Shown: piece by piece, positions 1-64,000 of the stretch
How the letters are laid out: every line of letters begins with the position of its first letter
Numbering within the stretch: the first letter of the stretch is position 1
Translations under genes and position numbers: made by a program
Notes under the pieces: generated by a model
What the model was told of the DNA's origin: nothing
Databases searched by the model: none
Seen by the model: the letters and a program-made list of their open reading frames with translations, nothing else
Assembly: GCA_949130485.1 (NCBI GenBank)
Contig: OX422190.1
Span: 2,150,781 to 2,214,780 of the forward strand
DNA length: 64,000 bases
DNA from: Agelas oroides
Lineage: Eukaryota; Porifera; Demospongiae; Agelasida; Agelasidae
Reading direction: 5' to 3'

Positions 1-80
1 ACCACAGAAGTGAGAGTAGACACTTATTCTTTCTCTTAACAAGTAAACACCTCTCTCATTCACTTTCCCTCTGACTCCAG

Positions 81-8873
<8,793 letters not shown>

Positions 8874-9897
8874 ACAAGCTAACACACCTTGCTCTTTTAT
8901 ACATGTATACATGCAGTACTTGAATTATAATTTTAACCACTACTTTTGAGAGTAACTGTGTTTCTAAAAAGATATCGATCTTTTCTTGTATGTAGACTAA
9001 TCCAGTCAGGTAGAAGAATATAATATAATATATAAGTATCATCATAGTACAAAGCTATACCAGAAAATATCACGAGTTTGTTGCCGTCTGTATTGTTACG
9101 AGTGCGCAGCACGAATAACAATGCCAATGGCAACAAACGAGTGATGTTTTTTTCCGGTATAGCTTGGTACTATGGTGATAATGATTTTATCATACGAACC
9201 TTCGATTTCATTGCACGTTCGGACGCAGCGCACGTGACTTGTAGTACCTGATACGGATTCTCGCGTGACTTGTAGTACTGATACGGATTGTCGCGTGACT
9301 TGTAGTAAAAAATACGGCTTTTTATAAACTGCGTGCAGCTGCAAGGCTTCCCCATTGACTCCCATACATTAGCATGAGTTAGACGTATGATAATGGATAG
9401 TATTGTGTGGTTTTACGATAACCAATACTTGTTCTCATACTGGCTTCAGTTAGGTAGTTATCCATGGCTACCGTTTAACTATCTTTAGTTTGTGGTAGTC
9501 TGAATCTCGAATAGCCAATCTCTCAGCCAAAGATTGTGTGGGTACGCTAGATGAGGATGCAAATAGTCAAACAATATTTGAGTGCACAATACTAAATAGT
9601 ATGATGAAGTTGTGTGCATTCAAAGACTGTTCCGACTATTTACTCGCAAATAGCCTCGTCTAATGTAATTATACACACTTCACTAAGCACTCAAGGTTTC
9701 ACATTCATACATGAGAGCAGGGAGGAAGGGAGTAAGGGAGGGAGGGAGGGAGGGAGGGAGGGAGGGAGGGAGGGAAGTGGGTGAAGGAACAGAGGAGGAA
9801 GGTGGATGAAATGTGTTTGGGACAGACAAGTGGTACAAGGAAAGAAAGACAGAGTTTGGTGACTGCTATGCAAACACCAGGAACAATTAAAACAGTG
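8874..9897. other. Convergent intergenic region with small inverted repeats
   Basis: Lies between the SRCR stop and the YEATS4 stop. It holds an inverted repeat (about 9048-9172, arms with GCTATACC and GGTATAGC), a three-copy repeat of about 33 bp (9232-9311, GCGTGACTTGTAGTA), a weak foldback (about 9545-9665) and a (GGGA)n tract (9719-9775). No gene seen. Confidence 0.75.
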
Positions 9898-10054
9898 TCA
9901 CCCCTTCTCCTCCTCGGCTTTATCAATCTGTTCCTTTAGCCTCTGGATTGCCTCTCTGCTTACTTTGAGTCTGTCACTGAGGTCCTGGATCTCAAGCTTG
10001 ATCTTCTTCTGTGCTGTGCCCAGTGACGACAGTGCCCTATCCTCCATTTCTTTA

Positions 10055-10126
<72 letters not shown>

Positions 10127-13100
10127 CGTGTGTGTGAGAAGGAGAGGGAGAACGTGAATATGTATACAAATACCTTTCACTTTTTCGTGTGTTGTGATTT
10201 CGTACCAAACCAGAGAACAGTTATAATTCGCCCACTGACGCTATACACTTTGTGCAAATTGCACCTTGGAATCCACAGACAAGAAACCAGCAATCTTGCG
10301 CATGCATGAACAGATTAATTTCTCGGACAACCTGAAAACCTCTGTACAAGTAACGTCATAACTTGTCTTACGGATCCGGAGACAACAACTCCCACATGCA
10401 CAAGGCAACTTTGCACGTGTACACACTAATAACCACACTAGTTTGTAGAGGAGAAGAAAACATACCAAAAATTTCAGCTGGTCATGTTTGTAGCTACCAC
10501 AAATTGAAAGTGTTGTGCATTTTGACCACACAAGTTATTAAATATAATTTATCCCTACTAACTAGTCCTATGTACACAGATATGTGTAAGAAGGGTGTAC
10601 ATGTGTGTGTGTGCGTGCAAGAGAGGATAAAGCATATGTGGTGAATGTAAAGTCAGTATTTACCACTCACAATCAATCCCTGGCTCGTGTCTAATGGCAG
10701 GAACCATGGTCTTGGGAGAAGTTAGTAAGTGGTGCATGGTATTAGTGGGGTCGGTGAACACCTGGGGGAGGAGATGAACATAAACTACTTGTCAACACTG
10801 TGCACACAAGGTGCATTGTGGAACACAGTGTGTATTTCCAGACCACAGCTAGCTTTTGTCCCAGGCTCTCTCTTCACTCCTTATATGGAGAGAGCATAGG
10901 AACCAGGCTAGAAAGAAACTATACTAGGATTTTTGTAATGCGTACCATTTCATCGTACTGTTCGGAGACAACATTCTTCTTCCCAGCGATGACTGCTGGA
11001 TCGTTCTGAAACAACTTGAGCAAGTGGTAGATTGTCAGCTGAGAGAGAGAGGGAGGGGATAAAATGGAGTATCGCTACTGTAAACAACACTACACACGGC
11101 CACCAACTTCCTGAAATTATCTCTAATGGCAGAGCTGCGCTAGTTGCAAATTACTACAAGCTGTCATGTTCTGTATTCTACTACCTCAACATGCAAAGGG
11201 AATCAGAAATCCACTACTATTTTAGTATACTGTAGTTTACTAGAGGGTAATACCTCACGGTACAAATACATTTTAGTTTACTGTAGTTTACTAAGGTCAG
11301 TTAACTAGGGGCAGTTGGCTCTATCATTTAGTTCTCACGGGTTTCTCAGTAGGGTCCATGAAGAACACTTTAATGATGACTTCAAACTCCCCCCATCCTG
11401 TCTCACTGATCTCGTACGGTGGTTTCATCAGCACTGCAGACAAACAAAACATCAAACACTGCATGGTGTTGCATTGATACGCCTCAATATTTTCAAGAAT
11501 GACAGTACCATGTCTAAGGTCCTATAAAGCATTTTTATCATGTCATGTAATTCTGTACACCAAAATTAAGTCACCACCTTGGTGTACAGCATGTCATTGG
11601 TAGAACATGCGGTGTGAATTGATATACCGTAGACCAGGAAAATTTCGCTGTTAAATAATTTCGTGGTTTAACACGCAAATAAAAACTTTTACGTGGCGAT
11701 GAACAACAAATAAGCACGCGCACGTCCACACCTCCCGAGGTAAACGTCCGATCGACGACTACTCCTGACAGCCACAACGTTACAATAGCTGGCTCTCCTG
11801 ATACCTGGTAGTAGATTAAACACTAGGAACGCTCCAGGTGCTTGTCCATTATGTAACCGTCAAGCATTAAAATAATTTCGCGGATCGAACCAACCGCAAA
11901 AATTTAACAACATGAAATTTTTTGCGCGAATTATTTTTAACGTGAAAATTTCCAGATCTACGGTACTAGCTGTTACATAGCATTTGTATTCCGTCCAATT
12001 CAACACAAACCAATAACATTTTGGTAGCCATCACCATGGTAACAGGTTTTTCTTCCCTCATTACCAAAGCACATGGAGTGTCTAGGAGCTCATTAGCTAA
12101 CTCTATTGGGATATGTCCTAAGAAAGCATATGTGGCAGTCCCGTGTAGAAATCGAAAGTTATTCTGTCACGTATTTCGATCGCATCGCCGCCTTCAAAGC
12201 GCCGTATTGTTGAACTTCCGTTAAGGGCGGGGCTCATATGCACTTCGTAGATTCATTCATGTACATATCTACGAAACACGTATGAGCCCCACCCTTAACG
12301 GTGCTTCAAACACAGCGATGCAATCAAAACACATGACGGAATAACCTTTGATTTCTACCCGGGACTGCCACATATGGTTTGCAACTTACCTCTGATATGG
12401 TTGGGGTAGCTCTCATGTAGCTTGAACTGGACTTTCTTCACATATACTGACATATCCTGAGGAAGTATACAAGAATATCGTGAGACTATACACCACACAA
12501 GAATCATTTACATAAGAACAAGTGTCTATTGGCCCGGCAGTCAGCCAGTTTGGTTTAAGAAGTAACTTCCTGTTTGTCATTCTCCTCAAGCTCAAAACAA
12601 AATGACACGACAAATCTCCTTCGCACTCTGACTCAAAGGACCAACATGATCACGCCACAAGTTCATCATTAAAATTCCCTGAAGTATATGCGGGCTAGTC
12701 TCGCAAGCCACATCCTTCGCAGAGAGAGGAAGGGTCTGGTCACAGTTGACTAGAGTTGTGGCCAAGGAATATCAAGTAGCACACGCGGTTAGATAATAAG
12801 ATGCTGACATTTGCTACGTGTGGTGACGTAATTGCTACTCCATGACAACACATGCAATCCACAAAGTGTGTGATCTCATTGGTCACAGTAAGTTTCTGCT
12901 GTGGCGACAACTCTATGGTTGCAGTGTGACCAGACCTTCCTCTCTCTGCGAAGGGTGCAGCCTGTGAGACTGTATGCAGGCAGAAATGAGGGACATGAAA
13001 TCAACTTGCTGTGGCCTGAGGTTTGGTGATAAAAACCAGTTTTAGAGCTGGAGTTGTTGCATCGACCACAAATCCTGGTAACCTCACATGACTACATACT

Positions 13101-13426
13101 CGTATGTGTTGCTTGACTAAAACAAAAGTAGGTCCTTTGTTCACCTCATTTTTGAACGGTCTCAAGTAGCACGTCCATGCATGTGTGTGTCCATCATCCT
13201 CCCTTTTCTTTCCAAAGTATCTTGCCACGTTCCCATACACGATGGGTTTCATCAAAACGACACCCTGGAAACAGACATGTGAAACACCTCCACAGTAAAA
13301 GTAAATGCTAGATGACAAGCACCATTAGTAAACATCATCACACAGAACAGTACTGTAACTACAGCAACTTCGAGAAGGTACCTTTCTCCTAGCATTTCCA
13401 CCTTCATGGGGTACGAGTTCCGCCAT
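9898..13426 (-). CDS. YEATS4: YEATS4/GAS41 YEATS-domain chromatin reader
   Basis: Seven coding exons on the minus strand: 13382-13426 (ATG), 13145-13264, 12390-12456, 11339-11433, 10946-11038, 10671-10761 and 9898-10055 (TGA). All phases agree and give 222 aa, against 227 in human. The YEATS domain spans residues ~16-140 and includes [17 protein letters not shown]. His41 (GHTH), Ser71/Tyr72 (ESY) and Trp91 (TGWGEF) match the acyl-lysine cage of GAS41 (human H43, S73, Y74, W93). The C-terminal ~50 residues form the family's charged coiled coil ([10 protein letters not shown] to AEEEKG). GAS41 is a nuclear subunit of SRCAP and TIP60 complexes that binds acylated H3 and supports H2A.Z deposition. 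It is divergent from the SRP receptor gene, with 71 bp between start codons. Confidence 0.97.
10058..10136. repeat. (GT)n microsatellite at the YEATS4 last acceptor
   Basis: On the minus strand this is a CA run ending in the acceptor CAG of the terminal YEATS4 exon. Confidence 0.97.
11624..11966. mobile_element. Inverted-repeat element, ends TACCGTAGA..GGAAAATTT
   Basis: The left end ACCGTAGACCAGGAAAATTT and the inverse of the right end (CCGTAGATCTGGAAATTTTC) are near-identical. Related ends occur at about 23336-23515 and as a solo end at 43379-43450. It lies in a YEATS4 intron and holds no ORF. Confidence 0.65.
12131..12374. mobile_element. TIR element TGTGGCAGTCCCG.., TA-flanked
   Basis: Perfect ends TGTGGCAGTCCCG and CGGGACTGCCACA flanked by TA on both sides. 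A second inverse pair lies internally (GGGCGGGGCTCAT against ATGAGCCCCACCC). A partial copy lies at 14411-14550. TA flanking suggests Tc1/mariner-type mobilisation (inference). Confidence 0.7.
12696..12972. mobile_element. 9-bp-TSD foldback family, TAGTCTCG subfamily
   Basis: Begins TAGTCTCGCAAGCC and ends with GTGAGACTG. Inner arms GGAAGGGTCTGGTCAC and GTGACCAGACCTTCC pair. Flanks TATGCGGGC (12687-12695) and TATGCAGGC (12973-12981) form a 9-bp duplication with one mismatch. Inserted in YEATS4 intron 2. Confidence 0.8.
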
Positions 13427-13497
13427 TTTCCCGCCTTTTTTTCTTTACAGCCGACGGATAATTAGAACGAGCTAGAGGCTCGGCTAGAGGTCTGACA
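13427..13497. promoter_or_regulatory. Bidirectional YEATS4/SRPRB promoter region
   Basis: Only 71 bp separate the two divergent start codons, so both 5' UTRs and core promoter elements must overlap here and extend into the first exons. TTTCCCGCC next to the YEATS4 start resembles an E2F site. No TATA box seen. Confidence 0.6.
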
Positions 13498-16400
13498 ATG
13501 GAGTCGATCCAGCAGTCTTTTGAAGATTTCTTGCAGTATTTGGAGGCTGTACTCCCTCCAGATCTAGCCACATATGAAGCAGGAGTGATTGCAGCCACTG
13601 CAGTTATTGGACTGCTTGTTCTTGGTGAGTTGTAAAGGGCTAGTCAGAATTATAGAAAGTTTGCATGACTGTATGGGGTGCCGTTTGTGTCAAAACTCCG
13701 GTTTTTAGTAATGTTTATCAAACCCGCATCCTTTACTAAACCTCGATCGATTTTTACTAAACATCGATCGATCTTTCGTAAACATCGATCGATTTCTACT
13801 AGAAATGGCAATCCATCGACCTTTGCTAAACATTGATCGATCTTTGCTAAACATCGATCGATGTTTAGCTAAACATCGATCTTTGCTAAACATCGATCGA
13901 TCTTTGCTAAACATCGATCGATCTTTGCTGAACATCGATCGATGTTTAGCAAACATCGATCAATGTTTAGCAAAGATCGATGTTTAGCAAAGGTCGATGG
14001 ATTGCCATTTCTAGTAGAGATCGATCGATGTTTACGATGCATTGCCATAGAGATCGATCGATGTTTACTAAAGATCGATCGAGGTTTAGTAAAGGTCGCG
14101 GGTTTGATAAACATTACTAAAAACCGGAGTTTTGACACAAACGGCACCCCATATGACTGAGCATACTAAACTTCATAGCAGTGGTACAGTTATGGAAGTC
14201 CTAGGTGGCTGAATGCTGCGCTAATGGGGTGAGACTGAAAGGAATTTATGCAGACTTTGATCTCCAACACGTATCTTGAGAATTGATAAGGCCACACCAA
14301 ATTGATTTCATGGTTCACGGATCAGTCTCAAATTTTGACCAGGGTGGCAGGCAAAAAAATAAAAAAGATGAATATCATTAATCATAATGAGCATTATCAC
14401 ATCAAATGCGTAAGTGGCAGTCCCGGGTAGAAATCGAGGTCCATAATTTGCGTATTGTTATTCCATTGCGTATTTTGACCGCGTTACCGCGTTCAAAGCG
14501 CTGAAGCACAGAACTTCCGTTAAGGGCAGGGCTCATACGCACTACGTAGACTTATTAGGTATTCATGCACCACTAATGGTTAATTTACATTTTTTTCTGC
14601 ATCCGTGAAACAATAGACCCGCCGGATCCGTGAACCATGAAATCAATTTGGTATGGCCTAATCAATGCTTGAGATACGTGTCTTGTGAGTGTTACGTATA
14701 CGATGTAAATGTCATGCATACCACACCATCTTGGAAGGAAAAGCAAACGATTTTCAATGGGACCTAAGTCACAGTGGGTCAAACTTTCCTGCCTAGCGAC
14801 GCTCCTACAAATAGCATTCCTTGTACAGCTGTGTAGAATAGTAGAATCTCCTTACTGGCCCATTGCATACCACAAGAGACTGACTAGTCTTGCAAGCCTG
14901 GCCCAACCAACGCCAGCACAGATTGCTTTCAGTATCACACACGGGGAAGGAAGGGTCTGGTGACTCTCGGTAGGTTTCCGTGTGCATGTAGAATGCATTA
15001 ATGCAGGAAGTCATGAGTTCGATAAAGCCGTTATAGCACTAGCGTGGGTAACGAACTTAGCCACCACACTCTTCTGATTCAGCGGTTTCACACGTCAAGA
15101 TTAGCTCAGAGTCATGTGACCGTAGCTAATCAGATTGTATACGCGGCAATCGAGACATAGCACATGGAAACCTACCGAGAGTCACCAGACCCTTCCTTCC
15201 CTGGTTGGGTCTGGCTTGTAAGACTAGAGACTGAGACTATCCAGCCTATGTAAGCCCTAGCCTCATTCCCAGGCTGTCCTGGGAATGAGGCCATGGTTGC
15301 TGATCTAAACCACTATATCTACAGTTGGTTTACCAGCTCAAGTGAGCTGAGTTGTTTTTGCTTTTTCTGTCTTCTTGCAGTGCTCCTAGTGTGCATGTTT
15401 GGGAGGAAAAGAAAGGGACGTCACATCTGCCTGCTAGGACTGAGTGACTCGGGGAAAACGCTCCTCTTTATGAGGGTATTAATTGCCGTCTTTAACATTT
15501 CTGTTGTTAGGGTCAGCATAGTTGCAGCAAATGTCACATGGCCTTGTCCCCAGACCTTCACTGCCTCCAGTCGTTGATCAGTATTGGAGTATGCAAGTGT
15601 GGTGGGGGGGGCGTATGGGAGTTTAGTCTTGTGTCCAGCCCGTGCGCACCTCCCAGTGGGAAACATTTCTCCTCGTGAGAGGGTGGGATCTGGAGATGAG
15701 ACTAATGGGAGTTGTGGTCAGCAGATGCTATCTTGTAAAATGTTCAGACAGTGTTCAGAAAGGGCCTCGAGATCCACTGCTAGGCACAACCTCTGTTGTG
15801 TCTACCCACCGTCTCTCTTTGTCTCTTCTCTCTCATGATATGACCAACAAAACTGCTGACAAGGTGTTTTCAAGATTGTTGCATTTGCGTATCACATACG
15901 ACCCAAGACTATGTAGATGGTTTCCAAATGTCAATTAAGCGCCCTACTTCCGGAGGGCAAATGCGCGATCGATAGGCAGCTGTACAGCGGACCTTTCACC
16001 TTGAGAGATGCAGCTTCTTTTATCTTTCGGTACTAATGGTAAGGACTTGATGTAGCCTGTATTTTGCATGTAGCTGCACTAAACACAGACCCCGACTCTT
16101 GCCCTCCGGAAGTGAAGCCATCCCCCATGAAAACCATCTATATAGAGAAACGAAGGCCGGGAGATGAGGCTGAATACCGTAACTGTGCATTGCTTTGAGG
16201 TATATATCCACCAAAAGTTCAGAGGTACAGCTCTGTGAACGTTGATGTACAACTGACAATCAGTTTCTACCTGAAAGTGCCACAGTTAATTTTCAGTTAT
16301 CTACAATAGCTCCTGTTATTTCACAGCTCAAATATGGCCACTTCATGAGGACACAGAATTCAATCAAAGAGAACATCACACAGTACGAGCCCTCTAACAA

Positions 16401-18483
16401 GGTATGTGGATGGTTGCAGCAGTCAGAACCGGGGTGGTTGTGCCTAAAAAACTTTGCCATTAGCTACTTTCACTGTGTAGTGCTTTTTTTAAATTGCTTT
16501 TTTTAAATGCACAAAGGACACAGCAGCTACCAGTCTTGACTAGTAACATGATCACAAGTATACTCTGTGACGTTCCTCTTGCCAAGACACGTTAGGACGT
16601 GACGTGCCTCTCGCCAAGACACGTTAGGACGTGACGTGCCTCTTGCCAAGACAAGACACGTTAGGATGTGACGTGCCTCTTGCCAAGACACGTTAGGACG
16701 TGACGTGCCTCTTGCCAAGACAAGACACGTTAGGATGTGACGTGCCTCTTGCCAAGACACGTTAGGACGTGACGTGCCTCTTGCCAAGACACGTTAGGAC
16801 GTGACGTGCCTCTTGCCAAGACAAGACACGTTAGGATGTGACGTGCCTCTTGCCAAGACACGTTAGGACGTGACGTGCCTCTTGCCAAGACATTACTTGT
16901 TGTGTATTAGGACATAACCTTGTTCTCAGGCTCCTCCCCCAGCTTTTGTCACATACTGGATACAAGCTGGGATGTAGTCTGGGATTGAGACGGCCATTTT
17001 GATACACTGGTTCAACCTTAGCATGATGTAGAATCTTCATTACCTGTACTATGACATGATGATATTTCAACTTGTCGTTTTCATGCACGCTCATCCAGAA
17101 AGGCAAACCTGTTGAACTGGTTGATATCCCTGGAGATGAGAGAGTACGAGATCGACTCTTCTCCAAATACAAGAACTCTCTGCGGTATGCAGTTCACAGT
17201 GGATGAAATATAGAAGCCAGGCTGGATTGTGTGCTTATAGTGGAGTGGGGTAGAGTCAAGAAGACTAAATAATTGTGGTTGTGATCTATTTGGTCTTACT
17301 CCTCCCAGTGCGGTCATATTGGTCATTGACAGTGTCAACTTCCCTGAAGAGGTTAGGAGTGTGTCAGAGATGACCTTTGACCTTCTCTCGGAGAAGACAA
17401 TGCACATCTGCAAGATTCCTTTGTTGCTGGCGTGCAACAAACAGGACATGGCACTTGCAAGGAGATGCAGCAACATTCAGAAAGAACTTGAGAAAGAAAT
17501 GTATGAAGACGTAGCCTTACATGCCGTAGCATTCAACTCAGAGAAGGCCTGGTGAAACCCTGATATCTAGGTGCCAATATATTATCCTTGTTCCCAGGCC
17601 TTCTCCAGTCCTAGGGTTTTTATGGGATGTGGCTTCACTTTGGTAGGACAAGCGTCGGTGTGTGGTTCAGTGCAGCTGTGTGCAAAATACAGACACATTT
17701 ACCAAAAGATAAAAGAAGCTGCTTAATTGACATTTGTAAACTATCTATGCTACAAGTTAACCTCGTTCCAGATAATCTGGGAGTGGCCTGGGAACGAGGC
17801 TAGCTGCAAGTGACAGTAGCCAAGTTGACCAAGTTGAACGCCTGGTTATTCAGAGCACTTCTACTGGTTTAGTGGATAAGGCTAGTCACTAGACTGCAGT
17901 CTATGCATGAGATAGCTGTCATCCCAGTGTGGCTGACAAGGCCTGATATTGGCCAAAACGCGTCCTGTGCAGTGGGTGACTTTGTATAACATCTAGGTCT
18001 ATCTGTTAGGGAGATGTGGTTCATCGATTGTAAATTATAGTTTGACCAAATTGTTCAACAAAGATTCACACATTCAGTGGGGCCCTATTCATTCTATGAA
18101 CAGGAAGTGAGACCTTAATTACTTGCAGTTGATTAATGTTTGCAAATGATGAGCCTCGTACCCAGGCCACATTGGGAGGAAAAGTGCCCTCCCACGTTGC
18201 CTAGGTACGAGGCTAAAAAAAGCTATTTTGTTTATATCACGACTTCTGTTTTTGTAGCTCTGCACTGAGGGTGAGTCGTTCTGCTAAACCAACGGCGCTG
18301 GATGGTGGTCCCAAACGTCAGGCTCCACTTGCATTTATTGGGAAGAGGAGAAAAGACTTTGAATTTTCTGGCCTGCCCTTCAGGGTCAGTTTTGTGCCCT
18401 GCAGTGCAAGGGGCAGGGGAGAAGAGGATGGAAGTGTGGCCGAAATAGAAGAAGTGACAAGTTGGATTGACCAACTGTGCTAG
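13498..18483 (+). CDS. SRPRB: Signal recognition particle receptor beta subunit
   Basis: Six exons, all in phase: 13498-13624, 15381-15475, 16327-16401, 17099-17184, 17309-17500 and 18258-18483 (TAG). They give 266 aa; human is 271. A short lumenal N-terminus leads into one membrane segment at about residues 28-48. It is followed by a small GTPase domain with the P-loop GLSDSGKT (62-69), switch-II DIPG (108-111), NKQD (171-174) and the late CSA motif. SRPRB anchors SRP receptor alpha at the ER membrane and gates transfer of ribosome-nascent chains to the translocon. The start is the first ATG after YEATS4 and keeps the hydrophobic anchor. Introns hold several transposable elements and a minisatellite, yet every splice site is intact. 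Confidence 0.96.
13674..14151. mobile_element. 478-bp foldback element with internal ATCGATCGAT array
   Basis: Outer arms of about 50 bp are near-perfect inverses, starting TGGGGTGCCGTTTGTGTCAA, with TA on both flanks (13672-13673 and 14152-14153). The interior is a symmetric series of TTTGCTAAACATCGATCGAT-like units, inverted about the midpoint. It lies in SRPRB intron 1. No transposase; TA flanks suggest a Tc1/mariner-type MITE. Confidence 0.85.
14245..14690. mobile_element. Inverted-repeat element carrying a nested partial TIR element
   Basis: Arms around ATTGATTTCATGGTTCACGG (14300s) and its inverse CCGTGAACCATGAAATCAAT (14630s) bound the element. Inside, 14411-14550 matches one half of the TGTGGCAGTCCCG element at 12131-12374, implying an insertion into an insertion. 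Confidence 0.65.
14885..15226. mobile_element. 9-bp-TSD foldback family, TAGTCTTG subfamily
   Basis: Ends TAGTCTTGCAAGCC and TTGTAAGACTA pair. Inner arms GGAAGGGTCTGGTGACTCTC and its inverse pair. Flanks GAGACTGAC and GAGACTGAG are a 9-bp duplication with one mismatch. Lies in SRPRB intron 1. Confidence 0.85.
16570..16893. repeat. Minisatellite in SRPRB intron 3, 32/37-bp units
   Basis: About ten units of CACGTTAGGACGTGACGTGC plus CTCTTGCCAAGA, some with an extra CAAGA giving 37 bp. The mix of unit lengths alternates in a higher-order pattern. Each unit carries TGACGTG, a half-CRE-like word. Confidence 0.93.
17758..17802. mobile_element. Short 9-bp-TSD foldback element
   Basis: A 45-bp hairpin TAACCTCGTTCC..GGGAACGAGGCTA in SRPRB intron 5. 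Flanks GCTACAAGT and GCTGCAAGT match at 8 of 9 bases. Confidence 0.75.
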
Positions 18484-19929
18484 GATTTTGAGTTGTACTC
18501 ACTTGAGATTCATGTGATCACTTTCAAACTTGATTCTTCTGAATGGGTCAGGTGTACGCGTTTTGATGTGCACTCAACATTGTGGGGCAAGCCTGAGTGA
18601 GCAGTGCATAGCTGAATCTTTTGCCTAGCAAGGCTTCACCGGTGTATTACACCACATCATGGCAACAGACTAGTGTGGAGCTTGCTTGCTCAGGTTTGCC
18701 CCAGTAAGTTTAAGATGTGTGCTCAATTATAAACTCATGCTATTGAGGGTAATTATGGAAATGTCACTGCAATGGAGAAATTCCCCTACCATCTAGAACC
18801 CTTCTACTTGCCTTCATAAAATAACTAGTGGAACTGTAGAACAGTGTGGGGCGAATTAAATCAACATCTATATTTGAAATGTAGAACATTGTGGGGCAAC
18901 CTGTGTAAATCAATACCTTAATAGTAGTGGGAGTGCATGTAGTATATATGCGCATGCATGGAGCAAATTACTAAATCAATGCCTTTGTAAAGTAGTACTA
19001 CACTAGTGGGAATGTAGAACATTGTGGGGCATGCACAACAGTATCTTGAAGCTAGCAAGCATTACCAGTGTCAGGTCACAGCAACTGACCAGCGTGCATG
19101 GAGCTTGTTCGGGCTTGCCCCAATAATTGACTTGTGCCTGCATGCAGCATACATACATACTAGCATACTAAGCATACATCCAATGCTTCATAAATTTGTG
19201 ATAAAGGTTAGGTTGACCAAAAATAACACAATACATAATCATTATTCCAAAACTACATGAAACAAGTAAAGAAAGTTGTACATGTAATTATCTCATTTCA
19301 TTTAGCCTGCAGTGTGTGTGTGTGTGTGTGTGTGCATAGGTAGGAGGAGGGGGGAGTTTTATACAGTATACTGATATATTTATACTGATGTAGTTATGGA
19401 GAGGAGGGGAATAGACGTGCACCTGTACATCATCACACATCACATATTATAACATGCAAAGCTTTGTGGAAGTAAGGCTAGGCGTTACGTCTATAGCAGT
19501 ATGTTCATTGTGTGAGGGACAGGTAGTAGCCCCGTTCCCAGGCTCTCATGCTTGAGAGCCTGGGAACGAGGCTACCAGGTTAGTATCATATACATGTGTT
19601 AGTATACAACAGGCAGTCATGCCATAACCACACCCACAAGCACACACAGTAAGACTAGTCTCATGCCCTGCCCGCGCATGCCTCCCGGTGAGAAACGGTC
19701 TGGTGAACACAGTCGAATTTCTTGGGCTTATTACCCAAATATGGTAATGACCAATGAGATTGCAAGATCGGTACCTATTACGTAGCACTTCCCTTACAAC
19801 AGTAAAATCTTGTTCATCTCCATTCAAGTATCTGAACCTTTTTTGAGCGGGTTGGCCGCAAAATGTTTTGATCGTTGCTAGGTTACATTGTCGCAAAAGC
19901 GTACGTTAGCCCAAGAAATTCGACTTGGT
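18484..19929. other. Convergent intergenic region, no gene recognised
   Basis: Lies between the SRPRB stop and the Golgi-protein gene. It contains a foldback at about 18575-18710 (arms with GTGGGGCAAGCCTGAG and CTCAGGTTTGCCCC), related ACATTGTGGGGC words at about 18840-19030, a short GT tract and a hairpin at 19529-19575 of the GTTCCCAGGC family. Confidence 0.7.
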
Positions 19930-19979
19930 TCACCAGACCGTTTCTCCTCGTGAGAGGGTGGGGTCTGGGGACGAGACTA
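19656..19979. mobile_element. 9-bp-TSD foldback element next to the GOLIM4-like 3' end
   Basis: Begins TAGTCTCATGCCCTGCCC and ends GGGGACGAGACTA. Flanked by perfect CAGTAAGAC duplications (19647-19655, 19980-19988). Inner arms with GAAACGGTCTGGTGAACACA pair. The open frame of the neighbouring last coding exon runs into it and stops inside it. Confidence 0.92.
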
Positions 19980-20036
19980 CAGTAAGACAAACAGTTACAC
20001 ATGCACTTGTGTAACACACACACACACACACACACA

Positions 20037-23000
20037 ACCTTTGTTTCTGTTCATCTGGTTTCCTGTGTCCATCCTGCTCACTCAAGGCTGGTTGTTGCAG
20101 CTGCTGCTCCACGTTCCTTCGTCTCAAAATCCTCTGCTCTTCTTCCTCCTTATCCTTCCTCAACTGGTGGTCACCATAGCGATCCTCATCTTCATACTCT
20201 CGTCCATATTGTCCGTCCTCATCACCATCGTCCTCCTTATGGTAATCATCAAATTCCTTATCTGGATTTTGATTCTTGTGGACTGGCTGTGGTAACGGTC
20301 GGCCATTTTCACTCTCTTGAACATCAGAAGTGTGTTTTCTAGCTTGCTTTGCAATCTCTGCTGGGTCAAATGCTTCCATTTCCTCCTCGTTCTCCTCTTT
20401 TTTTAACTTCTGCTGTTTGTCTTCTCCCAAGTTTTCAAACTGTAGCTGGGGCCCACCCTCCTTTCCCGGGTCCGCAATATCTTGTACCTCCTCTTGTTCA
20501 TCACGTGGATGCTGCTGCTGCTGCTGATCGTGTGCTGGACTTGGTACCATTCTACTAGGTTCCTGTCCCATTCCAAATCCACCTTGCTCCTGTCCCACTA
20601 CATTTCCAGCAGGCTGTTGTCCCACTCCATTCCCAGCAAGCTGCTGTCCCATTCCAAATCCACCAGGCTGCTGTCCCACTACATTTCCAGCAGGCTGTTG
20701 TCCTGCTCCATTCCCACCAGGCTGCTGTCCCATTCCAAATCCACCAGGCTGCTGTCCCACTACATTTCCAGCAGGCTGTTGTCCCGCTCCATTCCCAGCA
20801 AGCTGCTGTCCCATTCCAAATCCACCAGGCTGCTGTCCCACTCCATTCCCAGCCTCTGGTTGTTGCTGGGGCAATTTGTTTCCAGCATATACCAAGCTAG
20901 GCTCTACAGTAAGGGGTTGGGGGGTTCTTCCATCAGTATCTGGAGGCACTTGACCCTGTGGGCCATGATGCTCAAACGCCTGATTCCTACCCGCCTCTGC
21001 GTTCTCGGCTTCTCGCAACTTGAGTAGCAACTGGTAGAGTCGCGATTGTTTAGCTGTCAGTCTTTCTCCACGTTTGACCATCTCCTGAAGGTTGTGGAAC
21101 AGTGTTTCCTTCTGCTCGTCTGTAATTCTGATGTCATCCACACCTGCCTGTCGATCAGAAGCAGCTTCCCTGCGAACTGCCTGAGACTGACCGTAGTTTT
21201 GATCTTGCTTCTGCACGTATCCACCTTCAGGTGTGTTCCCATCAGATTGCTGGAGATGAGACCTTGCTGCTTGATCCTGTGTTTGCGGCTCTGGCGTCTG
21301 TCGCTGATACTGTTGCTGTCCCTCTGGAGGTCTAAGTCTGAGTTGGTTCTGTAGAGAACTGATTTGGTTCAGCATGGATCTCACCTGTTCTTCCAGTTTC
21401 TCAATCTGGCTCTGCTTGTATCGGGAATCTGTATCCATCATCGACACCTTTTGTTTGCTTCGCTCCAACTGGTGATAGTGTATGTGTGTGTTTAGAGTCA
21501 TAGAAAGGAAATCAGTGAAGTTCCTTTTTGAAGAAGGATGCATCTAGTTTACTATGATAAGCTTATAGTTTACTGAAATACACATTCAGTTTACTGAAAT
21601 ATGCTTTTAGTTTACTGAAATATGCTTTTAGTTTACTGAAATATGCTTTTAGTTTACTGGAATACACATCTAGTTTACTGGAATACACATCTAGTTTACT
21701 GGAATACACATCTAGTTTACTGGGATACACATCTAGTTTACTGAGATACACATCTAGTTTACTGGAATACACATCTAGTTTACTATGATAAGCTTATAGT
21801 TTACTGAAATACACATTCAGTTTACTGAAATATGCTTTTAGTTTACTGAAATATGCTTTTAGTTTACTGAAATATGCTTTTAGTTTACTGGAATACACAT
21901 CTAGTTTACTGGAATACACATCTAGTTTACTGGAATACACATCTAGTTTACTGGGATACACATCTAGTTTACTGGAATACACATCTAGTTTACTGAGATA
22001 CACATCTAGTTTACTGGAATACACATCTAGTTTACTGGAATACACATCTAGTTTACTGAGATACACATCTAGTTTACTGGAATACACATCTAGTTTACTG
22101 GAATACACATCTAGTTTACTGGAATACACATCTAGTTTACTGGAATACATATCTAGTTTACTGGAATATACATCTAGTTTACTGGAATATACATCTAGTT
22201 TACTGGAATACACATCTAGTTTACTGGAATATACATACCCCATCATTACACTGCTGCCACCGTAGTTGTGTATCTTGCAAGGAGGCTCGGGCAGAAGCAA
22301 GGTCCCCCTCCACCTGTTTCACTCTTGCTGTAGAGACAACAGAAGGAGACAGAGGGGGGGACAAGAGAAGGAGACAAGAGAAGGAGACAGAGAGGGGGAC
22401 AAGAGGAGACAGAGGGGGGGACAGAGGGGGGGCCAAGAGGAGACAGAGGGGGGGACAGAGGGGGGGGGGGACAAGAGAAGGAGACAAAGGGGGAGACAGA
22501 GGGGGGGACAAGAGAAGGAGACAGAGGGGGAGACAGAGGGGGGGACAAGAGAAGGAGACAGAGGGGGAGACAAGAGAAGGAGAGAGTGGGGGAAAGAGAG
22601 GATATTATTCTGTATTGGTCTGGTGACTGGTGAGAGCGGCACAGACTGATTGAATGTCATCATTAGAATTCCTATTAAGCAGTGTGTTAGTCCAGTAAGT
22701 CAGCACATGTTTGTACACTCGTGCATACACAATGCGAACACTCAAATTCATGCACACATATACTCGCTCACATAAAAAGTTCACACATAAAACTGTAGCA
22801 TTGTGGTAGGATAAAACAAACCTAGGAACCAGGTTAAATGCAGTAAGTTCAAAATCAGACCTACGCAGTGTACCCATGTGTCAAGTCCCCACTTCTTTCT
22901 CCCCCTTACTTACATTGACATTGCTGAAGAGACCTTCTGGCTGTCTCTGACTGTTCGTTGCATTGAGTGGTGAGCGTTGTGTGGCGGTTACGCAGATCAG

Positions 23001-26000
23001 TCAAGCTGGTCTGATAGTTTATGGCCTGTGCCTAATGATGTAGTAATGACAGAATAGTAAATATTGTACAATTCTCACTTCACCCTTGTTTCTATGGTAA
23101 CAGGTGGGTCCATACACAAATAGGAAGTTGTAAATTCTGTTTCACATAGGAAGATGTTTCCTATAAGCTACCTTGTTTACAGTATAAACTAGCTTGTATG
23201 TTTACTAATATCAATCAGGTTGGAGAATATAACACATAATACAAGTTAGTCTGGTTTACAATAACCACCCTTGTCCTCAGGCTCTGCCCTCAAAGTCAGG
23301 TGGTTATTGACCATAAGGCTACCATGCATTATCTACCGAAGATCGGGAAATTTTCGTAATTTGCATTTCAAATTTTGGCGTTAAAAATATTTAGTCGCTC
23401 GTCGGTTCCGCAATGTAGTGCATATACGTTTTACTTTTTCACGTGTTTAATTTTCATCGCTCCGCGCACTGACGAAAATATTACAAACAGCAAAAATTTT
23501 TCCCGATCTGTGGTACTACATATAACATGACTTTATAGAGTGGTTTGGAGCTTGTTCCTAGACCTATCATCCAATATGCATATCGCTTCCAGTACCAAGA
23601 GCAAGCTATCCATGGGTTTGCAAGTCTTACGTAGATATAGACGTACTGGTGTTCAGAACAGACAAAAAGAATCAAGGTACTTACTTGCAACACATTTCTA
23701 GCTAACAGGGGGCGACTGTCATACACGTACATGTACGCTGTTAAATGTGTAGTTGTTTTAATGAGATGCAAAACATTGCCCTCATTTAGCCTCGCACCCA
23801 GGCTCCTCCCCGTTTTTCTGCAGGGGAGGAGCCTGGGTACGAGGCTGGCCCTCATTCAGATTAGGCCACTATTTGATGAATCACAGTTTCTCATCGCCCG
23901 CATCATTTTTAGGGACCCGCTTCTGTAGCCATTATTGTGATTATTACACACGCGCTGTTCGTTTATTGATCTTGTGCTCTGAATACAGTCAGCACTTACA
24001 TGTTGTTTTGTAATTGCAGCGTACTGCAAAAACAGCTAGAAGTTGTCTCCTTCCCTAAAACATCGAAGTGCTTCCCCAACAGATGTTACATTTCGTGTTT
24101 TCTTTGTAGGGGGAACAAAACTTTGCCCAGTCGACGAATAATGGCGTAATGGTAATAGCCGCCAGCCCGCATGAACTGCAGGGAAAGTCCCTGATGAGAA
24201 ACTGACATTCAACAAACAGTGGCTTTACATTAGGCTAATGTCAGGAGATAGATCAGCCTCTCCCTCCTTTTTGAATAGCAAATGAAAAGCTTAGCATAAG
24301 CCAGGAATAATAACCAGTTCGGTCTACCTTGAAATCATCTCTTTCTAAAATAAGTCTGTCTCTTTCGTCCATGATGGAGTTATTTTGATCCGTCAGTAGA
24401 GACTTCTCGCTCGCACAAGTCTCCTACAGAAGCAGAAGAAGTGAAAATAAATGGCAAAACTATTTTCAACAATTCCAAATGCACGAAAAATTACCAGGCC
24501 CAGCCTAAATTTGTACACCAGATTGCAAAAGTCTTGCAACAAGCATAGCTGACAGTGGAAATCCACAATTGATTTACTGTGTTTTTTGACTGTTCAGCTT
24601 GCTTGTTGCAAGACTTTTGTAATCTGCTGTACATGTACCTACAATTTTTTGGGAAAACTTCCTATAATTAGAACACAGCTATATATACATATATATACTT
24701 AATGTTTTCACACGCGACCTTTGATATTTTTCCGTAATTAATTGTTAACTTAATTGTTAACCTATAAGAATGTTGCTCATATCTCTCATCTACAATTGAA
24801 TTGCCTAGGTAACAAGGGTATACATCCATCCATCTCTGGGAGGCAGTCTTACATACTTGTGTCAAGTTAAGCTAATGTTAAAACGATAAATTCACATACT
24901 TAGCACTAACAGGCCTCAGATAGTATATGGTGCTAATGAACACACACTTAGATTGAATGTCCTCAGGCCTGATGATTGCGTGATTACATAATTCTCTAAC
25001 ATACTTTTCCTATAATTAGAACACAGCACGTGTACCTTCAATTTTCTAACAAATTTCCTATAATTAAAACACAGCACATGTACCTTCAATTTTCTAACCT
25101 ACATTTCCTATAATTAGAACACAGCACGTGTACCATCAATTTTCTAACATACATTTCCTATAATTAGAACACAGCACATGTACCTTCAATTTTTTTACAT
25201 CTTGAGTGCACTTCTCTTGTATGTTATCCTTTTCTGCATCGTGTAAGACAACAACGAGTGTGTAACGTAAGTACCTACTCTAAAGTACACAATGTCAGGA
25301 CACTTTGCACGCTGATTCACACTCAGGAATGAAAGATGACTGACGTAAACCACGGTAGCAATTAGTAACACAAGTGACATTACGCTAATACAGATCCTAT
25401 TCATAGTACCAAAACTGCATAGTTAGTCTGAATACAGCTTCGTCGCTGCTACCTGCATCACATGAGTAAGTCTGTATGTTAGAAAGCTGAAATGGTGTAC
25501 AAGCGAACGTACGTAGTGAAAGAGAGCTTTGTGACTAAAGTGGAGATAAGCTACGCTCTAAATGTGGCAGAGCTATGGCAGTACAATCAAGTGAGAATGG
25601 CAGGGCTATGGTAGAGAATGGCAGAAAGTACGGCCAACTGTGACAAAACTAAGTTGTGTGTATGAACGGCATGGAGTGTTTGGCAAAGCCATGATAGACA
25701 AAGCTAAGTTGTAGAGGATGGCAATCCATGGTATAGTGTTTGGGAAAGCCATGATAGTGCTAAAGATGGCAGAGCTATGTGGGAAGGTGATGGCTGGTAG
25801 AGGTATGGTAGAGCCAATCTAATGAGCTAGGCCATTTCTCACCATCTGGAGAGTGAGAGATGGCCTACACTTGTAGCTTCATAGACTACAGTAGCATAGC
25901 AGGTCAGTGTGATAGACTTTGGTAGAGTATGATAGATCATGATAGAGCCATGGCAGTGTATGGTAGAACTATGGCAGAGTATGATAGACCATGGTCGAGC

Positions 26001-29000
26001 CTAGCCTCGTCCCCGGCGCACACGAAAAACGGAGAAGCGCCTGGTACACACTGTTTGCGCATGCGTTTAATCTCCCCAAGATGTGGGGACTCCAGACTAT
26101 TTTCTGATTCTTCCGTGTCATGTGACGTCAGAGTTCGGACTCGATATAGTAAACTTGTCAGGATAATATAATGGCGTGTAATGAATAGTCTCGCGGAGCC
26201 AGACTCTCACATGAAAAGCGGGAGAGTCTGGCTCCGCGAGACTATGTAATGAAAGTTCTGATTTTCAGCAAGCAATTTCTCAAGCCCTTCAGCGATGGTT
26301 CTCTAAACTTTCAACTCTCCGCTTGCACTTCGCATACATGAGATTCGGTAAGCCGTCGTCATCGTTCAACGTTATATCCAACAGAGCGCTTATCCTTGAT
26401 GCTAGTCTTTCCTGGCTAGCTTTTTTATCAAACAATGCTACTCTATGGTGGCTATAAGCCACAGGGGATCCACAAAGGCGGCACAACGATGCCATTTTCG
26501 CTAAATGGGCCACGGTGGGATCTTTACAACTTAAATTTCGTCAGAGCACACGTCCCTAAACAGTGTGAACGTCATAAATGTGAGCAACGCCATTTTTAAT
26601 TAACCGGAAGCGCATCAGTGTGTACCAGGCGCTCTTCCTCCGCGCCGGGTACCAGGCTAGGTCGAGCCATGACAGTGTATGGTAGAACTGTGGGTCAGTG
26701 TGATAGACTTTGGTAGAGTATGATAGACCATGGTCGAGCCATGATAGAGTAGACTAGAGCCATGGCAGCGTATGGTAGAGCTTGCATGCATATGGTTGAT
26801 AGAGATTACATGTATGCAGGTTTGGAACGGAAGAAAGGTGAAGCACAAACCTGAGACAGTTTTGAAATGAGCTGTTCTTTCTTCTTTCAATTCCGCTGCA
26901 AGTTGTGCGTGGTTCTGAAGTGAGTCTGTGTGTGTGCAGTGTGTAGAGTGTGCAGTGTGGTGGTGGTGGTGGAGTGGGTAGTGTGGTGGTGGAGTGTGTG
27001 GTGTGGTGGTGGAGTGTGCAGTGTGTGGTGTGGTGGTGAAGTGTGCAGTGTGTGGAGTGTGTGGTGTGGTGGTGGAGTGTGTGGAGTGGTGGTGGAGTGT
27101 GCAGTGTGTGGAGTGGGTAGTGTGGTGGTGGAGTGTGCAGTGTGGTGTGTGGAGAGTGGTGGTGGAGTGTGTGGTGTGGTGGTGGAGTGTGTGGAGAGTG
27201 GTGGTGGAGTGTGCAGTGTGTAATGGTGTGTGTGTTGTGTGATGCGTACAGGGAGAGAGAGGTATTACTACTACTGCAGTGACAACGATAAAGATGGAAG
27301 AACTGATAGAAATGGTGCAGTTGGTGGAGGAGAAAGAGAACAAGGAGAAGAAAGAGGACAATAGGGGTTCCTTTCAATGGCAAGACACCCTTATCAGAAA
27401 GGTACACGTGTATAACTCAATACTGTACGACACATTAGTCTTCTCCCTAGCCTAAACATCTTGGTGAAATTTCGAAATGTACGGATATTTGGATAGGGAT
27501 ATGTTCCTGCTCACAAATGACTGCCAGCCACCTAGTCTCATTCCCAGACTATATTGTACCACAAACATGAATCTGGAAGATCGTCTCATTCATTTTGATT
27601 CATGTGCACTAAACAGCCTTGTTTGCAGGTGTTCCCCAGATTCAGCTTTTGATCGCTTGTGATATGCAATAACAGAGAAGGGAGGACTGGGATAACTCAT
27701 CACATGCGGTGACGTCAGGTTGACACAAGGGGATGGTACCTAAACATTATAAGTCACAAACTTTGCAATGATCAGTCCTGAGTTTACTGGAAAAAAAAGG
27801 TGTAATGGCACTGCCTTGCCAAAATTCCAACTTCTAGAGATATTTCAAGGAACCACTCCCATGTGTCTACCTGACATTACATCACATCGCTGCACATGAC
27901 AAGCACTCATATTCGCATACAGGAAGCAATCAAATACCAGTACTGGAGTTGGCGTAGGCCTGGGAAGGAGACTTAAACAAAGCTATGCACCAAATGCATG
28001 AAATCATCAAAGATTAAATGCCAATGTGTGTCAACAACCAGCTAGCTAGCAGCATGGATGTTGATCAAAGCAACTAGACTAAGTAGTTTTAGCTATTGAA
28101 GGAGGATCTAAGCGAGTTTCCTGATCGAAAAATGCTTTTAAATTTAACAGCAGAATCATACATGTAGAGTATCAAGAGCGCTAAAGAACAGAGTAAGAGT
28201 GTGAAATAGAAGCCCGTAGTCTGGGCAAAATTATTGTAAAAATAGAACTGCTTAGCAACAATGGTTCTGTCTACGTGGCATGTGCAGTTACTCTTTTTAA
28301 TACTGGCAGTGAATTTCAAACGGTCTCAAATTTTACGGAGTTACATGCTCTAACTCTAGCCGCCCATTCTTATATGCTATTCGTGTATTTCAGCTATTTC
28401 CTGTGAAAGAGCATAGTAAATGAACCAACGAGATTGCTCAAAGGGCATCTGCTGAGCAAAAGTTGAAATACTGGTCACTGTGCGATAGAATTGCAGACAT
28501 GGTTTACTTGTAAATTATAGCACAGTTTACAGTACAGTAGTTTTCACAAAAATTAATAACACAGTTTACGTGGAATTTGGGATCGACTGCACTAAATAGC
28601 ATATGGCTTCACCTTGTGCTATTTAGGGCATGACTTGTGCTACTAATGCCAAATACCACAGTAAACTATGCTATACATGATGTAACTGTGAACCAAAACG
28701 GTAGACACAGGCAGTTTCCCGGAATATTTTCACACTTTTAGTCTGGGTGTGTGCACTAGGCTCCACCCACCCTCCAGTTTTGCATTCTGGACGTGTTAAA
28801 ACATGAAAGCCTGGGGATAAGGACGGAGGTAGACAATGTTACTTCTTTTCAAGGCTACTACTAACTCGTATCTTGTCTATGGTAGCTCACTGATGCCCGC
28901 AATTTGTAAAACAAATGTCTTCCTCCCCACCCCCCACCCCCCCCCCCCCCAACCCCCCACAAGACTAAATAAAACTCTATCCACCTTTCAGCTCTTTGGT

Positions 29001-29162
29001 CAGCCTTTCGTGTATCTTGTTGATTGCCTCCAGGCGGTTATGAGCTTCCTCGAGCTCGCCTTTAGCACTATGGTAGAGGTAGACCACATAAAGTGCAAAA
29101 ATCACGGCAACAGCTGTAGCAAGGACAAGTCGCAGAGCCCTTCCGTTTCTTACTCCTCCCAT
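20037..29162 (-). CDS. GOLIM4/GOLM1-like Golgi type II membrane protein
   Basis: Seven minus-strand exons join in phase: 28985-29162 (ATG), 26851-26925, 25184-25233, 24328-24423, 22914-23031, 22239-22327 and about 20037-21468. The product has a short basic N-terminus and one hydrophobic segment at about residues 9-30. A coiled-coil stem of roughly 220 residues follows, then a 33-bp-periodic Gly/Gln repeat (AGNVVGQQPGGFGMGQQ type) and a long acidic Gln/Glu-rich tail. This architecture and the length of about 680 aa match GOLIM4 (GPP130), a cis-Golgi cargo-cycling protein related to GOLM1. Orthology rests on architecture rather than strict identity. The 3' end is unsure: either a weak donor at ~20037 leads to an unseen exon, or the frame continues through CA repeats to a stop at 19930 inside a transposon. 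Confidence 0.7.
20560..20865 (-). repeat. Coding minisatellite in the GOLIM4-like gene
   Basis: About nine 33-bp units (11 residues, core GxGQQPAGN) within the large last exon. The period preserves frame, so copy number can change without truncating the protein. Confidence 0.9.
21541..22237. repeat. 21-bp minisatellite with higher-order repeat
   Basis: About 33 units of TAGTTTACTGGAATACACATC. A variant block (TATGCTTTTAGTTTACTGAAA, preceded by CTATGATAAGCTTATAGTTT) occurs at 21548 and again about 236 bp later, showing block duplication. It lies between the last two coding exons of the GOLIM4-like gene. All-open frames come from the period of 21. Confidence 0.95.
22335..22590. repeat. Purine-rich GGGGGACAAGAGAAGGAGACAGA repeat
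   Basis: Degenerate G/A tandem repeat beginning eight bases upstream (minus sense) of exon 22239-22327, so on the minus strand it forms that acceptor's pyrimidine tract. Confidence 0.9.
23096..23336. mobile_element. Dispersed repeat element B, copy 2
   Basis: Inverse of 1085-1330. Shares AGGAAGTTGTAAATTCTG-like and AAGATGTTTCCTATAAGCTA blocks and the AGTCAGGTGGTTATTGACCA end. Followed directly by an inverted-repeat element (23336-23515) whose ends GATCGGGAAATTTT and AATTTTTCCCGATC pair. Confidence 0.6.
23787..23847. mobile_element. 9-bp-TSD foldback element, TAGCCTCG subfamily
   Basis: A 61-bp near-perfect hairpin, TAGCCTCGCACCCAGGCTCC and its inverse, flanked by perfect GCCCTCATT duplications (23778-23786, 23848-23856). 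In a GOLIM4-like intron. Confidence 0.93.
24511..24642. mobile_element. Hairpin element
   Basis: Arms TTGTACACCAGATTGCAAAA and AATCTGCTGTACATGTACC, with TGCAAGACTTTTG pairing, suggest a degenerate foldback. Intronic, no ORF. Confidence 0.45.
25010..25195. repeat. Four-copy tandem repeat of about 56 bp
   Basis: Units begin TTTCCTATAATTAGAACACA and continue GCACGTGTACCTTCAATTTT. The last unit runs into coiled-coil exon 25184-25233, so the donor of that exon (GTACATGTG in minus sense) is copied in the upstream units. Confidence 0.85.
26186..26244. mobile_element. Nested 9-bp-TSD foldback element, TAGTCTCG subfamily
   Basis: A 59-bp perfect hairpin (TAGTCTCGCGGAGCCAGACT and its inverse) with perfect TGTAATGAA duplications at 26177-26185 and 26245-26253. 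Lies inside the larger element, so the two subfamilies were active at different times. Confidence 0.95.
26289..26513 (-). pseudogene. ZAD-like zinc-finger fragment inside a transposable element
   Basis: A 74-codon ORF with an N-terminal CRLCG pair, a spaced KCKRRVESLE motif and a leucine-rich middle. This resembles ZAD-type or related N-terminal zinc-binding domains (inference from the C-x2-C..C-x2-C layout). The second pair reads Y-A-K-C, so one expected cysteine is tyrosine and the site looks broken. No continuation is seen beyond the stop. Probably a captured and decayed gene fragment. Confidence 0.5.
26930..27225. repeat. GTGGTGGTGGAGTGTG(CA) tandem repeat
   Basis: Degenerate G/T-rich repeat upstream (minus sense) of exon 26851-26925. 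On the minus strand it is a CCACCACA-rich pyrimidine tract. It yields long spurious ORFs rich in His/Thr or Val/Cys. Confidence 0.9.
28176..28374. mobile_element. MITE, TAAGAACGGG family, diverged copy
   Basis: Matches the body of 740-1005, including GCTTAGCAACAATGG and ATACTGGCAGTGAATTTCAA, and keeps AGAGTAAGAGTGTG and CTCTAGCCGCCCATTCTTAT at its ends. In GOLIM4-like intron 1. Confidence 0.7.
28512..28677. mobile_element. Inverted-repeat element, ends TATAGCACAGTTTAC
   Basis: The left end TATAGCACAGTTTAC pairs with the right end GTAAACTATGCTATA. The interior has paired GTGCTATTTAG words. Intron 1 of the GOLIM4-like gene, no ORF. Confidence 0.5.
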
Positions 29163-29380
29163 CTTCCCCCGCTATTCAAACAGCTTCCATAGATTTGGAC
29201 TCTTTCAACTCCAAGGCTGCATACAGCTCATGCAGCTCGACAACAATAGACCTGTTCGAGACGGGCGCCGTTTAACTTGAGAAGTTTCCCACGTTTCATA
29301 GTTCAATTTTTTTTTTTTTTTGCATAGCTAGCAGTTTCGTTAATTTAGAAATATTTTTTGTTGATCAAATCATCAGAATC
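29163..29380. promoter_or_regulatory. Bidirectional promoter region, GOLIM4-like / chloride channel
   Basis: 218 bp separate the two divergent start codons. The region has a T tract and GACGGGCGCC but no clear TATA box. Both transcripts must start here or in unseen upstream UTR exons. Confidence 0.55.
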
Positions 29381-31559
29381 ATGGCAGCCAAGGAGTACGA
29401 GTATGAAAAGACCTTGGTACGTATGTAGGGAAGTAGGAAAGTTGAAACAAGGGTGGTAAATTCACCCGGAGGGGGATCGATGTGATGAACAGAATGGGCT
29501 ATTCGAAATTCATAAGGAAACACTCAACTGTTGACGTACTTAGCCCTAGCATCATGGGTTAGATATTAGTATACTGAAGTTTGCAAGAGAATACGCAGAT
29601 ATTCTAGCAACCCCTCTCAGTTCTTGTCGAGACTGATGCTGTGTACCTGCCCCCTCCCCCCTTCCCACTCCACACTGGTATATGCATTACACATTCCACA
29701 CACACTCGCGCACACATTCAACACTAACACAGATGTATGGTCACTATTCGGAGCTGCAGCAGTTCGCACGCGAGTTTGCAGCTTCTCGCGAGCAGCGGCC
29801 ACAGCATGAGCCTCCTAACATTGAGGAGGCCAGGAGGAGAAAGAAAGCAGCATGGAGTGAGTGGGGTGGGGATCAATCATCATTGTTATTTCACGGAGCG
29901 ATGGTACTCCGGTGTTGAGCTTTGTCCGAACAGCATGAAATTCTTTTGCAGTAGAGCAACAGCGGCCGAACAACGTCAGCCCAGTAAAGCAGAAAGCGAC
30001 CGAACAGCGTCGGATCCTCCGCGCACGTGCGGCCGAATGGCGTCGGACCACTCCGCAGCCGAGCAGAAGGAGGCTGAACAGCGTCGGATCTCCTCACAGT
30101 AGAGCAGAGGCGGCCGGACAGCGTCGGATCACTCCGCATACAGTAGAACTGCCGAACTGCTGCCGAACGATCTGCAGTATAGAGCGAAAATTGCGCGCGT
30201 CTGACCTCTCCGCAGTGTCGGACCTTTCGTCCGAAATGCGAACAGCATCGGACATTGAGTCGCCGCAGTGCAGTAGAGCGAGAAGCGTCCGCTTTCCCCT
30301 CTACCATGGTCGTTTTTCCGCTCGCTTTCCGCTCGCTTTCCGCTCGCTTTCCGCTCTATCATAGATATTGAAAATCCAAACGCCACTATCACAACTGCCG
30401 CCACTTTCCACTCCGCTGTGCCCACTCGAATGTCAGAATCCAGCACTATAAATAGTACTCTGCAGTGGAGTGCCCTTCTGGGCCACAATGTAGAGCAATC
30501 TTCCTTCATGCCTTCCTTTCTCCTTCCTTTCTCCTTCCTCCTTCCATCTCTCCTTCCTTCTCTCCTTCCCTCTCTCCCCTCTCTCTTTCCCTCTCTCCTT
30601 CCTCCTTCCCTCTCTCCTTCCTCTATCCTTCCTCCCTCCTTCCTTCATCCTCCTCCCCTCTCTTTCTCTTTCCCTGAATGATCCATTCTTCTTCCGTTTC
30701 AGGGATATGGAACTGGTTATCTAACAACATTTTGCCCTACATTGTTGACTGGCTGTTTGTGCTAATTCTTGGGATATTGATGGCTGCTCTTAGTTTTCTT
30801 ATCGATTATGTCATTGAAAAGATTGCCCAAGGTAGGGCTGTACGGGTGTCCCCTATCTACATGTATGTAGCCTTCACTTTGTCCTATACACTGTGATGAT
30901 TGATTGCTACCTCTCTCCATCTCCCTCCCTCCCTCCCTCCCTCCCTCCCTCCCTCCCTCCCTCCCTCCCTCCCTTCCTTCCTCCTTCCCTCCCTTCCTCT
31001 TCCTCCTCTCCCTCCCAGCCCATGTTGTCCTGAGTCTACAGCTTTCTTCTCATCTTCACGTCGTGGTACAGTATCTCTTGTGGGTCGGATTTTCCCTCCT
31101 CTTTGTCCTGTTCTCCATCGGCTTTGTTCAAGTGGTCTCCATCCATGCAATCGGTTAGACACTCAGATGTGTCCAGTACCTAGCTTTGTTCCCAAGCCTC
31201 CCCGCTTGTAGTATGTCACAGTGGAAGAGGAAGGCCTGGAAGATTTTACCATATGAGGGGCATCAATGTCGACCAAGGTAGACGGAGGGAGGTTGTGGTG
31301 TCTGCAATTGAGGAGGTGCATTTACCTAGACACAGAGGGCAGAGGGTTCAATAAATTCTTGCAACATATCTTGTAGTGTCTATCTAAGAGTCTGCGACAT
31401 TCACAGAGTGTTTATGTAGAAGCCAACTGACATAACTTCATTTTGAAGAAGTGCAGATTATCAGTCATGTTAAACTCTATCATACATGTAACCACACACA
31501 CACACACACACACACGCACACACACCACACGCACACACACCACACACACACACACTCAC

Positions 31560-31624
<65 letters not shown>

Positions 31625-34600
31625 CTGAAGGCTCTGGTATCCCTGAAATGAAGACTGTTCTCAGAGGCATCTCCCTCACTGACTACCTCACCTTCAGAAC
31701 TTTTGTATCAAAGTCTGTGAGTACCGACATGCTGCCTCCTCCTCTTCCTCTCCCACCCCTCCTTCTTCCCTTCCCCTCCTCCTCCTCCTCCTCCTCCTCC
31801 TCCTCCTCCTCCTTCTTCTATTTTTCTTTCTCCTTCCCCTTTCTCTCCCTTTCTGCTTCTCCTTCCACTTTTCTTCCATCTTCCTCCTTCTCCTCTCCCT
31901 CCTCTTCCTTCTTCCTCTTTTCTTCCTCTTCCTTCTCTTCTTCCTCCTTCCCCTCTCCCCCTCCCTCACTTCAGCTTTGTTTCTAATTTTACAGGTGGCT
32001 CTGGTAACTGCAGTTGGAAGCGGCTTGCCAATTGGAAAAGAGGTGAGGCCATTTTTGTCCTGAAGTGCATTACTCAACAAGGAAACATCACACACACACT
32101 CTGTCTCTCTCTCACACAGGGCCCATTTGTTCATCTTTCCAGTATCATTGCACACATAATGAGCAAGTGTGTCACTACCATCAATAGAGTTTATGCTGTA
32201 AGTGGGTGTGGTCAGATAGTCATGTGACCCTACATAGCAACAGTATATATGTAGATTTAGTAAGGATGCTCAGTATGCATTTTGAAATTTGCTTTTTCTC
32301 TTATTTAGAAAGACCTCAGGCAGTCATGTGACTTGACATGGCGACAACATAGTAGCTAATGCATATTGAATTTGCTTTTTTCTCTAATTTAGAACGAAGC
32401 TCATAACAATGAACTGTTGGCTGCAGCATGTGCAGTGGGTGTGTCCTGCAACTTTGCTGCCCCAATAGGAGGTGAGTTCCAAAGAGTGAACCCCTGTTGT
32501 TTACCACTCCCTTCGCCCTCCAACTCCCTCACTCTCTACTCCCTTCACTCTCCACTCTCTTTGCCCTCCAACTCCCTCACTCTCCACTCCCTTCACTCTC
32601 CACCTCCAACTCCCTCGCTTTCCGCTGCTCACATGCTTCACCCATTCTCCCCTCTTCTATACCTTCTCTCACCTTCACCCTCTCACTTTTCACCCTCACA
32701 CTCTATGCACCTTAATTCAACCCCTACTCCCCTCCCTCCCTTCCTCCCTCACTTCTTCCTCCCTCCCCCTCACTCCTTCCCTCACTCCCTCCCTCCCTCC
32801 TTTCCCCCTCCCTCCTTCCCCCCTCCCTCCTTCCCCCCTCCCTCCTTCCCTCATCCCTCCTTCCCTCCTTCCTTCCCTCCTTCCTTTCTTCCTCTCCTCC
32901 CTCCTTCCCCCCTCCCCCTTTCCCACCTTTTCTTTCAATATTTTCAGGTGTGCTGTTCAGTATAGAAGTAACAGCAACGTATTTTGCCGTGCGCAACTAC
33001 TGGCGTGGATTCTTTGGCGCGGTGTGTGGTGCGTTTCTCTTTCGTCTTGCAGCAGTGTGGTTCAAGTCAGAAGAGACAATAACTGCCTTGTTCAAGACAT
33101 CCTTCCGACCTGATTTTCCTTTCGACTTGCAAGAGCTGATCGCTTTCGCATCCATTGGGTGAGAAGCTTATGACATACATGAACAATCAACGAACCACAT
33201 CTCCCTAAAAAATAGGCCTAGATGTTACGTAAAGTCACCTACTGCACAGGACACATTTTGGTCAATGCTAGGCCTCATCAGCTGCACTGGGGTGACCGGG
33301 AAATGGGGCTTGCTATCTCATGCACAAAATGCAGTCGGGGGAGGCTGGGCTTACGTGTACATGTGTTGTTATTGTCTTGTGTGTACATGTACTACTGTAG
33401 ATTGGTAATTTTTGTTGTTAAAATATCTCTGTTAGTGCGATGGATGATGCAAATTGGAGTACATGGATGCACTCCACCGTGGAACTGTCAAGCAATAATT
33501 AACTCAAAGGTTACCTGGTACGAACCAGTGTACGACGTTCGCATACATGATGTTAAAGTTTTTTTTTGGCGCATACTGTACAGCTTCTCACACGCCCAGC
33601 TACCAGAACCTGCAATGGGATGTGGGAAGCCATGGGAACAATTACCATGGAGGCTCTCCCCATTCAAAACGATGGGGAGAGCCTGGTACATTTCATCGTG
33701 TGTGTGACATCACGGGTTTGCAGCGGGAAAAGCATGGGAATAAGGCTACTTTAGCCTTGTACCCAGTCCTTCTCCCCTTCTCTTGAGTGGAGTCTTTGAA
33801 GGAGACTAGTTTCGAGCCTCATCCTCAGGCCACACCTGCAAGATATAATCTGGGAGTGGCCTGGGAATGAGCTAACTAGTTGCCACATGTTTGTATGCTG
33901 GTACATAGTTATACAGAAGAAAGTTCTGATAAACTTGTTACATGTGACGTCTAGAGCTGTTGCAAGTCTCAAAAGGCTTGCCTTTGTCACAGGGTTTCAT
34001 ACAGGATTTTGAGTTGAGGGGGGGAAACAGGATGGTAGCAGGATGATAGTAGGGTGCGAAAGCATACTCACACACGCATAAGTGTGCGTGCCTACTAGGG
34101 GGGTTTAGGGGCATGCCCCCCCCCCCCCCCCCCAGGAAAATTTTGAATTTAGATCCTCTCAGATTGCTTCTGACGCAATCTAGGACAAACTTTCCAAACA
34201 TTTTGATGACACATACTTATGTCCAATAACATGTAAAATTAAATAGCTAATATTGATAGCACCACAATAATAACCATACTCAATTTCAAGATTTCTGGGG
34301 GGGGGGGAGAATTCCAGGCCCCCCCCCCCCCCCTCTGTATGAAACCCTGTTTGATGGTTGATTTTCTTCTCCTCTTCTCACAGTGTTGCTGCCGGGTTTG
34401 GTGGTGCTTTCTTTGTCTGGTGTCACCGGATGTATGTCCTTGGGCGAAGAAAATATCGGAACATCACTAAACTATTGCGTCTGGACAGCCAGTGAGGATT
34501 GCAGCTGCTCCACCTGTAGTGATTTAGTCTTTGTCTCCAGACCCCACCCAAGAGGAGAGGGTCTGTTGACATTCAGCAAATTCCTCTTGGGTGGGGTCTG

Positions 34601-34641
34601 TGAAGGAGACTAGTTGCCCCTTTTTTTGTGCGCCATCATGC

Positions 34642-34699
<58 letters not shown>

Positions 34700-37600
34700 T
34701 GCACACAACACACACACACAACACACACAACACACACACACACACACTCACACACACACGTACACACTACCTTTCTCCTCTTCTCCAAGTATCTTCATCT
34801 TTCCGGCTCTTGTGACCATTTTGTTTACTACCCTCACCTTCCCGCCAGGGACAGGGCAGTTTATGGCAGGAGAGGTCAGTTTGCATGAGTTACATTATGC
34901 CACTATCTGTTACTTACAAGTTCCACATCAGGAGAAGTCAGGAGGGTAGATAACTAACGTATAGCGGGAAACTTTCGAGGGAGAGAAAAGTTTCGCGGTT
35001 TTGTAGCTATTCACCTTCCACGAAAATCTTCTTTTCTGCCAATTCGTGAAAGTTTTCTCCCTCGAAAGTTTCCCGCTGTACAGTATTACATGTACAATGT
35101 TCTCCCCTCCCTTCTCCCTGCCTTTCCGCCCTCCTCCCTCTCTCTCCTCCACCCTTTTCTCCTTATGCTCCTCTTCCCCCTCCTTCCTGCCCTCTCCTCC
35201 TCGTCTTCCTCTTCCCCGTCTTCTTCATCCTCTCTCTCCTCCCTGCCTTCTTCCTCCTCCCTCTCCTCTGTGCCCTCCTCCTCTTCTTCCTCTCTCTCCA
35301 TCCTGCTTTCTTTCTCCTCTCCCTCCTCCCTGCCTTCTTCCTCCTCTCCCTCCTCCTCCTCTTCTTCCTCCTCTCTTCCCTCTTCCTCCTCCCTTCCCTC
35401 TCCTTCCTCCCTTCCCTCTCCCTCCTCTCTGCCCTCTCCCTCCTCCCTGCCCCCTTCCCTTCCTCCAGCTGACACAGCGAGGTGCAATAGACCAACTGTT
35501 CTCCAATAAGCCATGGATCAATCTCCCCTCTTCCTCCGAGGTGCTGGAACTCCCAGAGGACAGTGAGGACTACCGGATTGTGCGGCAGTGGGGGACACCC
35601 AATATCTTTGTGACCCTAATTCTGTACATTCTTGTCAGGGTGAGAGGAGGGAGAATGGGGATTGGGAGAGGGAGAGGGAGAGGGAAGGACAGGGGTGAGA
35701 AAGAGAGAAGTGGGAGGGGGAACGGGAGAGGAGGAGAAGAGGCGAGAGGAGGAAATCATTTTTCTTTGCTGGTTTGAACTGGATAACTTCATTTGATTGC
35801 TCATACAATGTACATCCATGAAGACGCTCCTTCTCCCCTTCCTCTCCCCTCCCTCTCCCCTTCCTCTCCCCTCCCTCTTCCCTCCCTCTCCCTTCCCTCT
35901 TCCCTCCCTCTTCCCTCCCTCTTCCCTCCCTCTTCCCTCCCTCTTCCCTCCCTCTTCCCTCCCTCTTCCCTCCCTCTCTACTCCCTTCTGCAGTTTTTCT
36001 TTACCGCCATATCTATCTCCCTCCCGATTCCCTCCGGAGTCTACTTTCCTGTCTTTGTCATTGGTGAGTTCCTCCACGGTTCCAATAGGAGCACATCACC
36101 GGCATGATGTACAGACAATAACACAACTTGTGTGATAAAATCTCTCCATTTTAACATAAACTGGAGGGAGGAAAGGTCTGGGAACAATGCTAGTAGAGTA
36201 AAGACGCTCCCTGTTGGTCTTTTCCTGCCTACGTTTTATGTCCATCGTACGCAGGTGCTGCTTTTGGTCGTCTGATGGGAGAGACCATGGCTACCTGGTT
36301 TCCTCATGGTATCAATGGCAACCCAGTGTTGCCTGGAGGATACGCAGTTGTGGGTGAGTTGTGTGCATGTAAGAGGCTGTGGTATAGCCTCATTCCCAGG
36401 CCTTCCCACCATCCAGTTTTTGATTGCTTACAGTATGCAAAAGCAGAGGAGGAAGGCCTGGTCCATTTTATCACGTGAGCAATGTCGATCTCTACCAAAG
36501 CAGACAGAGAGAAGGTGGGAGTCTCCAACCGAAAGAGTGCATTTTGCAGTGGTGTTCTTTGTCCTGAACAATGAGCGATGTGTTTTCTGTTTTGCGAACA
36601 TTTGGAACTGCAGCACTTGGTTAGGCTCTACAAAAAAGGCCTCAATTTCATTTTTTCGGTTGGGACCCCTTCCCCCGTCTGTCTACCTAGGTTGATGTCA
36701 TTCACATGATAAAGTAGATCAGGCTTTCCCGTTCATTTATGCATACTTTAAGCGATCAAAAGCTGGATGATGGGAAGGCCTGGGAACGAGGCTGGCCATG
36801 GCAGATGCATTCTTGCCACGTGCAGTTATACGTGGCTGTATTCCTTTTGTGTCACCTTTGACCATACGTGTACATATACCTCCCTACCTCTCCATGTATA
36901 CCTCCCTCCATCCTTCCATCCATCCTTTTCTCTCTCTCTCTCTCCTTCTCTCCTTATCTCCCTCTCTTCCTCCTCCTCTCCCTCTCTCCCTCTCTTCCTC
37001 CTCCTCTCCCTCTCTCCATCTCTTCCTCTCTCCCTCTCTTCCTCTTCCTCTTCCTCTCCCTCTGCCTCTCTCCCTCTCTCCCTCTCTCCCTCTCTCCCTC
37101 TCTCCCTCTCTTCCTCTTCCTCTCCCTCTCCCTCTCTCCCTCTCTCTCTCTCTCCCTCCCTCCACCTACCAGGAGCTGCTGCCATGGCGGGTTCAGTGAC
37201 CCACACCATCTCCACCTCTGTCATCGTGTTTGAGCTAACAGGACAGATCACACACATCCTGCCCGTCATGGTAACCAAATTGAATAAAATAACTGCGCGA
37301 ACAGCAACCTGATCATGACTTCTTTTGCATTAGTTAGCAATCCCTGTCCCCCAGTCACCCCAGTGTACAATATGTTAGTTGGTGAACCCTGTATCAGCCA
37401 AAATGTGTATCCTGTGTGTTAAGTGACTCTGCACAACATGTACACTGTAGGTCTGCTTTTCAGAAAGCATGTACAGGCTGTAATCAGTAGTCAGATAAAG
37501 ACTTCCTCTTTCCTTTTCTCTTCCTCCCTTTCTCTCTCCTTCTCTTCCTTTCCTCCCCTCCCAGATTGCTGTCCTGATTGCCAACGCCGTATCCAGCTTG

Positions 37601-40600
37601 CTCCAGCCCTCGTTCTACGACAGCATCATCCTGTTGAAGAAACTCTCCTACCTCCCAGACCTCAAACCCAACACGTCAGTCCAAATATTCAGAGATTCAT
37701 GTGCAGTGGAGTTTTTACCATCTTCCTGTTTTCTAAAAGCTTTGTTTCATAAAAATTTAATTTTGCTCTGTACCCTCACCACATGAGGGTCACTCAACAC
37801 TTCACTAAAATTAAGCTTCTGGCATCCTTGTGCCACGACTTGAACCATAAAGGATACATGTACGATGTTTCTCTAGCCTTGTTCCCTGGCTTTCCCTGCC
37901 TATCAATTTTGATCACTTAGAGTGTGCAGTGTACAGTATACTGTATATGGGGACTGAAGGTGGGAAAGACCAGAGAACAAGGCTAGTGTGTGGCCATCTG
38001 AACAACTGCCATTTGCTGAAATTTTATTCTGCAAGAAAGTTTCCATGAAATTTTGTCCCATAAAAATTTCCTCCTGGGAACGAGGCTAAGTATTTTTGCC
38101 TTGTACAATTACTGACCAAGGTATTAATAACATATATGTGGATGTATGCACAAGATGTAGTTCCAACTGCAGGCACTACGACCTATTTGTGACGGACATC
38201 ATGAGACGAAACCTTGTCTATCTCACCTACCGCTCAACCTACCTGGACCTGAAACAGCTACTGCTCACATCCAACCATGCTTCCTATCCCCTCGTGGATG
38301 CCCCTGGTAGGTGTGGCAATCACATGACAGTCACATGACAATCACATGAGTGACACAGAAGAACAAAATTTGTTCATACACTGTAACCCTACCAGTATAT
38401 GTAACTGCTCTTGCGACATATTTGGAAGCTTGCACTGTCATATCATGGTTACATCAAGAGTGCATAAGAACAGGTGGCTGGGGTAAGAGTGTGTAACTCC
38501 GTAAAAATTGAAACTGGGTTGGAATTTGCCACCAGTACTAAAAATAGTAATACGTACTGTGCATGCTGCGTAGACATAAGTCATTGTTGCTCAACACGTG
38601 ACTGGGTGTTCTATTTTTTGTACGGTTAAACAATTTTGACCGGACTACAAGCTTCTATTGGAGTTACACACTCTTACTCAAGCCGCCCGTTCTTATGTGT
38701 ATGTTTTAGTGACTCCTCTCTCAACTTTAAAATTTATGGCCTATAGTCTCATGTCCAGACCCCACCCACTAAGCAACTATTGAGCTATAGCTGAATGCTC
38801 TTGGTACGTAAATGTGTAGTGATGAATTGCTCACATGACAGTCACGTGATAGCCATGTCTCTGTCTTCTCTCCCTTTTCACTTTTCAGATTCTCGCATTC
38901 TGATTGGTTCACTTTCACGGCACAATCTGAACGCCATGCTGGACGATCACATGAAGGGTGTCCATAAACACGCCCAGCAAATTCGGGACCAGTCACAACT
39001 GTATGTGTAAACACCACTGGTTGCCTATCAATTGATAAACTACGTACCTAGACGTTTAGCATTTTTGTTACTTGTAAGATTAAAATGGAGAAGGCCTACC
39101 CTAGCCTCACTTCCAGTCCTCCACCATAGCTATCATTGCTTGCAGTACGAATAACGTGTTATTCGTACTGCAAGCGACGATAGCTGTGGTGGAGGACTGG
39201 AAACAAGGCTGTGCCTCCCCTTGTTCCCAGGCCTCTCCCCTCCCCTCCAAGTTTTTGATCACTTGCAGTGTGCATATACCGTACCGGAGGCAGGGAAGGC
39301 CTGAGAATGAGACTAGAGGAGTTGGAATCTGTCGTGTGCAGTGACGTACACTCATTCATGTGTCTTGTGGCTATCTGAAGACATACTTGGCACATTCCCA
39401 AAACACTGTATTTCAGTCTGCATGCAAGGCCAGTAGCTGAGTGCCAAGAAAGGGTCATCTAGGTGAAAGACCATTTTCTACCATGTCTCCCGTCCTGCAA
39501 AGAACAAAGGTTGAAGGCCTTTTGCATGGGGCTGTGTTATTGTAACCACGTGACCAGTGTTCTGATATTTTATCGCTTGTGTCGTGTTTGTTGCTAGGTG
39601 GAGTGACAACCACGTGACCAGTGTTCTGATATTTTATCGCTTGTGTCATGTTTGTTGCTAGGTGGAGTGACAACCATGTGACCAGTGTTCTGATATTTTA
39701 TTGCTTGTGTCATGTTTGTTGCTAGGCGGAGTGACAACCACGTGACCAGTGTTCTGATATTTTATTGCTTGTGTCATGTTTGTTGCTAGGCGGAGTGACA
39801 ACCACGTGACCAGTGTTCTGATATTTTATTGCTTGTGTCATGTTTGTTGCTAGGCGGAGTGACAACCACGTGACCAGTGTTCTGATATTTTATCGCTTGT
39901 GTCATGTTTGTTGCTAGGCGGAGTGACAACCACGTGACCAGTGTTCTGATATTTTATCGCTTGTGTCATGTTTGTTGCTAGGCGGAGTGACAACCACGTG
40001 ACCAGTGTTCTGATATTTTATCGCTTGTGTCATGTTTGTTGCTAGGCGGAGTGACAACCACGTGACCAGTGTTCTGATATTTTATCGCTTGTGTCATGTT
40101 TGTTGCTAGGCGGAGTGACAACCACGTGACCAGTGTTCTGATATTTTATCGCTTGTGTCATGTTTGTTGCTAGGCGGAGTGACAACCACGTGACCAGTGT
40201 TCTGATATTTTATCGCTTGTGTCATGTTTGTTGCTAGGCGGAGTGACAACCACGTGACCAGTGTTCTGATATTTTATCGCTTGTGTCATGTTTGTTGCTA
40301 GGCGGAGTGACAACCACGTGACCAGTGTTCTGATATTTTATCGCTTGTGTCATGTTTGTTGCTAGGCGGAGTGACAACCACGTGACCAGTGTTCTGATAT
40401 TTTATCGCTTGTGTCATGTTTGTTGCTAGGCGGAGTGACAACCACGTGACCAGTGTTCTGATATTTTATCGCTTGTGTCATGTTTGTTGCTAGGCGGAGT
40501 GACAACCACGTGACCAGTGTTCTGATATTTTATCGCTTGTGTCATGTTTGTTGCTAGGCGGAGTGACAACCACGTGACCAGTGTTCTGATATTTTATCGC

Positions 40601-43600
40601 TTGTGTCATGTTTGTTGCTAGGCGGAGTGACAACCACGTGACCAGTGTTCTGATATTTTATCGCTTGTGTCATGTTTGTTGCTAGGCGGAGTGACAACCA
40701 CGTGACCAGTGTTCTGATATTTTATCGCTTGTGTCATGTTTGTTGCTAGGCGGAGTGACAACCACGTGACCAGTGTTCTGATATTTTATCGCTTGTGTCA
40801 TGTTTGTTGCTAGGCGGAGTGACAACCACGTGACCAGTGTTCTGATATTTTATCGCTTGTGTCATGTTTGTTGCTAGGCGGAGTGACAACCACGTGACCA
40901 GTGTTCTGATATTTTATCGCTTGTGTCATGTTTGTTGCTAGGCGGAGTGACAACCACGTGACCAGTGTTCTGATATTTTATCGCTTGTGTCATGTTTGTT
41001 GCTAGGCGGAGTGACAACCACGTGACCAGTGTTCTGATATTTTATCGCTTGTGTCATGTTTGTTGCTAGGCGGAGTGACAACCACGTGACCAGTGTTCTG
41101 ATATTTTATTGCTTGTGTCATGTTTGTTGCTAGGCGGAGTGACAACCACGTGACCAGTGTTCTGATATTTTATCGCTTGTGTCATGTTTGTTGCTAGGCG
41201 GAGTGACAACCATGTGACCAGTGTTCTGATATTTTATTGCTTGTGTCATGTTTGTTGCTAGGCGGAGTGACAACCACGTGACCAGTGTTCTGATATTTTA
41301 TCGCTTGTGTCATGTTTGTTGCTAGGCGGAGTGACAACCATGTGACCAGTGTTCTGATATTTTATCGCTTGTGTCATGTTTGTTGCTAGGCGGAGTGACA
41401 ACCATGTGACCAGTGTTCTGATATTTTATTGCTTGTGTCATGTTTGTTGCTAGGCGGAGTGACAGTGAGGACGAGACAAAGTCAGAACAACCGTCCTCAC
41501 CAAAGCGCACCATCATGGTATGTGACACCCACGTTGTCTTGGTGATACCAGCTGAGTTGTAAGATCGAGTTGATCAATTCATGGCCTAAGATCCCTCTTT
41601 TCTCCCCCTATCTCTTTCCTTCCTTTCCCCCACCTGCACATCCTCTCTCCTTCCTCTCTCCCTCCTCCCTTCTTCTTCCTCTCTGTAGTCCCCAGACCGC
41701 ACTCCCTCACCTGGTGGAGTTGAAATGCTAAAAAGGATAACTTCCAGTGAGTTCGCGGTAGCCTTTATTTACCACCAGTGCTCAAGGGGGACCTGAATGT
41801 TGAAAACTTAGCTAACATTGACATCCTGGCAATGGTGTCTGCACAGTGGCCTCATTCCCAGTCCTCATCACAGCTGCATGTATCGTTGCTTGCAGTACGA
41901 GTAGTGCGGAGAAGGCCTGGTGAGAATTATTACGTGATGTATACCGACATAATACCTTAACTTCAATATTTTTCACTATGTCACGAGGTAAATGCACAAA
42001 GCTGACTGGAGCTATCCACGCTATTCGTACTGCAAAGCGACAATATCTGCTTAGTGGGTGACTCTTTAGAACATCTAGTCCTGTTTGACAAGATGTGGCT
42101 CATTAAGTGAATGTGCTTGACGTACTGTATGTACAATTCTTCTTTTCGCAGTGCCTCATTCCTTGGCAAAAATCTTTGGAGCTCAGGATGAGCCAGATTC
42201 TGCCGTAAGTTTACCCTCCCTACAACATCTGTGAATACTGGTTCTTTACCTCAGTGTTGTTTTAGTTGAATGTTTGGACTCATAGTTTAGTTTTAGGCTA
42301 CCGGTTCAAATTGTTAGTTTTAGTTTTAATTACTACATCTAGAAAGGGTTAGTATCGGTACTTTTAGTTGTAGTTAACTACCATTTTTGGGTGATTTCAA
42401 CCTGGTTTAGCTGCTGTTTTTGGACTAAGACAACATCAATTTTAGTTTTAGTTTTAAGGTTTATGCCTAACTAAAATGCATTTTAGTTTCAGGTTTGGTT
42501 AACTAAAACAACACTGCTTTACCTATTTCCTAACTTCTCATTTATAGGAATTGGAAGGCACTCATACTGAAGAGGTAAGAAATTAATTTTTTCCTTAAGA
42601 ATGAGTTCTTTCTCTTAAATAGATCACTTAATAATTTCCCTTTTTATTGATCTTAGGCTCTGGAAGAGTTGAGAGAGGAACTATTATCTCAGACCATCGA
42701 CTTCAAGAAGGGGCTCATTGACCCCGCCCCTTTCCAAGTAGTAGAAAGAACATCACTATACAAGGTACGTAAGCACAGAGATAGTGGTGCAGGGCCGAGA
42801 GTGGAATCAATCACCTGTACGAACACCCTGGGTACAAGGCTATGTTATGCCTGTGTATCTTTTTTTTTTTTCCATACTGGAACAAAGAGCTCCGTAGACA
42901 ATTCTAGACATGCCCTCAGCTTAGCCATACAGCTAGCTAACACACGGATTCCAAATCCACTTACCACGAAAATTAAAACTGAGAAAATTTCTAAAACCCG
43001 AATTTTGGCCTGTTTTGTGAAAATTTGTACCTGCAAAAATTACCAACCATATGGTATGTTGTACACTGTACAAAAGTATATCTACATGTAGTGATGTGCT
43101 TAGTTAGGTAGTTAGCCTCGTCCTTAAGCTCATCACGGAAAAGCAAAGAAGCCTTTTACAAGAATTTCCTTATGTGAGTGATGTCAAAGGTAGAAGGAAC
43201 TAGTTATGTTAACACAATGGCCCTCAGAATTGACAGCAAGAAAGGTGAATGTATCCACGTGAAACATGGCATATTTGTTCTGCAAATTGTTTCCATTACT
43301 CGTGCTCATGTGCAACAGCTTTTTTTGCTTGATTGTCTGCAAGTGACAAAATGCTGGACAGGGGCCTGGGAATGAAACTATACCGTAGATCTGGAAATTT
43401 TCATGTTGTAAAATTTTCGTATTTTTTGTGTAAAAATATTTTCGTGGTCTTGGATACCCATGACAATTTTTTGATGGTGTTAAATCAATACTACGTTCCC
43501 AGGTTTAGTGATCTGGAACGAGACTACGCAAGCCAAGAAAACGTAGAGTACGAACAGCTTGCTGCGTTCATGGCTACGCAGCTATTGGCAAACTCTACTC

Positions 43601-44047
43601 ACGTGCGAAAGAGAGCCGAAGAAAGCAGTAGGCATGTACTGTGGCAGTAAAGACAGACGATTTACTTAGTGCTGTATAGATTACATAGTCCAAAGAGGGA
43701 TACGTTATGTAGAATACTTTTATCATTCCCTTTCGACATGCACTAATACATACCATTTCTCTCCCAAATAGATCCACAGTTTATTCTCCATTCTGGCGTT
43801 GTCTCACACTTATGTGACTAGTATCGGTAGACTGGTGGGCGTGGTCACTCTACAAGATGTAAGATCAGCTTGTGTCTACAACATGCAAGAATTAGGACAG
43901 GTAATGAAATATACTTGCTCTCCTTCACCCACTCAGCTGACAGATGCAATAGAGGGTAAGAAGAAGCCTCCTTCAAGAGACGAGGCAGACACTGCGACAC
44001 TAGAGATGGTGCAGATGACAGATAGTGAAATAGAAAACCCATTGTGA
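29381..44047 (+). CDS. ClC-2-type voltage-gated chloride channel
   Basis: Twenty-four exons join in phase to 832 aa: 29381-29416, 29733-29856, 30703-30831, 31019-31153, 31631-31716, 31995-32042, 32120-32197, 32393-32471, 32948-33158, 34384-34491, 34790-34874, 35469-35639, 35994-36063, 36255-36353, 37173-37270, 37565-37674, 38173-38306, 38889-39000, 41454-41517, 41689-41746, 42152-42204, 42548-42574, 42657-42764 and 43772-44047. It has the N-terminal TLMYG motif, GSGIPE (142-147) and GKEGP (184-188, with the gating glutamate). The third filter stretch reads [15 protein letters not shown] (444-458). Two CBS domains follow (about 556-620 and 706-785; [14 protein letters not shown]). These are hallmarks of the CLC-1/2/K plasma-membrane branch. 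A linker of small exons joins the CBS domains. Key oddities are Tyr for Phe in the GxFxP filter motif and a 1.9-kb satellite in intron 18. Confidence 0.96.
29945..30265. repeat. Degenerate GCCGAACAGCGTCGGATC repeat
   Basis: About ten imperfect units of around 20-35 bp with GGCCGAACAGCGTCGGA and GCAGTAGAGC words, in chloride-channel intron 2. GC-rich and unlike its AT-rich surroundings. Confidence 0.8.
30496..31016. repeat. Pyrimidine-rich tracts flanking exon 30703-30831
   Basis: TTCC/CTCC tracts at 30496-30665 and 30913-31016, both ending at splice acceptors of the chloride-channel gene. Comparable tracts precede the acceptors at 31995, 32948, 35469, 35994 and 37173. Confidence 0.9.
31494..31622. 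repeat. (CA)n microsatellite before the GSGIPE exon
   Basis: The CA run ends eight bases before the acceptor at 31630. That exon therefore has a purine/pyrimidine alternating tract in place of a normal pyrimidine tract. Confidence 0.95.
33814..33874. mobile_element. 9-bp-TSD foldback element
   Basis: GAGCCTCATCCTCAGGCCAC and GTGGCCTGGGAATGAGCTA pair. Flanks ACTAGTTTC (33805-33813) and ACTAGTTGC (33875-33883) match at 8 of 9. In chloride-channel intron 9, beside further GTTCCCAGGC-family hairpins at 33590-33800. Confidence 0.75.
33997..34350. mobile_element. MITE with GGGTTTCATACAG-type ends, copy 2
   Basis: Bounded by AGGGTTTCATACAGG and CTGTATGAAACCCT, inverse of 8047-8371. Poly-G/poly-C tracts differ in length from copy 1. 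Ends 33 bp upstream of the acceptor at 34383. Confidence 0.85.
34530..34612. mobile_element. Foldback of the TAGTCT family without clear duplication
   Basis: TAGTCTTTGTCTCCAGACCC and its inverse end GGTCTGTGAAGGAGACTA pair, with CCCACCCAAGAGG against CCTCTTGGGTGGG. The 9-bp flanks match poorly. It starts about 35 bp after the donor at 34491. Confidence 0.65.
34645..34761. repeat. (CA)n microsatellite
   Basis: CA run interrupted by single bases, in the intron before exon 34790-34874. Confidence 0.95.
34955..35090. mobile_element. Short MITE, ends TATAGCGGGAAACTTTCGAG
   Basis: The left arm TATAGCGGGAAACTTTCGAG pairs with the right arm CTCGAAAGTTTCCCGCTGTA; an internal CGAAA-rich body separates them. 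Chloride-channel intron 11. Confidence 0.7.
36386..36793. mobile_element. Foldback-family element with long spacer
   Basis: TAGCCTCATTCCCAGGCCTT and the inverse AAGGCCTGGGAACGAGGCT bound 408 bp. Inner CCAGTTTTTGATTGC words recur inverted. Flanking 9-mers match only partly (about 6 of 9). Chloride-channel intron 14. Confidence 0.65.
38460..38697. mobile_element. MITE, TAAGAACGGG family, best-preserved copy
   Basis: Ends CATAAGAACAGGTGGC and GCCGCCCGTTCTTATG pair, and continue with AAGAGTGTGTAACTCC and GGAGTTACACACTCTT. The body matches 740-1005, partly in inverse orientation. Chloride-channel intron 17. Confidence 0.82.
39105..39210. mobile_element. Foldback element, TAGCCTCA type
   Basis: TAGCCTCACTTCCAGTCCTC pairs with GAGGACTGGAAACAAGGCT, with inner TTGCAGTACGAATAACGTG arms. 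Flanking 9-mers match about 7 of 9. Immediately followed by a second family member at 39210-39315. Confidence 0.7.
39538..41465. repeat. 64-bp satellite containing a reiterated splice acceptor
   Basis: About 30 head-to-tail 64-bp units, nearly identical in the centre and slightly diverged at both ends. Each unit contains TGTTTGTTGCTAG followed by GCGGAGTGACAACCACGTGA. The last unit's GTTGCTAG is the in-phase acceptor of channel exon 41454-41517, and its GCGGAGTGACA forms the exon's first codons. Each unit thus repeats the authentic 3' splice site and exon start, plus a CCACGTGACC E-box (CATGTG in a few edge units). Confidence 0.97.
42255..42520. repeat. TAGTTTTAGTTTTA-rich degenerate repeat
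   Basis: Loose repetition of TTTTAGTTTTA and TAACTAAAA words in chloride-channel intron 21. No element boundary seen. Confidence 0.6.
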
Positions 44048-44220
44048 ACATTCCAGTTCAGTTTTTGTATCCCACCCTCAGTAGTTGCTGTGTTTCTGGT
44101 ATGTGTGTACATACACTACTCAGATATACATGTCTGTATCACTAAACGATTTTAATGCTCTGAATCAAAGTACTGGTCTTGAACCCAGCTATGCTAAACT
44201 TGGGATGGAAAGCCTAGATT
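44048..44220. other. Convergent gap, chloride channel / TRAF-like gene
   Basis: Only 173 bp lie between two convergent stop codons, so the 3' UTRs must be very short or overlap. No canonical AATAAA seen on either strand here. Confidence 0.6.
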
Positions 44221-45510
44221 TTAATTGTCTAGTATTACAACCTTGTTCACTTGAAACTTGAGGCAATCATTAATCAGATATTGACAGTCTTTGCTAGCAT
44301 TGTAGGCAAGCCTTTCATGAGGAATAAACTCATGATAACCCCACTCAGGTCCATGTTGCTGTGGTTCTTGCACTTGAGCAATGCACACCATAAAGTCGAT
44401 GTCATTAGATGAATAGTCACCACTCTCAATTAGTGGTCCTTCACAATGGTTTGCATTATTCCTCTGATTAAGGAGTTGCACTGTTACTTCTCCATGGAAT
44501 GGCCACTTCAAGTTATCATCATACTCACCTGGCATCATATTTAGATACACAGACAGGTGGGTGTCTTCCCCAGCACCACAACCATTAGCATAAACTGAGA
44601 TACACATTTTGTAGCCCCCGATGTGAGAATAGAATGGAGGGCTGAGCCATATATCTTCACTCTTTTTGTGTTGCTCAAAGGAAGTCATGGTGAAGCTTGG
44701 AGGAGGAATGAACACTGTAGACTTAGTGTGTTGCTGCAAAGTCATAAGTAGGTGGACCTGGGCAGTAAGTGCCTCAATTTGCTTTTTTTGTAGTTTTGCA
44801 TGTCTTGCCACCATCTGAAGGTGAGCTTTCACACTACTCTCCACATGGGACTGCACCTCCTGACGTTGTAGTTTCTCCTCACAGCCAGCATAGTCAAACT
44901 CACATTGAATGATCTCCAGTGGACAGACCTCCAAGTGGTTTGGGAGGTGCTGACGTTCAATGCCTCTTTGTCCACATTTGTTTGGACACTCCAGAGGATG
45001 TCTTTTACAATCAGGCCAGTGGTCTTTGGTAATTTCCTGGTAAGTGGCTCTGTAGGCACAGTGCATACATACGAATTGACGCTTGAGACAATCGTTCGCT
45101 TTATGCCATTCCAAGTCACAGCGCTGAACACGCCTACCACACAAATTAGGGCATGCTACCACTACGTACAGGCACTCTCCCGCTACCGAGCCGTTGTTCA
45201 GATGGTGATCCAAACGGCCTAATTCTCCCACCCACCCACATCCCACACCCTTCTTTGGACAACGAACTTTGAGTTCCTTCACTTTACGTTTGAAGAATTT
45301 ATCAGGAACCGCCTGAAGTGGTTGTTTACAAAGGGGACACGGTTTCTGATCTCGCCGTAGTTGGTCGGCGGCTTCTTGCGAGAGGTGATTCCCACAACAG
45401 ACTGTCAGGAAGGGCTCTCGGAGTACATCGAGCGTTACAGGACAAAGGAAATCTTCAGAAGGTTTCTCGACGAAGTGATAGTCAGGAAGCTCTTGCAGAG
45501 CGAACGACAT
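44221..45510 (-). CDS. TRAF-like protein 1 (RING-like, TRAF zinc fingers, MATH), intronless
   Basis: Single-exon 429-aa ORF. Order: RING/U-box-like segment (about 20-65, LCPVTLDVL to CPLC), TRAF-type zinc fingers (about 80-225; repeated C/H clusters such as CPNLCG and CEFDYAGC), a short coiled coil (about 228-260) and a C-terminal MATH/TRAF domain (about 272-425; FTMTSF, PPFYSHIGGYKMC, NDCLKF). TRAF proteins couple receptors to NF-kB/JNK signalling through trimeric MATH domains and RING E3 activity. Here the RING core lacks several usual ligands: CPVT replaces CPxC and no H-x2-C follows. E3 activity is therefore doubtful, or the fold is U-box-like. The first ATG fits paralogue alignment. It is the first of a same-strand cluster and convergent with the chloride channel. 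Confidence 0.93.
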   Translation of the reverse strand: MSFALQELPDYHFVEKPSEDFLCPVTLDVLREPFLTVCCGNHLSQEAADQLRRDQKPCPLCKQPLQAVPDKFFKRKVKELKVRCPKKGVGCGWVGELGRLDHHLNNGSVAGECLYVVVACPNLCGRRVQRCDLEWHKANDCLKRQFVCMHCAYRATYQEITKDHWPDCKRHPLECPNKCGQRGIERQHLPNHLEVCPLEIIQCEFDYAGCEEKLQRQEVQSHVESSVKAHLQMVARHAKLQKKQIEALTAQVHLLMTLQQHTKSTVFIPPPSFTMTSFEQHKKSEDIWLSPPFYSHIGGYKMCISVYANGCGAGEDTHLSVYLNMMPGEYDDNLKWPFHGEVTVQLLNQRNNANHCEGPLIESGDYSSNDIDFMVCIAQVQEPQQHGPEWGYHEFIPHERLAYNASKDCQYLINDCLKFQVNKVVILDN

Positions 45511-45852
45511 CGCATGAGGGGTATACGAATGAAGTTATCAAACCAGGAAACACGCAATGAATATAAACTCTGCAGTCATTAGCCTTAGGTTTGAAGGTCA
45601 GCCTTGCGAGCCAACACCTAGCTATTCTTCACATGTAATTAAAAGAAGAGCTAAGGTTAGGCTGTCAGACATTACATCCGATCCTATTCAGTTTGCATGC
45701 AGGAGATGATCGTGATTGCAACTCCACGCTATCCACATATGAATGCTAATTCAGCACATATGCCCTGTGACAGTAATATATGGAGGTGAAGACCTGGGAA
45801 TTTCAGTGTTATCACCCTGCACTATGAGGGAATGCACATTGCACTACACTAG
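45511..45852. other. Spacer between TRAF-like genes 1 and 2
   Basis: 341 bp that must hold the gene 1 promoter and gene 2 terminator. Nothing specific recognised. Confidence 0.6.
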
Positions 45853-47265
45853 CTACAGTTTGTCAAATACTACAACTTTGTTCACTTGAAACTTGAGGCA
45901 GTCATTCTTCAGATATTGACAGTCTTTGCCAGCACTGTAGGCAAGCCCTCCATGAGGAATAAAAGTGTCGTGACCCCATGCAAGCCCACGTTCCTGTGTC
46001 TCTTCCACTCGCGCAACACACTCCATAAAGTGATCAAACGAATAGTCAGCGCCCTCAACTAATGCTTTTTCACGATGGTTTTCGTTTCCTCTTTGGTTGA
46101 GGAGCTGTACTGTCACTTCCCCATGAAACGGCCACTTCAGGCTATCGTCATATTCACCTGGCATCATGTGAAGATACACTGCTACGTGTGTACCTTTACC
46201 AATATCGGACCCATTGGCCTTGACACTGATACACATTTTGTAGCCCCCAATGTGAGAGTAGAATGGAGGGCTGAACCATCGGTCCTCATCCTTTTTGTGC
46301 TGCTTAAAATTAGTCATGGTGAAGACAGGAGGAGGAGTAAATACTTGAAGTGTAGTTACCAGTTGGTGGACATGAGCAGCAAGTGTCTCAATTTGCGCGT
46401 GCATCTCCTGTTGTTCCTTTTGCACATGCTCAGTTTGCTTCTCTTGAAGTGTAGACGACAGCTGGTGAACTTGATCAATAAGTGTGTCAATTTGCTTATC
46501 CTGTTTCTCAATTCGCTTCTCTTGTTGCTCAATTCGCATCTCTTGCAGTTTCGCAATTCTTGCCACCATCTGAAGGTGAGCTTTCACACTACTCTCCACA
46601 TGGGACTGCATCTCTTGACGTTGTACCTTTTCCTTACAGCCAGCATAGTCAAACTCGCAGTCAATGATCTGCAGTGGACAGACCTCCAGATGGTTTGGGA
46701 GGTCCTGACGTTCAATGCTTCCTTCTCCGCAATCATTTGGACACTCCAGAGGATATTTACAACATTTAGGCCAGTGATCTTCGGAGATTTCCTGGTATGT
46801 GGCTTCGTAGGCACAGTGCTTACAGGCGAACTGACGCTTGGGACAATCGTTTTCTTTATGCCCTACCAAGTCACGACGAAGGACACGCCCATCACACAAA
46901 TTGGGACACGCTACCTCGACGTATTGACAATCTCCCGCTACAGCACCATCGTTCAGATGCTGATCCAAGCTGCCTAATTCACCCACCCACCCACATCCTG
47001 CGCCTTTCTTTGGACAACAAACTTTGAGCTCCTTCACTCTGCGTTTGAAGAATTTATCCGGAACCGCCTGAAGTGGTTGTTTACAAAGGGGACACGGCTT
47101 CTGATTTCCCTGTAGTTGATCGGCGGCTTCTTGCGAGAGGTGGTTTCCACAGCAGACTGTCAGGAAGGGCTCTCGGAGTACCTCGAGCGTTACAGGACAA
47201 AGGAAATCTTCCGAAAGCTTCTCCACAAAGTCATAGTCATAAAGCTCTTGAGAAGCCGAAGACAT
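45853..47265 (-). CDS. TRAF-like protein 2, extended coiled coil
   Basis: Single-exon ORF of 470 aa from the ATG at 47265, which aligns with the paralogues' N-termini; an upstream in-frame ATG at 47319 would add 18 residues. Domain order is as in copy 1, with the same degenerate RING-like core and MATH domain. The coiled coil is longer, with heptad-like repeats (IEQQEKRIEKQDKQIDTL). This suggests repeat expansion of the oligomerisation stalk. No introns or frameshifts. Confidence 0.93.
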   Translation of the reverse strand: MSSASQELYDYDFVEKLSEDFLCPVTLEVLREPFLTVCCGNHLSQEAADQLQGNQKPCPLCKQPLQAVPDKFFKRRVKELKVCCPKKGAGCGWVGELGSLDQHLNDGAVAGDCQYVEVACPNLCDGRVLRRDLVGHKENDCPKRQFACKHCAYEATYQEISEDHWPKCCKYPLECPNDCGEGSIERQDLPNHLEVCPLQIIDCEFDYAGCKEKVQRQEMQSHVESSVKAHLQMVARIAKLQEMRIEQQEKRIEKQDKQIDTLIDQVHQLSSTLQEKQTEHVQKEQQEMHAQIETLAAHVHQLVTTLQVFTPPPVFTMTNFKQHKKDEDRWFSPPFYSHIGGYKMCISVKANGSDIGKGTHVAVYLHMMPGEYDDSLKWPFHGEVTVQLLNQRGNENHREKALVEGADYSFDHFMECVARVEETQERGLAWGHDTFIPHGGLAYSAGKDCQYLKNDCLKFQVNKVVVFDKL

Positions 47266-47466
47266 TGTGCTGGGTCTGGTAAGTAGTTTCACAAGTACAA
47301 AATTCTTCAGCCCACGCACAAATTCTTGTATAGATGTTTACGTGATAGATGAAAATGATATTAACAGTTTGTGTAGTAGTTTTCACTGCATGGCTTCCAT
47401 TCAGTCGCCAAAGTTTCCACTATTGTGCTGATAGCATACAAGAACACTCTGCATGTGACTATATAC

Positions 47467-47808
47467 TTAGGTTTGCACGCTGTGAAGTTTCACTTCCAGC
47501 AGAGTTGGAGACCACACACTGATAGTAGCCTGCATCACATGCCTGGACTGCAGTGAGTTTCAGTGCTAGCCTCGTTCCCAGGCCTTCCCCGGCTCCAGTT
47601 TTTGATTGCTTGCAGTTTGCATACTGCAAGCGATCAAAAACTGGAGCCGGGGAAGGCCTGGGAACAAGGCTATTTCAGTCCAGCTTTCACCTCTTGAAAC
47701 TTGACACCATCACAGGTGAGGTCCTGCCAGGCCTCACTCTCTTCCTCCTCTCCTTCAGGCTTCCAACACTGCCACTGGTAATTCAGTGGTTCTGCTCCTG
47801 TAGCCACT
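47467..47808 (-). pseudogene. Ig-domain exon interrupted by a foldback transposon
   Basis: On the minus strand, 47673-47808 encodes the first half of an Ig fold (ATGAEPLNYQWQCW, then DLTCDGVKFQ). 47467-47566 encodes the second half with the hallmark ACDAGYYQCVVSNSAG. The halves are separated exactly by the 106-bp element 47567-47672 and its target duplication. Without those the frame is continuous. No flanking exons were recognised, so the parent gene is unknown, and it may have been dead before the insertion. Confidence 0.7.
47567..47672. mobile_element. 9-bp-TSD foldback element, nearly perfect hairpin
   Basis: A 106-bp palindrome starting TAGCCTCGTTCCCAGGCC and ending GGCCTGGGAACAAGGCTA, with CCAGTTTTTGATTGCTTGCA arms. 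Flanks TTTCAGTGC and TTTCAGTCC are a 9-bp duplication with one mismatch. Its insertion splits the Ig exon. Confidence 0.93.
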
Positions 47809-49759
47809 CTTCATCATATAAAACATACTACATACTATAGCTATGCCTTGCCTCATTCCCAGGCTCCTCCTCAGCCTCTTCTCTATGACAAAAGCTGGGG
47901 AGGAAGCTGCCAGGAACAAGGCTATCCTTACCCCCACAGTCCCACCCCACTTCTAGTCTGCAAGACAGCATTCTCCTAGAGGAAGTGTGGACACTGTGCC
48001 CCAAACCAGATCATGGTTTTCTGTCATTTGTTATAGTTCAACACTACCAGGCACCATAACCATAGATAGTATATGGGTAGGGTAGCTATATTATCTATGC
48101 CATAACACTCAAGATAGCACAGAATATGGCTAGCTATATAGAGAGTCAGAATGAGTTGAACATTGATAATAAATAATAAACATAGCTACACATTTTATTG
48201 TCGCTGTTGGCAGCTACATGTATATAGTTGCTATGTTTCTGGTATGCATGCTCTGATAAACATGTCTGCGTGCATACTGCCAGTACCTGATCAATGAATG
48301 TCGCAATTAAGCTTGAATTGAACAAAGACATAGCTAACATTTTTGAACTACCTTGATAATTATTGTCTGTTGCGTGATTGAAACCTGTTACTAAGGTTTC
48401 AATCACAGTACATGTGCAGTACCACTAGTTTGTGCAAACGTAGCTAGGTCTTTGCCTGTGCTGTATTGGTCTCATTCCCAGATTTTTGTTATGGTACATG
48501 CACCATACCAAGGGTATGGGAATGGGACTAGTGCTTGTATGCATGAAGAATGAACTTTGTGACCTATTGCGTGTATTCTATGTACCTTGACACCATGCAT
48601 AAAAACTAGCTGCTATAACTAGATCAGAGTGAATCACTAAGCATACCCCAACTTAAATTGCAATCAAGAAGTTTGATGGTGAATGTGAAGACAGTATAAC
48701 ATAACATGCAGCAGGTAGCTAGCTGGATGTTCCACCAGCTAGGAGCCTGAAAACTAAAATTATGAGTGGATTACTTGCAACTTGCACTCTGCAGGAAGTC
48801 CATGGCAAAGAGCTCCAGGATGAGATGGTTGAGTCCCCTCACTATACAAGCAAAAGAGGGTGTCTCTATTATTGGAATTTCAATCCAGTGAAACTGCTGA
48901 AGAGTTCAGTCCTCACATGGAAAATGGCAGTGTGCAAGTCTCAGCAAAGGAGCAGAAGGCATTCATTCATGTATCAGATGTGAACATTATCTGTGGCTGC
49001 ACACAGTAGAAATTAGCTTCGTCCCCAGGCCCCTCTAACCCTCAGGGGGAGAAGGGGGAGGGGGCGGGGATGAAGCTAAGTAGAAATATGAAGACGGCCC
49101 AAGATCTGGAGTGACACTGATAATCTGAATCCATACAGTGATTGAGTTAATCTGTTGTACTATTTTTCTTTTGTGCAAGTTATTCTGTTGTTCCTGCTCA
49201 AGTATAAGAGTTGTACCAAATTTGTACCAAATTTGTATAGTTTTAGTGTAGTGTCTATGGGGTAGTATACTACCACACTACAAATATCCCATAGACACTA
49301 CAAACATTGTAGACACTGCAAAAATTGTATATCTCGTTTCCATGCACGCATGGCAGGCTTTTATAAAAGCATGCAAGGGAACGAAGTTATACAAATTTGA
49401 TACCCTGCATGCATGCTTTTACTACCTCCAGTTTCCAGTATACAAATATGGAGGAGGAAGGCCTGCATGTGAGAGCTTGTGACATGTCACGTGCATTGTT
49501 CTCCCGATGGACCGGGGAAAAGGGTAAATTTTGATGCACTCCACTTGAAGTGTTACTAATCTAATTGTTACAGCAAATAGGTTACAGGTGATCTAATTTT
49601 ATGACTACGAACTGTATGTCATTCACTTGTCATATAAGTGGAATTTGCATGTCTGCAAAACACTTTGCAAGCACTGCTTGGTCTTCACATCATGTAAAGA
49701 TCTACACACTTACCATCACATCCATGCATTGTTAAATATAACCATATTATAGGGATACA
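47809..49759. other. Intergenic region with small foldbacks, no confident gene
   Basis: Contains hairpins of the GTTCCCAGGC family at 47853-47925 and 48472-48530, and a separate hairpin at 49247-49310 (GTAGTGTCTATGGG and CCCATAGACACTAC). A plus-strand ORF at 48762-48983 has no recognisable domain. 49430-49740 resembles the 3' flanks of TRAF-like genes 3 and 4. Confidence 0.6.
49014..49078. mobile_element. 9-bp-TSD foldback element, perfect duplication
   Basis: A 65-bp element TAGCTTCGTCCCCAGGCCCC to GGGGATGAAGCTA flanked by perfect AGTAGAAAT at 49005-49013 and 49079-49087. Confidence 0.95.
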
Positions 49760-50018
49760 TTACAGTTCAGAAAGTAGAACAACTTTCTTTACTTGAAACT
49801 TGAGGCAGTCATTCATCAGATATTGACAGTTTTTGCCAGCACTGTAGATAAGCCTTTCATGAGAAATAAACTTAAAACAACCCCATCCAGGCCCATGTTG
49901 CTTTACCCCTTGCACTACTCGAGCAAAACACTCCTTACAGTTATCAGATGAATAGTCGTCATCCCGTATTAATTGTTTTTCATAATGGTCCACATTCTTT
50001 CCTTGATTGAGGAGCTGC
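49760..50018 (-). pseudogene. Truncated TRAF-like copy (C-terminal MATH fragment)
   Basis: The last ~85 codons of a MATH domain (QLLNQGKNVDHYEKQL to the stop), closely similar to TRAF-like genes 3 and 4. Homology begins abruptly at about 50018, where LINE-derived sequence takes over. RING, zinc fingers and coiled coil are absent. Its 3' flank also matches the other copies, so it was part of a duplicated block. Confidence 0.9.
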
Positions 50019-50464
50019 AGTGGACTACTCTGGCTGATCGCAGAGAGTTATTTCGACTTAGTACAGTCCTAGCTTGGGCTACCCCCATACCAGAGGCTAT
50101 AATAATATACATTTGGAGAAGCCAAACTTAATACAGAATATTACAGAAAGTCTTTTGAATTTCAAGGAGCCATCAAGTGGAATGGACTCCCTAAAGGCAT
50201 AAAAGAACTATCTTCGAACACATTTAAAATTGCAATTAAAAACTTGCAACTGAAAACTTAGGTATATTTTTGTTTTATATATATATGTATATCTTTTCTT
50301 TTTGCCAGTACCCTGTTCTTAAATAATGTACTGTGCTAGCTCTTGCTCTCTCTCATTATTTTGTGTCACTTATGTTGTTAAACTCAGGACCCTCTGGAAG
50401 ACCAGCTCAATTGCTGAAGAGGCATTTCCTGTACAAAATAAATATTTATCTATCTATCTATCTA
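50019..50464 (+). mobile_element. 5'-truncated non-LTR retrotransposon (LINE) 3' end
   Basis: Plus-strand remnants resemble the end of a LINE ORF2: a WTTLADRRELFRL stretch, then, in another frame, YYRKSFEFQGAIKWNGLP and KELSSNTFKIAIKNL before a stop. An AT-rich 3' UTR and a (TATC)4 tail follow. The C-terminal pattern and short tandem tail suggest a CR1/L2/Jockey-type element (inference). Truncated and frameshifted. Confidence 0.75.
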
Positions 50465-50515
50465 AAGGGCATCGCACCATTGCAAAATAAAGATTATGTA
50501 GGACACCTTCCTTAC

Positions 50516-50637
50516 TAGTCTCGCAAGACAGACCCTTTCTGTTCCACAGCGCCAATCATTTTCAGTATCAGCCTCCGCATGCCAATACTTAAAGCAATTG
50601 GCGCTATGGAACGGAAAGGGTCTGGCTTGCGAGACTA
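50516..50637. mobile_element. 9-bp-TSD foldback element, TAGTCTCG subfamily
   Basis: TAGTCTCGCAAGACAGACCC and GGGTCTGGCTTGCGAGACTA pair. Perfect CTTCCTTAC duplications at 50507-50515 and 50638-50646. Located 50 bp after the LINE tail. Confidence 0.95.
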
Positions 50638-51218
50638 CTTCCTTACACGGTTGTCACAGTGTATCCACCCCAGGAAAAAAGTATTGTTCATTAACATACC
50701 TCCCTTTACCAGGTGCATGGGTACACGAGAGATGTCACTACACAGTCCTCAGTCCTGGGTACTAGGGTAACACCTAGGCCTACCTTTTTGAGAGAGATGT
50801 TGATTCACTGATTGTGAACATCTCTTAATGAATTCAGCTATGTATTCACCAGTTATTTCCATAAGATCCATTTCCATAGGTAAGAAAGAAACCACAGATG
50901 GATCATTGAATGTTAGTACATCAATTTTTCAGTATCAGTGGACTTTTCCAGAAGTGGTAAATTACAAAAAAAATGGGCGCATGACCCCAAATTACATTGC
51001 CAATTGCCAACTGCCAGATTCTCCACCAAGTTTTATGAACAGCATGTCATTCACTTATCATTTACATGTAAGTGGATTTGCATGTCTGGAAGAACACTTG
51101 CAAGCACTGCTTGGTCTATCACACTTCTTATCATGTAAAGATCTACATGGATGCGGGTACTCTTACCAGTATCACATCCATGCATTGGCAACACAAACAA
51201 TTCAGGTGAAATAGTACA

Positions 51219-52649
51219 TTACAAGTCAGAAAGTACAACAATTTTTTTAACTTGAAACTTGAGGCAGTCATTCATCAGATATTGACAGTTTTTGCCAGCA
51301 CTGTAGGTAAGCCTTTCATGAGAAATAAACTCAGAATAACCCCACCCAGGCCCATGTTGCTTTACCCCTTTTACTTGAGAAAAACACTCAATACAGTTGT
51401 CAGATGAATAGTAGTCATCCCGTATTAATTGTTTTTCATAATGATCCACATTCCGGCCCACATTCCTTCCTTGATTAAGGAGTTGTACTGTTACTTCTCC
51501 ATGGAATGGCCATTTCAGATCATCGTCATATTCACCTGGCATCATGTGAAGATACACAGATACATGAGTACCTTCACCAGTATCGTTCCCATTGGCAAAC
51601 ACACTGATACACATCTTGTAGCCCCCAATGTGAGAGTAGAATGGAGGGCTGAACCATTCATCATCCTTCTTCTTGTGCTGCTTAAAGTTAGTCATGGTGA
51701 AGACAGGAGGAGGAGGTTGAAGTGTACTTTCCAGTAGTTGGACTTGAGTAAGAAATGCTCCCATTTGCTTCTTCTGTTGCTCAATTCGTTTCTCTTGTAA
51801 TTTTGCATGTGCTGCAACCAACTGCAGGTGAGCTTTTACACTACTGTCCACATGTGACTGCATCTTTTGCCGTTTTACCTTCTCCTTACAGCCAGCATAG
51901 TCAAACTCACATTCAATGATCTGCAGTTGACAGACATCCAGGTGGTCTGGGAGGTGCTGACGTTCAATGCCACTTTCTCCACAATCGTTTGGACACTCCA
52001 GAGGATATTTGTCACATTTAGGCAAGTGGTCTTCGGTAATTTCCTGGTATGTGGCTTTATAGGCACAGTGCCTACATTTGAACTGACGCTCGGGACAATG
52101 ATTTGCTGTATGCCCTTCCAAGTCACCACGCTGAACACACTCACCACACAAATTAGGGCATGCTACCACTATGTACCGGCACTCGCCCGCTATCGATCCG
52201 TTGCTTAGATGCTGATCCAAGTTGCCGAAATTCCCCACCCACCCACATCCCACACCTTTCTTTGGACAACGAACCTTGAGCTCCCTCACTTTGCGTTCGA
52301 AATATTTATCGGGAACCGCCTGAAGTGGCTGTTTGCAAAGGGGACACGGTTTCTGTTCTCCCTGTAGTTGGTCGGCAGCTTCCTTCGAGAGGTGGTTCCC
52401 ACAACAGACTGTCAGGTAGGGCTCTCGGAGCACCTCGAGCGTAACGGGACAGAAAAAATCTTCCGAAGGTTTTTCGACAAAGTCGTAGTCGGGGAGCTCT
52501 TCACTACTAATACTCATGAGATCTTCTTCACTGTCTTGAAATTGCAAAGTGGATGACATGTTCATGCCAGGCAGGGTAGGGACGAATGCCAGCCGTCCAC
52601 GCCCCCCAGCGGAGAACGTCTGGTGGTGAATTCTTGTCACGAAGGCCAA
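51219..52649 (-). CDS. TRAF-like protein 3, intronless
   Basis: Single-exon ORF of 476 aa from the first ATG. Methionines at residues 29, 31 and 45 are alternatives, and paralogue alignment favours residue 31 or 45. Architecture and degenerate RING match copies 1, 2 and 4. The MATH domain is closest to copy 4 and the fragment at 49760 (shared DHYEKQLIRDD and KNCQYLMNDCLKFQVKK). An extra GRNV duplication lies in the MATH loop. It is adjacent to a broken PPP1R7 3' copy, mirroring the arrangement at copy 4. Confidence 0.92.
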   Translation of the reverse strand: MAFVTRIHHQTFSAGGRGRLAFVPTLPGMNMSSTLQFQDSEEDLMSISSEELPDYDFVEKPSEDFFCPVTLEVLREPYLTVCCGNHLSKEAADQLQGEQKPCPLCKQPLQAVPDKYFERKVRELKVRCPKKGVGCGWVGNFGNLDQHLSNGSIAGECRYIVVACPNLCGECVQRGDLEGHTANHCPERQFKCRHCAYKATYQEITEDHLPKCDKYPLECPNDCGESGIERQHLPDHLDVCQLQIIECEFDYAGCKEKVKRQKMQSHVDSSVKAHLQLVAAHAKLQEKRIEQQKKQMGAFLTQVQLLESTLQPPPPVFTMTNFKQHKKKDDEWFSPPFYSHIGGYKMCISVFANGNDTGEGTHVSVYLHMMPGEYDDDLKWPFHGEVTVQLLNQGRNVGRNVDHYEKQLIRDDYYSSDNCIECFSQVKGVKQHGPGWGYSEFISHERLTYSAGKNCQYLMNDCLKFQVKKIVVLSDL

Positions 52650-52846
52650 GAGCGGATAAGAACGGGCGGCTGGAGTAAGAGCGTGTAGAACACCCGGTCA
52701 CGTGCTTAGCAAGAAGCCTTATGTCTATGCGCTATGCGCGCAGCGCAGCATGCCCTGTACTGTACTAGCCTCATGTACGTACGAGGTTAGCCCTGGCCCT
52801 GTACGTGTTACGAAGTACAGGCGGTAAATTCTGACCGGTTTCAGAG
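52650..52846. mobile_element. MITE, TAAGAACGGG family, truncated at a pseudo-exon
   Basis: The left end GGATAAGAACGGGCGGCT and the body match the family. The right end is lost where the pseudo-copy of the last PPP1R7 exon begins, so the element abuts or replaced the end of that exon. Confidence 0.6.
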
Positions 52847-54215
52847 GGGAGGGTCAGTTTGATCTTCCTTCTATACTGCGGGTCACGGGAGATGGGATTG
52901 CCTTCAAAGTAGACAGTCTTGATCCCCCTGGACCGTGTCAATTGACTGATCCTTACATCATTTTGTAGCTGAAGATATATCTGTTTTATAAACCATGTCT
53001 TGTCTTTAAAAAATGTCTTGTCTTGTTCTGGGTAAGCCACTGAGTTCTGCATCATGTAGCAAATGTCTTGTGTAGCTTGCATTTGGTGAGCTTGCATAGC
53101 CCTCTTTCCAAGGTTCATTTGCTAAAGTGGTAGCTGAATGGAGACTATGCATAAACAATCAATGAACCGTATCTCTGCATGGCTAGGTACTATAAAGAAT
53201 CTACCAATGTCAGGATATTCTTTGGTGAGTGACTCTGCAGAGCATTTAGGCCTGGAGATGTGGTTTGTGCGATTGTTCATATGCACGCTGTATAACACCT
53301 AGGCCTACCTTTCTGAGAGAGATGTTGATTCACTGATTGTTTGTGCACAATGGCATAACACCTAGGCCTGCCTTTTAGGTAGCCATGGTAATTATTCACC
53401 CCCTTCCTTGTAGTTCAACCACAACCAGCTGGAACACTGCATGGGCAGACATTAAGCTAGACAAGACATTCGCTACATGATGCAGAACTTGCCCAGAACT
53501 CCTCCAGTTTGGTGAGGTGGGACACGTTCCTGATCCTCTTTATATATACGATTGTTTGCAAGGTCAAGGGTCACCAGTTTCACCTAGAAAATGATATTTG
53601 GCAAGGTTAGTCAGTTGTTGTTCTGAGAAGGTTACATATTCTAGACAATGTAACACTCTGACTGTTGAAACATATGTTCTACCAGCCATGATGCCTTCAT
53701 ATTCACAAAGAAGGTTTCCAGGGGTTTCTAGGCCTCCATTTGTAAAAGGCACAAAAATTTACAGCAAGATTGCTGTAACAATCAGTTCCCACTGAATATT
53801 TCACAGACTTGTCATAGACTGCCATTCAAGATACTTGTCGTGTTGCTGCTGTGTTGGTAAACTGTGACACAACTACCTTGAGCATCGTTCAAAGTCTAGA
53901 TGCAGGCCAAGCATACACACACATGATATTAACCAGAAATGTCTTCACTAGGATTGAGCTTGAGTACTCGGCAAAGCTGAGAAGCAATGAGGAAGATTCC
54001 TGAATGCAGTGAAATTGGGGAAAAAATGCTGCACACAGGAACCAATTTCTGGCTAGCTTCCAACATTAGCATCATGGTGCACTGTGTGTTACAGATGGTT
54101 TCCCACTGTGATCTCGAGCGTGTGTGTCACCTCACCAGTGTGTCCAATCCTTGCATCTCCTCAATGCCATTGCATGTAACTGAGGTACAGCTCCTCCAGG
54201 TTTACCAGGAGACAC
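52847..54215 (-). pseudogene. Partial, rearranged duplicate of the PPP1R7 3' end
   Basis: Minus-strand matches to three PPP1R7 exons: last exon (52847-~52960, SRGIKTVYFEGNPISRDPQY), exon 8 (~53494-53584, KLVTLDLANNRI, interrupted by a TATA insertion) and exon 7 (~54105-54215). Between them, ~52970-53440 is inverted relative to the parent. The sequence encoding FNHNQLEH reads on the plus strand at 53412-53437. The start, the upstream LRR exons and the protein C-terminus are missing, so it cannot make sds22. Confidence 0.85.
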
Positions 54216-54528
54216 CTTCCCATGGAGGGCTTTTTACTACCTCCAGTTTCCAGTATACAAATACGGAGGAGGAAAGCTAAATTTTGATGCACTCCTTTTG
54301 AAGTGTTGCTAATCTACACTAATTGTTACAGCATAATAAGTTACAGGTGATCAATGCTACATTTGGACACTACATTTGGCAGTGACATTGCCAATGCAAA
54401 CTGCTAGATTAAATTTTCCACCAAATTTTACAGCATGTCATTCACTTGTCATATAAGTGGAATTTACAAGTCCGGAAAAACACTATCACACCCATTGGCA
54501 ACACAAACAATTCAGGTGAAATAGTACA

Positions 54529-55815
54529 TTACAACTCAGAAAGTACAACAATTTTTTTAACTTGAAACTTGAGGCAGTCATTCATCAGATATTGACAGTT
54601 TTTGCCAGCACTGTAGGTAAGTTCTTTGTGAGAAATAAACTTAAAACAACCCCATCCAGGTCCATGTTGCTTTACCCCTTGCACTTGAGCAAAACACTCT
54701 TTACAGTTATCAGATGAATAGTCGTCATCCCGTATTAATTGTTTTTCATAATGATCCACCTTCCTCCCTTGATTGAGGAGCTGTACTGTTACTTCTCCAT
54801 GGAATGGCCATTTCAGTTTGTCATCATATTCACCTGCCATCATGTGAAGATACACAGATACATAGTCGACATTATGGCCAGTAACATCGACACTGATACA
54901 AAGTTTGTAGCCCCCAATGTGTGAGTAGAATGGAGGGCTGAACCATTGGTCCTTGTCCTTCTTGTGCTGCTTATAGTTGGTCATGGTGAAGACAGGAGGA
55001 GGAGGTTGAAGTGTACTTGTCAGTTGAGTAAGAAGTGCTCCTATTTGTTTTTCTTGTTGCTCAATTCGTTTCTCTTGTAGTTTGGCATGTGCTGCAACCA
55101 ACTGCAGGTGAGCATTTACACTACTATCCACATGTGACTGCATCTTTTGCCGTTTTACCTTCTCCTTGCAGCCAGCATAGTCAAACTCACATTTAATGAC
55201 CTCCAGTGGACAGTCATGCAGGTGGTTTTGGAGGTGCTGACGCTCAATGCCGATTTCTCCACAATCATTTGGACACTCCAGGGGATATTTCTTACATTTA
55301 GGCCAGTGGTCTTTGACTATTTCCTGGTAAGTGGCTTCATAGGTGCAGTGCCTACATTTGAATTGACGTTTGTGACAATGATTTGCTGTATGCCCTTCCA
55401 AGTCACGACGCTGAACACGCTCACCACACAAATTAGGGCATGCTACCACTACGTACCGGCATTCTCCCCCTACCGAGCCGTTGCTCAGGTGCTGATCCAA
55501 GTTGCCGAAATTCCCCGCCCACCCGCATCCTGCGCCTTTCTCTGGACAACGAACCTTGAGGTCCCACACTTTGCGTTGGAAATATTTATCAGGAACCGCC
55601 TGAAGTGGCTGTTTACAAAGGGGACACGGTTTCTGATCTCGCTGTAGTTGGTTGGCGGCTTCTTGCGAGAGGTGATTCCCACAACAGACTGTCAGGAAGG
55701 GCTCTTGGAGCACCTCTAACGTTACGGGACAGAAAAAATCTTCCGAAGGCTTTTCGACAAAGTCGTAGTCGTAGTCGGGTAGCTCTTCACTATCCTGAAG
55801 CCGCAAAGTGGCCAT
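54529..55815 (-). CDS. TRAF-like protein 4, intronless
   Basis: Single-exon 428-aa ORF with the same order: RING/U-box-like core (about 20-65), TRAF zinc fingers, a short coiled coil (EKRIEQQEKQIGALLTQL) and MATH (about 275-428). It is most similar to copy 3. The shared 3' flank (54240-54528 with 49490-49740 and 50938-51218) shows block duplication. It is transcribed toward the other TRAF genes and follows PPP1R7 on the same strand, with 590 bp between them. Confidence 0.93.
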   Translation of the reverse strand: MATLRLQDSEELPDYDYDFVEKPSEDFFCPVTLEVLQEPFLTVCCGNHLSQEAANQLQRDQKPCPLCKQPLQAVPDKYFQRKVWDLKVRCPEKGAGCGWAGNFGNLDQHLSNGSVGGECRYVVVACPNLCGERVQRRDLEGHTANHCHKRQFKCRHCTYEATYQEIVKDHWPKCKKYPLECPNDCGEIGIERQHLQNHLHDCPLEVIKCEFDYAGCKEKVKRQKMQSHVDSSVNAHLQLVAAHAKLQEKRIEQQEKQIGALLTQLTSTLQPPPPVFTMTNYKQHKKDKDQWFSPPFYSHIGGYKLCISVDVTGHNVDYVSVYLHMMAGEYDDKLKWPFHGEVTVQLLNQGRKVDHYEKQLIRDDDYSSDNCKECFAQVQGVKQHGPGWGCFKFISHKELTYSAGKNCQYLMNDCLKFQVKKIVVLSEL

Positions 55816-56405
55816 GGACGAATGAGCTTACATGTACATACAGGGCCTGGGAGGGCGTAGGACTAGTCTGTTTGGCCTGTCATGAAGCAAACGGGCCCCC
55901 GAAGTAGGTGGTCCCCGGGGATAATCTACTTCGGAGTAAATGGTCCACCTCTGAAGTAAATTATCTCCCTTCTTGCAGTCACTGTCCTGTGTATCCTACC
56001 TGCCATGGCTATCGTCCCAACCAATGCTTCAACAAGTGAAGAGAGTGTTCTAAGGGGACACTTCCAAACTAAATTAAGGTCATTATCCGGGAACAAATTA
56101 TAACTATTATATTTGCACGCTCCTATGGACCTATACTTTTGCACGTGAGCTTGTCTTACCCCCGGTACTGTGTACCTTATAGGTAAAAGGTAGTCTCGCG
56201 TAGCCTCCGGCAGAGTGCCTGTCCTATAGGGCATTTCCAATTAGTAACACAGACTTAACTGGTAGCTAGCTATATTAATAAGCATGTGTAAGCTACCAGT
56301 GCCCCCATACTGTTGCTATATGGCAATGGCATGTTAGATACTATGGCTACAGAACTTTTGCTACTATTAATCACAGTGTATACCATGGGTACATGAGAGA
56401 TGTTA
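55816..56405. other. Gap between TRAF-like gene 4 and PPP1R7
   Basis: 590 bp. Contains a small palindromic stretch at 55893-55975 (GAAGTAGGTGG and CCACCTCTGAAGTA) but no gene. It should hold the TRAF-like 4 promoter. Confidence 0.5.
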
Positions 56406-59400
56406 CTACATAGTCCTGGGCACTAGGGTGGCATCAATTTGAGTCAGAGAGGGGAGAGTCAGTTTGAGCTTCCTCCTGTACTGTGGGTCGCGGGAGATGG
56501 GATTGCCTTCAAAGTAGACAGTCTTGATTCCCCTGGACTGTGTCAACTGATCAATGTCTACCCAGTGTTCCAGCTGGTTGTGGTTGAACTGCAAGGAAGG
56601 GAGAAAAGATAATCAATGAACAATCACCATACCTAAAATGGAAGTTATGCAGCCGTTTACCCATGCATTATGTACAAACAATCAGTGAATCAACATCTCT
56701 CTCAAAATGGTAGGCCTAGGTGTAATGCAGTGTGCACATGAACAGTCACACAAACCACATTTCTAGATCTGGGGCCTCAAAAGGTAGGCCTAAACACTGT
56801 GCAGGGTCACTCACTCAGATTCTGTATAGTATGCACCTAGCTCCACAGAGATATGGTTATAGTATGCACCTAGCTCCGCAGAGATATGGTTATAGTATGC
56901 ACCTAGCTCTGCAGAGATATGGTTATAGTATGCACCTAGCTCCGCAGAGATATGGTTATAGTATGCACCTAGCTCCGCAGAGATATGGTTATAGTATGCA
57001 CCTGGCTCCGCAGAGATATGGTTATAGTATGCACCTAGCTCCGCAGAGATATGGTTATAGTATGCACCTAGCTCCGCAGAGATATGGTTATAGTATGCAC
57101 CTAGCTCTGCAGAGATATGGTTATAGTATGCACCTAGCTCCGCAGAGATATGGTTATAGTATGCACCTAGCTCCGCAGAGATATGGTTCATTGAGTGTGT
57201 ATAATGGGCTGTGCATTACCCAGGCTTAATGTCCTGCATCGAAAAGCTCACCAATTACAAGAGCTAGACAAGACATTTTTTATCTTCAGCTACATGATGC
57301 TGCAAGGATCGAGGTCACCAATTGCAAGCTAGACAAGACATTTGCTACATGATGCAGAACTCAGTGGCTTACCCAGAACAAGACAAGATATTTTTAAAGA
57401 CAAGACATTTGCTAAAACAGATAGTTATATCCTCAGCTACATAATGCTGTAAGGATGAAGCTAGACAAGACATTTGCTACATGATGCAGAACTCAGTGGC
57501 TGCCAATGCTTACCCAGAACTCCTCCAGTTTGGTGAGGTGGGACACATTTCTGACCCTCTTTATACGATTGTTTGCAAGGTCAAGGGTCACCAGGTTAAC
57601 CTAGAAAATGATACTTGGCAAGGTTAGTCAGTTGTTCTGATACAGCATACGTTCTACACAATGTATATACAACACTCTGAATGTGTAAAACCCAGCCATG
57701 ATGCATTCATATTTTGCAAGGAGGGTTTCCAGGCCTCCCATTTGGAAAAGGCACAAAATATTTATAGCGACATTGCTGTAAGAATCAGTTCCCACTGAAG
57801 ACTTAATTTTGTCACGGATTGCCATTCAAGGTTGTTGTCGTGTTGCAGCTGCGTTGGTAAACTGTGACACAAGTGCATGAGCATTGTTCAAAGTCTATAG
57901 ATGCAGGCTGAGCATACACACAAGTTTTACACAAGATATTAACTCTCTAAGACGTCGTTACAAGCTTGAGCACTCTACAAAGCTGAAAAGCCATGCCACA
58001 CACAGAGACCCCTATCAAACATTTCCTAGCTTCCAACATTAGCATCATGGTGCACTGTCTGTTACAGATGGTCCCCACACTGTGATCTCTAGCATGTCAC
58101 CTCACCAGTGTGTCCAATCCTTGCATCTCCTCGATGCCATTGTAACTGAGATATACCTCCTCCAGGTTTACCAACTTCTCAAGACCTTCTATCACCGTCA
58201 GACGATTGCTCTTTGGTGGAAAAACTGGTTATAATTTACCAGTAGCGCATCTTTAAATATATAGAGAGTAAAACTCTGAGGACAAATGCCTCTTCATACT
58301 AATACTATTGCAATGCAATCCTTCCCAAGCCTTGTCTCCAGCCCTTCATTATGTGTTGTACTACTGTAGTGATGTCATTGTTCTATATTATGTATATGTA
58401 CTGCAAGAAATCAAAAATGAAAAGTTAATGCACACTGTAAGCTATCAAAAACTATTACATACTGCAAGCTATCAAAAACTGCCTACTGTAAGCTATCAAA
58501 AACTACTGCATACTGCAAGCTATCAAAAACTGCCTACTGTAAGCTATCAAAAACTACTGCATACTGCAAGCTATCAAAAACTGCACATATTGCCTACTGT
58601 AAGCTATCAAAAACTATTGCATACTGCAAGCAAGCAAAATCGAAAGCTATTCATATTGTAAAAACTGCAAGACTGCAAGCTATCAAAAAACTGCATGCTA
58701 TACTGCAGTTATTGCACACTGCAAGCTATCAAAAACTGCAAGCTATTGCGTACTGCAAGCAATCAAAAATGGCAAGCTATTGCGTACTGCAAGCAATCAA
58801 AAACTGCAAGCTATTGCGTACTGCAAGCAATCACAAATGGCAAACTATTGCCTACTGCAAGCAATCAAAAATGGCAAGCTATTGCCTACTGCAAGTGATT
58901 AAATCTAGGCGTAAGTAACAAGGCTAATTTCTCCCCTGAAACAAGGACATCAGGCTTATGATTGGTTGTTTCCACATATGATTTGAACCGAACAGCTATG
59001 TATGGGATGTGGGGCTAATACTTACCTGAATACTCAGTAATTTTAGGTTAGTCAGTTTGTCCAAATTCTGCAGCAGAGAAAGAAGTTACTACATCAATAC
59101 CAGTAGACACTAAGGCAGTATTCATAAGCTCTTTTTGATACCAGGATAAGAGTTAACACAAAACAGGCTAGTTTTTGACCTTCAATTGTACCTGCAGTTT
59201 AGTGATCTTGTTCTTTCCCAGGAACAGACTCTCAAGATTGACCAACGTGTCCAGACCTTCTATAGCCTGTGCACGCATGAAAGGAGGACAGAAAGAATAA
59301 TGTAGAACCACATCTCCCTGAAATGGGGCAGGCCTGGATGTTAGAGTCATCCACTGTGTGTCAATTACTTAGGCAGTGTAATAGCCCCAGATGGCCCACC

Positions 59401-60288
59401 CCCTAGTCTCTTTTGACAGATACGTGCTCCTGGTGGTACAACATAATATGCTCACATACATTATCAAAGGGATCAGTCATGTGATCAAGAGAAACAGTTG
59501 CTTGATCAAGGGACCAGTCATGTGATCAAGAGAATCAGTTGCTTGATCAAGGGACCAGTCATGTGATCAAGAGAATCAGTTGCTTGATCAAGGGACCAGT
59601 CATGTGATCAAGAGAATCAGTTGCTTGATCAAGGGACCAGTCATGTGATCAAGAGAATCAGTTGCTTGATCAAGGGACCAGTCATGTGATCAAGAGAATC
59701 AGTTGCTTGATCAAGGGATCAGTCATTTGATCAAGAGAATCAGTTGCTTGATCAGGGAATCAGTCATGTGATCAAGAGAAACAGTTGCTTGATCAAGGAA
59801 TCAGTCATGTGATCAAGAGAATCAGTTAAGTGATCAAGGAATCAGTCATGTGATCAAGAGAATCAGTTAAGTGATCAAGGGATCAGTTATGTGATCAAGG
59901 AACTCAGTATATAACTATAAGTGCATCGGCCTCAACTTACCCTGATTCTGTTAGACCCCAGTTCTAGCATGGTGAGGCAGGTAAGGGTAGAGAGATTGCC
60001 GATTGCAGAGATCTTGTTCTGAATGAGGAAGAGTTTCTCCAACTTCACTAAACTGTCTAGATTCTCAATACGCAAGAGGTTGTTGAAGGAAAGGTCTAAG
60101 AAACTGGGAGGAAAGTGAGGAGAAGAGGGAGGAAAGGAGGAGGAAGAAAAAGAACAAAGAGAAAGGAGACAAAAATACATAAACATAAAATACTTGCTTT
60201 TAGCTCCTACACAAGTACTGTATTGTACACACACACACGCACACACACGCATGCACACACACGTGTGCGCACGCACGCACACACGCAT

Positions 60289-60370
<82 letters not shown>

Positions 60371-61042
60371 GTGAGGCTTGTCAGTCTCTCCAGTGCATGA
60401 ATACTCTCTAGCTCATTGTCATACAAATCTAGTTCCCTCAGAGTGGTGAGGTCAGCAAGAGGTGTCACATCCGAGATGAGGTTCTGTCGGAGAGAGAGGA
60501 CCTCTACCTTGGTCAGCTGTCTGAGGATCTCAGGGATCACCTTCAGTCGGGCGTGGGTCAGGTCCACGTCCTAGAAAGGAAGGAAGGAGGGGGGGGGGGG
60601 GGGGGGGGGGGGAAGGGAGAAAAGACAGATGGAAATAATAAGGGGAAGGAAGGAAAGAGGAATAAAGAAAAGGAAAGAGGGAAGGTGAGGAGGAGGGAGG
60701 GAAAGGTGAGTGCTATATGACACCCACCACGTCATCCTCCTTGATACTGAGTACCCTGACATCTTGCTCCACCTCCTCTGCACTCTCATCTACAGCTGTT
60801 GAAAGGCAAGACAGTGAAGCTACAAGGAGAAACCGCTTTAGGGTCTGGGGTCCAGACTAACCCAGCTTCCCTTGCTGCACTGCAAACTACTTTTTAATCG
60901 CATGCCTAGCTACTGAGGAATTTGATTTTTTGCTTCTTCTTTTTCCCTCACCTTCCTTGCTCTTGGGGTCCTCCTCGCTCTCATCCATAACCCCCTCTCC
61001 CGACAGCTGCCGCTTGTCGCTCTCTTCTTGTCGTTCAGCCAT
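56406..61042 (-). CDS. PPP1R7: Protein phosphatase 1 regulatory subunit 7 (sds22), LRR protein
   Basis: Nine minus-strand exons in phase: 60952-61042 (ATG), 60728-60795, 60371-60570, 59941-60103, 59192-59266, 59026-59067, 58106-58210, 57514-57600 and 56406-56588 (TAG). They give about 337 aa, against 360 in human. An acidic N-terminus leads into about eleven 22-residue SDS22-type leucine-rich repeats (LRELDLYDN, MLELGSNRI, LESLFLGKNKITKLQ, NLEEVYLSYNGI). An LRR cap with NPISRDPQYRRK and QIDAT follows. sds22 binds PP1 catalytic subunit and inhibitor-3 and controls PP1 maturation and mitotic activity. GAC/GTG choice at the exon 2 donor leaves one-residue uncertainty. Introns hold three minisatellites. 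A broken copy of its 3' end lies at 52847-54215. Confidence 0.96.
56829..57187. repeat. 33-bp minisatellite in the last PPP1R7 intron
   Basis: Eleven units of 33 bp (TATAGTATGCACCTAGCTCC then GCAGAGATATGGT) with few substitutions. The period is divisible by three, so it is open on both strands without being coding. Confidence 0.97.
58380..58908. repeat. Tandem TACTGCAAGCTATCAAAAAC array
   Basis: Irregular units of about 21 and 39 bp containing CTGCAAGC(T/A)ATCAAAAA. The same words form the inner arms of the foldback transposon at 47567-47672. In a PPP1R7 intron. Confidence 0.9.
59464..59905. repeat. 41-bp GATCAAG minisatellite
   Basis: About ten units alternating TGATCAAGAGAATCAGTTGC and TTGATCAAGGGACCAGTCAT; the last units are shortened. 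In a PPP1R7 intron, ending about 35 bp from exon 59941-60103. Confidence 0.93.
60229..60366. repeat. (CA)n microsatellite
   Basis: Begins as CA/CG-mixed repeat and becomes pure CA up to the donor of PPP1R7 exon 60371-60570 (GTGAGTGTGTGT in gene sense). Confidence 0.97.
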
Positions 61043-61147
61043 TCTTTGGGGGTGGGTCCTACTTGGGGTCAAAGGTTATGGAGCCTTCATCACCCACGTG
61101 GTGTGCTAAATCAGGAATTGAAGTATGTGAACGTGGATCTGCGTACC
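61043..61147. promoter_or_regulatory. Bidirectional PPP1R7/UTP3 promoter region
   Basis: 105 bp between divergent start codons, with an E-box CCCACGTGGT near 61096 and no TATA box. Confidence 0.55.
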
Positions 61148-63966
<2,819 letters not shown>

Positions 63967-64000
63967 ACCTGTGTGGGACAAGGTTCCATTTTTTGTCTCT

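Follow-up and report, generated by a model that had tools for sequence, protein, structure and literature searches.

A 64-bp tandem array across a predicted intron-exon boundary of a ClC-2-type chloride channel gene, probably a mirage-type minisatellite

Which acceptor is spliced when a gene offers some thirty nearly identical ones? The question is raised by intron 18 of a ClC-2-type chloride channel gene, in which a 64-bp unit holding a putative 3' splice site is repeated head to tail up to the next predicted exon. By its sequence, each copy of the array looks acceptor-like and could misdirect splicing of the message. The account favoured here, which we regard as probable, is that of a mirage-type minisatellite: a block of the intron-exon boundary was amplified to 30 copies, the last copy is the one spliced, and the 29 copies before it have a passive role as decoys.

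The chloride channel gene and its exon 19

The features of the gene that bear on the array are as follows, positions being those of the window (the whole stretch of 64,000 nucleotides that was analysed) and a slash marking a splice junction.

29381..44047, + strand: ClC-2-type chloride channel gene, a hand-built prediction with 24 exons, 811 aa and no internal stop
38889..39000, + strand: exon 18, end of the first CBS domain, ending two bases into a codon, donor ACT/GTATGT
39102..39210, + strand: MITE-like inverted repeat in intron 18, matched at many other places in the genome
41454..41517, + strand: exon 19 (predicted), 64 nt, donor ATG/GTATGT
41689..41746, + strand: exon 20, the next coding exon

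The gene model was made by hand, and exon boundaries were shifted to other GT/AG sites according to reading frame and similarity to ClC proteins; the intact frame is therefore partly a product of site choice. The best solved relative of the 811-aa model in a phmmer search was ClC-2 (E 5.1e-219; query stretches 4-654 and 682-774). Pfam recognized Voltage_CLC (PF00654, E 8.3e-73) and one CBS domain at residues 562-614 (E 1.9e-7). The second CBS domain was not among the Pfam matches, and its region aligned to ClC-2 in the second phmmer stretch (69.6 bits). With a ClC pore and two CBS domains, the protein belongs to the ClC-2 type.

Exon 19 encodes residues 638-659, including the codon shared with exon 18, in the linker between the two CBS regions. 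As a preliminary description of the locus had proposed, the reading frame carries over from exon 38889-39000 to exon 41454-41517, and both the predicted acceptor and the initial 10-11 bases of the latter exon come from the final unit of the array. If exon 19 is skipped, so that exon 18 is read directly into exon 20, a stop codon results. Between exons 18 and 20 there are 253 open candidates of 12-400 nt that keep the frame; when these were ranked by summed acceptor and donor score, exon 19 came first, by a small margin (5.2 vs 4.3 for the next candidate, 39146-39188). No counterpart of exon 19 was seen in the parts inspected of three other ClC loci (C8:807455-812878, C8:823035-830340 and C5:10396057-10399627), so the exon start could not be fixed from a paralogue; by eye, these loci resemble other ClC types. 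A protein search with the segment between the end of CBS1 and a point close to the C-terminus returned five matching places, all within the ClC-2-type gene itself. The identity in length between exon 19 and the repeat unit, which had also been pointed out, is real and a coincidence: a resemblance of the remainder of the exon to the unit was rejected, as 227 of 500 shuffles scored equally well.

Anatomy and origin of the array

TRF called a period of 64 with 30.0 copies at 39544-41464 (score 3751, 99% matches), which is the longest TRF array in the window, the runner-up being 696 bp. Phasing of the units gave 1920 bases, 39544-41463, plus one further matching base (41464) that leaves the 3' edge ambiguous by one base. 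The 64-bp array reported earlier was thus confirmed by both approaches, with its first base at 39544 instead of 39538.

39544..41463, + strand: tandem array of 30 units of 64 bp, from TRF and phased units
39864..41079, + strand: 19 consecutive identical units (units 6-24)
41400..41463, + strand: last unit, which contains the predicted acceptor (TAG up to 41453) followed by 10 bases of exon 19

The acceptor core GTTTGTTGCTAG was found in all 30 units. The claim of about 30 acceptor copies is borne out to this extent, with 29 copies of the same core upstream of the predicted acceptor, the first at 39597. Under the predicted gene model each unit comprises 53-54 nt of intron end and 10-11 nt of exon start, and the array reaches 11 nt into predicted exon 19.

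Twenty-one of the 30 units are identical to the consensus, namely units 6-24 in one run together with units 26 and 28. Variants are confined to units 1-5, 25, 27, 29 and 30, which places the divergent units towards the edges of the array around an identical core. The nine variant units differ from the consensus at 13 places, in columns 6, 31, 41 and 56 only. In three of these four columns a CpG cytosine has changed to T (chance of at least three of four, 0.0018), and column 41, where G occurs in unit 1 only, likewise holds a CpG/CpA difference. All differences thus match the kind that decay of methylated CpG would produce. The last unit is two columns off the consensus and is identical to units 3 and 27. 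When the last four units were folded as RNA, a z-score of -2.29 was obtained, 6 of 200 shuffles were equally stable, and the centroid structure was empty.

A BLAST search of the unit against the 259-Mb assembly gave at least 30 places, all in the array, and a pattern search allowing up to two mismatches gave at least 31, of which 30 lie in the array and one, with two mismatches, on C23; these counts are lower bounds. Neither the BLAST nor the pattern search of the assembly found related copies elsewhere of the sort expected for a dispersed satellite or transposable element. Confinement of the unit to this locus makes a dispersed satellite or mobile element unlikely. The simplest reading is that an intron-exon boundary of the gene itself was amplified locally, from what would have been a single-copy ancestor. 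A 64-bp block, in which the last 53-54 nt of intron 18 are followed by 10-11 nt from the start of exon 19, would have been duplicated in tandem and then amplified to 30 copies, perhaps by slippage or unequal exchange, and the core would have been homogenised recently.

The array lies in a gene that is rich in repeats near its acceptors. A TRF array ends within 45 nt of the acceptor in 10 of the 23 introns, intron 18 included. When the same 14 arrays were placed at random, 2.9 on average fell near acceptors, and none of 20000 trials reached 10; three arrays lie near donors, against 2.9 by random placement. Seven of the 10 acceptor-side arrays are pyrimidine-rich (96-100%), two are CA arrays, and the remaining one is the 64-bp array, which alone among them crosses its junction. 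Acceptor-side repeats are therefore strong in this gene, but a wider pattern is not established. Within 600 nt of 30 other loci from two families, pyrimidine runs of at least 50 nt occurred upstream of seven and downstream of four, and the purine-run control gave six and four; the 30 include one ABC-transporter row (L078) from a locus cut short, with a negative match length. By family, such pyrimidine runs were found upstream at 6/10 and downstream at 3/10 of the other ClC places, several of which overlap, and at 1/20 and 1/20 of the ABC-transporter places. Arrays of period 15 or more reached at most 447 bp in a partial sample of 40 other loci, which covered about 3 kb apiece and 129 kb in all. 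The ClC-2-type gene is nevertheless not the sole place with a long minisatellite: at locus L025, outside that sample, another ClC gene is adjoined by an array of 23-bp units that measures at least 1209 bp and is truncated where the stretch ends.

Splice-site strength and the upstream copies

Acceptors were scored with two matrices, the first built from the gene's other 22 acceptors, a small set shaped by very C-rich introns, and the second from the 13 acceptors that have no array within 45 nt. The acceptor at 41453 scored -2.0 with the first, 21 of the 22 others being higher (leave-one-out range -5.4 to 17.5), and -0.7 with the second, 12 of the 13 others being higher. Among the 4198 AGs on the + strand of the window, 26.6% score as well. 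Better-scoring AGs of intron 18 lie near its start, at 39252 (15.1), 39117 (8.7), 39231 (7.9) and 39146 (3.6). For this gene the score is low, which counts against a strong functional site, and the copies, previously called functional 3' splice sites, are better described as predicted ones. The word CTGAT, which we take to be branch-site-like, lies 33 nt upstream of the exon 19 junction in invariant columns of the unit; words of its type occur 15-50 nt upstream of 10 of the 23 acceptors, that of exon 19 included.

The donor of exon 19 itself scored 7.2 and those of the array at most 2.5, on a scale where the gene's 23 donors range from -0.6 to 10.4 in leave-one-out scoring. The best donor-like site within the unit is CAT/GTTTGT (2.5), and GTGACC, put forward earlier as a possible donor, turned out to be poor (1.1-1.3). 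Units 1 and 2 also contain an AG/GT (TAG/GTGGAG), a candidate for recursive splicing with a donor score of 0.9.

A good donor lies within 64 nt behind only the last copy, and it is on this account, by exon definition, that the last copy alone is expected to be used. As the array donors are poor and the last copy is identical to copies 3 and 27, it would be distinguished by its downstream context and not by its own sequence. Authentic splicing is thus predicted at the last copy, with the array most likely near-neutral and the 29 copies before it acting as passive decoys.

Mistaken use of an upstream copy would soon be terminated. In 29 of 29 cases, the tail obtained by joining the copy to exon 18 runs for about 20 codons and is stopped by the acceptor TAG of the following copy. 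The stop first suggested, the TGA in TTCTGA, is out of frame, CTG ATA being read there. The tail reads L(R/W)...(R/C)LCHVCC before the next TAG and exists in four near-uniform variants, carried by 22, 5, 1 and 1 copies. The product would lack the second CBS domain and would presumably be degraded.

These same tails could be given a regulatory meaning. The upstream copies might form a bank that competes for the exon 18 donor, so that copy number sets the amount of full-length channel: the 29 copies with the same core are closer to that donor, starting with the one at 39597, any of them yields a nearly uniform truncated product (22 of 29 with one tail), and the predicted real acceptor is itself weak. 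We nevertheless consider such regulation unlikely. No feature of the sequence separates decoys from the last copy, the four variable columns (three of them CpG) leaving that copy equal to copies 3 and 27; moreover, lancelet mirages reportedly leave normal splicing intact, according to passages of PMC3087553 and PMC3902484.

It is also rather improbable that the satellite is purely intronic, with the true acceptor at 41465 (CAG/TG) or 41459, or with exon 19 not used at all. Both alternative acceptors keep the frame, acceptor-side repeats are common in this gene, and the lead of exon 19 over other candidate exons is small. However, the in-frame AGs downstream of 41453 scored far lower, at -13.0 (41459) and -15.9 (41465) against -2.0, and the second matrix gave the same order.

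A further possibility is that the array offers interchangeable alternatives to exon 19, as mini-exons or poison acceptors, and that its length tunes the linker between the CBS domains or the amount of channel. A 52-nt mini-exon can indeed be read in the units, from TAG/GCGGAG to CAT/GTTTGT, and it would join exons 18 and 20 in frame; its donor is the weak one scoring 2.5. If it were used, the acidic linker encoded by exon 19 would be swapped for a unit-encoded peptide. We judge this scheme very unlikely.

Still harder to credit is an element acting at the level of DNA, in which 26 CACGTG E-boxes, mostly spaced by 64 bp, would serve as an intronic bHLH binding array. The window does contain 48 CACGTG against 10.25 expected, 26 of them in the array, but the motif is in excess beyond it as well (22), it is missing from 4 of the 30 units through C to T, and copying of a unit multiplies whatever motif the unit holds. 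An assembly artefact with a wrong copy number is equally far-fetched, given variant units towards either end of the array and one full-length place for each flank in the single assembly.

Relation to mirages and other known systems

Tandem repeats of an intron-exon boundary are rare; under the name mirage they have been described in lancelets (amphioxus), in Adh3, the globins BflGb6 and BflGb9, TnC and PGBD5, as passages of PMC3087553 and PMC3902484 relate; the PGBD5 mirage is reported in PMC3902484, where Adh and TnC are cited. The same passages describe many repeats with splice signals, an interior that is homogenised with the cluster boundary excluded, and Adh3 units of 10-72 bp (PMC3087553, PMC3902484). 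By RT-PCR, lancelet mirages reportedly leave regular splicing undisturbed (passages of PMC3087553 and PMC3902484). The authors of PMC3087553 also remark, in one such passage, that mirage repeats might serve as cryptic sites.

The present array agrees with these repeats in several respects. It consists of 30.0 head-to-tail units of 64 bp, each spanning the intron-exon boundary if the predicted acceptor is right, and the acceptor core, although weak by the matrix, recurs in 30/30 units. Divergent units at the edges of an identical core also recall a lancelet mirage described in PMC3087553. The copy number differs, with 30 copies of 64 bp here and, in BflGb6, 6 and 3 copies whose units measure 150-160 bp. 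So does the gene, a ClC-2-type channel here as opposed to the amphioxus mirage genes, and splicing and instability were studied in lancelets, whereas the evidence here comes from sequence. The host also sets it apart: the genome is not that of a lancelet, since the best Antp homeodomain identity among 10 matches is 49%. A cephalochordate origin, common to the mirages described above, is thus lacking, which concerns their distribution and not their definition. A literature search of open-licence full texts found no report of a mirage outside cephalochordates. By its anatomy, the array is a well-formed mirage in a new lineage, with a high copy number, and it is probably passive.

Other tandem repeats have also been linked to splice sites or to splicing. 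The minisatellite of IFI6 (6-16), the subject of Turri 1995, is said to multiply splice donors; donors are repeated there and acceptors here, a splice site being multiplied in both. Internal tandem repeats in human genes form new introns through cryptic splice sites, as part of PMC2812944 describes; they similarly bring splice sites into play within a gene, but lie inside exons of recent paralogues, whereas the 64-bp array is mostly intronic. An intronic VNTR of ABCA7 is likewise a tandem array, reported in part of PMC5954066 to affect splicing, and is likened to ours by position and not by unit content.

The array described here may modulate splicing between the CBS domains, as was first suggested from its sequence, and its length may vary between individuals. 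If the last copy is cleanly used, the locus would offer a natural experiment on how the spliceosome chooses one acceptor out of 30 that are nearly identical, and so on exon definition. The host animal seems not to be a lancelet, and its homeodomains suggest that it is not a typical bilaterian either; under the same condition, boundary-duplicating minisatellites, for which a role in generating new introns has been proposed in lancelets, would prove to be no peculiarity of those animals.

Tandem arrays near acceptors in the channel gene

The ClC-2-type chloride channel gene has 23 introns, and ten of them (introns 2, 3, 4, 5, 8, 10, 11, 12, 14 and 18; 29417-43936) contain a tandem array whose end lies no more than 45 nt from the acceptor, a count matched by none of 20,000 random placements. 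Seven of the ten arrays are pyrimidine-rich, two are CA repeats and one is the 64-bp array. Outside the channel gene the pattern was not established at the other loci examined.

Other repeats and motifs

Intron 18, which holds the 64-bp array, also contains a MITE-like inverted repeat:

39102-39210, MITE-like inverted repeat

At least 85 matches to it, its own locus counted, were found in the flank search, in which 40 of 623 candidates were scored. CACGTG occurs 48 times in the whole window against 10.25 expected, and the excess persists without the 64-bp array, outside which 22 copies lie.

A 23-bp minisatellite adjoins another ClC gene of the same assembly (L025 and neighbours, G000:C8 about 829132-830340). 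It spans at least 1209 bp and at least 52.6 copies, with 97% matches, its length being a lower bound as the array reaches the end of the analysed stretch.

Long (GT)n arrays start at, or a few bases off, putative splice donors at two places:

about 2156-2259, SRCR exon, GTGAGT then GT
about 63783-63964, ATAATG|GTGTGT

The SRCR domain at the first was assigned by Pfam; the gene at the second had no Pfam match.

Minus-strand open frames

An 81/27-bp tandem repeat (20563-20853) lies within a long minus-strand open frame, 19933-21543, which had no Pfam match. Four mutually similar long open frames occupy the minus strand at 44224-55827:

44224-45534, minus, long open frame 1
45856-47337, minus, long open frame 2
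51222-52697, minus, long open frame 3
54532-55827, minus, long open frame 4

The first, the only one of the four scanned with Pfam, carries zf-TRAF and MATH domains.
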